Source: Hygrocybe punicea (taxonomy: Eukaryota > Basidiomycota > Agaricomycetes > Agaricales > Hygrophoraceae). Taken from it: 64,000 nucleotides of DNA. Positions 1 to 64,000 of the stretch are shown piece after piece; the first letter of the stretch is position 1; each line of letters begins with the position of its first letter. The notes beneath the pieces are model-generated. The model did no database searches. It saw nothing but the letters and a program-made list of their open reading frames with translations, and was not told where the DNA came from. The stretch spans positions 1,488,001 to 1,552,000 of the forward strand of contig OY744468.1 of NCBI GenBank assembly GCA_963556145.1. The letters are read 5' to 3'. A program made the position numbers and the translations under genes.

Positions 1-222
1 GACAAAGATTTGGGAGCTTTCATAAGTAGATATTTTTCTTAGTTGTCTTGCCAAAATGCTCCATTTGATGTAAGGAATAAATTCCCAAGACAGAATTTTT
101 ATTGGATCAAAATTGAGGGAGTTCAATTTTTTTTTGAGGCTGAAATTGGCGTTTACCATATATAGTGCATTATATAATATATAAGTATATTACATAATAT
201 ACTAAACAGGAAATAAGTCCCT

Positions 223-681
223 TTAGACATCAAGAGCCACAGCTACTGTCTCCGGAACACGACGATGAGACTTGTATTTAGTTGAACTGAATGCCTTTAC
301 CTTTATTTGAGCCTCACAAGTCTCCAGACCACCCTTGTAAGCTTCCATCCATCTGTACATCCGATGCTCCCATTTCTGGATAGTTTCCAAAGGGACAGAT
401 TTGAGTGCGATGGGCATATTGTTCTTGAGAGTGTCAAAGGACATGTCACAGTTCTCCCGAAGGTAACGCTTCACAACATCTGCCTTATCGAATTCTGATA
501 CTGACTCCCACCCAGCAACCAGCTCCATGAAGTCATCGTCGTCTTCCTCATCAGTGAGATTGACATTAACTCCACCTTTGTACCCACATTCAGATTCTGA
601 AGAACTGTTGACCTCGATGACTGGGGAGAGCCATGCACACGGGGTTGCAGATAATCTTGTGCTCGTGCTGTCCATGCTCAT
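223..681 (-). CDS. Hypothetical Agaricomycete protein, transposon-associated type
   Basis: Single uninterrupted ORF of 152 residues starting MSMDSTSTRL. The N-terminal half is acidic and low in complexity, with a DEEDDDD run around residue 45. The C-terminal half has a basic, aromatic stretch (KWEHRMYRWMEAYKGG, then FSSTKYKSHRRVPE). From memory, similar W/Y-rich segments followed by KYKSHRR occur in many short orphan ORFs of mushroom genomes near transposons; I cannot assign a function. It is flanked by AT-rich DNA and the palindrome at 1036. It may be a real small gene or a transposon remnant. Confidence 0.5.
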   Translation of the reverse strand: MSMDSTSTRLSATPCAWLSPVIEVNSSSESECGYKGGVNVNLTDEEDDDDFMELVAGWESVSEFDKADVVKRYLRENCDMSFDTLKNNMPIALKSVPLETIQKWEHRMYRWMEAYKGGLETCEAQIKVKAFSSTKYKSHRRVPETVAVALDV

Positions 682-1035
682 TCAGCTGCTACCCTAAGAT
701 ATTTCTTTGGTGGGATAGTCATGGTAGAGGGTTAAAATGTTTGCCGTGTTCAGACAAAGTTCCCATTTATTGTCTATTAACTATGATAAAAATCATTTAT
801 ACAATCTCGCTGGTGATGAAAAGCACCCAGCCACCATCATTCAGGGTTGGCCATGCGAGATCTGATGGACCCCAATTTGGCGTCTGTCACATTTTGGTGG
901 TGACTAGATGATTCACACCATATAACCTATAACATATTCAGGCCGCACCGCTGTTTCAGGGCCGGTCGCGTCCTGTTCCTGTCCCTTTTGCCCCTTACGC
1001 TGAGCGATTACGCGTACAGTGACATACAGTATCAC
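682..1035. other. Intergenic stretch, no gene seen
   Basis: No coding signature on either strand. It includes a 'ccgcaccgctgtttcagggccggtcgcgtcctgttcctgtccc' type segment around 940-985 that resembles the B repeats of the tyrosine-recombinase retrotransposon further right (48060-48100 and 61490-61530), so it is probably a fragment of that family. Confidence 0.4.
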
Positions 1036-3618
1036 AGGAGACGGATGAGGCACCTGACCTTCCCACACTACAAGCCTTATAATAGTGGTTGAACACGTGT
1101 CTCAACCACTATTATAAGGCTCTAAAGTCTTAAAACCGCCGATCCAGCCATAAATCAGTCTCCACCCTAGCCTCAGTATATAAGTCTTATTAGTAGTTAT
1201 TAGTAGTGTATACTAGTAATGTAGTAGTGTCCTAAATACGGCAATAACCCGTTCGGGAACGTCAGTTCCGGTCAGGAACAAGGGCGCTGATGGGCTCGGA
1301 CTTTCCCGTCACCATTGCCATGGCCCCGCCCATCACTCACTGGCACGCGCGCTCGTCGTCGTCGACGTTGAGCACGACTATTTCACTCTCCTGCCGTCTT
1401 TTCTTGCAGCATTTTTTACACATCATAGATATATTGTTCTACATGCTGTATAAATACTAATATACATGGAAATACCCGAAATAAAAGAGATATAAAAGAA
1501 ATAATAAAAAATGATACATGGGGCGCCGCCGACGAACCGGTGGGTACTCACCTTCGCGGAGGCGCCGGATGTGGTCTAAACTTGGTGGTGAAGGGTGCTG
1601 TATGGTGGGTGATGGGAGGGAGGGACGCTGGGGGCCGGGGAAGGGTGCATGGAGTGGGGGGTGGCAATGGGTGGCGAGGAAGGGGCCGGGAAGCAAGGCG
1701 GTTGGGGGAAATGGAGAGGGAATGGATGGGGGAGGGCTCCCGGCCCCAAACGAGTGGCGGGAAGGGGTAAGTACGTGGGGAAAAAGCAGGAGGGGGGTGG
1801 GTACTCACCTATGCCCTTGGGGCCCCCCACGGCCCTCCCCACGATCCACCATGGATAAATCCAATGGAGACATCATCTACGACGTCCCCATGGTCCCTGC
1901 CGTCGTTGTCGCGGTCCAGATTGATCGCACCATTGAGTTGCGCGAGGGTGGTGGCACCGACGGTTGTGGTGGTAATATCTCGACAACGCCGCCTTCGTCG
2001 TGGGCGACTCTCCACATCGCCCTCGTCGTCTTCGTCGCTGTGCGCCAAACCCGCCGCCGCTAGTTTCGACGTTCGAGACCGTTGGTTGAAAAGGTCGGGC
2101 GTGCTCCTGCGCGGCTTTGAGGACATCCGGGGTGGTGGTCTTGGTGCAAATCATCGCCGTTGTCGTCCTCCTCCTTGTTTCCGTCATTGTTGAGGTGGTG
2201 GGGAGCAGGAGTGTGGCGAATGGGGGTGGTGATGGTGGTGGAAGGTTGAAAGCCATGTGATCACACACTTGCCTTTTGCTACCACCAACTCGTCTCCCAA
2301 CTCGCCTCCCGCCACGCTCCCACTACCCACCACCTCAACAACGACGGAAACGAGGAGGAGGATGACAACAGCGACGATTTGCACTGAGACTACCACCCTG
2401 GACGTCCTCAAAGCCGCGCAGGAGCGCGCCCGACTTTTTCAACCAACGGCCTCAAACGTCGAAACCAGCGGCGGCGGACCGGGCGCACAGCGACGAAGAC
2501 GACGAGGGCGATGTGAAGAGTCGCCACCGGCGATGGTGTGGTCAACGGCGGCGGCGGCGTCGAGATATCGCCACTGCAACCAGTGGTGCGGCCATCCTCG
2601 TGCGACTTGACGGCGGCGGCGATCTGGACCGCGAAACCCACTACGGGGACCACGGGGACGTCGTAGATGACGTCCCCATTGTTTTTATCGATGATGGAAT
2701 GCAAAGGGGGCCGTGGGGGGCCTTAATGGTACAGGTGAGTACCCATCCCCCTCCTGCATTTCCCCCACGTACTTACCCCTTCCCGCCGCTCGTTCTGGGC
2801 CGGGAGCCCTCCCCCACCCACCCCCTCGCTTTTCCACCATCCGCCTCCATTCCCGGCCCATTCCTCGCCACCCATCGCCACCCCCCCTCTCCATGCACCC
2901 TTCCCCGCCCCCCAGTGTCCATCCCTCTCATCACCCACCCTCCACCACCCTTCGTTATCAATTCCAGACCCAGTCCGGCGCCTCCGTGAAGGTGAGTACC
3001 CTCCCGTTCGTCGGCGGCGCCCCATGTATCATTATTCTTTATTTCTTGTATTTCTCTTTTATTTTGTTTATTTTCATGTATATTAGTCTATATACAGTAT
3101 TTATAAGAATATATCTATGATATGTAAAAAATTCCACAGGAAAAGACGGCGGGATAGTGAAATTGTTGTGCACAACGTCGTCGACGACGAACGCGTATGC
3201 CTGTGAGTGATGGGCAGGGCCATGGCAACAGTGACGGGAAAGCCTGAGCCCATCAGCGCCCTTGTTCCTGACCAGACCTGACGTTCCCAAACGGGTTATT
3301 ACCGTATTTAGGACACTACTACATTACTAGTATACGCTACTAATAACTACTAATAAGACTTATATACTGAAGCTAGGGTGGAGACTGATTTATGGCTGGA
3401 TCGGCGGTTTTAAGACTTCAGAGCCTTATAATAGTGGTTGAGACACGTGTTCAACCACTATTATAAGGCTTGTAGTGTGGGAAGGTCAGGTGGGATGAGG
3501 ATTTTTTGTGAGCAAATGTATTATGCAGATATCTAGTCAAATTTTGAAACTATTTGTGTTGTTATCTTACCTGTGAAAATATTTGCTCGCAAAAAGTCCT
3601 CATCCGTCTCCTGTGTAT
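1036..3618. mobile_element. 2.6-kb full-length palindromic (foldback) element
   Basis: The left half (1036 to about 2250) returns as its reverse complement in the right half (about 2260 to 3618). The outermost 18 bp, CACAGGAGACGGATGAGG, are perfectly inverted at 3601-3618, and matching continues through the arms almost to the centre near 2257 (catgtgatcacac). Flanks read ...cagTAT and TATagg..., compatible with a 3-bp duplication TAT. The arms are G/C-skewed and low in complexity, so both carry mirror-image open frames (about 1873-2268 minus and 2257-2610 plus) that I do not regard as genes. No transposase is encoded, so it would be non-autonomous. Its right end lies 26 bp before the Maf-like start codon. 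Confidence 0.85.
3493..3605. repeat. Small hairpin element inside the right arm of the palindrome
   Basis: GGATGAGGATTTTTTGTGAG at 3493-3512 is answered by its near-complement ending CAAAAAGTCCTCATCC at 3605, with a 65-bp AT-rich loop. The left arm of the big palindrome lacks this insert, so it entered after the palindrome formed. Confidence 0.7.
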
Positions 3619-3644
3619 AGGTGGCTGAACCAAAATCTCCTAAC

Positions 3645-4882
3645 ATGCCAAACCATGTCCTCCCGAACGCCCTTCAGGTTCCAGTCATCAAAAAGCTATC
3701 AGGAAAACGCATCGTTCTAGCTTCAAATAGTCCGCGACGAAAAGAAATCTTCAAGACAATCCTCGTAAGCTCGGACGAAGCACATCTAAGCCCCCCCCAC
3801 CCCCACTCACCAATACGGGCAAAGGGCTTGACACCGGACATTGTTCCATCAACTTTTGCAGAGGACCTCCCCGTGAGCTCCTTCGAGGACATCCACGAAT
3901 ATGCGGTGTCCACGGCAACTCACAAGGCCGTCGAGGTGTACGAACGATTAGTCGTGCGTTTTTTTTTGGTGTTGTAACATACCAATCAAACACAGAAAAA
4001 TATTCTGACAAGCTTTTTTGTTGTTGTTGTTGTTGTTGTAGCGTGAAGATCCCGATTCTCCTCCAGATCTCGTTATTGCAGGTGAATATGAATAAAAAAA
4101 AATATAGAACGTTGCCATCACCCATCACCCATATACATTTATTCGTGGGGGGGGGTAAGCCGACACCATAGTCCTCACACACGCCCAGGCCACCACCGGC
4201 ATCACCCAGGAACTTTTAGAAAAACCCACTTCCGAAGCAGATAATCTGCGTATGCTCCTCGATCAGAACGGTGCCGTGTGCGAAGTAGTCACTGGAGTAA
4301 CCATCGGTAAGTCCCACCAAACAAGTCATCCCCCCCCCCCCCGGCTTTGGTTCTTTTTTTGTCCCCAGTTCTTCTTCACCGCTGACGAGGTGGATTGCAT
4401 ATCTCTTTTTTTCCCCCTGTGCCTGTGGTTGATGGTTGATGTGAACTTTGGGGAAATGCAAATGAACAAGTCTATCCTATCATCTCCGCCCCGGGTTACA
4501 GCATGCAGTACGTCGCATGTCTCGTTCCTGTCACATACCCACCCACCCACGCCCCCGATTAGGTCAATCGACGAACGCACCCTCGTATACTTTGCAGACA
4601 GCCCCCGTGAGCTGTTGGAAGCATATGTAAAGAACGGTGAAGGGATTGACCGGGCCGGTGGCTTTGCGATTCAGGTATTAATTGTATTTCACTATCCTCG
4701 CCTTACCTCCGCGTTGCTGAATGACCCCCCCTCCCCTCCCCGCCTCGCTCAAGGGCCTTGGTGGGCTGCTAATCCGCAAAATCGAGGGTGACTACTCAAA
4801 CGTCATGGGTTTCCCGGCTGCGTCTTTCTTCCAGCTGCTTACGATGTTGGTCGAGGAGGATTCCGATTTTCTAGAGATTTAG
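3645..4882 (+). CDS. Maf/ASMTL-like nucleoside triphosphate pyrophosphatase
   Basis: Seven exons can be read: 3645-3764, 3825-3953, 4042-4081, 4160-4306, 4471-4507, 4563-4674 and 4754-4882. All junctions are GT-AG and all phases agree (714 nt, 237 residues). The Maf signature is present: KRIVLASNSPRRKEI near the N-terminus (nucleotide-binding loop), IVPSTFAED, the IAADTIVLTHAQ strand (catalytic D), EKPTSEADNLRML, VTGVTI, SIDERTLVYF and GEGIDRAGGFAIQ, ending in GFPAASFFQLL. The family removes non-canonical or damaged nucleotides by hydrolysing NTPs to NMPs in the cytosol. I chose the ATG at 3645 because upstream sequence belongs to the palindromic element. The gene converges on the RING gene, with a poly-T tract at 4942-4966 between them. 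Confidence 0.9.
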
Positions 4883-5001
4883 TAGGCTGGATGGTGCACG
4901 GCGATGGCTGGCGGACAGTTCTTTATTCCAAATAAAACGTAGTTTTTTTTTTTTTTTTTTTTTTTTCGCTTCGAACTTGTACGATATCTTACGCGGTGCT
5001 T

Positions 5002-6290
5002 TCACAAACTAAAAACGGCGCGAAGCTGGAGTCCAATAACACCGCCGCCTTTACCGTCCCAACCAGGGATCTGAGCCCGGCAAACTGGACATCTGCAAAT
5101 CAATAGAAACGGGTCAGCTTGTGGAATCGGACTACGGTGTAATGAGGGTGTCATTGTGCCAGTGATGAGAGTCTTCCCCCGCCGATGCGCTCGGCCACAA
5201 AGTAGTAGGTCCCGATAGCCCTTCCGTTAGAAGAACCCCGGCGAATCGGCAAAGTGAGAACGTTATTATCTGGTTACACTGGGAGAATGCCACTGGCACA
5301 AGCTCTCGTCACATAAATTCAGCTATCCGGCCTGAACATGACAAGCAACAGCAAGAATTTGCCATTTGCCACAGGCGTTGCAAAATAATCCACAAAAGAC
5401 GAGAAACGAAGTGTATACTACACTCACCTGGGAACTGCCTCCACCATCATCGTCTGAGCGCGCTGCATCGTTGTCTTCACGGCTGTAAACAAGCACGTGC
5501 CGCAGCAGATGTGGCCGCAGGGCGTGAGGGTCGCGTTCATCGGTGGTGAGAAGCAAATGGGGCATGCATAGGACGAGAGTGGGTCCTCTGCAGGAGGTGC
5601 CGGTGAGGCGGTTCGCCGTGGGAGGAGGGGTAGGGCAGAGGTGGATGTGAGGGGTGGAGAAGGAGAGCAAGACCCGATGGTGATTCCGTGTGCATTGACG
5701 TTGGTGGGGTTGAGGATTTTAGCAAGGCTGCTGCTGCGTGTGTTGACTATCCCGCCAAAGGGCAGATCAACCTGCTGTGCAGGAACTATCCCCAGTTCCA
5801 TGCCTCCAGCGACCTGCACGCCTTCATCATCGATTTCTATGTGTGTATTCTCCTCCGCGTCCATGGCTTTCCCTTTCCCTTTGTCGTATGTCTTTTCGGA
5901 GACAACGATGTTCACTCTGTGTCTCTTCGTGCTATCCTCGGGGTCGATATCGATACTTTGTGACTTCTGGTCTCTAGGTATATTGTTTTGGATATTTGAC
6001 GGCGAAGCCAGAGCAGCGGGAGAATTTGAAGACGGTGGATGTGAGTTGGGGCGAGAGAGTGACGACGAGTTAGAGGAACGCGTGGCTCGGACTGCCCTTG
6101 AACTAGGTGGAATATTACATGTAATGATTCTGGTCGTCTCAGTAGCAGGCGAAGTCAGGTCAATTGGGGAGCATTTCAGCCATGGTTGGTAGGTCGATGG
6201 GACTCGAATTACAATGTACTTGAATTTATTGTTTACACCAGGTACACGGATTGCTGTTGCGTCTGTGGGGCCATTTGGGGAAGAGTACAT
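5002..6290 (-). CDS. RING-finger (C3HC4) protein, probable E3 ubiquitin or SUMO-targeted ligase
   Basis: Exon 1 (6290-5428) encodes a long Ser/Pro-rich, disordered N-terminus followed by a split RING: YACPICFSPP, then CGHICCGTCLFTAVK. Exon 2 (5092-5002) supplies the last cysteine pair as CPVCRAQIPGWDGKGGGVIG and then the stop. The 335-nt intron (5093-5427) is long for this genome but has canonical ends (CAG/GTGAGT ... TTTGCAG) and keeps phase, giving 317 residues. The basic segment KGKGKAMDAEEN precedes an acidic HIEIDDEG motif that could bind SUMO, which is inference. The N-terminus is less certain because no ATG-proximal homology anchors it. Confidence 0.8.
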
Positions 6291-6781
6291 TTAGTTTATT
6301 TCTACCTGTATACTTGGAGTGTTTTAGTTAACTATTAGCTATATTTCAGCAAGCTTTGTGGAATATGAAGCAGACTCTGACTCTCGGAGTCAACAAGCTG
6401 TTTTGGTTGCAACGCTCATGTGATATCAAATTTGTCATGATTTGTCATCATGATACCAATGATCGGATCGTGCAATCAAATCTCTACGTGGATCATACGT
6501 CATAGCTGTCGACAGAGGAGAGAGCGATATCATAGGCTACCACTTATTCCGAGAGTGATAAAGTGAGAATTCAGAATGAATGAAACAGGTGTAGACCTGC
6601 GTGCAAATCGTTACGTGCTTCCTTGTTTCTTCGCCTGTTTTCTCCCTCCCCCCTCCCATCCTTCTCAAACCTTTTCCCCAACCCACCCACCACCCAATAT
6701 CCTATATACCCATTCATTAGTGTGTAAACATTTCCACCTAACAAAATAATGTACTTGCTCAAGATCTCTGTTCATGAGCCG
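6291..6781. other. Intergenic region, nothing recognised
   Basis: Between the start of the RING gene and the stop of the secreted-protein gene. No conserved ORF, RNA gene or repeat was recognised; a C-rich strand run at 6640-6690 is the only feature. Confidence 0.6.
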
Positions 6782-9470
6782 TTAGTCTGCCCAGGCATCC
6801 TGAATTCGTTCTGCTAGTACTCTGTCTTCTTCTATTTGGTCCCTTTCGGTTGCCTTCTTTTTGCCCTTCTCCTCCCTCTCCTTCTTCTCCCTCTCCTCCC
6901 TCTCCTTCTTCTTCCTCTCCTCCCTCTCCTTCCTCTCCTTCTCCTCCTTCTCCTCCTTCTTCTTCTTCTGTAAAGGAAAACGTGAGAGAGAAACATGTTG
7001 GGTTTGCAGTGAGTGTTACCTTGCGCGCCGCTTGCGCTTTTTGAAAATATGTAGGGGCACGAGATAGTTTTGATAATTCCTATAAAGGATAATGTGAGGG
7101 AAACATGTGAGGTTCGTAGTGTGAGTGTTACCTCCTCTGCATTCGGTAGCCCGGCGTCTGGTTCCCCAGATTGGCTTGGCGTTTGCTGTAAAGGGAAATA
7201 TGAGGGAAACATGGTCAGATGCTAGGTGCCCGGGCTGTTCGGGCTGTACGGGCTGTTCGGAACACTCACAGATTGGACCGGAGGCGGCGGCAAGAGTCGA
7301 AACCCCCGAGTGCCACCAACCTCGGGCTGAGGCACCTGGCCCTTTCTCCTAGACGTTCCCTGGACAGGCGAACTGTCCGGCGGCGGGGGTGATGATAATA
7401 AACTAGGGTCTGGTTGGCCGGGTGTCTGTAAAGGGAACTGTAAGAGGGAAAATGTTGGGTTTGTGGTGCGAGTGCCACCAATTTGAGGCAGGGGCCGAAC
7501 ATTGCCCATTGTCCCAGACCGTGGCTTGCCCTTTGCCCCAGACTGTGGAGGCGGTCCCTGGACAGGCGAACTGTGAGGGAAACATGTGGTGTTCGTAGTG
7601 TGAGTGTTACCTGCGTGCCCACCGCCGGCGACGGTCGCAATGAACTATCGTCTGCTTGCCGTGCTCGTTCTCTCCGCGGCCGCAACGGAGACAGTGGAGG
7701 CCTTAATTGTTGGAGAATTTCTGTGTATGTTACCCGATCCTCCGGTTGCTGCTTGGGAGTTTGTTGTACTTGTGTTTCCACATCCTGCGTTGTCCGCATG
7801 CGCTGTGAAGGGAAATATGAGGGAAACATGTTGAGTTTGTTGTGCGTGTGTTACCTCTTCCCGCATGCGCTGTGAAGGGAAATATGAGGGAAACATGTTG
7901 AGTTTGTAGTGCGGGTGTTACCTCCAAATCCTTCTCTTTCCGCTTGTGCTGTGAAGGGAAATATGAGGGAAACATGTTGAGTTTGTAGTGCGGGTGTTAC
8001 CAACCCTGATCTTTTTAGGTCCCTGTAAAGGAAAATGTGAGGGAAACATGTCGGCTTTGTAGCGGAAGTGTTACCTCCATCGTCGCCGCCTGCTCAGGCC
8101 GCTTAACGCGTTCTTGTTTTGCCTGTAAATAGAAATTTAAGAGGGAAACATGTTCGGTTTGTAATGAGTGTTACCTTCGGGTCCAACGATTTTAGAACCT
8201 GCGACGGACCGAAACTAGGTGGGCTTGCCTATAAAGGAAAATGTGAGGGAAACATGTGGGATTCGAGGTGTGGGTGTTACCAGCGGCGAAGATGGTGGTA
8301 TCCTAGAGCTTGACGTTGCCTGTAAAGGGACACGTGAGGGAAACAAGTTGGGTTTGTAGTGGGAGTGATACCTTCAGCTTAGCCCGCAACAAAGACGTTT
8401 TCGAGACCTCGGATTGGGGCGTGGAGACCGCGGATTTGGGCGTGGGGACCTTTCCAGTTGTCAGGTCTAATTCGAGTTGCTTTGACTGTAAAGGGACACG
8501 TGAGGGAAACAAGTTGGGTTTGTAGTGGGAGTGATACCTTCAGCAAAGCCCACTGCAAAGACGTTTTCGAGGAGGCCGAGGCGACCGCGGATAGGGGCGT
8601 GGAGACCGTTCTAGTTGTCGGGTCTAATTCGAGTTGCTTTGACTGTAAAGGGACACGTGAGGGAAACAAGTTGGGTTTGTAGTGGGAGTGATACATTCTC
8701 CTTAGCCCGCTGCAAAGACGTTTCCGTGTTCGCCGAGGCGACCGCGGATGGGGACGTGGAGACCGTTCCAGGTGTCAGGTTCGTATCCACCCACAGCGAT
8801 GGTTTCCTAGGTGGATTCTGTATGAAGGAAAATGTGAGAGGGAAATATGTTGGGCTTGTAGTGAGATTGTTACCTCTGTCGTGGAGTCAGACGCCAAAGT
8901 TAATTCAGATGTGCCTGTTTGGCTTCGCTGTAAAGGGAAATGTCAGACGGAAACATGTTGGGTGTGTAGTGAGGTATTCGCCTGCGAGCCTCGAGGCCCC
9001 ATCGGCCCTTGACCAGGTGTCTGTGAAGGAAAATGTGAGAGGGAAATATGTTGGGCTTGTAGTCAGTATTACCGGAGGATCCGCTCTCCTCTGCAAGTCA
9101 ATAGTGACAACGTAGGTGCCAGGAAGAAGGGATTGAGCTCTGAGTTTGATATGCTAAGAGTACATGGCTACTTACATCCAGTGTGTACAAGATCGACCGC
9201 TTCGTCAAGTTGTCATCGGCCACGACACTTGTTGTATATGTCAGCATGTCAGCGTACGTGCGGGACGCCTAGAAGTTGAAAAGGCGAACCTCCTTCGCAA
9301 ATGGTGGAAGATCTGATCTGCGTTGATGTCTCTCACCTGCGCGGGATAGGAGTGAAGATGAGTCTGAAAGGATTGTGCTGGTAGAGCAGACGGTTGCGTA
9401 CCCGGAGCGGCGCAGAGACGGCGAGTGTCGCAGAGGAGAAGGCAACGGTGAAGACAGTGAAGAGATGCAT
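6782..9470 (-). CDS. Secreted modular protein, 20 exons with 17 near-identical introns (copy A)
   Basis: Begins MHLFTVFTVAFSSATLAVSAP, a clear signal peptide. Exons on the minus strand: 9470-9337, 9227-9176, 9090-9073, 9020-8982, 8927-8874, 8817-8695, 8642-8538, 8485-8372, 8319-8281, 8228-8175, 8122-8075, 8022-8001, 7948-7922, 7869-7855, 7802-7611, 7557-7479, 7425-7270, 7185-7132, 7079-7020, 6967-6782. About 520 residues. After VVADDNLTKRSILYTLD come short P/S/T/Q-rich modules; three are recognisably related (each starting SKQLELD or NPPRKP and containing a VSTP core). The last exon is a K/E-rich coiled coil ending ERIQDAWAD. From exon 3 on, all exons except two (22 and 79 nt) are multiples of three in phase 0, so those two borders are uncertain (a GTTGGT donor 4 nt earlier would fix the first). 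It resembles a candidate effector; function unknown. Confidence 0.7.
6968..9072 (-). repeat. Family of 17 near-identical phase-0 introns in copy A
   Basis: Read on the minus strand each unit starts GTAACACTC or a close variant and ends CTCACATTTCCCTTTACAG, with a middle close to ACTACAAACCCAACATGTTT. Positions: 6968-7019, 7080-7131, 7186-7269, 7426-7478, 7558-7610, 7803-7854, 7870-7921, 7949-8000, 8023-8074, 8123-8174, 8229-8280, 8320-8371, 8486-8537, 8643-8694, 8818-8873, 8928-8981, 9021-9072. Twelve of the 17 are exactly 52 nt. All contain a CTCAC/CTGAC-like branch site about 15 nt before the AG, or a close derivative. The unit at 8928-8981 appears to use a GC donor (GCGAAT). The unit at 7186-7269 is longer because of an internal CAGCCCGAA-type tandem repeat. 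Confidence 0.9.
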
Positions 9471-9493
9471 GGTTTAGAAGGGTTCGTGAAGTT

Positions 9494-9542
9494 GTGAGTT
9501 GTGAGTCGTGAGTCGTGAGTCGTGAGTCGTGAGTCGTGAGTT
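9494..9542. repeat. 7-bp microsatellite (GTGAGTC)n in the 5' leader of copy A
   Basis: About seven tandem copies of GTGAGTC/GTGAGTT lie just upstream of the start codon of copy A. The paralogous leader upstream of copy B (about 19402-19436) has fewer copies, so the array differs in length between the duplicates. Confidence 0.85.
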
Positions 9543-9588
9543 ATGTGTGGGAGACCAGCTCTGGGACTTCCAGAGAGCTATGAGAGTG

Positions 9589-9596
9589 CTTTTATA
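9589..9596 (-). promoter_or_regulatory. TATA box of secreted gene copy A
   Basis: TATAAAAG on the minus strand, about 120 nt before the ATG. It is embedded in a block conserved with copy B (cttccagag-gctatgagagtgcttttataggcgtagacgag), suggesting a retained core promoter. Confidence 0.65.
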
Positions 9597-9877
9597 GGCG
9601 TAGACGAGGGCCATGGCAGCAGGGTCACGATTGACCAATTCCGGGCTGTGCTGATGGCATGTCAATTGATAGGGTAGAGGGAATGCAATATTACATTTGT
9701 TAGGGCTGGCGCTGTCCTACCTCCCAAAGCCGAGCCTGAAGGCGGGGATTGTCTTGGAGATGTCCTTTGAAAGAGCACGATGCCCATTCCTGGCCACGGG
9801 TTTCTCGATCGACATCGCCAGATTCGCCACATGTACAGCTGAGTCAGCTGAACCACTGGCAGCGCAAAGTTTTTCAT

Positions 9878-10896
9878 ATGCCCCTCGACAACGCACACGC
9901 ACAGGACACAGAAGGCCCTGACATCCGTAGAAATAACTGTCATTATTTCACTGAAGTGACATTCTAGTTTCCCTCCGTATACATAATCTCGAGGTGCTAC
10001 TGTAGTTGACAGACAGACGTGGAAATTACAGGTAGAAAATACACTGTTTCGAGTTCCCCGTCATTACTTTAGGAAGTTTTTCGCCAAATGTTCCCATTGC
10101 CGAGGGCACCATCCAGATGGGTGCAGCGACGAGCAACCATTGCGACTTGACGGCGTACTGGAACGACAGCTCTTAAAGGTTATGTTCCCAACCTTCCGCT
10201 CATCATGATACAACAAAATGCTTTTATTATCATTGACAATAAACAAACCTGCAAACGGACAGGCAAATCCTCACAGTGGAGATGGCAACATGGACATCTG
10301 TTCTCAAGTTGTCAGCGATTGTGACGAGAGTGTCGACGGAATCGACGGTCGCGACACACGAAGAGAGAGAGACAAAAAGAGAGACAGAGAGAGAGATTCG
10401 TATAGTGAATAGATTGCGGGGTGTCTACTACTTGCTGTCGTACCCTACATAGAACTAGGTATTTTATAGGCACTGCCTAACAACCTAATATAAAAGAGTG
10501 TATCAGGTCCATGTGGTCGTGCTACGACAATTCGAAATGATGAAATGGGGTTATAGACCATATGCTAAGCAACTTGAAACCATAATACGAGTTTGAGGGT
10601 ATTTGAGAACGCTGGCGGTACCGGTCCGTTACAGCGATGTGGCAAATGGACAGATTGCAGAAAATCGTGGTGTGAAAAAGATGTCACCACTTGGAGGAGG
10701 AGGCGGACAGGAGGAGTGTGGCTAGCTGTGTTAGACGTGTCGGTGAGGCAGCAGCAGCTCTTGGAACCTCGCGTACTGGCAATCGGGCGTCCTGTCATCG
10801 TTATATGGCACCATCAAAGGAGTAGTCAAGATTCTGCTGGCACGCAATTACAACATAAGGCGGGTATCAGGAATTCATTGAACGTGGGGATTCAAT
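9878..10896 (+). pseudogene. BTB/POZ gene, decayed copy A (5' part)
   Basis: Collinear with the intact BTB gene at 19930-20858. It begins MPLDNAHAQDTEG and reaches CHYFTEVTF, but the splice donor present in the other copy (ttctcg/gtcagt) is here ttctag/tttccc, giving an in-frame stop. Further on the matching blocks (for example cagcgatgtggcaaatggacagattgcag near 10634) carry indels, duplicated segments and stops. The alignment to the intact copy breaks exactly at 10896, where the Tnp2 element begins, and resumes at 17456. It lies divergent to secreted gene copy A, as the intact BTB gene does to copy B. Confidence 0.8.
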
Positions 10897-11317
10897 CCCA
10901 GTGAACAGTCGGTCAATTGTGGTCGATTTTCTTCCGTTGTGTGCTGAGATAATGGATGTGAAAGATGGTAATTCAAGATTGGCTCCATGATAGATATTTT
11001 TCTTTTATCCTCGATTACTCCTCGATTATACCAGATTAAATCTTAAGAGAATATATTTTAACTACATCGTCATGGCGTTGATTTTCTCAGCTCTTTCTAT
11101 TAGAATAATCTATGATAATTGCTCGCAATTCCTCTCATTCTATTAATGTAATTGCAAGAAATCTTTTGACATCTATTAGGCAAAGCCGAAACTAATATAC
11201 AGTAATCGTGTCCACATGTGTTGTTACCTGGCCCCCAATATTGCCTATACCAGCCGTGCCTCGTCTGAGAGTGAATCGTGCAAAAAAGTGAATGAGGTCG
11301 GCGTCGAGAAGCACCAT

Positions 11318-11735
11318 CTACGACTCGGAACGAGTCTTCTTGCCTTTCTAAAGAGAATGTTAGAATCTGCGACTCAGATCAGTAGAGAGCGGTGTACATA
11401 CCAAAGCCTTTGCCAGCGAGGTATAATGCTAAAGTGATTCCGAGCCATCTTAGCGTTGTCAAGCCAATCAATATTACGAACGCTCACCCGAAGCTCTTCC
11501 TTTGCGAGAGTCTTGTAATATTCCTTGAAGTCCGCTTTCAAGCCACCAGGGTGTGTCTCTAACCATGCACGCATGCAGAGATTCCTAGATATCAAGATGT
11601 TAACGCTTAGTGTCTCAAACAAGCAAGTAAGACGTACATCGGAGTATCAGCAGCCCCCGGAACAGCATAAGCGCTCTTCGGAAAAGGTTTCTCGGCCTTT
11701 GCGCCAGTCTTCTTCCCGCCTTGGCTCGTACTCGT
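11318..11735 (-). pseudogene. Severed 3' exons of the TnpA-like gene
   Basis: Beyond the hAT-type insert the TnpA-like coding sequence continues: a Lys-rich segment, then (after a GT-AG intron about 11590-11640) a block reading NLCMRAWLETHPGGLKADF and EYYKTLAKEELR, and a last exon ending near a stop at 11318-11320. The frame connects with the exon at 12315 and above if the insert and one 8-bp duplication copy are ignored. These exons are now probably untranslated. Confidence 0.6.
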
Positions 11736-12314
11736 TAGTGTTGCCGCCGCTTGGCTCGAAAGCGGCTAGCTGATGGAGCTGAGCTGAAATTGAGCGGAGC
11801 TGAGCCAACTTTTTAGCAGCCTGCTTGGAGCTGCTAGCCACAGCTCGAGCCAATGGAAAAAGGAAACACTACTCTGAACTTGTGTTCGTGTGTGGACATG
11901 TTGTAAATCTCATACATAGACTTTGGGCATTGTACAGATAAAATTTCTAGCACTATATAAGCATGATTGGGCTCGCAGGACACCTGAGCAAGAAACGGTG
12001 ACAGGATCACAAATGGTCACAGGTGTGACAGATCTATGAACTCATCTGGGGAATCAGCCTCAGCAACGGTGCACACCTTATAACTGCAGGCAGGCTGGTT
12101 TAAAATAAGCTGGAAAGCCACTAATAGTTATAAGGAACCTAGTTAAACTATATTCTATGAGCCTTTGAAGGGTTCCTGCATAAAATCTTGAAATGTGGCT
12201 GAAAGCTGTGGCTTGAGCGGTTTCAAGCGGCTCAACGTGGCTTGGCTTGACGGATTTGGCAAAAGCCACAGAAGCGGAGCGGGAGCCGAGCTGAGCGGAG
12301 CGGTGGCAACACTA
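11736..12314. mobile_element. hAT-type non-autonomous element (579 bp)
   Basis: Ends TAGTGTTGCCGCCGCTTGG and (inward from the right) TAGTGTTGCCACCGCTCCGC, flanked by a perfect 8-bp duplication GTACTCGT (11728-11735 and 12315-12322), the hAT hallmark. Both subterminal regions are dense in GAGCTGAGC/GCTTGGCTCG-like short repeats. No transposase ORF. It sits in the last exon of the TnpA-like gene. Confidence 0.9.
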
Positions 12315-13995
12315 GTACTCGTGGTCGGTTCAGCTATGTGCTGAGAGGGGTCCTTCGGAGCTGGTGTGGTACCTTCACAAGTAGCCGCATAGCTTGCAAG
12401 TGTGTCCTCCATGCCGATACTCGTAGGGTTCACAGGCACGTTGACTTCACCAGTCGCATCGCTTACAGATGCGTCGTCTAGGCCGTTGATGATGCAGGTA
12501 CTCGTAGCGTTCACAGGCACGTTGACTTTACGAGTCGGATCGCTTACAGGCGTGTCGTCCATGCTGCTGATGATGCTGGTACTCGTAGCGTTCGCAGGCA
12601 TGATGACTTTACCCGTATCCATAGGTGCGTCATCCATGTTGGTACTTGTAAGCGGTTTCCTTGTGTTCGTGATGTCATCGATCAGAGCGTCGAGGTTATC
12701 GCTAGTGCATATTTCCATTGGTAATATTTGATGGCAAATAATAGTAAGACTCACAGTGGGTTGACGATTCTTGTCGCACCTGGAGCTGGGATAGGACTCG
12801 GAGTGGGTTTGTCATGTCGATTGTCATCCTTGTGCGGAATGTTGTCCTCACGCTGAATGTTGTCCTCGCACTGCTTGTTGTTGGTGGGCAAGTCGGCTTG
12901 ATTAGGCTTTGCACCAGAGTCTTCATCCATGCGAATGAGGCCTTTATCGTCAAGAGAAGCGCTAGTGGCCGTAACAGGTATCGTCGTTGGGTCCGTTTTG
13001 ATCTTCTTACTCAACCTTACTTTGGGGTCTTCCGGGTCCTTGCCCTTGAGATGATTCTGAACCCAAGATGGATAATTCAGTGTCGCCCAGTGGTCAAGTT
13101 TCCAATTGCCCTCGCAAAGACAAAACTCGACGAAGTCATGTTGCATTTCGCGCTTGAAGAACTCGTTAGCGTCAGCATCGATTACTCGCCAACTATCTGG
13201 TGCCATCTTGAGTTTCCGCATAGAGAACCAGCATTGCCTTGCTTTGAGTGATATACGCCAGAGAAGGTCGCGATTTGCTGGATTTCCGTTAATATCCTCG
13301 ATGTATGTGTGTCGACCTTCAATGTTATCCTCCTGGTCACTGTCCTCACCAATGTTCTGTCTAGGCCGGCCACGTTTGCGCTTCTGGGTTGCGAGGGCAT
13401 TTGTATCACCAATCGTGTGTTGACGAGCCTTCTTGTATGCTTTTTGAGTCCAAAACTTGATGTTGGGATAGTTCGCTTGGTTGAGAGGTGCAATGAGCTG
13501 TTTGGTGGAGTGTAAGCTATTTCCCGTAGCCTCAGAGTTCGTTAGCAGCAATCTCTCCAAGACCTTGGACAACATGGATCTCGGATATAAACAAGTCAAT
13601 GATACACTCTCTCAAATGGGAAAACTCACTTCGTTGAGCTCAACTCAGTGGTAAGGGCAATGTTCTCTTTCTCAAGCGCCAGAATATGTTGTTTCAGGTG
13701 CATATATGTGGCATTATCGCCACTCGTATTCATATTACTGATTGAATTCATGCTGCGACAGGGAGAGAGAGCTTGGCTTGGCGTAAACGAGCTCAAGGCT
13801 GCTGATGATCCTGTACTCTAAAGGATGGTATTAGTAAAGTTTTACATTGTGTGACGCACACACCATAAATTGACCATGTCCCGGATTATTGCCAGCAAAA
13901 TCATACTGCTGATAATTGTTGTGTAACGGAGACGAATGTGTGTTTGAGAAAAACTGCATGCTAGGGGAGAATGGGAGACTGTTGGTGTGATCCAT
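12155..13995 (-). CDS. TnpA-like accessory protein of the Tnp2 element, 3'-truncated
   Basis: Four exons: 13995-13864, 13817-13630, 13579-12755, 12701-12155 (564 codons, phases consistent). Starts MDHTNSLPFSPSMQFF; a leucine-rich coiled coil (KQHILALEKENIALTTELSS) ends exon 2; exon 3 has a DNA-binding-like basic patch KRKRGRPRQN and a conserved W-rich block (CLCEGNWKLDHWATLNYPSW). Exon 4 has three roughly 80-nt repeats around NVPVNATST. The last 53 codons are supplied by the hAT insert, so the natural C-terminus is lost. It lies 122 bp downstream of the transposase on the same strand. Such partner ORFs are usual next to Tnp2 transposases; the exact role is unknown. Confidence 0.7.
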
Positions 13996-14116
13996 GTCTG
14001 GGTCTGGGGGATGCGTGAAGATTGGGGACAAGAAGAGGTATTGGTTTATATGAAAAATTGAGATGCGACACAGCAACGTCATCGTAGATTATAATATTTG
14101 AAGTACACGGTGTCAA
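13996..14116. other. Spacer between transposase and accessory gene
   Basis: Short spacer with no ORF of note; presumably holds the promoter of the TnpA-like gene and the 3' end of the transposase gene. Confidence 0.4.
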
Positions 14117-17100
14117 CTAAGCATACAAATCGTCGTCATCATCCTCCTCATGCTCGTCAAAATCCTCTTCGTCTTCCTGACCTAGCAATGTAGCAATATC
14201 TAACCCTGGCTTCTCGACAAGAACATATTCAGCATCCGGTACCTCAATCCTGCCTTCCGGTGTCACCTTGTAGAAAGGGAAAAACGCCACAACAGAGTCG
14301 ATGACTTTGATGTCGATGACTTGCAATGCTTGATCACTTTGGTAGTTACACGCATAAACCGTCTGTTCCGAGAGTTTGAGAAGTTCGAGATCCGGGTCAG
14401 AGAAGAGAGAGACAAGAGCAAGTGAATAGATCTCATCAGGTCCAAAGCGAAGACGGAAAAAGTATTGCACTTCAGCAAACTCAGATTTGCTATTGCCTTG
14501 AATACGAATCTAGAAACAAGTGAGAGAAAGTTTGAGCAAAAGAATAGTGAACACACCTTGACATTGCGAGTCCTTCGAAGATTCCTTTTAGACCGAGACT
14601 CGTACCAGAGTGATCTGGCTATTTGTCCATTTGGAAGGGATAGGCGTGCCCACCGTTTAACTGTCCTTGTCCAGCCATCCTGGTTTTCCCAACCTTTGTT
14701 CGTCCAGTAGCGGAGAATTGGATCTGACTCAACTTCAGTCACATCAGTGGGTGTCTTCTGGCATGCCCGCAACAATGCATAGCCTCCTCCAAGATCAACT
14801 GCACCTCGAGGAAGCTTGTCTTTTGTTCGAAGATCGATGTTTGGTATTATGGCACGCATTGAATTGAGTTGCGCACGCAGAATGCCACGTTGTGATATGT
14901 TTGCATAAGGATCGCGGTCCTGTCGTATTTCTTGTCCAAGATTGCCGATCATCGTCTCCATCGTCCATTGTGCATAGCAGGCCATAGGCCCAATGCGGAC
15001 TGTTTCTGGACCCATATGTGTCAGGAGGTGTATGCTGTGCCGGACAAAATGAAGGCGTTCAGGTCGCCTCTGATAATACAATTCTTCAAACTCCCTCACG
15101 AATTTGCACAGCATCATTGTTCCTTCTGTCAATTGCGCAGCCGAGATCGACCGTTGTTGCAGAAGATGGACACCACGTACAAGTTTGCAGTAGTTGCGCC
15201 AATACTTTTCAGGTAAAATGGAGTGGAACAATGCTGGTCCGAGACCGAATATATAGAGAAGGAACTCCCAGGCCTTGTAGCCTGAGTTGATCTTGTCTGC
15301 CGGATTTCGTGGAGCACGATCAAAGGACGAAGGGATGAATGATGTCGCCAATGCAACAGTCTGACCATGCGCATCCCATACAGCACCTTTCAAAACAGCC
15401 CAATCCCAGGTCGCCTTCGTATCAGGCAGGTAACATTTGATAGTTCCACGCCAAAGTCCTATCATGAGATCAGGATCATTGAGAGTGACGAGATGCATGA
15501 TGTCGAGGAGATTCATCTTCGGAACACCGAGAATGTGTTCCTCCATGAGGCCACTGAGAATTGTCGGTTTTGTGAGACCAGTTTTAAGGCGAATGGCTTT
15601 GAAACGAGTGGGGTTCGGAGCAGCAACTAGTTCTGCAAGGTTATTGTTATATCGTTGAGTAATGTTCCAGCGAAAATTGTGGAGTTTTTGAAACGTAACA
15701 TCATCGTGTGTGCCTCCTTTGACAGTATAATTGACTGGCTTGAGCATGGCGGGGTAGTAATGGTTGTCATTGGGTGGACGACGGCCGGGAATACCACAAT
15801 ACATACGACAACCATGTTTCCCCTGATGTCCAACCATTCCCGTCATTTCGGCCATGGCCACACCATCGGCAGTGTTGAAGCCAAGGAAAGGGATCGCTTT
15901 CACAACATGTGAGTTGGTCGCAGCATTCCAGATGCGCAGGCCTTCTTTCTGAAGAGCAGAAATATGGTAAAGGCCAGGCCACATGAAAGAATCTGAGTGC
16001 TTCGGCTTGTTGGGACCTCCAGCAAATCCACCCGGGGCGACATAAGTTTTAAGGTATCGAAATAAGGGAGAGAGGTTGTGGATGATAAAAACGTAGATCC
16101 AACAGTCGGATGACTTGTCTCGGTACAACTGAGCTGAATCAAATGACAATTGTAACACAATGTCGTCGTCTTTGATCTTGCCACTGCGAACGGCATCCAA
16201 ATATTCTTGGCCACAATACGTATCATTGTACATGTCCAGTCTGCCTCCATGGGTATCAAGATAGTCAAGTATCCGTCTCGTTTCCTGAGAACGATATTGC
16301 ATCATGACGGCAGTCTTTGGTGAGCGGTAGAGTGCTTGGATGACAGGTCCAATTGGTATGGTATGAAATTGTCGTCGCGGAACTCGTTCACCAGCTCGGG
16401 TTTGTATGTTTGTATGATAACGATCCTCCGAGCAGAAGGGGCAAGCATCGAGCTCGCTGAATGGCCCTGTGAAGGCAGCACAGGAATCGACACACATGTC
16501 GTGAACAATTGGAGAGACACCACTAATCATCTCGACACGTCTCTTCATCTGATCAAATGAGAAAAACTCATCTTCAGGATGCCGAGCCATGGCTGCTGCT
16601 CGGATTGAGTGATACGTCTCTTGTGAAGCATTTGTTACAGAAAGAAATGTCCGTAATGAGAAGAGAAAGTCGGGGTCTTCTACATCGAATGGGAGATCTG
16701 GTGACGCCTCACGGAGGTATTCGATAGCTTCCTGTTTCATATTGCTGGCGTCAAGTGTCGCATGTCTGAGGGAATTGATAAATTCAGCAGTGATTCGAAT
16801 GTTCTCAATGGTCGAGTGAGTTCCCAGTGATACAAAGGGGTCGGCAGGTTGTTCAACAGCCTGGGGTGGTGGATTTTCGTCAACGGCATCATTGTCAGAG
16901 AGTTCGAGTCCATCGGCATCAACATCGCGATCTATCTCATCATTGGCTTCCACCAGATCACTCAGCAAATGCCCAATATCCTGATTTTCCGGCAAGGGCT
17001 CGATATCCTGGTATTCTTTTGAGGAATACACACAACCATAGAAATAAGGAAAACGAACCTGATCAACATCAAGCCCTACAACAGCCTCAGGCTCCAACCG

Positions 17101-17334
17101 TGGCCTGACATTCCTCCTTGTCTCCCGGTCTTCTGGGGTATCAACATCATGATCTCCTGAGTTCCCTGCGCCTGACTGCATATCAGATCCCCCATCTTGT
17201 GTAGAATCGGCAGGTGGCAAAGGCTGGCGAGGACCACGGGAGGTCAGAAATTCTGCCAAGGCCGCATCTGTAGTTGCTTGGTAGTATCGACGGAATGTTG
17301 CTCTAGAGGCATGCTCTCGGGGACGAGGTGGCAT
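14117..17334 (-). CDS. Tnp2-family (CACTA/EnSpm-like) transposase
   Basis: Exon 1 17334-14557 and exon 2 14509-14117 with a 47-nt GT-AG intron give about 1056 residues in one frame without internal stops. The protein has the order expected of fungal Tnp2 transposases: an acidic N-terminus, a CPFCSEDRYH zinc-binding-like motif, LQLSFDSAQLYRDK with the first catalytic-type Asp, a GGFAGGPNKPKHSDSFMWP block, FLGFNTADGVAMAEMTGM, a CRMYCGIPGR cysteine motif, MNLLDIMHLVTLNDPDLMI, and a C-terminal region with HLLTHMGPETVRIGPM. Exon 2 ends in an acidic tail (EDEEDFDEHEEDDDDDLYA). An intact frame suggests recent activity, although its partner gene is broken. Confidence 0.9.
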
Positions 17335-17455
17335 GGTTAGAGATCACGAACTTGAACACATTGGCTTTATTATTAATCGATCGTAACCTTTTACAGACGA
17401 CATAGTGTAAAATAAATTATTAAAATCTTATCTAAAACATCGACTTTTCACTGGG

Positions 17456-18072
17456 ATTCAATACTCACTAGTTGGGGTCGAAGACCATCATCGTGTGCGA
17501 GAGGTATCCTTCCGATCGAACAATCACTCATACCACGGCCGAGTGCCGACCACTATCCACAAAGTTGTAGCTAAAAGAATGCTTGATGGCGTGAAGAAAT
17601 GAAATAACTTTTTTCAACGTATACCACACCCACAACCCTCGCAAATGGCCCTCTCTATTACTTTTGAGTCGTTGTATGCCTCGGCAATAGAGGATCGACT
17701 CGTAAATGCAGGTTCCGTGTGGCTGTAGTCCCGCGAGATTTCTAAAGCGATCCGTGGAGCTCGCGGCAACAATGTTGCATGTAGTTCCATTCAATGGCCC
17801 TCACAAGAGTAAGGGGAAGTCGGGGACAGCACGAAGGACTTCAGTGAGATGAATAGGTTGATGACACCGAGTAGTCAAATAGTAGGGAGTCAGAAAAGCG
17901 GTCAAGACACCAACACCGGTAGTGACCCAGTTGACTAGTGACTAGTTACCCGATCCAACCACTTCTATACTTCACTATCACCTTCGGCTATCACTCATCT
18001 TGTCACGGTTGAGCGCTCAACCGTGACAAGGTAGGCTGAGTTTTGAAACTTCTTTCTGATCACTCTAGCTGA
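17456..18072. other. 3' remnant of BTB copy A and junction of the tandem duplication
   Basis: Just right of the Tnp2 element, AGTTGGGGTCGAAGACCAT matches the BTB gene at 20653-20671, showing that the disrupted copy resumes here; similarity fades within about 40 bp. The remainder up to the stop of secreted gene copy B has no recognisable gene, only the palindrome at 17999-18030. Confidence 0.6.
17999..18030. repeat. Perfect 32-bp palindrome
   Basis: CTTGTCACGGTTGAGC followed directly by its exact reverse complement. It lies 43 bp beyond the stop codon of secreted gene copy B and could form a 16-bp stem without loop. It may be a minimal foldback, a transposon footprint or a 3'-end structure; I cannot tell which. 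Confidence 0.75.
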
Positions 18073-19378
18073 TCATTGCGGCTCGCCATAGTTTTTGGAG
18101 GGCCGCCTATTTTTCGTTATTCCGCGTGTCTTCTTGGACGTAACCGGAGACTGCAACGGAGGCGCGGTGACCTGAGCGAGTTAAAATCCAGCTATCCACA
18201 GAAGAGGCTTACCTTCGGTGTCTTCCCAGGAGGCTTTTCCTGTAAAGGGAAATGTGAGGGAAGTATGTTGGGTTTGCAGTGGGAGTGTTACCTCTGCCGT
18301 CGTGGGCATGGACGGAGACTCGGACATTCTCTCGAATGTATTCTTAGGTATTGTCTGGACAGGGGAAATGTGAGGGAAACATGCTGGGTTTGTAGTGGGG
18401 TGTTACCTCTGCCATCGTATCCTCCGACGGTGGTTGAGGCCCAGCCAGATAATTGAACGGATTCCGAGCAGGTATTTGCTAGACAAGGGAAATGTGAGGG
18501 AAACATGCTGGGTTTGTAGTGGGGTGTTACCTCTGCCATCGTGGGCGTGGACGGAGACTCGGACATTCTCTCGAATGGATTCTTAGGTATTGTCTGGACA
18601 GGGGAAATGTGAGGGAAACATGCTGGGTTTGTAGTGGGGTGTTACCGGCTCACCACCTTAAGCGCCTGTCCACGCGTCTGTAAAGAAAATTGTGAGGGAA
18701 ACGTGTTGGGTTTTGTAGTAATAGTAAGTGTTACCTTCGCCCTGGTAGCTGTTGTTGAGGCTTTGGCAGGAAGATTGCTGGGCTTGCTGGTAACATGTGC
18801 GGTGGTTGAGGCAACGTTGAATCTGGTTTCTCAGAATGGCCTGCTGGTACCTGTAAAGGGAAATGGGAGAGGGAAACATGTTTGGTTTGTAGTGAGTCTT
18901 ACCCCTGTCTGCGCCTTCTCCAGGGGGCTCGGCGGTCCAGGTGGTACAACAGGTTGCTGTAAAGGGAAATGTGAGTGGGAAACATGTTGCATTTGTAGTC
19001 AGTACTACCTCGGAATCTGCTCTCCTCTGCAAGTAAATGGTGAAGGGATTGAGCTCTGAGTTCGATATGCTAAGAGTACATGGCTACTTACATCCAGTGT
19101 GTACAAGATCGACCGCTTCGTCAAGTTGTCATCGGCCACGACACTTGTTGTATGTATATGTCAGAATGTAAGCGTATGTGCGGGACGCCATAAGTTGAAA
19201 GGGCGAACCTCCTTCGCAAATGGTGGAAGATCTGATCTGCGTTGATGTCTCTCACCTGCACGGGATAGGAGTGAAGATGAGTCTGAAAGGATAGCGGACC
19301 GTTGCGCACCCCGAGCGGCGCAGAGACTGCGAGTGTCGCGGAGGAGAAGGCAACGGTGAAGACAGTGAAGAGATGCAT
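18073..19378 (-). CDS. Secreted modular protein, paralog with 7 near-identical introns (copy B)
   Basis: Starts with the same signal peptide as copy A (MHLFTVFTVAFSSATLAVSAP) and shares the exon reading VVADDNLTKRSILYTLD (19143-19092). Repeated introns on the plus scale: 18240-18291, 18355-18406, 18479-18530, 18594-18645, 18678-18734, 18851-18902, 18957-19008; six are 52 nt. Three exons are repeats of one module (each opening TIPKNP or QIPARNP and ending AE), with the last exons EKPPGKTPK and SPVTSKK...GEPQ (18150-18073). Relative to copy A, exon 1 has a net 11-nt deletion, so joining exon 1 to exon 2 at the equivalent sites is out of frame; exons 18735-18850 and 18646-18677 also need shifted donors (a GTGAGC donor fits the latter). 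It may be a pseudogene or use other splice sites. Confidence 0.55.
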
Positions 19379-19929
19379 GGTTTAGAAGGGTTCGTGAAGT
19401 TGTGAGTTGTGAGTCGTGAGTCGTGAGTCGTGAATTATGTGTGGGAGACCAGCTCTGGGACTTCCAGAGTGCTATGAGAGTGCTTTTATAGGCGTAGACG
19501 AGGGCCAGCAGGGTCACGATCGACCAATTCCGGAACGGGCTGTGCTGATGGCATAAGATATTAGGGTAGGGAATGCAATATTACATTTGTTAGGGCTAGC
19601 GCTATCCTACCTCCCCCAGCCGAGCCTGAGGGCGGATTGTCTTGGAGATGTCCTTTGAAAGAGCTGTTTGAAGATAGAACCCTGAGTTTTCGAGCTCTGA
19701 GATTCAAACCGCCACTGTAAATAAGTATCGCCCCATATAACTCGTACAGTGACAGTGATAGACACCGGTTCTTATCGTATACTAGATCAGTATAGGCGCA
19801 CCACTTCACACGAGGAACTGACTCAGTGAAAAGCCATGCGGATACCATGAGGTTACTGCGGATGCCTCCGTATAACAAAGAGGGACGAGAAGCCATTCCC
19901 TCAGCGACATCATCACCAAAGCCTGCGAT
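19379..19929. promoter_or_regulatory. Divergent promoter region shared by secreted gene B and BTB gene
   Basis: About 550 bp separate the two start codons. Blocks such as gaatgcaatattacatttgttagggct and cgagcctgaggcgg are conserved with the region 9640-9760 between secreted gene A and the decayed BTB copy, showing that the intergenic region was duplicated together with both genes. Confidence 0.65.
19483..19490 (-). promoter_or_regulatory. TATA box of secreted gene copy B
   Basis: TATAAAAG on the minus strand about 105 nt before the ATG, at the same relative place and in the same conserved block as in copy A. Confidence 0.6.
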
Positions 19930-20858
19930 ATGATGCCCCTCGACAACTCACAGGAGACGAACTCGGAAACCAGAGATAGGCTTCATTATTTCACTGAAGT
20001 GACATTCTCGGTCAGTTCCCTGCGTGATCTCATATGAGAAAGCTCCTTGGAGTCGACAGATGTGGAATTGCAGGTCGAGAATACGCTATTTCGAGTTCCT
20101 CGTCGTTATTTTGAGCAAGAGTCCGAAGTTTTCCTTCACATGTTCCAATTGCCAATTGCTGAGGACACCATGCCGGATGGGTGCAGCGACAAACAGCCCT
20201 TACGACTTGACGGAGTACTGAAAGAAGATTTTCGACAGCTCCTAAGGGTTATGTTCCCAACGTAGGAAAATCTGGCAATTACGCAGATATGACAATGCTT
20301 ACACCTCATACGGACAGGCAAATACTGGCAGAAGAGATATTGTCCTTGGCAGAATGGACATCTGTTCTCAAGTTGTCAGCGATGTGGCAAATGGACAGAT
20401 TGCAGAAAATCGTGGTGGCAAAGATGTCAGCACTTGGAGGAGGCGCACAGGAAGAGTGGCTAGCTGTGTTAGACGTGTCGGTGCGGCAGCAGCTCTTAGA
20501 ACCTCGCGTACTGGCAATGGGGCACCTGTCTAACATCGGAGGGGTTGCCAAGGTTTTACTGGCAAGGAAGTACAAGATACAGCAGTGGTTGAGGGAGGGA
20601 TACCAAGAATTGGTAAAACGAGAGGAATACTTTTCTGATGACGATGAAGACCAGTTGGGATCGAAGACCATCATCAAGTTATATCGACTCCGAGAAACAC
20701 GCCTCAAAGCAGGGCCTTCCAGATCCTGGCGCTATGAAGACGCAATGTCAAATATCGATAGGGAATTGAAGGAGCTTGCAGCGCGTGAAGTGCCGGAAGC
20801 GGGTGAAGTGCCGGCGACCGTCGAAGTTATTTGGGAATCTGATACTGATAGTGACTAA
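19930..20858 (+). CDS. BTB/POZ-domain protein (intact copy B)
   Basis: Exons 19930-20010, 20053-20261 and 20318-20858 give about 276 residues. The BTB fold is visible as YFTEVTF, then DVELQVENTLFRVPRRYFEQ, SEVFLHMFQLP, LRLDGVLKEDFRQLLRVMFP, and after the second intron ILSLAEWTSVLKLSAMWQM, which is the usual layout of the large Agaricomycete BTB family. The C-terminus is helical and charged, ending WESDTDSD. Intron 1 is only 42 nt with an unusual TTGGAG acceptor and is the least certain junction. BTB proteins of this family are presumed adaptors; partners are unknown. Confidence 0.8.
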
Positions 20859-20946
20859 GCAGTTCGTGGGAATATGAAAAGAATTTCAGTAAGTATCACG
20901 TGAGTGTATTCTAAAAGGGCAACGCTAGCCTTGCTTCGCCAAACCA

Positions 20947-22306
20947 ATGCGATTTCGCGCTTCAATCAACAACGTCCCCACTTTTTTCCGCAAGTTGTTC
21001 TGTTACAACTAGAGTCGGAGGTATACAAATCAAATTAATTATTCTTTTGCAAGGCATTGTGCAAGCCATCGAGAAGTTGCAGAAGAAATGTATCATCAAG
21101 TTTTCTGAAAAGGAGATGCACATCATCTGCAACAGCGACGCGAACGAAGGCGGTATTCAGGTTTGGTCGTACGGTTTCAATGTTGCTGCTTTGGCTCGAC
21201 GTGCTAAAAATACTTATTAAAACTATACGGCCAAACCACCAGGCAATTCAAGATAGATTCCATCTTCGCCGACTACCGAATCCAGTCCAACGCGTCCAAC
21301 GAGATCACAGTCGCCCTGTCATCCGAAGCCCTGCTCGGAGCGCTCAAATCCGCGTCTTCTTCTTCCTCATTGTCCTCGTCATACGAGACAGAAGAGGTCA
21401 TCGTGAGGCTTGCCAAGAAAAACGACCAAGCACTCCTGAGCTTCGAAATAAACGGGCTCACGCGCGTAGGGAGGAGCGTCCGCATTTCTCATGATGTCAA
21501 GATCGACGTGATGCGACCGTGCGATGTCGCAAAGCTGAGCGAGCCCTTGTGTCCTGAGCCGGACGTGAGGACCCTTTCTCCGTACTCCTCCCCCCCCCAA
21601 CCACACAATTCAGATCAGAATTGTAATTTCCTTACGTTAAAAACACCGTCACTGATGGGGGGTCCCCGCGTTCCGTTCTAGGTGCATATCCTTCTCCCGC
21701 CACTGCAGAAGCTCAGGACAATTGTAGATCGCCTCCGGCCCATGTCCGACATCCTCGCCATCCGAGCAAACAACAATGGTCGACTGCAGATATCCATCAG
21801 GACAGAGTGTGTGAAGCTCGATACCCAGTGGACGAACTGCACGAATCCAAAAATGGGTGAGTTGTGTTGAGTTCCGTGAATGAATCAGTGAAACGAAAAC
21901 AAGCTTTTATGTCTTTCGTGGAAAAAAAAAAAAAAAAAAAAAAAAAAAAACAGCAAGGGCAGGATTGAGCCAAGAGGACGAACAAGACGCTAACGAGGAA
22001 CCGGACCCGGACCAATTCTTCACCGTCCTCGTCTCTATCCGCAGTTTTCTCAAGTTCCTCAACAGTCACGTAGTGTCTACCACGACGATTGCCTGTGTGT
22101 GTTCCTCCATTCCCTCTTCTGAGCCAACCAGGATTCACTATTTCTCTCTCTCTCTCTTTGTCTCTCTCTCTTTGTCTCTCCAACACAACACAGGTGTCTG
22201 CCAAAATCATTGCATGATCTTGTATGTATACATCGGCGATGCGGAAGACGCTGGAGGCGTCTTGACGTTCTATATACCTGCTATTCTCGACGACGGCGAT
22301 CACTGA
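20947..22306 (+). CDS. HUS1: HUS1-like checkpoint clamp (9-1-1) subunit
   Basis: Exons 20947-20989, 21054-21168, 21243-21564, 21682-21856, 21954-22094, 22194-22306 give 302 residues with consistent phases. Hus1 hallmarks: MRFRASINNVPTFFRIVQAI, KKCIIKFSEKEMHIIC, FADYRIQSNASNEITVALSS, LLSFEINGL, VKIDVMRPCDVAKL, LPPLQKLRTIVDRLRPMSD, TVLVSIRSFLKFLNSHVV and a C-terminus YIGDAEDAGGVLTFYIPAIL. The protein belongs to the PCNA-like Rad9-Hus1-Rad1 ring loaded at DNA damage in the nucleus. Intron 1 uses a GCAAGT donor (GC-AG), the only choice that keeps the frame. Intron 4 (21857-21953) contains a run of about 29 adenines. Confidence 0.93.
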
Positions 22307-22917
22307 CGACCATTTATTCCCTCGCAAATTTATGCCCTTTGGTGGTGGTGGTGGTGAGTGCTGCAATCTTAATATTGTGGGAGTGGCGCCCACAGATACT
22401 TCCAATGAAGCGTCGGCAAATTCGATCAACGCAAGGAAGCTCTATCTATGCGCAGGAGAACAGCGTCTGGCGACAATCATATTTCCCGCCAGGCTTTCAA
22501 AAGGCAAATCGTTATCGCACAAAGTCGTTATTGGGAAGACGACAAGATGAAAGTACATTGTCAACTAGTCTAAGGATACAATGTACATGATCAAAAGCCA
22601 GTGAAGAGTCCGAGCCGTTGCTAGATGAATGAATTGTCCTTGGTTCAGGGAGGCACAAGGGGTACGGATGTTGCTACAGAATTGATATTTGGATGGAAAT
22701 AATAAGAGTTCAGTGGTGTTATGTTATGGAAAAAAAAAAGACCCAAGTATTAGTTTTTTGAGAGTATGAGTAATTGAGAGCAAATGAGAGTGTTTCGAGC
22801 GTTCAAAGAGTGATAATCGTTGTTTTTTATTTCGTTGCAGGAGTTGTTGAGTGATGTCGTGTGCGAATGTCGTCGAAAGGAAGGTCGTGACGGACATCGA
22901 ACGCATGAATGAATGCG
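22307..22917. other. Intergenic, between converging genes
   Basis: No conserved ORF. Holds the 3' ends of HUS1 and the BTG-domain gene. A T-rich stretch on the minus strand at 22727-22738 could serve 3'-end formation. Confidence 0.5.
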
Positions 22918-23919
22918 TTAAAGACAAGCCGAGTGCCAGTTATAGACCCTCTGCGTTGACCTCGTGGCCCTGGTCGCCTTGGGAGCACCACCGAGCATGA
23001 CGCCACCGGTAAGAACGGTGGTCTTGCCACCATCATATGGCGTCACTGACGTCTTGGAGGTGTCGACGAAGACCCGAGCACGTCTAGCCCTCTCGCGGCG
23101 CGAGATTTTGAACGACGCCGTCCCTGTCTCAATCTCGGTCTTGTTGGGATAATAAGACCACGAAGACATGGTGGTAGACACGCTCTCGGCCGAGGTGGCC
23201 TCGGTGAAGGTGCGGGAGAAACCTGAGCTGGAGCTGGACCGGGAGGAGTTCGATATGTCAGAGAGAGGCGAGGAGGTCCTGGCGGGGATCGGGAACTGGT
23301 CGAGGATGGGCGTCATCCACGAAGGTACGTTGATCTCGTCTGCGAGCATTGCGAATAATTCGTCGTCCTCCTGTGCGTCCTCTTCCAGGATCTGCTGAGC
23401 GACGGTCTTGCTTCGCGGGGCGGCAGGAGTAGTAGTAGTAGTAGTAGCGCGTGCTTGTTCCTGAGCGAGGAGCAGGGATTGGATGAGGGTCTCGTCGAAG
23501 ACCGTAGGAGGCGTAGCTTGAACGGAGGAGAGCTCGTCAGACCAAACGGTGAAGAGGGGCGTAGTGGCCTTTTTGCCATAACGAACTGAAATGCAGGCGG
23601 GATCAACGAAGAAATCGAACTCGCGTCCACCGAGAAGGGCAATCCAGTCAAACCACTGGACGCCAGCGGAGACGCACGCGGAGTATACGGCACGCGGGGG
23701 AAGGCAGTGGGGCGAGAGTGTGAGGCAGCGGCGACCTGAACCGCGGAGAGGCTCTTGAGGAACCCAACTCGGTGCGTATAGGGCGGTGAGATTGGCCTCG
23801 AGGATGAGTTGGAGCTTGATTATGGTCGTTGCCGAGTATGAAAGAATGAGCGGGCGAGTCAGATAGGTGATGGCGTGAGCGATAGTGACGTTAAGGCTGG
23901 TAGAAGCAGTGATAGCCAT
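22918..23919 (-). CDS. BTG/Tob (anti-proliferative) domain protein
   Basis: Single exon of 333 residues. Residues about 45-115 match the BTG fold: SWVPQEPLRGSGRRCLTLS corresponds to the H/SWYPE-P-KGSGYRCI core, and GGREFDFFVDPACISVRYG to the LPxExTxWVDPxEVSYRIG motif. The remainder is Ser/Thr-rich and disordered, with an acidic EEDAQEDDELFAML segment. In animals BTG/Tob proteins recruit CCR4-NOT deadenylase and repress growth; fungal members are little studied, so that role is inferred from the family. The C-terminus RVYNWHSACL is plausible, but an undetected 3' intron cannot be excluded. Confidence 0.75.
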   Translation of the reverse strand: MAITASTSLNVTIAHAITYLTRPLILSYSATTIIKLQLILEANLTALYAPSWVPQEPLRGSGRRCLTLSPHCLPPRAVYSACVSAGVQWFDWIALLGGREFDFFVDPACISVRYGKKATTPLFTVWSDELSSVQATPPTVFDETLIQSLLLAQEQARATTTTTTPAAPRSKTVAQQILEEDAQEDDELFAMLADEINVPSWMTPILDQFPIPARTSSPLSDISNSSRSSSSSGFSRTFTEATSAESVSTTMSSWSYYPNKTEIETGTASFKISRRERARRARVFVDTSKTSVTPYDGGKTTVLTGGVMLGGAPKATRATRSTQRVYNWHSACL

Positions 23920-25007
23920 TGTGACGAAGGTGAACTATATGAGAATTGAGAATGTTGAGGCAGCGAAGTGAAGTTTGAATCGACCGGCGATAAGATGTGT
24001 GTTATATCCTCGAGATAGAGTCGGTAACGAGGAGGAGAAGCGAATGTCGGGACGTTGGACTTGCGACAAGAAATACAAATACGTCTGGGGAGAGAAAAAT
24101 AAAAAATAAGGCCACCATCTATAACGGTAGTTGGGAGCACTCACCTAACAAGCCGAGTAAGAAAAAGAGTCTGAAATGATGAGGAAACAAGTGGTCAAAG
24201 GCAGGGAATTCCTGGTTAGTGAACACGAGGAAGTAAGGTCGCCTTTATATGAATTGTGCAAGGCTTCGTTGCTCTTGACGAGACAATGGCGTGGGCTTTA
24301 TTACGGTGATAAACCGCCATTGTTGCAAACAGGGAACAAAAAAGGCAGAAAATACAATGCGCCAGAACAATAGTCCGTGGATTACGTAAGACTATATCTA
24401 TTTGGCTACACCCTGGAAACCAAACACTTATTGTAAATAGGCGCGAGGAGTGCACGGACTCGTGCCCCAGGCGTGGGAACCAAACTCAGCGATTTCACTC
24501 AAGAACGCTGAGTTTGGATCTAGGCGTCAGGAACGCCCCTTTTAGGAACCGCCACCGCACCACCATGCGCTTCCTTCCTGAGGAGGAGAGGGTCGGTGGT
24601 TCGTCTCTGCCTGCACAGCACAACCCAGATGGTTCAGCCGCTTTTTAAATCCTCAGACAGATTCCTGTGCTGAACCTTCTTGCCCAAAAATCACGAGACT
24701 ATTCTAGTTGGAAAATTCATATATCTAGCCCCTTAGAGACGCCCACAAAGCACGAGTAGACTGTTCTCGACAGTTTTGGATTCTGTTTGGATGACCCTAA
24801 CGTCACNNNNNNNNNNNNNNNNNNNNNNNNNNNNNNNNNNNNNNNNNNNNNNNNNNNNNNNNNNNNNNNNNNNNNNNNNNNNNNNNNNNNNNNNNNNNNN
24901 NNNNNNATGTGATCATTCCATACAAATGCGAACAACAAAACGCGAACGAGTGAGCATACTGTTGTTTGCAAAAAGAAATATTTTAAAATGCATGCTGTGA
25001 ATCAAAT
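23920..25007. other. Intergenic region with assembly gap
   Basis: No gene is supported. Positions 24807-24906 are 100 Ns, the conventional size for a gap of unknown length. Any ORF spanning the Ns is meaningless. Confidence 0.9.
24480..24517. repeat. 12-bp stem hairpin
   Basis: CCAAACTCAGCG ... CGCTGAGTTTGG separated by 14 nt. It is perfect over 12 bp, with no recognised function. Confidence 0.6.
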
Positions 25008-27018
25008 CTACGTGTCTTTCATTTTCGCACTGGACACGTTCCTATGGGGACTAACACTCCTCGACGGTGCAGCATGCGGTTGCGGGAACCCATTGGTAAT
25101 ATTAGGCGTGGGTGGGAAATGCGCGTACATAGGCGTCCCATGTGATGGTGCAGGAGAGTAGGGCAAAGATGGCGACCCCATTGTCGCAGTAGTCGACCCT
25201 GCACTCGGTAATCGGGCAGAACCCATCACCGGCGAGCGTCGTGGTCCTGGAACCGGTCCAATCGTACCCGGCGGGAATCCCAGTCCGATCGATGGTGTGC
25301 CCAGTTGAGGCGTTGGAGGTGCGAGCCCCGATCCCGGTGGGTTGAGGTATGGTGACTGTATCGCCGGGGAAAATGTGGGTGCTGATGGACTCTCCCCATA
25401 CCCAAAGGGCGACGTCGGCCTTTCTAGCACCCATCCATTGCCCTGCCTGACCATGCGTCCGCCACTGTTCCTCGCACGGAGTGAACCCCCACCCCATTTC
25501 TGGCGAAGACCGACTTTCGCCCCAGTTGATTTTGCCGACACCAAGCCTTCATCCTTGTCTGCGCCAGAGACGACTTCAACGGCACGATTCGCGACGCGGA
25601 TAGCGTAACCCGTGCAGACAAACGCGCCACCTATGACGCCGACACATCTAAAACCGACAATTTGGTCAACAGGAACAACGGCAAGTGACCCCCCCCCGCT
25701 GCCTGCCTACCTGATCAAAAGTTGAAGGAACGAAATTGTCCTTTGGTGGACAGTTAGACTGAGCGGTTCCAGATCAAACTTGAAAAAAATTCCAGGTACG
25801 GCCTGGCCGTGCTCGAACTTGCGAGTGTAGTGCGTGACGCTATATTGATTAGTTTGAAGAGGGGCAGAACGGGGCGCAATGTAGGTAGTTGGAACGACAT
25901 GAATGAAGTACTGATAGGCAACAAAGGCTGGGAAGAATCAGACAACGAAAGGGTAACATCTTTCGGCCAAGGCACTCACGATCCTGGGTGACCTCGAATG
26001 AATAGTCCAGGGGTTGCGTGATATCAGGAAAGTAAGGTCCGAAAGAGAATTCCGTAATAACATGGGATAGGTTCATCTCTGAGAAGAACTGTCAGCGATA
26101 TCTCATGCGTCGGGGACGGGTCAACGCACGCACCACTGTGATCGGTATGTTCGGAACCAGCATACCCATGCCCACCAGTTGTAATGTGAAGGTTGGCTAA
26201 ATAAGGTTATCAACACACCAGTACTTGCATCCGTTACACAGCCAAAACCAAAACGCACCTGTGACTTTCTTTACCTCCATGGAACCCGATATTCTACAAC
26301 CGCGACCATGAGGTCTATATTTATACTGCGGATGAAGGATGTTTGGGGTCCAGCGGGCAATAGTGGAAAAGAAACCACGAGAGGAACGGGATTGCGCGAC
26401 AACTTGACTGGCTGAGAGGGCAGTAGAATGAGCCCTGGAGTTACGACATCAACTCAGATTCAAAGCAATAAGGAACAAGTAAATAATACTTTAGGGCCGT
26501 GGCTTGACCAACGTCAAAAAATGTCTGCAAAGATAACATGTACAGCTATAAATATGCAAGTTTCAACTGCAAAATGAGTAGACGTACTCCTTCTCGACGA
26601 AGCCCGCTGCTGAGGTGAATTCGGTCACCAAGAGCGTCTCGCACATCCACACTCAAGTCTACCGGGGAAAAGGTGACCCAGTCAACGCCCGAGGATTGCC
26701 GATGAGCGGATATAAAACGTACTTACATCTACAGGGCATGTTGACTATCAAATCCACATTCACATTCATGAAGCTCGAGGTGCTGTCCCCGTCCACGCTA
26801 AACTCGTGGTCTGGCCAGCCCCAGATGTATTCTCCAACATCGTTCAGAGTAAGCACTATGCAGAGCACCACGACAAAGACGGTGAGAAATCCCCGGGATT
26901 CTGAGCGAGTTTTGTAGGTTGACGGAAGTTTTGGGAATGCGTCGAATTGAGCCAGTGGTGCTGGCACCGCCGCATCGAGTTTGTCCAGAATGGACCCCTC
27001 CGGTTCTAGGGCAGACAT
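25008..27018 (-). CDS. ERV41/ERGIC2-like ER-Golgi cargo receptor subunit
   Basis: Eight exons: 27018-26727, 26658-26588, 26524-26490, 26434-26259, 26196-26134, 26078-25980, 25927-25711, 25647-25008 (530 residues, all phases fit). N-terminus FDAFPKLPSTYKTRSESRG precedes a membrane segment (FLTVFVVVLCIVLTL), then DLIVNMPCRYLSVDVRDALG, the cysteine-containing lumenal part, HVITEFSFGPYFPDI, FVAYQYFIHVVPT, and a second membrane segment (IVGFRCVGVIGGAFVCTGYAI). The roughly 200-residue Pro/Ser/Gly-rich cytosolic tail is longer than in yeast Erv41. The family forms a complex with Erv46 that cycles in COPI/COPII vesicles and retrieves ER proteins. Confidence 0.9.
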
Positions 27019-27780
27019 CACTGCGGAAAGCAATACGAGAGACTGGGCGAGACGTTGACAGCGTCGGACTGGCAGAGGTGGCGGGTCAAATGGTCTTTTT
27101 GCTCATGTGATCTTACACTTATACTTACGTGGCAGAAACAATTATTTTTAACATAGATTCGGTACAGGTACCGTTGCCCTCCTGGGTCATGGTCTATTTC
27201 GCATTGGCACAACCTTTTATGGGTGTTGGGGTCTTAGCTTACATGGGCTTACAGATCATGTTATGCGTGACAAGTCTTGCCGAAGGTGGCTACGTCGTGT
27301 AATAAATTGAGGAGACTTGCGGATAGTAGTGGCTACATCGTGTACCGATGGTTTATTTAAATGTTAGAATAAGGGGAATTATCCTGTTCGATTTCTACCA
27401 CTGTTCACATTATGATCTGCAATGGCTGTAGTGCAGATTTCCCAAGACTTCTGAGTCATCAGTAGATGTACATGTCCGCTTTTGATATCTTTCCGTGCTT
27501 TTTTAAGCTCAAAAAAGCTTTATAAGCTCAAAAAGCAATAAGCACGGCGTGCTTAAATTGGCGGGGTCGATCCGCTAATATAAGCACGGCGTGCTTATAT
27601 ATGACTAGAAAAGAATGAAAAAGCGAGAGAAAGCATACGCAAAAGACCCCAACGGGTTTGTTTTCCGGCTCAATTGATCACTCATTTTGATTGATGGACT
27701 CGGAGTGGGGGTTAGATTTCAATAGGTACTACAAACAAAGGCACGATAATAAGTCCATGGAACAGAGGGCGAGTATTAAA
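27019..27780. other. Intergenic, probable left end of the Plavaka element
   Basis: No gene. From about 27490 to 27600 the DNA is rich in AAGC/GCTT words (aagctcaaaaaagctttataagctcaaaaagcaataagcac), matching AAGCA-rich DNA at 33190-33290 on the other side of the Plavaka genes. I read these as subterminal repeats; exact ends and target duplication were not resolved. Confidence 0.5.
27539..27597. repeat. Two copies of palindrome TAAGCACGGCGTGCTTA
   Basis: The 17-bp sequence occurs at 27539-27555 and 27581-27597, 42 bp apart. Each copy is a 7-bp inverted repeat around GGC. Paired palindromes inside a transposon end are plausible transposase-binding sites. Confidence 0.7.
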
Positions 27781-29853
27781 TCAGTTTTCCATATCAGTGT
27801 CGGATTGCTCCAACAAAAATATTTCGTCGTCGCTATCAGCCTCGCCAGAGAGGCTGCTTTCGCTCCTCGCCTCGAATGCGTATCGCTTCGCCTGCCCGAT
27901 GATCTGGTTCCACTGATTTTTGGTCAACTTCTGGACGGAGGGGAGAAGTGCCGTTGCCCGCTTCTCGTACTTGGAATGGCCATTGGATCCGATAATTACC
28001 CGGTCACCGTAGTTCTCGTTGGAAAAGTGTCCAAGTTTGTGAGTAGTGATCACCTCTTTGCCCGAGAGCCAGTGATCAAACGATCGCGCAACCTGAAGAT
28101 AGTTGAAAATTTATATATGAAGGAATACAAGGGACTTTACCGCTTGTATAGATAAAATCAGGGCACCAATGGGATGTTCTTCTTGTGTCTCCGGTGTTGC
28201 GCGTTTGATCTCCTTGTAATGGGAAGATAATGTGAAGGTTATGACATCGGATTGGAATAGCTGTTGCCACGTCACAGTTTCAGCGCGGTTAGCTGAACTA
28301 ACAAAGGTCGTACCAATTTCTTTCCATCGCCTCGTTGCTTCCAGTAGAAGGCCCGATTGGCGACATTGTTTCCAAGAAGGTGCGCTGCAGCTTCTGCACG
28401 GTCCTCCTTCGTCGTATAATTCCCCATAAGGGACTTGACAGCAATGCTAGCATGCTGCGCGAAGCCGTTGCGCCAGGATTCTAAGCGGTAACCGAGCTAA
28501 CTCGACCATCGTGGTTATGATTGTTAGCAATGTTACGTACAGGAATTACTGAAAGGCACATACCAGCTGGCGAACAGGATCATCTTTTTCCCATCCACAC
28601 TTGATGTCCGGCCCATAAACCTTTTGCCACATCGTCTTGAGCTGTTCGACATCAGGCTCCACCCATGCAGGCAGCAAACCAGTTGCAGCCTTGACATTGG
28701 GTACGAAGAAGGTCCTGAACATCCTGCTCGTCCCATATGGAAGATCGGTTAGAGTAGCCTTCAGCTTGCGGCCTTTCTCTTTGTTCTTCTTATCAGTGGT
28801 GGGATTTTGTTCCTGCTTGGTGGGTACCTTGACCTGCGCAATTGGCTGACCCGAAATCTTGGCATGAGTTTCAGTGGCATATCAAATATGACCACTTACA
28901 CGGTATTGTTTCGGCATGCCTTCTACTTTGATCAATTCGGTAGGCACGTGTTTCACCTCATCGTTATCACTTATCCCCCCCGAGACAAACATACAGTCTG
29001 CTTTGTCCGTGTTGGAGGTGGGAGACGGAGAGATGGGACGGTTGACAGGAACACTGCCAGAATCCCAGTCCTTGATCAAACCAGCCTTCGGTTTGCCTGG
29101 TTTCGTCCGTTTGGGGTTGGATCTGAAAAAGGTTAGGAGTTTATGGAACATTGTCATCATCATGAGGTACGCTTACTGTTTCTTTGGTGACGTGTGAATA
29201 TCTGCCTTGCGTTTTACGCCAGTTTCCGGATACGTACTACGGTGAGCAGCAACACGTAACCTTGCTTCATCACCCTTGATCTTATTAACACTTCGTTTGG
29301 GTTGTGCAGGTTCAGACCCAGCCTTTTCCTCCCCCTCCGTCTCCCAGTCCTCAGGAGGCTCGTCTCCCTCCAGGACGTCTCCAGGCGAGACGTCAGGGAG
29401 GTCCTTGCCAGCAGCTTCTGTCATACATGGTGAGTCAATAAGTCTTGAGACAGGCACCTGCTGACCTCCTGTCTCCACGCTGCGACTAGATGAAAGCTGT
29501 CGAGGGACTCGCTTCGTGAACACCGACACAGGATGGTTGGCATTCGCATCTCTCTCAGTTTCCTTTAGCTGCTGTGCATCCTCTATCGTAGCTATGAATT
29601 TTAGAGCATTTAGGCCAGCTGTTAGTTTCTCATCCTTCCTCCGCTCCTCCGCTACCTTTTTTGCCGCAGTTTCTTCCTTGGTGGCCCTTTTAGCTGGCAT
29701 ATCAGGGAGACCAACGACACGAGACTTGTTACTTGGGCGAGTAGCCATCCCGCCAGTGGGTGCGAAGTCGGTCATTATGACGGGAATTTTTTTGGGGGGC
29801 ATGTTGGTTGGATTTCGGGTCGGGGATTGAAGGTGAAAATTGTTTTGATCCAT
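27781..29853 (-). CDS. Plavaka-associated partner protein (multi-exon)
   Basis: The first exon (29853-29173) starts MDQNNFHLQSPTRNPTNMPP and is Lys/Glu-rich with a coiled coil (AAKKVAEERRKDEKL). Following exons continue in KRTKPGKPKAGLIKDWDSG (about 29130-28900), a block with PYGTSRMFRTFFVPNVKAA (about 28860-28560), a block with LESWRNGFAQHASIAVKSL (about 28490-28270), and a last exon with HKLGHFSNENYGDRVIIGS ending in an acidic ESSLSGEADSDDEIFLLE tail at 27781. It is transcribed away from the transposase start, about 70 bp apart. Function unknown; in mushroom genomes such ORFs accompany Plavaka elements. Exon borders are approximate. Confidence 0.6.
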
Positions 29854-29925
29854 GAAGTCCGGCTAACTTGCAGCTATACAGGACCACGCATTCTTACGTG
29901 TTCTGTGTGCAAGCGGCCACCTCCA

Positions 29926-32900
29926 ATGAACAGAATAAAGAAAATATTCCGTCCGCTTGTGTTTCGATGCACCCATCCGGGCTGCAACAAGTTTTTTCGT
30001 AGCCAATCTGGTCGTACGCAACACCTTAGCACGCATCAAAAACCTCAAGTCCATAGGCGTTCACTATCACCACCTCCGGTGGTCCCTAACAACCTACCTG
30101 AGGCCGATTGTGCCGTTGATTCCCAGCCCTCATCGCCTGCCGAAGATTCCGATCATGGCCATCAGTGCAGCCCATATTCATGGCCAGCAGATGGAGAGTT
30201 TGTAGCCAGGCACTCGATTATTGATGGTGGGTTTGATTTTTTTCATTGTGGTGACCGTGAAGCAGCGTTAATTTATTTCTTAACCAGGTACACCATGCGA
30301 TCCTGATGGCAACGATTTGCCTCCGAATAGCCCACCACCTCCTATGCCACTGAAGGAGAAAGATGACTATTCTCCTTACGAGTCACGCACCCATTTCGAA
30401 ATGGCAGACTTCTTGTATCGGGAGGTCGAAATGTCGGCCGGTAAAATCAACTGGCATATGGAGCTGCTCGCAGCTTTATATCCCGAACCTGGGCCACCAT
30501 TTGCTGACTCTGAGGACCTTTATGCGACAATCGACGCAACTCCACTAGGAGATCAGCCTTGGAAGTGTTTTGAGGTGGTTTATACGGGCGATGTTGAGCC
30601 AGAGAATCCACCACCATGGAAAACTGCCACATACGAAGTCTGGCATCGCGATGTACTCCAGGTGATGGAAGCGCAGATCGAGAACCCAGATTTTGCAAAG
30701 GAGATGGATTACAGCCCGAAACGCATCTACAAGAATACCAAGCGGCAATATACAGACTTGATGTCTGGCAACTGGGCGTGGGAACAAGCTGTAAGTACTC
30801 CAGGGTATGCTGCCCCTTGGAGGTTACTCACCAATTTTGCCGCAGGATAAGATTGCCGAAGATCCGCAGACACATGGTGCGATGTTTGCGCCAGTAGTTT
30901 TAGGAAGTGATAAAACAACTGTATCTGTCGCTACTGGCCATAACGAATACTACCCCCTCTATGCGTCTCTTGGAGTGGTCCACAACAATGTTAGGCGGGC
31001 TCATCGGAATGCGGTTTCTCTGGTTGGCTTTCTTGCGATTCCGAAGAGTGATTATTATGGTTCTCATGCATAAGATTAACTGACTGATGAACTAACAGCT
31101 GACTGTGAATACCAGGATGATGACAATTTTCGTCGCTTCCGCCGAGAACTTTTTCATGCTTCGTTAACACAAATTAACCTCTCACTACGACCGTACATGA
31201 CCAAACCACGAGTAACACGTTGTGGTGATGGCCACTACCGCCGTGTCATCTATGGCCTTGGCCCATACATAGCTGACTACCCCGAGCAAGCACTCTTGGC
31301 CTGTATAGTGCAAGGATGGTGTCCGAAGTAAGTGCTACCCAAAAATTGATTTTCCACTTTAACTAATAATTAGTTCAGGTGTCTTGCGCCCGCTGATAAA
31401 CTTGATTCTGATAACCCTTTTGGCTATCGGTCACATTTGCACACGCAGGCACTTCAAGACGCATTTGACTTCAAGGATTTGTGGCTGGGGTTCGGAGTGG
31501 TCGGTGATGCATTGGTATGTGTCCAGTTACATATCTGAGTCAGTAGTAATTTGACTATTCTGAACAGCCTTTTACGGCGCACTTCCCACGTGCAGATATT
31601 CATGACTTGTTGATACCCGACCTGCTACATCAAGTGATTCAAGGCACCTTTAAGGAGCACCTGCTGGCGTGGGTTGTAGAATACGTTGAACAAACTCATA
31701 CCGCGGCCGTCGCTCGCAAAATCCTTGCCGACATTGACCGCCGCATTGCAGCTGTGCCGACATTTCCTGGCCTTCGTCGATTTCATGAAGGCCGCAACTT
31801 TAAGCAATGGACAGGCGACGATTCCAAGGCTCTCATGAAGGTAAATCTCAACGGTGCTATCAACCTTCCGACTCACCATCTCCTTCAAGGTTTTTCTCCC
31901 AGCAATTATTGGCTACGTGCCAGATCAAATGGTCCAGGCAATTCGTGCATTTATGGAATTCTGTTATTATGTATGGAGGTCTGTTATCGACGAAGACACA
32001 CTACGAGCCATTGACACTGCCCTGGCCGACTTCAAACGTGACCGCGTTATATTTGTGGAGTCAGGTGTCCGCAACGATCTGTCTCTACCTAGACAACATT
32101 CCCTCGACCACTATCGACGCAGTATACAGATGTTTGGAGCACCGAATGGTCTATGTTCGTCAATCACAGAATCCAAACATATCAAAGCAGTTAAAAGGCC
32201 CTGGCGTCGTTCCAGTCGCTGGCAGGCTTTGGGGCAAATGCTATTGATCAACCAAAGGCTTGATAAGCTTGCAGCGGTGAAGGTTGATTTGGATATCCGT
32301 GGTATGCTTGACGGTCCAAGTACAGGGATCCCAGTACCAGCTCAGGCTGTGCCCGAGGTCAGGCAAGAGGACCACAATGAGGACGAAGGCCCAGTGGATG
32401 ACAAGCGGTTCGAAGGTGAAGTTACCCTCAGCAAAACCAAAGGTGCGTTACTGTGCACAACTTATCGCCCTGAACCTCATCTCCAATACCAATAGCACGA
32501 GGCTATCCAGCAAACATCACAGATCTCATGCCGTACATCCGGGAACCTCACCTTCAAGAATATATCCAACGCTTCTTATATGACGTCTTCCATCCCGACT
32601 CTGTGATGTCGGGTGGCGATGTTCCTTTGGCAGACTGCCCTACATTCTCCGGCCGAGTGTCTGTTCACCACTCTGCCACCTCCTTTTATTACGCCCCAAG
32701 TGATGTGTGTGGTATTGGGGGAATGCACCGTGAGCTCATTCGAGCCGCACCAACCTGGTATGGGGGCCCAGGACGCTATGACACCATTTTCATCACAAAG
32801 GATCAGGATCAAGATGGATTCCGCGGCCTTCACGTGGTTAGGGTCCGCCTCTTTTTTTCTTTTTCATATGCAGGCGTGGTTTATCCGTGTGCTCTTGTTG

Positions 32901-33154
32901 AATGGTTCGTTCCACAAGATATTCGCCCATGTGGGCTCACTGGGATGTGGGTGGTTGAGCCTGGCATGGCAAGGGGGCGACGTATCATGTCGGTGGTTCA
33001 TACAGATACTATACTGCGAGGGGCACATTTAATTGGGGTGTATGGTGATCAGCCCCTACCACGTCGATTCTCCTTCCAGAAGACACTAACTGCCTTCCAT
33101 TCTTACTATGTCAACAAATACATAGATCATCATAGTCACGAAATTGCTTATTGA
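29926..33154 (+). CDS. Plavaka-family transposase with N-terminal C2H2 zinc finger
   Basis: Multi-exon ORF starting MNRIKKIF. A zinc finger (CTHPGCNKFFRSQSGRTQHL) is followed by the family core: ESRTHFEMADFLYREVEMS, PFADSEDLYATIDATPLGD, DLMSGNWAWEQ, VVLGSDKTTVSVATG, NEYYPLYASLGVVHNNVRRA, DGHYRRVIYGLGPYIADYP, CIVQGWCPKCLAP, RADIHDLLIPDLLHQVIQGT, RNFKQWTGDDSKALMK, LPRQHSLDHYRRSIQMFGAP and GLCSSITESKHIKAVK. Introns lie near 30269-30288, 30791-30845, 31071-31112, 31328-31379, 31514-31567, 31840-31891 and 32441-32492. The C-terminal exon runs to a stop at 33152-33154. These DDE transposases are widespread in Agaricomycetes. No disabling stop was seen. Confidence 0.88.
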
Positions 33155-33391
33155 TACTCCTGGCTCACTGATCAACTTGAAAGCGCGAGTCCAATTGAAT
33201 AAGCAAAAAGCATTTGAAAAGTCGGGATAAGTCCATTGATAAAAGCATAAGCTTGATTAAATAAGCACAAAGCCACGCAAAGCCAAAATAAGAAAGTGTA
33301 GATCTACTGATGCCTCGCCGAAACTTGCAAAAAGTGCCTTGATTTAGAAAATAAATCCACTCCAGAGCAAGCCTCTATCAGGGTACGGACA
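33155..33391. other. AAGCA-rich right flank of Plavaka
   Basis: Repeated ATAAGCA/AAAAGCA words (33200-33290) echo the left flank near 27490-27600. The true element end must lie between here and the first coding sequence of the alpha-kinase-like gene. Confidence 0.45.
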
Positions 33392-36300
33392 TTGAAGCTC
33401 AATCCTTGTAGGTATATTCTAACAAAAATCCAGTTAAAACCACAGTGCATTTCATGTGGACTGGTTTATTCAAATATGACGAAATTAGTCTGCAATAGTT
33501 GCCTAGTACACTTTGGTGAGACCACTATGACATGGCACAGCCCGAGTTCATTGCAATCACTAGCAACTGACCGTCTGGATGCTATCCCTCAAGTATTGAT
33601 GAGAGTACCAGGTTTTGCAGAGCAGCTTACCAGAGATTCAGGCGATGAGGGGCTGAGGAGTAGCTCAGTTTCAGATATACTCCAGCGAGCATCTGCATTT
33701 CAACATAAAGCCTCTGACACCTGTTTAGCCCAACCAAAGGGCCATCCACGAGCTCAAAACTCCAGCCTCATCAAGGCGGCAACTGTTAATTTCAATCGTG
33801 GCCTTACCAGTAAAAACAAGAGCCTTGCTCTTCGTGAGGAACAGAGAGCTAAACGTGACCCGAGTGAGCTTCTCAAATTCAGATTCAAGGCAGGGGCATT
33901 CCAGATGATGGAAGGTGGCCATAAGATGACAGCCGTAAGTTTTATTGGTGGCATGGTTATGGTTATATAAAGGGTTTACTAACGCATGCATACATAGATC
34001 AGTGAGGCTTGTGTAATGAAGAGATTCCTAGCGTCTGCTCACATAGGCGTAGTCATGGATGCATTGTTACTGGACCTTCAAGAATTCCATCATGCAGCAT
34101 TTCCAGATGCGCAGCTTCTGCTAAGGTATAGCATGTTCCAAAATTTGCAATTTGGATGTCGCACATTAAATGTGAATTTATAGGACAAATACCTCCGTTT
34201 ATGCACAAGAAAGCGCCTCCAAAGTTTATCCCCTTTCACAAAAATTAACTTCGAATGGGACCGTGCAAGACTTCTTTGACTACTTTGTTGAGCAAAAAAT
34301 CAGCACCAAGGCTGCATTGGGTGAGGATCGGACAGTTGAACTTCGGTTTGTGTACTATTATGAGAGGCTGGTTAGTCATTCAACAATACCATAGAGACGC
34401 TAACTAAGGCATGGCACGGGTATACCACGGGTCAGAATTCCTGACACCGCACCCGTACCCGTGGAAACTGTACCCGCTCCGATGACGGGTACAACCCGTA
34501 CCCGTTATCTGTGGGTACCTGCCGTGTTCCATCCTATCTACCTCGCGAACAACGGGGACACGTCAATTGACGCGCTCCGTCTGTTTTCGCGAGGTTGGGT
34601 TGGTGCCAGGGACTTTCCATGGGCGTCCCCGCGTGTTAACTACCTCGCGAACAACGGGAGCACGTCAATTGACGTGCTCCGTCTGTTTTCGTGAGGTTGG
34701 ATGGGGCCGGGCACTTTCCATGGGCGTCCGCACGTCTATTGACGCGGCCAGGGCGTTTTCGCGAGGTGGGACCGTTTTCGCGAGGTTGGATGGGGCCGGG
34801 GACTTTCCATGGGTGTCCGCACATCAATTGACGCGGCCGGAGCGTGTTCGCGAGGTGGGACCATTGTTGCTGTGTCCATCTTCGTCCTCGCCTCGTCCAT
34901 TCCCCTCGTTAGCCGATGTCGTTGGGACTGGATTGGGGGGACGTACCTGGGCCGGTAGGTGGGCACACCACCCTCCCGGCTTTCCTTTCTATCGTTGTCG
35001 TCGCCGTCGCGACTTTGGTGGTTCGTTTTTGGCGTGCGGGGTTGTCGTGGTTGTCGTTGTCATTGTCGTTCGTGGGTTTTCTTGTTGTCGTTGTTGTTGT
35101 GTTTGCGCTTGTCACGGTTGTGGTAGCAAATATCACGCGAACTTAGCAAAAGTAAAGAAATTAATGTGAAAATAAAGTAAATAACAAAGAAAAAACCTAC
35201 CTGGGGCTTGGGTTGACAGACCCGTGAAAACCCGTCACCCGCGGATAACGGGTACGGTTTTGACAAGGTGTGCAAACCGAAACACCGTACCCGTACCCGA
35301 ATTACCCGTTTTGGAATAACCGCGGGTAAACCCGTACCCGTGCTGTGCCCTAACGCTAACCACATTTTCTCGGACAGTTTGAGAGCCTTGGAGATGGAAA
35401 CTCTTCCTCACGCACCATCTCAGCGGTTAGGAAACAAAAGGCATCGACAGCAGTGCCTGCAACCAGTGCTGTCAACCAAAGACTCAGCATGTTTCGGCCT
35501 CCTCCACCTTCATCTCTCCCAAGGCGTAGTGAATTCCGCCCTCTAGAACCAATATCACTACCTGGATATTCTCGAAACCCACCCATGACGCCATGTTTGT
35601 TTGTGCGTACAAATGCTGAGTGCTCAAAGGCAGGGCATGTTACATTCTCGAAATCTGATATTACCGAAACCATCAATCTTGCTACGGACTGGGAAGAGGG
35701 CTTACGCATGTCAATAGCCAAGGAAGACTCCTCGGAAACAGGATACATTGGGCGAGGTAGCTCAAAACGAGCAATTTATGTATGTTGGTTAAAATCAAGT
35801 CCCCATCATTAATCAAATTATCTTCAGGGTCGGATTGGGACAGACGAATATGTTGTTGTAGAATGCCTTGGGGGATATGCTGTGGAGGACACCGCCAATG
35901 TTTTGATGGCCGAGTTTGAGCTCTTGTTGCAAGGAGAGGCTTTGCGTGTGGAATTTGATTCCTTTTGCACCGACTCAGGTGTTCCCATACCCAGTGAGCA
36001 AAACTCGGCATGTGTCAATCACCGCAGTTGATATTACCCAAACCAGAATTCTATTTCAATGTCAAAGGTGCAATTTTAGGAACGTTTGAACCGGTAATTA
36101 GTTTTGGGTTTGAGAACAGGTACCCTGTGAATCTTCCATACCCACACTTCATTGCCACTCGCCTCCTTCCCTGTGGCAAGCTTGATGCACCTATTCAAAA
36201 GTTTACAGGAAATCACGACGTTGGTGCAGCTCCTGTTGATAGTCTGACCAGCGTTATCCATGCATTTGCCCATTTTACGGTGGTCTGGACATGAAAGCAC

Positions 36301-36706
36301 CTAGTTTTGTGTGATCTACAAGGCATGTTATCCTAGCCCAGAATGTGGTTTGACTGAACTGACATTGTCGAGGTTTTCAGGGATGTTTGATCGCGAGAAG
36401 GTTATGTGTTTGATTGACCCTCAATCCCACACGTATGTAATACTCTTGACACCTGGCAGTGCCTGATATCTTCCTTATAAACCTTGCAGTGCTTCACCAG
36501 CAGTAAACCGAGCATTTTGGGACCTGGGACTGTCACAAATTCAAGTATTCCTTGACAGTCACTTGCCTATGTGCAGCTCAAATAGGATCTGCACTGTGCT
36601 TGCCTTATGGACCCTTGATGTCGGAGAAGTTGATAGTGAACCAGAACAGTCTCCAACAAGAAGTTCTAAACGGGATGCACATGGACGCCTTCGCCAAGGT
36701 GTGTAA
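33392..36706 (+). CDS. Alpha-kinase-like protein, transposon-invaded gene
   Basis: The N-terminal exon has a C4 zinc-ribbon-like motif (CISCGLVYSNMTKLVCNSC). Exons 33998-34125 and 34194-34370 are followed by a 1-kb intron containing a hAT-type element, then exon 35378-35779 and further exons to the stop at 36704-36706. The alpha-kinase fold is suggested by IGRGSSKRAIY (Gly-rich/Lys strand), GTDEYVVVECLGG, LPYPHFIATRLLPCG, SVIHAFAHFTVVW, LCDLQGM-like sequence about 36310-36330, CLIDPQSHT and NRAFWDLGLSQIQVFLDSH. Alpha-kinases are atypical Ser/Thr kinases expanded in mushrooms. Exon joins near 35990-36050 and 36295-36370 are unclear and may be broken, so activity is uncertain. Confidence 0.65.
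34405..35352. mobile_element. hAT-type non-autonomous element in an alpha-kinase intron (948 bp)
   Basis: Ends TAAGGCATGGCACGGGT and (inward from the right) TAGGGCACAGCACGGGT, with a perfect 8-bp duplication ACGCTAAC at 34397-34404 and 35353-35360. Subterminal regions consist of degenerate CCCGTACCCG/GCGGGTA words. The interior has four imperfect copies of a segment around CGTCAATTGACG-CGCGAGGTTGG. It sits between donor gttagt (34371) and acceptor cggacag (35377), so splicing could remove it. A second member lies at 59883-60639. Confidence 0.92.
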
Positions 36707-36879
36707 TATCTTGCTATCCAATTCGGAGTAGCCAAAGGCACTCTAACACTTGCCATAGGATTCCCCTCTCCTCCGAATTGATTTATGTTGATGTACCACT
36801 ACTTTCTTCTCTGTATTGTATTCTGTTCATCCTTGTAGTCACGATAGCGCAGGTGTATTGTTTATTGATCAATAACTAG
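36707..36879. other. Short intergenic stretch
   Basis: 3' flanks of the alpha-kinase-like and integrase-like genes; nothing else recognised. Confidence 0.5.
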
Positions 36880-38557
36880 TTAAAGAATTGGTAACATTGC
36901 GGTGAAAATCTCCCAGATGTTTTGCATGGTCAACTCTGTAACATTGAGACTGTTGTAGGCAGCCTGTGCCCATGCCAAAAATTCAGCCATCGTGAACTCC
37001 AGGAGAGCATCACCGCCCATCTCGGCTTTAATCTCTCGAATCATCTCAGGGTCAATCGGTAACAAGCAATTGTGGCCACCCCATTTATCTGGGAAGGCAA
37101 ACGCCTCATTCTGAGACATGCCCGACGGCCCTGGTTTGTCGTTGTCCTTTCGCATCCGTACCCCATTATGGAAATCCATGAAAGATTGTAGTTCCTTGCG
37201 TAGAAGAGTCGGCCATAGCCACTGACAAAGTTCACTACAAAACGTTCAATGCCGGCCAACCATGGATAATGGAAGCTGCTCACTATTGGTTAGGATCATC
37301 TGGATTGTATATACCATCTTCAATTCCAGCTTTGAAAAACAAGACTACATTGTCACCAAAATCAAGCCGGAGGCGGAGCCAAGATCGCTCAACGCTGATG
37401 TTATGGATGCTGCGCAGGTACACATGTGCCGGTAAGTCTTAAAGAGGGTATTCTGGGTAGTGGGCCTCCCTAGTAAGAGTTGGCATAAGCACAGTCTGAG
37501 AACTGATGCAACTCACCGAATTGCGTTCACGAGACCATACAGAATCGTGGTCTCCGATCCGCAATCAGTCGTGAACTGCACTGGTATGCCTGTCAAATAT
37601 GTGAAAAAGTTTATGCATTGAAATGAGCTGGCAGCTGACCACCCATTGTCTCGACGAGACACAGAAACAAGTAGGCAACTTGCGCGAATTAGAGTTTGTG
37701 TATAACTACGACCAAACTCGGCAATTGCCGCGAGAATAGATGGATGGTCGAAATTGCGCCTCAGGTCCAAATCCGCATTAAGACCGAGCCTAAATAAATT
37801 TAGGACTCGGAACTATCACACCCATCCAATTACTTGGGACCACCCATGCTCCCAACCACTTGCCAGTTGCATCATCTATTACTGCCCAGATAGGAAATCC
37901 AATACTGTAGAGCTTGTCGTGTCCGTCACCAGCCCAACGGTGGTGAATACCAACAGGAAATTTTGCAATTCGAATAATGCGTTTAGCAGTTGGCTCACGC
38001 AGATCAAAGCCATCATTGTCGTGAGTGTGCACGATATCCGATATGTATTTCCTGTGATTTGGGTCAAATAAGGCCCGAAAAATATCTAGAGGATTGTTCA
38101 CTCACCGAGGCAAGTGCACACCCTTGTTGAACGCTAGCTTCGCTTGAATAGTTCGAACTCCTGCATGCCTTGCAGGATCCTTGTCCATCTCCTCAACGAT
38201 GAGCTGCTCAGCTACTGCGGGGTCAATAATTTTCATGGTAGCCTCGCTCCCTTTAAGACCCAGCTGACGGCACCTGCGCTTCACGGTTGATGCACTAAAT
38301 ATTTTGTCAAGGTAATGCATGACAGGTGTAGACGTGATAAACCTCATTTTGATTCCATGGTCAATTTCAAGGCGCTCTGATATCTTCTTATTGTCCGTGA
38401 GCTTTTCACGATGGTAGGTATGAAGAGCGGCCTTCAACGTTTCATCTTCGACACCAACTGCACTGCAATTAGTAATTGTCCATCTCGAAGACATAGACTC
38501 ACGAAGATTGTGCTGATTCTTCCCCGTTGGATTGCGGTTGCGGCTCGATGTCGACAT
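36880..38557 (-). CDS. Integrase-core (rve-like) domain protein, probably degenerate
   Basis: Starts MSTSSRNRNPTGKNQHN. Exons contain a helix-turn-helix-like segment (STVKRRCRQLGLKGSEATMK), EEMDKDPARHAGVRTIQAKL, and an integrase-type core: RWAGDGHDKLYSIGFPIWAV followed by DDATGKWLGAWVVPSN, then VQFTTDCGSETTILYGLVNA (two DDE-type Asp positions), and a C-terminal exon SGMSQNEAFAFPDKWGGHN ending TAMLPIL. Introns interrupt it about 38462-38502, 38290-38340 and 38050-38105. Between 37300 and 37500 and at 37590-37790 the frame carries stops and extra sequence, so the copy may be inactive. From memory this is a recurrent mushroom family related to retroviral-type integrases, with unclear element affiliation. 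Confidence 0.6.
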
Positions 38558-38879
38558 AAGAGAGCATCGACAGTGATACGGCGGCCATGAATATAGGGCT
38601 CATTTACTAGCACCCCTCGTGCTGTTACATCATGCAGTTCATAGCCGAGATTATAATATTTTAAAACAAAATGTATTGCGTCCAGACCTAAGGGCAACAC
38701 AGGGGAGAAACGAGGCGCAGACACATGTATGTATTCAATAGAACGGTGCCTCACCTGATTGCGTTTGCATCGTTGTGATGGTGCCTCAGCAATCGCATCG
38801 GTCAGCATCTTCAAATACCATGAGCCTACTTCGCGGTCCATCCACGATTTAGCTCACCTGACATCCAAAACTTGTCTGT

Positions 38880-39701
38880 GGCTTCAAATGCAGTCTTCGC
38901 GCCGACACCGACTTGGAGACAGCGTAACAAGCCTCATCGCTATAGCTCTGACAATGGCACGAACATAGGTAGACGCCGTCGTTGTCGTTGTCATAGTTGG
39001 GTCTTGCAACCCATAGCTGCCACTTCCGAACGTGGCGAATTTGGCGCGGATGGCGACTAGGCCCGCAATTAGAATAACGCTTGCCTTGCGGACGTGGAGT
39101 AGGAGGAAGGAGAGGGCAGTGACTGGAGGGGTGGAAGTGGAGGGCAGGCGGATTTGGTTTCCTGGAAGAATCCTGGGCCGTCGGTTACTGCACGAAATGC
39201 GGGTATGGAACCACTGTTGGCGAACGTGACGGAAGAGTGGAGCTTGGTGCAATGGAGGGCGTACGTGATGAAAAATGGGAGTTTAGTCTGGGAATGGGTC
39301 GAGGACGGGGGGTACTCGGGAAGCGAACAGGTGGGTGATGAAACGTCCGCAGAGACGTGCGATGTACTCATGGCCGTAAAATGGGTCGGGCTTCGTGAGG
39401 GTGGCGTGGACCTGAGGAGGGTGCACCTGCAGAGGTGGAGGGGCGGCTTGGTAGTCTTGTAGTCAATAAAGGGAAAAGTGAGTAAAGCGAAAGAAGATAT
39501 ATTACTTATAAAGGGTCTGCTGACCAGAGGAACAGGATGAAAAACGGGATCGAGGGTTCGACGCCTTTCTGAAAGGAGAGGGCTGCGATGCGAGGGAGGG
39601 ACCATGAACGGCGGCCATTCGAGGATATGAGGGGAAGACAGGCAGGAAGAAGCTAGGGGAGAGGAGGATAAGTAAACGAGCCGTGCGTTCGCCACCATCA
39701 A
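38880..39701 (-). pseudogene. Cyclin-box-like fragment
   Basis: A leader rich in Ser/Pro reaches FFITYALHCTKLHSSVTF, which resembles the first helix of fungal Pho85-type cyclins, followed after a presumed intron by ALSFLLLHVRK and AIRAKFATFGSGSYG, reminiscent of the next cyclin-box helices. No clean complete cyclin box can be joined from here to 38880, and the downstream part is interrupted. It could be a diverged gene with unusual introns or a pseudogene. Confidence 0.35.
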
Positions 39702-39858
39702 GTATTAGAGGAGAAATTTGCCGAGAAGCACCCAGACGCGAACTTGAACTTGGTACTACTGTCACGAGTAAACGTCACGCAGTCCCAGGACCCCAGGCGC
39801 ATGTAATTATCAAGTCAAAATAGACCATGACCCAGGAGGGCAACGGTATACAGGTCTT

Positions 39859-40630
39859 TCACATCATAACCAACGCGATAGTAGACAGCGCCGTAGCACC
39901 CAACACCACGTAACCCGACGTGTACGCCCCTTTAACACTCAAAACTATCCGACAGTGGGTCAAACATCACCCTCGGGCACATATGAGAGGAAAAACTCAC
40001 ATCGGCCCATATCCCAGCCCAAATGCCGCAGACCGTTGAGCGAGTGGAATGCGAAAGGTGCTGCGAGAACCGCTTTGCCTGCATATTTGACAGCATCTGG
40101 GAGTCCAGCAACGACTTGAACTATGGTTGCGCTGTCGAAGGTACCTGGTGCGACCAGATATGCGAGGAAGAATCCATACAGGACTGACACGACCGAGTGT
40201 TAATGAAAGTCATGAGGATTGATGGACAAACGCACGGGCGCTCAAACCAGCACCCGTAACACGGTTAGCAATGGAGCCGAGCCATGTTAGCTGGGGCTGG
40301 TAGATGGTAAAATGAGGGCTCGATGGCCGTTGTAGACGTTGTTTGTTGAGGATCTCAGCAGACGCAGACGATGGCAATGATTGCGTTTGTATGCGCCTAC
40401 GCTCGAACGGGGGTCGCATTTGGACAAATAAATCGATAACGCATTCCAAAGTGACAGGATAAAAACCTCACCGTTTGAGGAAAGCGGTTCGGATGTCTGC
40501 TTTGTTGTGTACTGCGAAGACTCAGACAGCGACCGCCGATAACAAACATTGAAAACAGACCAATTCCTTGAGAGAACACAGCGGCTCTAGGCCTGAGCAA
40601 GAATCCCAATCCAACGGGACGAGGGGACAT
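39859..40630 (-). CDS. SDH3: Succinate dehydrogenase cytochrome b560 subunit (SDHC)
   Basis: Exons 40630-40561, 40511-40472, 40396-40236, 40183-40001 and 39944-39859 give 179 residues in one frame. N-terminus [19 protein letters not shown] is a mitochondrial presequence. The SDHC signature [20 protein letters not shown] includes the Ser/His of the quinone-binding region. [16 protein letters not shown] carries the haem-ligating His motif H-x-LNG-x-RHLxWD. Three membrane helices follow the family pattern. The protein anchors complex II in the inner mitochondrial membrane. Only about 45 bp of ancestral upstream sequence separate the ATG from the retrotransposon at about 40675. Confidence 0.95.
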
Positions 40631-40684
40631 GGCGAGCTGCTGAACAACAGACACAAACAACATTTCAATATTATTCGTTCTTTA

Positions 40685-41325
40685 CAGCCGTTTTCAGCGA
40701 GTATTGGAAACACGATTTCTAAATGGTGGCTGTGCATTTCTGAATAAGGAAGCTGCCGAGAACCCGAGGTTTGATGAGTATATTACATAAGATAGATGTC
40801 ATCCATATATGGCTACACCACATGACTTAGCATGACAGACAGTAAAATGACAATAGATAATGGTTAAGGACAATAGAAAAAAAGGTGTTGCAGAGAAAGA
40901 TTTAGAGGGCACTTCAAAAGGGGTTGTTGTATTTAAAACCATGATTTTTTATCAGGTGAAGGAGGAGGTTGGTAGTTTAATCAGGAGAAGCTGGTGTGAT
41001 GCTTTGTGACGTGCTGTGTAACATCGGAACTGAATGCTTATCTCCTCCTTCATCTCATAGAAAATCATGGTTTTAAATACACCAACCCCTTTTGAAGTGC
41101 CCTCTAAATCTTTCTCTGCAACACCTTTTTTTCTATTGTCCTTAACCATTATCTATTGTCATTTTACTGTCTGTCACGCTAAGTCATGTGGTGTAGCCAT
41201 ATATGGATGACATCTATCTTATGTAATATACTCATCAAACCTCGGGTTCTCGGCAGCTTCCTTATTCAGAAATGCACAGCCACCATTTAGAAATCGTGTT
41301 TCCAATACTCGCTGAAAACGGCTGT
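40685..41325. mobile_element. 641-bp palindromic TA-flanked element (Tc1/mariner-type MITE)
   Basis: CAGCCGTTTTCAGCGAGTAT at the left is inverted exactly at the right end, arms of about 275 bp match almost perfectly, and the inner 100 bp is itself roughly palindromic. Flanked by TA on both sides. Removing it restores gttctttaaactaagtttac, which matches the start of repeat A2 at 48140-48160, proving insertion into A1. Confidence 0.9.
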
Positions 41326-41656
41326 AAACTAAGTTTACATTTGGCTAATCACGCATACTTACTGTCCCTCGACACCCAGCGTGTCTCCGTCACTGCCGTC
41401 TGTCACTGTCACCAGCTGACACACCCGCCGGAGCCATCACCTGCTGACAGCCCGCTGTTTGCCGTCCCCGCTTGACGTCAAATCTTACGCTGCCTTGCGG
41501 CACTTCTTTCTGCCAGCGGGCTATATATCTCGGAAACGCCCCAAGGGCCTCCTAAGCCCCTTGTCTCGTTTCCGAGGTACGCCCCGCTTCTTTTGCCCAC
41601 TTTCCTTACTTACCTTGTCTTGTCTCCTAGTTAGCTGCAGTGTGTATTTTCCGTAA
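41326..41656 (+). repeat. Repeat A1 (main part) of the Ngaro-type element
   Basis: Nearly identical to A2: aactaagtttacatttggctaatc ... gtgtattttccgtaa. Contains ctatata (about 41521) as a possible TATA signal and precedes the Gag-like ORF. Confidence 0.85.
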
Positions 41657-41687
41657 TAAACATCATTCCTCCCAATCGCGCTTTTGC

Positions 41688-44600
41688 ATGTCAAGCACTC
41701 AAAATGACCCTTCGTCGTCGTCGTCCACGCCATCGGGTGGTACCAACTCAGAAACAGTCAATCAGTGTATTCATGTCACTGACCGCTTCTGGCTCGGAGA
41801 CGTTACCAAAGCATCAGCCATCCTTGAGCTATAGAATATCCTCACCGACCTTGGTCTTGAAACCGATGTCCTCGAGTCCACATTTGCCGTTTATCTCCAG
41901 ATCCTTGATAACATCGACCAACGGTGTAGTAGTTGTGCCTGGTCAGTCACGTGATCAGGTTCCCACGGTTTGACCTAGTCAGTAGCCTTCCAGATGTAGT
42001 AGTCAGTCCATCCTTCCTATCCAGTCGACCTTTCCCTCGAGTCCTGCGTGAGCCCCCGGAGTGGTACCTCGGTACCACTCCAACGTGGTGATGAGAGTGT
42101 TTTTCGACCCACGCACCTCTTTTTCTCTCGGTTTCTCACTCCTGACGTTTTTTTTCTCGCGAGACGACCTTTTTTCGGCCTCACCACCCCTGCTGCGCGA
42201 CGGCGCATTTTCCCTTCATTCACGGCCGTACCTCAGTTGCATTACCCCCTGGCACCCTCGCTCAGTCCACCAGGGCCCCGCGTCGACCATTGTTGACCCA
42301 GAAACGCGGACTCAACCCTTTTTGAGCACCCAAAAGCCCCAGGCCACGCCACCCGCGTTCGCGCCCCGTTTCCTCTTCTCAGACCAAGGACGGCCTCTCA
42401 AGCTTTCCTTCGACGTCTTACGGCCCCCGTTCTGCCCCACGTCGTCCCAGGAACACCATCGACGTCCATTTTTGACGCCCAACGGCCACCCGCGTACAGC
42501 CGTGTCACGACCTTTCGACCCCCCCATATTTTAGTGTTCCCCAGCCCACTCGTATCCATCCAGGCCCCCGCGTTCACGCTCGACGACCCGGTGCCCACGT
42601 TCTGCTCGAAAGAACCCCCCGTTGCCGTCCATTTTGGATACCCAAGCCCCTGCCACGTCATCACCTTTCAACCCCCCCGCTTTTCGTATGTCCCGTTCCC
42701 AACCCACGTTCATTCAATCCCCCGCGCCGTCGTTCCATCCACCAGGGCCCCCCGTTGCCCCCCGTTGGCCCCAGATGAGCCCCCACCGTTGTTCTCGGAC
42801 ACCCAAGCCACGCGCCATGTCACCATCGCACGGCCCCGTTCTGCCAGCACAACCGGCCCAGACCAACTCACCAAACTCACGGCCCACCCCCCAGAACACC
42901 CTGCGTCTCGTTAACGCCCCGAACGAGCCCCACCGCCGTTTTTGGTCGCACCACGGATCCGTCGCGCCCACCCGTTGGACCCCCGTTCTTTCGTGTACCC
43001 CAGCCCCACACGGACCCATTCGACCACCCGTGCCCTCGTTCCACCGGCCAGGACACCCCGTTCACCTCCATTGCGCCAAACGAGCCCCCACCGTTGTTTT
43101 CAGACACCTGGGCCACGCGCCACGTCACCATCGCACGGCCCCGTTCTGCCAACACACCCAGCCCCGGACCGACTCACGAAGCTCGCGGCCCACCCGTTCA
43201 CCATCCCGGAGCACCCCACCTCGATCCAATACCACCGTGCCCACTGTTCCCAGACCCCCACCGCGTTCCGCCACGTCACCATCTCTCAGCCGGATTCTTG
43301 CACCATACCTGGCTCCTCGAGCCCTCGTTCAGCTCCCCGCGACCTCGTCTCGACCCTGGCGACTTCCCCGACCCGTAGGGACCCAAACGAGTCACCGCCG
43401 CGACCACTTAGCACCCCAGCACTAGTCCCCTCGTATCGAGAATCCCCGATGCCACCGCATGGCCCAATGCACCCGTACGTTTTCCCTTTCCCCCGTTTAC
43501 ACCGTACCTTGTCCCGTCCCATCCCCTTTCCCCACCCTCGACATTTATTGGATATTCGACCTATCTACGAACCATCACTGCTCGACAGCACCGTACCTAT
43601 TTACTTTCGCACGAACCACCCAGTCTATTTTCGGATCACAAGAACTCACACCCTGGGCTACAAGAACTTATGGTTTTGAACATTTTTATCCTACCCTGCG
43701 ATGTGAGTCCCAGAGGCATTCGAGGATGGAGGAGCAGAGCAGAGTTACAGTTTGGTCATCTACCACCCCCAACGATCTTGGAGGACGATACGGTCCCGCC
43801 TCACGTATAAGGCCCGGGGCATCGTGAGGGACTGGGAGTCGTGACTGGAGAGTTTTTTTCTTGGTCAGTTTTGTTTTGCTTTTTGTTTTCTTTTAGTAGC
43901 GGTATGGTGACGAGGACGTCACCATGAGGAGGAGGGGCACTTGTAGTAGTTGTGCCTGGTCAGTCACGTGATCAGGTTCCCACGGTTTGACCTAGTCAGT
44001 AGCCTTCCAGATGTAGTAGTCAGTCCATCCTTCCTATCCAGTCGACCTTTCCCTCGAGTCCTGCGTGAGCCCCCAGAGTGGTACCTCGGTACCACTCCAA
44101 CGGCTCAGTGAGGCCAGAGCCCACGGGACCTCCTTCTCCGCTCCCGGCCCCGGTCAAGGTCCACCTGAGCCGGAAGTCGCAGTCATCCGATCGCACGAAC
44201 CATTGCCGGTCACCTCCCCAGCTCCTGATAAAGAGGCTCACGCTCCTAGAGCGGCTAAGCGACCCCGGAGCCCCAGTGTTGACAGTGAGCCCGACCAAGC
44301 GGTCAAGCCAAAGATCAACCTCAAGTCACTTCTGTGGGTCATTCAAGAAGAAGTGGACCCCTCATGTCTTTCCGTCTCCCTTCAAAAGACCCTGTCGATG
44401 CTCGACAATATCTCCCGCAATCCCAAACTCGCCAGGTTGTCCCTCCTCAACTCAGCCCGGTGTCTGCAGTTCCCTGACTCAGAGTGGACCAACTTGCTTG
44501 CAGGATGAGCTGTCGACCTTGATCATGTCCTCACCAGCGGATACTCCATCACTCACGATGACAAATGATCTGAAAAGATCGGTGGAGTTGAGTTCGTCGT

Positions 44601-45081
44601 CGGAGCCATTAAGCCTGCCAGGGTCGTTGATACACATGGGAAGTGGATCATCACCTGGGGTCGAACCAGCGAGGCGACCCTCTTCGTTTTCCCCCACAGG
44701 GCCATCGAGTTGCAGGATTATGGAAAGCATATCAGCGAATTGTTCACTGCCTTCCCAGACTCCATGCATCAATGTATCATCCAATATGACTGGGCTACTC
44801 GCATCCGGACTGCTCAGCGGCGAGACGTCGAGCTTACAGACTTCGCACGTTTCGCCGACCTTCATGTCCTCTGGATCCAAAACGCCGGCGCTGGCACCAG
44901 TCACACTCAAACCACTGAGTGCTCGCAGCCAGACACCGCCAAGCGTAAAGAGCCCTGCCGGCGGTGGAATGCCAAACACTGCCCTAACATCGCCTCGAAC
45001 TGCGACTATAAACACATCTGCGCCAAGTGCTGCTCCCCTCAGCACCCATCCGTCGACTGCACCGTGTTCCAAAAACAGTAG
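41688..45081 (+). pseudogene. Gag-like ORF of the Ngaro-type element, broken
   Basis: Begins MSSTQNDPSSSSSTPSGG, hits a TAG near 41832, continues through TFAVYLQILDNIDQR to 41924 and, after the LTR-element insertion, resumes at 44100 with LSEARAHGTSFSAPG. Later parts include LLWVIQEEVDPSCLSVSLQK, TGA codons at about 44506 and 44568, AIELQDYGKHISELFTAFPD, and a cysteine/histidine knuckle CRRWNAKHCPNIASNCDYKH followed by ICAKCCSPQHPSVDC. This zinc motif is typical of the ORF preceding RT in mushroom YR elements. Confidence 0.75.
41925..44099. mobile_element. Small non-autonomous LTR retrotransposon (TRIM-like)
   Basis: Two 158-bp direct repeats (41925-42082 and 43942-44099), beginning TGTAGTAG and ending CTCCA, differ by about one base. 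A 4-bp duplication ACGG flanks the unit (41921-41924 and 44100-44103). A purine-rich tract (gaggaggaggggcac) precedes the right LTR. The interior has no reverse transcriptase, only C-rich diverged repeats of about 200-300 bp (for example ccatcgcacggccccgttctgcc at 42823 and 43127), whose long open frames on both strands are composition artefacts. Confidence 0.85.
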
Positions 45082-46920
45082 CCTCCAAGATTCATGGTCG
45101 AGACGGCCCAAATATGCCCGAGCCTTCATCTGGGATGATTCAGATTACCCCCATCAACTTTCTCTCTCCTCGGCCACACTTCACATGCCACCACTTCCCT
45201 CGCCAGCGCTCGAGGAATTCGGCAACGCACCTGCTTTATGTACTCTCCACGAGAACCCGCAGCTCTTCGATATAGTTACGCCCATCAATGTCTCTCGCTT
45301 TGGTGACCTCCTCAGTTCGCACCCTAACCAGAGCCTCATTCACTCCATCTGCCATGGGCTGCAGGTTGGATGCAGGTTGGATTCTGGCCCTGGGCCAAGT
45401 TTGACCCTACTTGGCTGCTCACGTGGGACAATTCTGCACGCGTCCTTCACAATCCCACAGAACGGGACTTTGTCCAGTCACAATGGGACAAAGAAGTCTC
45501 TCTTGGCCGCTTTTCTCCCACCTTTGGCCCTCACCTCCTCCCCAGCATGCATGGCATACTGATCAGAGTTGTACCCAAACCCGGCATGTTGACGTTCCGC
45601 CTCATCGTTGATCAAAGCGCTGAGCCGTTCTCTCTCAATTCCCTCATTCCCTGGGACAAGGTCGCCATTCCGCTCAACGGTCTCCATCACTTGGGCCACG
45701 CCCTCTGCCACGTCTGCTCCGTCCATGGCCCCCACACCCGCCTGGTTGTTTTCAAGTCCGACCTCTCCCAAGCTTATTGGCATCTGCCCATGCACCCGCT
45801 TTGGCAGCTTCATCAAATCATCACGGTCGATGGCCTCTGACATGTCGACCGTTGTAATAACTTTGGCAACAGGGGCGCCTGCGGCATCTGGGGCGCCTTC
45901 ATGGGCCTCATCCCCTGGATTGCAATCTTCGTTAAGTACATTCACGACCTCTTCGCCTACGTTGACGACTCTTTTTCTTGGGATTTCGAAGGCAACGTTC
46001 TTTGGTATACCCCTTTCCACAAGGCCTTGCCTGCCAAGCAAGCTCGTCTTTTGATGTTGTGGGACGACATTGGGCTTCCGCATGACGAATCCAAACAGCT
46101 CGCTGGGCCCATCTTACCCATCATTGGCTTCGACGTCGACCCCAACGCCATGACTTTTAGCATGTCACCTGAATGACGCCAAGACCTCCTCATTGCCATC
46201 CGCGACTTCGCTTGACCGGGACACCGTCGCCCTCTACCCGACTTCCAATAGCTCGCCGGCTGGATGAACTGGTCATTGAACATTTATCCCCTCCTGTGGC
46301 CTGGCCTCTCCATTCTATACCGCAAGATGGCCGGAAAGTCACAGCCCCACCAACTCGTCTGGATCAGCATGGAACTCTGTCACGAACTCTTGTGGTTCGC
46401 TGGCCACCTCGAATCTCTGCCTGGCATCCTCCTCATTGAGTCCTCTACCTGGGACCCCCCTGCTGCCAACACCATCCTTTGTGTGGATGCTTCCTTCCTT
46501 GGCCTCAGCTTCTGGTGCCCCGCTCTGTCCCTCGGATTTCAGTGCCCGGTGCCCGACCTGTCCTTTGACTGCATCTTTTATTGGGAAGCCCTCGCTGTCC
46601 TCTCTGCCCTCCACTGGGTTTTGACATCTGCACCACATTCCCCTTGTCGCATCGCCATTTTTACTGATAATTCTAATACGGTCGACCTTTTCAATAGCCT
46701 ACATGCCCAGCCCGTCTATAACCCCATCCTCATCACAGACGTCGACCTCCTTTTGGCCTCTCGCACTGAGCTTCATGTCTTTCATGTCCCCAGCTCCGAC
46801 AATGCTGTCGCCGATGCCCTTTCCTGTTTCCACAACGCCTCCATTCTGTCTTCTTTCCCTCATTTCACCATCTCCCCATTCATACCCCCTCGTCTGTCAC
46901 TGGGGGCGGCCGTGCAATGA
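45082..46920 (+). pseudogene. Reverse transcriptase/RNase H of the Ngaro-type element
   Basis: RT blocks: PTERDFVQSQWDKEVSLGRF, GILIRVVPKPGMLTFRLIVD, FKSDLSQAYWHLPMHPLW and the catalytic FAYVDDSFSW. RNase H-like part: ANTILCVDASFLGLSFWCP, CIFYWEALAVLSALHWVL, AIFTDNSNTVDLFNSL and HVPSSDNAVADALS. The frame is shifted by an 11-bp tandem duplication (gcaggttggat twice, about 45362-45383) and interrupted by stops at 45838-45840, 46174-46176, about 46213 and about 46250. All but one are TGA where the context suggests an original CGA. Confidence 0.88.
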
Positions 46921-47900
46921 ACCCGCTCGGACGGTCCCATCAGCCCATTCGGGTTGCCTGGACCCATGACTGCCTCGTCCATGAACAGGCCGTTGCCCTC
47001 GGCTTCTCTCTCGAACATTCTTCCATGCTTGCTTATTCGTCTGCTCTCCATTCCTATATGTCTTTTTGCACCGCTCACCATTTTTCACCTGCCCCCACTC
47101 CCAAAACCCTTAGTTTTTTTACTGTCTATATGTGTCATCACATCAACCCTAATTCCATTTCCGCGTACTTGTCCAGTGTATGTACTCAGCTCGAACCTTT
47201 CTACCCCGATGTCCATTCCGCCTGGCTTCATCCCCTTGTCACTCGTACCCTCCATGGTTGCAAGAAGATGCGCACCGTCGGTACCACCCAGAAACGGCCT
47301 CTCTTCCGCTCTGAGCTCGTTTCCCTCTGCAATACTTATCACCCCTCTTTTGAACACAATGACAAGCTGTTCCTCTCCCTCCTCCTCGTAGGATTCCATG
47401 CTCTCACCCATCTCGGCGAGTTGGTGTGGCCGGATAGCGTTTCCCTACGCGATTACCGAAAGATAGTCATGTGGCGCTCAGTGCAATTCCTGCCGGAAGG
47501 TTTTTCCTTCCACCTGCCTGGGCATAAGGCCGACAGGCTATTTGAAGGCAACACCATACTCCTTTGACGTCTCCCCAATGGCGATGATCCCGTTTCCGCT
47601 TTCGAATCCTATCTCACTTCCCGTGACCTTCTCTTTCCCCTCCACCCAGAGCTTTGGCTCCACCACGATGGCTCCATGCCCCTTCATTCCTGGTTCCTCA
47701 GCCGTTTATGCCGCCACTTTCCCGCCGAAGTTGCTGGCCAGTCCCTCCGCTCCAGTGGTGCGACTGCCCTCGCCTGTGATGGTGTTCCCCTTGATCAAAT
47801 TCAGGCCATTGGCCATTGGGCTTCCAAGACCTTTCGCATCTACATTCGTCAGCACCCTGCTCTCCTCGCTGCGCATCTCGCACCTCGCGCATCATTCTAA
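46917..47900 (+). pseudogene. Tyrosine recombinase of the Ngaro-type element
   Basis: Overlaps the RT frame by an ATGA. N-terminal SAM-like region MAYSSALHSY-type sequence (SMLAYSSALHSYMSFCTAHH), then FRSELVSLCNTYHPSFEHND, LLVGFHALTHLGELVWPDS (position of the first catalytic Arg is here His), GQSLRSSGATALACDGVPL (HxxR-box equivalent reading QSLR) and IQAIGHWASKTFRIYIRQHP with the catalytic Tyr. One TGA at 47566-47568 interrupts it. The Arg and His substitutions and the stop indicate inactivity. Confidence 0.85.
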
Positions 47901-48017
47901 TCTTTCATTTTATTCTTCTCTCCCTTTTTCTTTTTGCTTTTCATTTACATGCAGCCCCATCCATCTTCTCCTCTCTCCCTTTTCCCTTTCACCTCTCCCT
48001 CTTCTTAGCCTTTTATG

Positions 48018-48138
48018 GTTCCTCATTGTAAACACACCAAAAAGAATCACTACATTCCCGGACCGCGCCGCTGTTTCAGGGTGCGGTCGTGTTTCCTATT
48101 CCCTTTCCATACATCCCAAAAGTGGCCAGTGTGATTAG
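48018..48138 (+). repeat. Repeat B1 of the Ngaro-type element
   Basis: ggttcctcattgtaaacacacc ... aaaagtggccagtgtgattag, repeated as B2 at about 61450-61573 with a few changes. Confidence 0.85.
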
Positions 48139-48793
48139 TTGTTCTTTAAACTAAGTTTACATTTGGCTAATCATGCGGTCACATACTTACTGTCCCTTGA
48201 CACCCAGTGTGTCTCTGTCACTGCTGTCTGTCACTGTCACCAGCTGACACACCCGCCGGAGCCGTCACCCGCTGACTAGTGTTGCCGTAGTTCGGTTCTG
48301 AACCTAGCCGAACCCAGTTCAAACCCTGAACCGAACCCTAAGTTCAGTCTAAGTTCAGCCAAGTGCTGAACTGGACTGCGGGTTCAGTTCTGGGTTTTGA
48401 GGCCTGCTGGATTTCCTGAACGGCTCCAAACTGCATCCAAACCGCGAATGCGGATATTTTTAAGGTATTTATTTCATTTATTTTTCGCATTCCTTTACTT
48501 ACTTTTTTGTGTTAAACAGTATCATGTGACTGTTACAGGTAGCTTTCTTCACCAACATGCAACAACGCAAGGCCAATGAACGCGACACAATGTCGCGTTC
48601 ATGAACACAGGTACGTATTTTACTTTCCTGAACTTTACTAATGTTGCCTGCTACAGGAAGCTCGACCGTGATTGCAGTGTGACCACACCCACGGCCGCAA
48701 GATGACCACCCAATGCCAATGGACACGGGACAGCCGCAACACCACCACCACCACCACCACCACCACCAGCGGCGGCAACGGCAACGGCAATGG

Positions 48794-48933
48794 CCAGCAA
48801 CAGCGGCAGCAGCAGCAGCAACTGCAATGGCAGCAGCAGCAGCAACTGCAATGGCAGCAGCAGCAGCAACTGCAATGGCAGCAGCAGCAGCAACTGCAAT
48901 GGCAGCAGCAGCAGCAACTGCAACGGCAGCAGC
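48794..48933. repeat. (CAG)n-rich minisatellite, 24-bp unit
   Basis: Five copies of an approximately 24-bp unit GCAGCAGCAGCAACTGCAAT lie inside the hAT core. Related CAG arrays occur at 50228-50300, 50390-50445 and 60811-60870. Open in all frames (poly-Gln/Ala/Leu), so not evidence of coding. Confidence 0.85.
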
Positions 48934-50227
48934 TAGTGTTGGGGAAGTTCGGTTTGGTCCGGTTTGGGGCCTTTTTGCCCAAACCGGAAACCGAATGGTC
49001 CGGTTTTCCACCCAAAGTCCCCAAACCAGACCGAAACCGATGCAAACGGTTTGCATCGGTTCGGTTTCGGTCCAAATGCGGTCTGAACCGCGGACCGCTA
49101 GTGCTCAGTGCCCCTGCACCATTCTGACCTCGCAACAGTGCTGCGCACGTCAATTGACGTGGCCAGCCTGTTTGCGAGGTGAGATTGGGGTGCTGGGGTG
49201 CTGGCACACCCTGCGCCGGCATTGAGCCGCACGTGGGCTTCTCCATGGGTGTCCCGACGCGTCACACGCGTTGTACATGCGATGTGGGTTGACCGCGTTG
49301 GCCGTTTTCGGTGGACGCGTGATGGTGGTGGTGGTGGTGGTGGTGGTGGTGGTGCCCCACGCGTCATACGCGTTGTGCACGCGACGACGGCTGGGCCGCT
49401 TTGGTTGTTTTCGGCGGACGCGTGGTGGTGGTGGCATAGGAGCCTCTTCACGAGGGTGTCCGGACGCGTCATACGCGTTGTACACACGACGACGGCCGGG
49501 TTGACCCCGCGTTGGCCTTCCTCGGTGGTGTTAGTGTTGCGTGGTGGTGGTGGTACGGTGCCGCGTTCTATAATGGACGAATAAATCAGTGAAAAAATGA
49601 ATAAAGGTACATACCACGAAGGAGCGGGGTGGATGCACCACCCCTGCTGCTCTTCCACCTTGTTGACTCCACCCCATTCACGTACGTTTGGCGCGCGTTT
49701 TGAACGCGTTTGGCGTGGCGCTGGGGGTGGGCCGTGGGCGTTGCTGTGGGCGCGTCCGGCGTGGCGTTGATGGTGGTTGTAACCGTCGCCGTTGTCGTTG
49801 CCGTTGTCGTGGTCGTTGTCGTGGTGGTGGTGGTGGCCGTGGTGCATCAACCTGTAATTTGTAAATGCGTTAGTTAAGTTCGAATAAATAAAAATAAAAA
49901 ACATACGCGGGCGGCAGGGAGTACCCCGCCGCCCGTTTTGTCGACCTCGGGTGCTCCATCGTCTTCGTTTGGCGTATATCGGGGGTGTTGTTGGTGGGGT
50001 TGGTGACTTTGGGTGACTTTCGAAGTCAGCCATGTAGCCGACTTTGGACTGTCGGTTTGCGGTTCAAACTGAGTTTGAAACCGTTTCGGCCCACGGCCAA
50101 CTCTCCAAACCGGAGACTGAACGGTTCGGTCTCAGCCGAAATTTCCCAAACCGAAACCGAAACCGGCGGTTTCGGTTCGGTCTAAACCGGGTTTGGGTCG
50201 GTCTGAGACCGAACTTCCCCAACACTA
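48934..50227. mobile_element. hAT-type non-autonomous element nested in the CAG array (1,294 bp)
   Basis: Ends TAGTGTTGGGGAAGTTCGGT on both sides, with the 8-bp duplication GCAGCAGC taken from the CAG repeat. Subterminal regions are packed with GGTTTCGG/CCGAAACC words. The interior has (GGT)n/(CCA)n runs and several CGTCATACGCGTTGT-type repeats. No transposase. Confidence 0.88.
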
Positions 50228-50454
50228 GCAGCAGCAGCAGCAACTGCAGTGCCGGCAGCAACGGCAACAGCAGCAGCAGCAAATGCCGGCAATGCCAGGC
50301 AGGGACCACGGGACAAGACGCCCCATCCCTCCACATCCCTTGGGGACACCGGAGGGCTCCCCGGCAGCAATGGCAACGGCAACAGCAGCAGCAGCACCGG
50401 CGGAAACAGCAACAGCAGCAGCAGCAGCAGCAGCAACAGAAGCGGCAGCGCTGG

Positions 50455-51060
50455 TGTAGAGGCTCTGGGCCGTCTGGACCCGAATCCTCTTCATATCCCA
50501 CTTCATCCCCGTCCATTCCCATTCATGTATCGTTGATTCCGCCCAATTCTGGTCCTCTCCGTCGATTCCGGTCCGGATCCTGCTCCGGAATCATTCATAC
50601 TCAAGATGCAGTGTTTCTAACGACCCAGAATCACTACGTATATAGTTACATATGATATATCTTCATTTCCCATTACTTAGTACATAGCACCACTCCACCA
50701 TTCCTCCACTCCACTACCCCTATCAGTTACAGCCTTCAGTTGTAGTACATAGTTACTACAGCACAGGATCACTCCCAGTAGTATAAAAGATGTACCCTTA
50801 TACTACAACCATATCATATTACATCCCATCATATTACAGGTTATCACTCCCCTTCAGTTCTATTTCTTAGTCCACTATTCGTATCACCCATATTAGTCTT
50901 TGTACTCCACTCCCTTCACTTTCCCTCTGATCTGGAACCCCAGATTCGGGTTGGATTGACTAGACACCTTAGACAGACTTTACTCCTCTGATCTCTTTCT
51001 AGCAGATCACCCCTTCTAGTAGATTCCTATTCCGGGTCTACAACAGAACTCGCCGTCACA
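50455..51060 (+). repeat. 5' LTR (606 bp)
   Basis: TG...CA ends. The 3' copy at 59440-60810 differs by few bases outside the hAT insert, so the insertion of the retrotransposon is recent relative to the Ngaro-type element. Contains the empty version of the hAT site (atattagt at 50890-50897). Confidence 0.85.
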
Positions 51061-51509
51061 ACCAGAGCCCACCGTGAGGAGTTTAGTTCTTTTGTCTTTT
51101 CATACCCTCCCCACCGTCGGGTTTGACTTTCATGACATTTTTCCTTTGTTCCCGACTCTAATCGCTCAGCCCCGCTTATGACTTCGACCCCTTCCTCGTA
51201 CCTCCCCGATCTGACCCGCTTCCCAATTTGGAAATTCCCCGATATGACGCATGGATTGATGCCTCTCCAAGGTGATCATTCAGCCCCAACGTTTCATGGT
51301 GACGAACACGACCTTCCCCGCTTTGACGAAATTGACATGCTCGGCTCCGATTGTGGACTCACGGACACTATGAAGATTCGCTACACACTCTGGTACCTCG
51401 ATAACGACGACTACAAACTTTGGTCTACCCTTCCCGCTGCCTCAGCAAAGGACTTCATCGCTTTTCGACGTGCCGTTTTTGACTTCTATCCCAGTGCCAC
51501 AGACAGTAT

Positions 51510-54500
51510 CACTTCAGGCTACCCCCAAACCTGAACAACTAGTTACAACTCACCTCTAGTACTGAACCATCTACATGTTGGTAAAAGTACTGGGCAGCCC
51601 TGGGATGAAACCATCGTCCCTGGGATGATACGTTGGGATGTCCCATTGTCCCTGGTCTGGTGTATGGGATGGCCCATGGGACGACATTTGGTGTTGTGGG
51701 GGTGTCTGGGGGCATTTGGGACGTCCCTCCCCTAGCTATTCAATAGAAAACTCAGAGTGATGACAGCATCTAATTATAAATTTCCAGGCCTTGTCATGGC
51801 CACTATGGGTACCATGGGTGCTATGGCATAGTATACGATTGTACATACTTATTCTTTTGAGAGTCACAGAGCTGATTGTCCTTCAAGGTCATTGGCAGGG
51901 TGTGAAGATACAGCAGTTGTTTCCACATATAAAGACAGAAGGAGTGGGACAGGAAAAGTGCTGGAGATGTTGGGTAATGAGATGGGATTGAGGGGGAGGA
52001 TTGAGGGTGTGCTTCTAGTAAACCAATCCCTAGTGCATGTGGCAAGCTGAAGCTTGTAGGGGAGTAAGTGAGCAGAGCATGCATGATATACAAAGAAAAG
52101 TAGGGCTACATATGCAGAGGAGGCTGAGCTGAAAATTAAACACATGTATTATGAAGAGCATTTGATCAGGATATCAGTGGTTATTACATTATTGGCTGTG
52201 CATACAATGGCTGACTGGGAAGCAGATGCAGAGGAGAGATCTGAAATTAGAGTGTGTCTTGAGGACAGTGGACTTGGGTAAGGAGACATCTCACAGAGGC
52301 TTTATTGGGACATCCCACAGGCTTGTCTGGGATGTCCCTGTCAGCTTGCAGCTGAGGCTTTCGGACATCCCTGTCATCTTGTGGGACATCCCACCAAGGC
52401 TTTGGGACATCCCACAGTCTTGTCTGGGACATCCCTGCCAGCTTGTGGGACGTCCCACGGAGGCTTTGGGACGTCCCACAGCCTTGTCTGGGACATCCCT
52501 GCCAGCTTGTGGGATGTCCCGCCAAGTCTTTAGGACATCCCACAGCATTGTCTGGGACGTCCCTGACAGCTTGTGGGACGTCCCACCGAGGCTTTGGGAT
52601 GTCCCACAGCCTTGTCTGGGACATCCCTGTCAGCTTTTGGGATGTCCCACAGGCTGGTTGGACTGACTGCTTGCTCAGCATCTGCTAAGTAATCATACCA
52701 ATAAACCATTATATCATATGTTATAACATAATTTTAAATAATTTACATTTAGCAACTTACTTAAAATAGACATTGCAAATCAAATAATTATTTTGCTTAA
52801 TTATATACATATCTACATTATCATGAGATGAGGGAGGGAGGTGGTGGTGGTGGTGGTGGAGAGAAGAGGAGAGGTGGAAATGACCAGGGGGAATGGAGGG
52901 GGTGGGCAAGGGGAGAAGGGCAGGAGGTGGATTGGAGGTGGGGCTGGCAGGGGGCAGGAGATAGGCAGGGGGAGAAGAGGCAGGAGGAGAGAGGAGAGGG
53001 AAATGGGAGGAAACGGGAGGGAAACGGGGGGGACCTACAAAGTTACATACCGGGGTTACCCACATGTCCACCCCCCTCCCCGTCGCCCCCGTCGTCGTTG
53101 TTGTTCCCGTGTGGCCCCGTTCCCATTCGTGTTGCCGTAGCCGTCCCATTTGCTGTCCCGTCCTCGCCATTTCTGTCCTCGCCATCCCCATTGTCGTTGT
53201 CCTCATTGTCGTTGTCCTCATTGTCGCGGTCTCCACTGTCATCATCCCGTTCCCTCGTCCCGGCCGTCCTCGGTTCCGTTGCCTGTTGTCCTGGTCCCCG
53301 TTCCCATCCTCGCTGTCCTTGTCGTCGTCCTTGTTGTCCCCATCCTCATCCTCGTCCTCATCCCCATCCTCATCCTCATCCTCATCCTTGTCCTTGTCCT
53401 TGTCCTTGTCCCCGTCCCTGTGTGGTGGCCCACGGCCGTCAGCGCCGTGCCGTTCGTGATGTCGTTGCCATCCCATTTGCTGTCCCGTCCTCACCGTCCC
53501 CGTCCTTGTTGTCCCTGTTGCCATTGTCCTCATTATCCTGATCTCCGTTGTCCTTGTCATCCCGTTCCCTCGTCCCGGTCATCCTCGTTTCTGTCATCCG
53601 TCATCGCTGTCCCCATTCCTGTGCTCACTGTCCTGGTCGTTGTCCTGGTTGTCGTCCCCATTGTCCTCGTCATCCCTGTTGTCCTCATTGTCCCCATTGC
53701 TGTCGTCCCTGTTGTCGCGGGCTCTGTGGTCCTCGTCGTCCCCTTCCCCCTCCCGGTCGTCGTCCCGGTCCCCACGGCGTGAAAGGGGAAGATGAAAACA
53801 GGAACCACAACAATGGGAAGACGACAACGAAGACGAGGATGACGAGTAGGGCAGCAGGCATGGGGACCGGGACAACGACCGGGAGGGGGAAGGGGACGAC
53901 GAGGACCACAGAGCCCGCGACAACAGGGACGACGGCAATGGGGATGATGAGGACAACGGGGATGACGAGGACAATGGGGACGACAACCAGGACGACGACC
54001 AGGACAGTGAGCACGGGAACGGGGACGGGGATGATGGACGACGGAAACGAGGACGACCGGGATGAGGGAATGGGATGACGAGGACAACGGAGATCAGGAC
54101 AACGAGGACGACGGCAACAGGGACGACGAGGACAACAATGACAACGATGGGGACTGGGACCACGATGACGGCAACGACGGCAACGGCAACGACGAGGACG
54201 GGGATGGCGAGGACGGGACGGCAAACGGGACGGCAACGACAACACGAATGGCATGGGGCCGACGGCCGTGGGCCACCACACGGGGATGGGGACAAGGACA
54301 AGGACAAGGACAAGGACAAGGACAAGGATGAGGACGAGGACGAGGATGGGGATGAGGATGAGGACGAGGATGGGGACGACAAGGACGACGACAAGGACAG
54401 CGAGGACGGGAACGGGGACCAGGACAACAGGCAACGGAACCGAGGACGGCCGGGACGAGGGAACGGGATGATGACAGTGGAGACCGCGACAATGAGGACA

Positions 54501-56177
54501 ACGACAATGGGGATGGCGAGGACAGAAATGGCGAGGACGGGACAGCAAATGGGACGGCTACGGCAACACGAATGGGAACGGGGCCACACGGGAACAACAA
54601 CGACGACGGGGGCGACGGGGAGGGGGGTGGACATGTGGGTAACCCCGGTATGTAACTTTGTAGGTCCCCCCCGTTTCCTCCCATTTCCCTCTCCTCTCTC
54701 CTCCTGCCTCTTCTCCCCCTGCCTATCTCCTGCCCCCTGCCAGCCCCACCTCCAATCCACCTCCTGCCCTTCTCCCCTTGCCCACCCCCTCCATTCCCCC
54801 TGGTCATTTCCACCTCTCCTCTTCTCTCCACCACCACCACCACCACCTCCCTCCCTCATCTCATGATAATGTAGATATGTATATAATTAAGCAAAATAAT
54901 TATTTGATTTGCAATGTCTATTTTAAGTAAGTTGCTAAATGTAAATTATTTAAAATTATGTTATAACATATGATATAATGGTTTATTGGTATGATTACTT
55001 AGCAGATGCTGAGCAAGCAGTCAGTCCAACCAGCCTGTGGGACATCCCAAAAGCTGACAGGGATGTCCCAGACAAGGCTGTGGGACATCCCAAAGCCTCG
55101 GTGGGACGTCCCACAAGCTGTCAGGGACGTCCCAGACAATGCTGTGGGATGTCCTAAAGACTTGGCGGGACATCCCACAAGCTGGCAGGGATGTCCCAGA
55201 CAAGGCTGTGGGACGTCCCAAAGCCTCCGTGGGACGTCCCACAAGCTGGCAGGGATGTCCCAGACAAGACTGTGGGATGTCCCAAAGCCTTGGTGGGATG
55301 TCCCACAAGATGACAGGGATGTCCGAAAGCCTCAGCTGCAAGCTGACAGGGACATCCCAGACAAGCCTGTGGGATGTCCCAATAAAGCCTCTGTGAGATG
55401 TCTCCTTACCCAAGTCCACTGTCCTCAAGACACACTCTAATTTCAGATCTCTCCTCTGCATCTGCTTCCCAGTCAGCCATTGTATGCACAGCCAATAATG
55501 TAATAACCACTGATATCCTGATCAAATGCTCTTCATAATACATGTGTTTAATTTTCAGCTCAGCCTCCTCTGCATATGTAGCCCTACTTTTCTTTGTATA
55601 TCATGCATGCTCTGCTCACTTACTCCCCTACAAGCTTCAGCTTGCCACATGCACTAGGGATTGGTTTACTAGAAGCACACCCTCAATCCTCCCCCTCAAT
55701 CCCATCTCATTACCCAACATCTCCAGCACTTTTCCTGTCCCACTCCTTCTGTCTTTATATGTGGAAACAACTGCTGTATCTTCACACCCTGCCAATGACC
55801 TTGAAGGACAATCAGCTCTGTGACTCTCAAAAGAATAAGTATGTACAATCGTATACTATGCCATAGCACCCATGGTACCCATAGTGGCCATGACAAGGCC
55901 TGGAAATTTATAATTAGATGCTGTCATCACTCTGAGTTTTCTATTGAATAGCTAGGGGAGGGACGTCCCAAATGCCCCCAGACACCCCCACAACACCAAA
56001 TGTCGTCCCATGGGCCATCCCATACACCAGACCAGGGACAATGGGACATCCCAACGTATCATCCCAGGGACGATGGTTTCATCCCAGGGCTGCCCAGTAC
56101 TTTTACCAACATGTAGATGGTTCAGTACTAGAGGTGAGTTGTAACTAGTTGTTCAGGTTTGGGGGTAGCCTGAAGTG
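51510..56177. mobile_element. 4.67-kb near-perfect palindromic (foldback) element
   Basis: CACTTCAGGCTACCCCCAAA at the left is exactly inverted at the right. The arms (51510 to about 53775 and about 53867 to 56177) match almost base for base around a loop of about 90 nt. Flanked by the 7-bp direct repeat ACAGTAT (51503-51509 and 56178-56184). Each arm holds a stretch of GGGACATCCC-type repeats and a long GAC/GTC-rich tract whose open frames (up to 421 codons) on all strands are compositional. No transposase. Confidence 0.92.
52290..52660. repeat. Array of palindromic decamers GGGAYRTCCC (left arm)
   Basis: More than 20 occurrences of gggacatccc/gggatgtccc/gggacgtccc spaced mostly 15-35 bp apart; the mirror array is at 55030-55390. 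Related words recur at 51600-51690. They resemble clustered binding sites in transposon ends. Confidence 0.8.
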
Positions 56178-57714
56178 ACAGTATTCGGCATACGATCGCG
56201 GATCTCGAACAATTGATTAGATGACAATCGGCTTATGGTATTGAAAACAAGACAGACTTAGGACAATATTTCTGGGACTTCATACGCATTTCCAGAGTAC
56301 TATACGACAATGGCCATTTATCAGACAAGCAGCGGAATGAGTATTTTGCCAACGGATTTGACTCAGATCTTCATCAACATGTTGAAAAGCAACTTCATTA
56401 CCTTCATCCCAGTCATTACCACGATGATCCGTACCCGGTTGATATTTTCCGAGACGCCACGTTGTTTCTCCTTTCCGGTTACTGTTCTGTTCCGGAATCC
56501 GTTGTCACTGCAGCCCCTGTTGCCATTTCCAGTCCCAATTCCAGTCCCGCACCCATACCTGTCGCAGTCATTTCACCTCCGGAACAGATCCCATCCTCGA
56601 TCCCATCCTCGATCCCACCTGCTGTCGTTCATTCCATCCCCCATGTTCATTCCGGTCCTTTGTATACTCCATCCCCGTCATCGTGTTCCCCATGCCCATC
56701 CGCTCTGGTGCCCGTCGAGACCGTTGTTTGTTTACAGGTTTTGTTGTCCAGTCCCGTGTTGTTCCCGTCCGAGCCCCTACCCGATTTATCGATGCCGGTC
56801 ATCGATTCCATCTTGCCTTCCGGTCCCACTCCCGATTTATCCATTCCATTTCCTATTTCGTCCCCGTTGTCTCCGGTTTCGTCCCCTCTGGTTTCCGTCC
56901 ACGAACTCGTACCGGACCCACTCCCATTGTCCTCGGATTCTCCAGAAATAGACATTCCATCCCTGATATTGCCACCATATTGTCCTCCATCACTGTCTAT
57001 CGAGATTCCGTCGACTTTGGTTGAGTATTCTGTACCCGTTCCCATTCCGGACTCCATTCCACCCCTTTTATTTGATTTCGATTCCGGTTCCAATTCCGTT
57101 ATGTCGACCCCTTCGTTCCTGGTTCCCCTCGTCGTTTCCGCTCCCGTATCGTTGTCGGTTCTGTCTTCGCCCGCTTGGGGCACCCTGTTGTTTTTAGACC
57201 CGTCACGCGGCACACCCGTTGTATGGGATCGTGTTGGTGTCGGCACTCCGGTTCTCAAATTTTTATTGTTCCTCGTTTCCGTCTTCATTCTACTTTGTCA
57301 TCGCATTTTGGACCTCTGCCCCCTCAACACCTCGCTCAAATATTTGCAAGAAGTTCTCCGCCTCCTCTCGTCGTTCCGCCTCCGACCTTCTTTCAGAAAC
57401 TCTTGTGGGGATACAGACCCATTTCCGTCACCCATTTTTGTGTTTTCGTCCTCCGTTCCGCTTTCCGTTCACGCTGCCGGCCCTCACTTATTTATATTTT
57501 CATTCCCGTTTATAGTTTTCTTTGTTTCCCGTTTGTTTTGGTCCCATTCTGTGTCTGTTATATTCTGGTCCCACCCTCCACATCGACCTCTAGATTCTGG
57601 CTTATGTAGTTACCCGTTTCTCCCTTTCTGTTATAGATTTTATTATGTACTCATTTTATTTTTATGTACATTGTCCCGTGGTTCGTTTCCCTTCCCTTTC
57701 CATCCATTTCCCTT

Positions 57715-59102
57715 TTACTCCCTTCTCCTTTCGTCGAGTTTCATATCAATCATGTCGAGTTGGCCGAAGATATGGGCTTGGTTCACGTGTAGTCGGTTCA
57801 GCTCCTTCGTCCAATGGGTTAGCTTTGTGTGGACCTCCGCGACGTATTCAGAGAGGCCGTCTGCGATCGTCGATATCTCCCTCTGCGTTTCTGTCACCAT
57901 CTTGCGCACTGCCCAGATGTGGTCGTTGATTCCGGCTCCAATCCGTGGGTGCTTGAATGGATTCCCTCGCCTCCCATTGTCCTGCTCCGATTCCGTATCC
58001 GGTTCGACGTCGGTTAGCATCCATTTACTCGTCGATGCCTCTCCGGCCCATAGCTTGGGCTTCTTCACCGGCTTCGAAATCCTCTTTGCGACGATCTTTC
58101 TCTTTGGACTTCCCACCTTCGCCTTCCCTTTCCGTTCCGCTTTCCCAGTTCCGGTGGCTGGTCCCTTCGTCGATAACCCGCAGCGTCGTTTAAGCCTTTT
58201 GCATCGATCACACGCGTACCCCTCGATTCTGCAACAAACCACGTTGGCGGTCACACATGCATCACATTGTCGGATCTGGAACGACTGCATGTACTATGGA
58301 TTAGTTAGGCACAACGAATATACAAGTCTGTGAGATATTACTTACCCCCGGAAGCTTTCCCTTCAGACCCATGTCCCTGTTCCCGCTTGTGTTCGAAAAG
58401 TCGTCCCTGCTATTGTACTCTCCACGAACGGTCTCGTTGTCTCGGTTGACCTTTTTGTTTTTGATTGCATTAAGCGCTTGGAGTTTCTTGTATTTTCGTA
58501 GTTGTTGGTCAGACCAGGTGTCCTCCTCATCCTCACTTACGTGATTGCTGCTTTGTGTGGTCTCCTCCCGGTCCCTTTCCGTGGCTGCTTCAGCCTCCCT
58601 TTTCGCTGCCTCTGCCGCCTTCGCCCTTTCTGCCTCCTTGATTCGCTTCTCTGCCTCCTCGACCCGTTGTCTCCTTGCTTCCTCCTCCTTTTCCTCCTGC
58701 AACCGTGACACTTCCTCGGCTTCCCGACGCACCATCTCTTTCCATCCCCGTTTGTATTCCTCCCAGCTCCGTAACCATTCCTTGACCTCCACCACCATCT
58801 CTCCGCCCATCGAGAAGTCCCTCAGTTCCGTCACATCAATTCCATTGTCCCAGATTTCCGTCAATATTCCCCTGTAGTTCCGCTGCCGGGTATTGTTAGT
58901 TTGTGCTGTTTACAAGAACGGGATCTCTTACCATGTCCCGTCGTCGTCTCACCACCCATTGCCATGCTTCGTTCTCGAATCCATCACGTACAATATCGAT
59001 TCCGGCCACGTCGACTTCTAGTAACTCGGCTACAGTGCTCTCGAAGTCTTGCCGTGTATCCGCATCGAGAGTATTGAGGAAATTGTCGTATTCCGTCGAC
59101 AT
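57715..59102 (-). CDS. Antisense cargo gene: coiled-coil and Cys-cluster protein
   Basis: Three exons (59102-58932, 58882-58346, 58284-57715), all phase 0, give 425 residues. Exon 1: MSTEYDNFLNTLDADTRQD and a GFENEAWQWVVRRRRDM end. Exon 2: a long Glu/Arg/Ala coiled coil (about 100 residues of REAEEVSRLQEEKEEEARRQ type). Exon 3: a cysteine cluster C-x2-C-x6-C-C-x6-C-x2-C-x6-C (CDACVTANVVCC, then ACDRCKRLKRRC), similar to Zn2Cys6 modules, followed by a basic stretch and another helix. It lies within the LTR retrotransposon on the opposite strand, upstream of the 3' LTR. Similar orphan proteins are common in mushroom genomes; role unknown. Confidence 0.7.
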
Positions 59103-59439
59103 CTGGTGTTGGTGTTGGTGTTTGTTGGGTTTAATGGGCTTGTTGAGGTTGCTGTCGAGATTATTGAAGTTGCGTTGAAAAGTTTTCTTGTTTGTATTTG
59201 TTGCCCCGTCATGTGACCATTGTTCCTTTATCCAGCCGTTTTGCCCCACCCTCTTTTCGTAGCTCCGGACCACTGCTTCCCGACGCTTCGATACCCGCCG
59301 GCTTCGATCTCGTTCATGTTGTACCATCATTTCCGCCCGTTTTCGACATCGCCTCCGCTCATTTATTCCCACAACCCTGGTATCTTCGTTACTTCGTATG
59401 GATTGACCAGGGATGGTCTCTATCTGAGTCCTGACCAGA

Positions 59440-60810
59440 TGTAGAGGCTCCGGGCCGTCTGGACCTGAATCCTCTTCATATCCCACTTTGTCCCCGTCCA
59501 TTCCCATTCATGTATCATGGATTCCACCCGATTCAGGTCCTCTCCGTCGATTCCGCTCCGGATCCTGCTCCGGAATCATTCATACTCAAGATGCAGTGTT
59601 TCTAACGACCCAGAATCACTACGTATATAGTTACATATGATATATCTTCATTTCCCATTACTTAGTACATAGCACCACTCCACCATTCCTCCACTCCACT
59701 ACCCCTATCAGTTACAGCCTTCAGTTGTAGTACATAGTTACTACAGCACAGGATCACTCCCAGTAGTATAAAAGATGTACCCTTATACTACAACCATATC
59801 ATATTACATCCCATCATATTACAGGTTATCACTCCCCTTCAGTTCTATTTCTTAGTCCACTATTCGTATCACCCATATTAGTTAGGGCACAGCATGGGTA
59901 TGGGTTTACCCGCGGTTATTCCAAAACGGGTAATTCGGGTATGGGTACGGTGTTTCGGTTTGCACACCTTGTCAAAACCGTACCCGTTATCCGCGGGTGA
60001 TGTGTTTTCACGGGTCTGTCAACCCAAGCCCCAGGTAGGTTTTTTCTTTGTTATTTACTTTATTTTCACATTAATTTCTTTACTTTTGCTAAGTTCGCGT
60101 GATATTTGCTACCACAACCGTGACAAGCACAAACACAACAACAACGACAACAAGAAAACCCACGAACGACAATGACAACGACAACCACGACAACCCCGCA
60201 CGCCAAAAACGAACCACCAAAGTCGCGACGGCGACGACAACGATAGAAAGGAAAGCCGGGAGGGTGGTGTGCCCACCTACCGGCCCAGGTACGTCCCCCC
60301 AATCCAGTCCCAACGACATCGGCTAACGAGGGGAATGGACGAGGCGAGGACGAAGACGGACACAGCAACAATGGTCCCACCTCGCGAACACGCTCCGGCC
60401 GCGTCAATTGACGTGCGGACGCCCATGGAATGTGCCTGGCCCCATCCAACCTCGCGAAAACAGACGGGACGCGTCAACTGACGCGTCCCCGTTGTTCACG
60501 AGGTAGTTAGGATGGAACACGGCGGGTACCCGCAGATAACGGGTACGGGTTGTACCCGTCATCGGAGCGGGTATGGTTTCCGCGGGTATGGGTGCGGTGT
60601 CGGGAATTCTGACCCGCGGTATACCCGTGCCGTGCCTTAATATTAGTCTTTGTACTCCACTCCCTTCACTTTCCCTCTGATCTGGAACCCCAGATTCGGG
60701 TTGGATTGACTAGACACCTTAGAAAGACTTTACTCCTCTGATCTCTTTCTAGCAGATCACCCCTTCTAGTAGATTCCTATTCCGGGTCTACAACAGAACT
60801 CGCCGTCACA
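59440..60810 (+). repeat. 3' LTR, interrupted by a hAT-type element
   Basis: Identical layout to the 5' LTR, with 757 bp plus an 8-bp duplication inserted at 59883. Without them the length is 606 bp. Confidence 0.88.
59883..60639. mobile_element. hAT-type non-autonomous element in the 3' LTR (757 bp)
   Basis: Ends TAGGGCACAGCATGGGTAT and (inward from the right) TAAGGCACGGCACGGGTAT; 8-bp duplication ATATTAGT at 59875-59882 and 60640-60647. The other LTR shows the unoccupied site (50890-50897). Same family as 34405-35352 in inverse orientation, with about 190 bp fewer internal repeats. Confidence 0.95.
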
Positions 60811-61180
60811 CCAGCAGCAACGGCAGCAGCAGCAGTGGCAGTGGCAGCGCCAGCAGCAGCAATGCTGGCAATGCCAGGCAGGGACCACGGGACAAGATGC
60901 CCCATCCCTCCACATCCCTTGGGGACACTGGAGGGCTCCCCTGCACCCATCTACCTCGCAATATGCAGCGCCATATCTATTGATACGTGCCTGCCATTCG
61001 CGAGGAGAACGGAGCTCATTGGAGCCCACCTCGGTCTCAGACCGAACGCGGCGAGACCGTTCGACGCTGTCTGGGTCCAGGTTTGGCCATGTGCCAAACC
61101 AGACCTGAAGTTCAGTTCGCGGTTCCGCCAAAAAGGGTCAGAACTGGACTGAACTGAACTTCGGCAACACTACCGCTGAC

Positions 61181-61388
61181 AGCCCACTGTTTGCCGTCCC
61201 CACTTGACATCAAATCTTACGCTGCCTTGCGGCACTTCTTTCTGCCAGTGGGCTATATATCTTGGAAACGCCCCAAGGGCCTCCTAAGCCCCTTGTCTTG
61301 TTTCCGAGGTACGCCCCGCTTCTTTTGCCCACTTTCCTTACTTACCTTGTCTTGTCTCCTAGTTAGCTGCAGTGTGTATTTTCCGTAA
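61181..61388 (+). repeat. Second part of repeat A2 of the Ngaro-type element
   Basis: agcccactgtttgccgtccc ... gtattttccgtaa continues repeat A2 from 48276, matching A1 at 41450-41656. Confidence 0.85.
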
Positions 61389-61449
61389 CCAACCTCTACC
61401 CACCCGTTTCCTTTTCTCTTCTTTCCTTTTTTTTTCCTTGCTAGCTCAC

Positions 61450-61573
61450 GGTTCCTCATTGTAAACACACACCAAAAAGAATCACTATGTTCCCGGACCG
61501 CGCCGCTCGTTCAGGGCGCAGTCGTGTTTCCTATTCCCTTTCTGTACATCCCAAAAGTGGCTGGTGTGATTAG
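61450..61573 (+). repeat. Repeat B2, right end of the Ngaro-type element
   Basis: ggttcctcattgtaaacacac ... aaaagtggctggtgtgattag, then unrelated sequence. Confidence 0.85.
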
Positions 61574-62615
61574 CTGAAACTTGAAGGTCTTACAACACTC
61601 AGCCGATGATGGGCAACCCTTTCCCAACCAATAGAATCCCCTAGGAAATCTGGGCCAAATTTTTTTCTCAAATGCCTTCCTTCTCTACACTTGAAGGATG
61701 TGCGGCCCAGCCCTTCACATGCACCAATGCTTCTTTGCCAGGTGAACAGAGCCCCAGGTCCACTGTATTGTCATTGTCCGAGTTGTGGTCTTCATGGTCA
61801 AAGATGACAGTGATATTCAGAAGAAGGTGGATGGCCTTGCAACTTGGCATGGGAGATCGGGTGGCTGGCCGCTTGCAATCCTCCCTCAGCTTAGTTGAAG
61901 TTTAACGGTTTTTGGACAATCCCGTGGTGGACCTGAATCCTATATTGGACCTGTTAATCTCATATATTGGATGTTGGGAAGATGTTTGATTGGTATTGCT
62001 GGGACCGTTGTCTGGTTCAATTTTGGCCATTCATCTCTTGCGGGCACCTTTACTCAAGCATTTTGCAATCTACTTCTGCTCTGGATCTCGCAGAGTAATG
62101 GAACCACTTTTTTCCATCCTTTCCGCTTCTCCTCATCTGATGGAGTTCATTTGGCACTACACGCTACATGCATAAAGTAATTTCAGGACTGCATAAATAC
62201 ATTTCAAATATATATATAAATAACTAATTTGGAGGTCTCTAAAAGATGTTTTGAAATATATAATTTCAACAATTGTAAAAAATAGATATTTTGGGTCCAA
62301 ATTATGTTTATTCAAATATTCTCTTTGGAAACTCTTAAAATAATTCATTTTTCTCCCTTTTTCTCATGTTCCAAAACTACAATGAAATTAGAAATTATTG
62401 TAGTTTACCTATTTAATATTTTTCATCCTATTTGTATCCTTTATAAATTTCAATTTCTGGTAACAATAAATTTTTTATTTGTATTCCTCTTCTGCATCCC
62501 AGAAATATCCTATAAATGTGGCAGAGAATATTATATTTGAGTACTGATTTCTGTGTACATAAATATGTAAATAAATTTTAATTTTTAGATGTTAGAAATC
62601 TAATAACCAGTACTG
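61574..62615. other. AT-rich region without recognised genes
   Basis: Short ORFs only (none over about 80 codons), with no recognisable domain. From 62180 to 62600 the DNA is over about 70 percent A+T by eye, unlike the rest of the window. Confidence 0.5.
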
Positions 62616-62620
62616 GTCAA

Positions 62621-62705
62621 GTACATGCCCAGTACATGCCCAGTACATGCCCAGTACATGCCCAGTACATGCCCAGTACATGTCCAGTATGTGCCCAGTA
62701 CCCAA
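62621..62705. repeat. 11-bp tandem repeat (AGTACATGCCC)n
   Basis: About seven and a half copies, the first ones perfect, decaying to gtatgtgcccagtaccc at the right. Confidence 0.9.
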
Positions 62706-63109
62706 CCAATACTGGTCCAATGATCCTGCAGATTTATGATCCAGTGGATAATTATCCTCAAGATCATGATCATCTAGTGTCAGTCATGAAATCTCTCTCA
62801 GCTTGTGTCCTTGCTTCTTCATTCTCTCCCTGGTGATGCTTAGCTCTCACCCAGCTTGTTGTTGTGTTTTTTTCTTGTTCTTCTACTTCCTCCTCATCCT
62901 CCTCATCCTCCTCTCCTCTATCCACCTTTTCTGGCTCTTCGTAGCAAACCACACTCATTCTCTCATTTTGTAACTCAATATGTTAAGGGAATCGTTGTAT
63001 GGCTAGCGCTGATTTTACAAGCCGTGTGAACTTATTTTTATAAGCCGTGTGAAATCTTTTGTAGCTGTGGGAAAAACAAATTGTCTTCATCCAGGACACT
63101 TAGCCTCAC

Positions 63110-63590
63110 CCCGTTTTTGACCACCCCCGGCCAGTCTACAGTCTACACCCCCCGCACCTCGTTCCTGTTGAAAATGAGCGGTCGGGGGGTGTCAGTACCT
63201 CACTCCCTGGCTGGCTGTGCAACCACCACCACCCCACCTTTTTCCAGAACCAGGACACCCCATCCCGCCCTGTTTTCAACCACCCCCGGCCAGTCTCCAC
63301 CCCCCGCACCTCGTTCCCATTGAGAACGAGCGGTTGGGGGGTGTCAATATCTCGCGTTCCAGCTTTCTGCCCAACCAGCACCACCCCCTGTTTTCATGCA
63401 CCAAATCACCCTGTCCCAGGCTGTTTTCGAGCACCCCCGCCCAGTCTCCACCCCTCATTGATGTTGAGAACGAGCAACCGGGGGGTCTCAAAGCTGTGCG
63501 TTCCAGCTTTCTGCCCAACCAGCACCACCCCACGTTTTCATCCACCAAATCACCCCGTCCCGCCCCATTTTTGACCACCCCCGGCTGGTA
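63110..63590. repeat. Minisatellite, about 150-bp unit, three copies
   Basis: The block accacccccggccagtct ... gagaacgagcgg ... ccaaccagcaccacccc recurs with starts near 63120, 63280, 63431 and 63575. The ORFs seen on both strands (about 80-124 codons) simply translate the repeat. Confidence 0.85.
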
Positions 63591-64000
63591 ACTTTAGGAA
63601 CGTTGCCATCTCTGCCCTCCAGAATGTCTTATTTTAGTTGCATATTGCAAGTGTATTCCTTCTCTTTAATCATTGAAAATAATCATCTTATTTTACTTCT
63701 CCCATCAGAATGGAAAGTTGCATCTGCCAACCAGCAGAAGTTTGTCAGAAGTGAACAGCTCCCATACTGTAAGTAACTCCCTAGCACAGCACAAGGCCTA
63801 GCACAGCACAAGGATTCATCTCCGCTTATCACAATTGTCCTGTCATTCCTCCAGTCAGCCGTGTTCCCAATGAACGACTTGTAGCCTGCCTCAACTCCAC
63901 CATCGATGAGATTTTCTCCAACTCTCACCAGGTCGCCCTCCGCCATCAGGCTCACACCATAGTTCAACAGCTTATCAGGGCTAACACAGTGACCGAGATG
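63591..64000. other. Window end, no supported gene
   Basis: A 94-codon open frame on the minus strand (63967-63683) starts MNYGVSLMAEGDLV; I do not recognise it. A 17-bp direct repeat ctagcacagcacaagg occurs twice at 63781-63812. The region is cut by the window border. Confidence 0.4.

Follow-up and report, generated by a model that had tools for sequence, protein, structure and literature searches.

The 64,000-nt stretch of the Hygrocybe punicea genome analyzed here (the window; contig OY744468.1, positions 1,488,001 to 1,552,000 of the forward strand) carries on its minus strand a gene for a predicted secreted protein, gene A, and a neighboring paralog, gene B (Table 1). A hand-built model of gene A runs on the minus strand from an ATG at 9470 to a stop at 6782 and comprises 20 exons and 19 introns encoding 533 predicted amino acids. 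The final stop is the only one in the spliced frame, compared with 14 and 16 stops in the alternative two frames. Introns 1 and 3 to 19 are in phase 0 and intron 2 is in phase 2, and exons 4 to 20, which range in size from 15 to 288 nt, are each a multiple of three in length. A splice-site dynamic-programming model reproduced the lengths and phases of introns 4 to 19 and differed from the hand-built model at intron 2 (531 amino acids), leaving the protein downstream of the pro-region the same; this agreement is not independent, because the codon scores of the dynamic-programming model were trained on gene A. The 5′ leaders of both genes contain tandem repeats of the 7-bp unit TCGTGAG, with 8.1 copies in A (9484 to 9541) and 5.9 copies in B (19392 to 19433). 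A RING-finger ORF adjoins gene A (5424 to 6290, minus strand; zf-C3HC4, E = 7e-7).

Table 1. Positions of the features of genes A and B within the window
Feature	Positions	Strand	Remarks
Gene A, predicted secreted protein	6782..9470	minus	20 exons, 19 introns, 533 aa; gene models and stop counts
Promoter/5′ leader of gene A	9471..9700	minus	CCCAGAGCTGGTCTC stretch (present in paralogs) and CTCACGA repeats
Exon 1, signal peptide	9402..9470	minus	identified by inspection
Introns 1 to 3 and exons 2 to 4, conserved pro-region	9073..9401	minus	dibasic LRR, LTKR, LDRR; phases 0, 2, 0
Intron 4 (52 nt)	9021..9072	minus	site of the single copy in most paralogs
Intron 5 (54 nt)	8928..8981	minus	GC-AG
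Intron 6 (56 nt)	8818..8873	minus	
Recent amplification	8316..8780	minus	exon-intron unit, 157 bp × 2.9
Intron 7 (52 nt)	8643..8694	minus	in recent cluster
Intron 8 (52 nt)	8486..8537	minus	same sequence as introns 7 and 9
Intron 9 (52 nt)	8320..8371	minus	
Intron 10 (52 nt)	8229..8280	minus	
Intron 11 (52 nt)	8123..8174	minus	
Intron 12 (52 nt)	8023..8074	minus	
Intron 13 (56 nt)	7949..8004	minus	GTTGGT donor; 52 nt with GTAACA at 8000
Intron 14 (52 nt)	7870..7921	minus	equals intron 13 taken from 8000
Intron 15 (52 nt)	7803..7854	minus	
Intron 16 (53 nt)	7558..7610	minus	
Exonized intron copy (53 nt)	7426..7478	minus	frame open only with the copy retained
Intron 17 (84 nt), hybrid	7186..7269	minus	3′ part is a degenerate copy
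Intron 18 (52 nt)	7080..7131	minus	
Intron 19 (52 nt)	6968..7019	minus	
Last exon of gene A	6782..6967	minus	C terminus rich in Lys/Glu
Paralog B	18073..19378	minus	7 family introns and an unrelated last intron, 18212-18151
Family introns of B	19008-18957, 18902-18851, 18734-18678, 18645-18594, 18530-18479, 18406-18355, 18291-18240	minus	

The putative introns 4 to 19 of gene A, judged to be introns from their splice signals, frame, and homology, are sixteen copies of one intron family of about 52 nt, in phase 0 throughout in the open-frame model. Eleven measure 52 nt; intron 13 measures 52 or 56 nt, depending on the donor, and the rest measure 53, 54, 56, and 84 nt. The pattern CTCACATTTCCCTTTACAG (≤3 mismatches) has 19 matches in the window, exclusively on the minus strand (14 in 6968 to 9039, 4 in 18240 to 18975, and a single stray at 39464), and none in 100 dinucleotide shuffles. 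The original prediction had described 17 minus-strand intron-like units, 12 of exactly 52 nt, interrupting one signal-peptide ORF. The units do look like introns of a signal-peptide gene, and 16 of them stand as introns in the model, the remaining one (7478-7426) having to be retained to keep the frame. The count of 12 holds if intron 13 is taken from 8000, but the open frame needs 8004, reducing it to 11 of 16. One of the two processes proposed there, the local amplification of exon-intron units, fits the recent clusters, which are built of tandem units of 157 bp (2.9 copies), 79 bp (1.9 copies), and 67 bp (2.9 copies) with exon sequence duplicated along with the intron.

Several members of the array are irregular. 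At intron 13, the GTAACA donor at 8000 breaks the frame, and the weak GTTGGT at 8004 preserves it. The copy at 7478-7426 matches introns 7 to 9 at 45 of 50 aligned bases (90%), and excising it puts a stop inside exon 17. Intron 17 resembles intron 14 in its 3′ part and has its donor, GTGAGT, on the former exon side, while exon 17 contains stretches of 17 and 10 nt that resemble other copies, the 10-nt one possibly by chance. Intron and exon sequence seem to exchange roles around intron 17 and exon 17, and copies of the array appear to decay in places, with one turned coding and another taking its donor from what was formerly exon. Under uniform random phase, the chance that all 15 extra copies lie in phase 0 is p = 7e-8, and for the 13 copies that needed no choice it is p = 6e-7; the phase is not fully independent evidence, because the model was partly picked for frame (the donor of intron 13 and the retained 7478 copy).

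Gene B, which contains seven copies, has a frame that is discontinuous across exons 6 and 7 when GTAACA donors are used, and reading through it requires a noncanonical splice choice. Exons 2 and 3 of the two genes are identical (0/47 and 0/52 differences), and introns 1 to 4 differ by 8.6%. Between A and B sits a 1,023-amino-acid ORF (14263 to 17334, minus strand) for which Pfam gave no hit; among the relatives of its residues 201 to 500, many carry a precomputed PF02992 (Tnp2 transposase) assignment and some are named mushroom proteins, and this transposase-like ORF may have had a part in the separation of A and B. Elsewhere in the window, long overlapping ORFs on the plus strand at 42600 to 48100, two of which were run against Pfam and gave no hit, presumably resemble a tyrosine-recombinase (DIRS-like) retroelement. 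A large palindrome at 51509 to 56178 has arms of 1,514 nt each (51509 to 53022 and 54665 to 56178) that are 100% complementary and an interior with more inverted and tandem repeats; it could be a mobile element or result from a fold-back in the assembly.

Gene A belongs to a family dispersed across the genome. Its 5′ part matched 34 places on many contigs of the 92.2-Mb genome, A and B included. Two further members on contig C3 were recognized by their intron and coding start, and a search with a second member yielded another three, on C34, C6, and C40, of which two were weak or short. The family thereby has at least 36 places, some partial, all counts from genome searches being lower bounds. 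A leader with AGAGCTGGTCTC, a signal peptide, and a dibasic pro-region ([TM]KR[SI] in 22 of 29 models) are common to the members; most good models have four introns in phases 0, 2, 0, and 0, and in some of the automatic models the 5′ end is wrong or an additional intron is doubtful. Upstream similarity is uneven, with the 500 nt before the ATG differing by 1% in the pair L028/L029 and by 51% in L018/L032.

When 28 paralog loci (L011 to L038, covered to 1.5 kb beyond each match, those between L021 and L028 viewed through gene models only) were searched with the intron model, 19 had one copy (weakest E, 0.089), 2 had two, and 7 had none. Five of the seven loci with no copy have, on splicing by hand, a GTAACGC intron at the same place; L019 and L036 are without one. 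The loci with two copies, L035 and L037, are among five family places that cluster within 180 kb (G000 C2:7590121-7767653). In the C2 members the intron is found further in, behind an enlarged exon 4, which makes their exon labels uncertain. The array intron is thus the ordinary intron 4 of the family, present in 16 copies in A and 7 in B. The original expectation that these introns would be limited to a single locus plus its paralog fails on this point, and it is the multiplication alone that is local. No homologue of the family was found at E ≤ 1 in the protein database, whether the query was a nine-member alignment (7,990 candidates scored, perhaps mostly sharing low complexity) or the conserved front alone (9 candidates), and searches of Pfam and PDB returned nothing for the family. 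As a control query, residues 201 to 500 of the transposase-like ORF found 174 proteins at E ≤ 1e-5, with named mushrooms among the 120 listed, so the database contains such fungi, though perhaps not this species.

Introner insertion is expected irrespective of phase. We found neither near-identical copies in many unrelated genes nor insertion independent of phase. An acceptor-side motif (≤2 mismatches) had 21 matches in the genome, all 21 in family genes, and 0 in the reversed control. The core pattern (≤3 mismatches) had 40, comprising 15 in A, 7 in B, 14 in other members, and 4 elsewhere; the last number is at chance level, against 3 in the reversed control, and one of these four matches, L068, scored poorly with the intron model. 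The whole array, used as a query, gave 12 genome matches (E ≤ 10, itself included), every one of which falls in a family gene, chiefly over introns; one match (73%) also spans a unit of B, aligned to intron 12, exon 13, and intron 13 of A. Genome-wide introners, which the original prediction had likewise disfavored, are rejected on the restriction of above-chance copies in these searches to one gene family and on the uniform phase 0 of the open-frame model. A family-restricted variant, in which a mobile intron 4 inserted repeatedly into the long last exon of A and B, would explain why the exons between copies are mostly without visible similarity when the intron copies are about 80% alike. It is nevertheless improbable, given that all 16 copies are in phase 0 in the open-frame model, that no unrelated gene has an above-chance copy, and that the recent clusters duplicate exon sequence jointly with the intron.

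Mean intron distances, gaps excluded, are 0.204 within A (15 copies, intron 17 left out), 0.178 within B (7 copies), and 0.203 between A and B. With gaps counted, the 22 copies of A and B have a mean pairwise identity of 76%. The distances of array copies to intron 4 of other members (16 introns) are 0.25 to 0.27. The near identity at first attributed to all of the copies applies to local clusters, in which introns 7 to 9 are identical, introns 13 to 15 have 0 to 2 differences, and introns 7 to 9 of B are within 2, but not to the copies of A overall. Outside the recent clusters, neighboring introns are weakly and nonsignificantly more alike (Mantel p = 0.09 in A and 0.12 in B), and the intron tree, resting on about 52 sites, is poorly supported. 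The array copy nearest to the intron 4 of any single-copy paralog is intron 19 (L014, 9.6% different). Because the within-gene distances about equal the between-gene distance, there is no sign of gene-wide homogenization, the second process that had been proposed; for the same reason, and in view of the 8.6% difference in introns 1 to 4, most of the array's diversity seems to predate the split of A and B. An old exon-intron array kept similar by gene conversion among its introns would account for the distance between introns 4 and 6 within A (7.7%) being smaller than that between the fourth introns of A and B (15.4%), but we regard it as very unlikely, since distances within the genes are not below those between them and since introns 1 to 3, which have no copies within the gene to convert with, are about equally conserved between paralogs. 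Most array exons have no homology to one another, and for that reason we infer the older units rather than observe them; residual similarity at exon flanks is weak (0.325 downstream, against 0.277 ± 0.018), and the upstream value of 0.380 is confounded by the splice-site consensus.

In most of the pairs compared, the exons change faster than the introns. In gene A, exon pairs 7/8 and 8/9 differ at 27 of 177 aligned bases, compared to 0 of 104 in introns 7, 8, and 9 (p = 3e-6), and the synonymous sites of this cluster exceed the introns as well (3/50 versus 0/104; p = 0.03); exons 8 and 10 of B, compared with their own introns, gave a nonsignificant result (3/63 versus 0/52; p = 0.25). Four pooled exon pairs (7/8, 8/9, and 14/15 of A, the last of only 3 codons, and 8/10 of B) have 27.5 nonsynonymous differences at 182.5 sites and 3.5 synonymous differences at 66.5 sites, a modest signal of selection (binomial p = 0.02; Fisher p = 0.055) that is missing from pairs outside the pool (exons 7/9 of A, pN 0.28 and pS 0.23; exons 8/9 of B, which are poorly aligned, pN 0.31 and pS 0.48). 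Diversifying selection on the exons is suggested by the pooled values.

Eleven paralog pairs were compared across the family, and in the ten besides A/B the introns differ by 0 to 3.4%, with exon 5 differing by 15 to 46% plus gaps in nine of them. L028/L029, for example, has 0/234 differences in introns, 1/207 in exons 1 to 4, and 81/238 in exon 5; L013/L015 has 3/260 in introns and 37/164 in exon 5 plus 307 gap columns; and L018/L026 differs by 2.6% in introns versus 46% in exon 5. The exceptions, without a fast last exon, are L030/L031 (5/144 in exon 5) and L018/L025, which aligns without a break at 88%. Several pairs regain similarity close to the stop codon or within the 3′ flank, among them L018/L021 (86% over 735 nt) and L019/L034 (86% over 871 nt), and the 3′ flanks of L023/L030 and L013/L015 likewise match again past the variable part; resumed 3′ matching is absent in several pairs, including A/B and L028/L029. 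The interiors of the variable regions show weak homology or none in five pairs (z = −1.2, 3.4, 6.0, 4.2, and 5.3) and strong homology in L013/L015 (z = 34.5). Substitution and repeat turnover both seem to be at work in the variable exons, and the variable C-terminal part looks disordered. A mobile 5′ cassette capturing new C termini, which the nonaligning 3′ flanks of L028/L029 and other pairs had suggested, was dropped as a general reading because in the four pairs named above similarity of the 3′ flanks returns past the variable part; for L028/L029 or A/B specifically, such a cassette is possible.

We consider the array to be probably the outcome of a tandem amplification in which units of exon plus intron 4 multiplied within the hypervariable C-terminal part of a conserved prepro secreted protein; some fifteen further copies of the gene's own intron 4 seem to have arisen in gene A, with adjoining coding pieces. 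This reading draws, at the level of sequence, on the existence of the family, the homology of intron 4, the open-frame phase, the unit repeats of the recent clusters, and the faster exons of most pairs. The starting state would have been the one seen in the paralogs, a conserved front, then intron 4 in phase 0 and a last exon prone to repeats, the hypervariable, repeat-rich C-terminal region being in most members one exon after intron 4. Tandem duplications spanning intron 4, to which both the clusters and the single-copy paralogs point, would have seeded copies in the last exon, in A and to a lesser degree in B and two other members, and the repeated exon piece with its phase-0 intron would have split the last exon into exons of 3n length and phase 0-0. 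The uniform phase 0 would follow because intron 4 is itself in phase 0, so that only duplications of 3n coding length survive. Unequal crossing-over among the copies may have gained or lost whole units in frame. Amino acid changes, indels, and repeat turnover would then make the exons diverge faster, as the comparisons indicate apart from L030/L031 and L018/L025, and the introns would stay recognizable because their drift is slower and splice constrained. The notion that gene A is decayed or unexpressed, its exons and introns being mimicked by neutral satellite-like repeats, would suit the frame break in B, the exonized copy, and the intron with a shifted donor, but is hard to credit when one frame is open over 20 exons and the others are full of stops, when splice signals are maintained in the copies, and when exons 2 and 3 of A and B are identical.

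The amplified gene would encode a secreted protein whose pro-region is processed and whose variable tail is disordered, a combination that suggests a role in interaction, which may be host related. The dibasic sites of the family lie in the conserved pro-region, where Kex2 cleavage is predicted from the sequence; inspection found no repeated cores between dibasic sites, the hallmark of KEX2-processed repeat proteins (KEPs).

Partial parallels exist in several systems, compared here through portions of the cited reports. Tandem duplication across an intron-exon boundary in potato likewise produced a new intron, with a donor derived from exon sequence (PMC4974935) as in intron 17, but that case concerns one new intron, whereas gene A has about 15 copies in series, all in phase 0, in a hypervariable secreted protein. 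Duplication of the intron together with exon sequence is seen in the recent clusters of gene A, and the single-copy ancestral state is seen in 19 of 28 loci, paralogs of one genome. Fungal introner-like elements (PMC4457414, PMC9860276) also form numerous similar introns, but in unrelated genes, whereas the above-chance copies of the gene A intron lie within one gene family. The micro-exon genes (MEGs) of schistosomes encode secreted proteins largely of short symmetric exons that would allow frame-safe skipping; those exons are 6 to 36 bp long, with variation by alternative splicing proposed (PMC5825161), and the exons of gene A are 15 to 288 nt. In the HYP effectors of cyst nematodes, a hypervariable domain built in frame from repeats lies between conserved ends, an arrangement we found in several paralog pairs and not in L030/L031 or L018/L025. 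The HYP domain, however, is a single exon with potentially thousands of alleles (PMC11228951), whereas that of gene A is split by introns and varies between the paralogs of one genome. SP7-like effectors share the signal peptide and a conserved intron directly ahead of a hydrophilic repeat domain, but they are described as Glomeromycotina specific, and the portion of the report cited mentions no series of introns between the repeats (PMC11333574). Conotoxin precursor genes combine family-conserved introns with a widely differing mature region; they have one or two introns per gene, and an intron array goes unmentioned in the part of that account used here (PMC3862624).

Each of the ingredients, namely tandem-duplication intron gain, symmetric short exons, hypervariable domains, a prerepeat intron, and conserved introns, is known, and our literature search found no description of their combination in one gene array. 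A bolder and rather doubtful reading is that the sixteen interchangeable phase-0 introns act as seams for recombination and splicing, a frame-safe diversification device supplying many alleles or isoforms per locus in A and its kin. If this were true, every crossover between copies, and every skipped exon, would yield a protein that stays in frame with its C-terminal set changed, and the device would be a simple route to the so-called frame-aware editing of nematode HYP genes. The array also carries a caution: where exons move fast, similar introns need not imply a mobile intron or homogenization. It is rare for the parent of a recently gained intron to be visible, and in this family one intron can be traced from members with one copy to a member with sixteen, exonization and donor shifts included, in an example of how the tail of a secreted protein can be radically altered without loss of frame.
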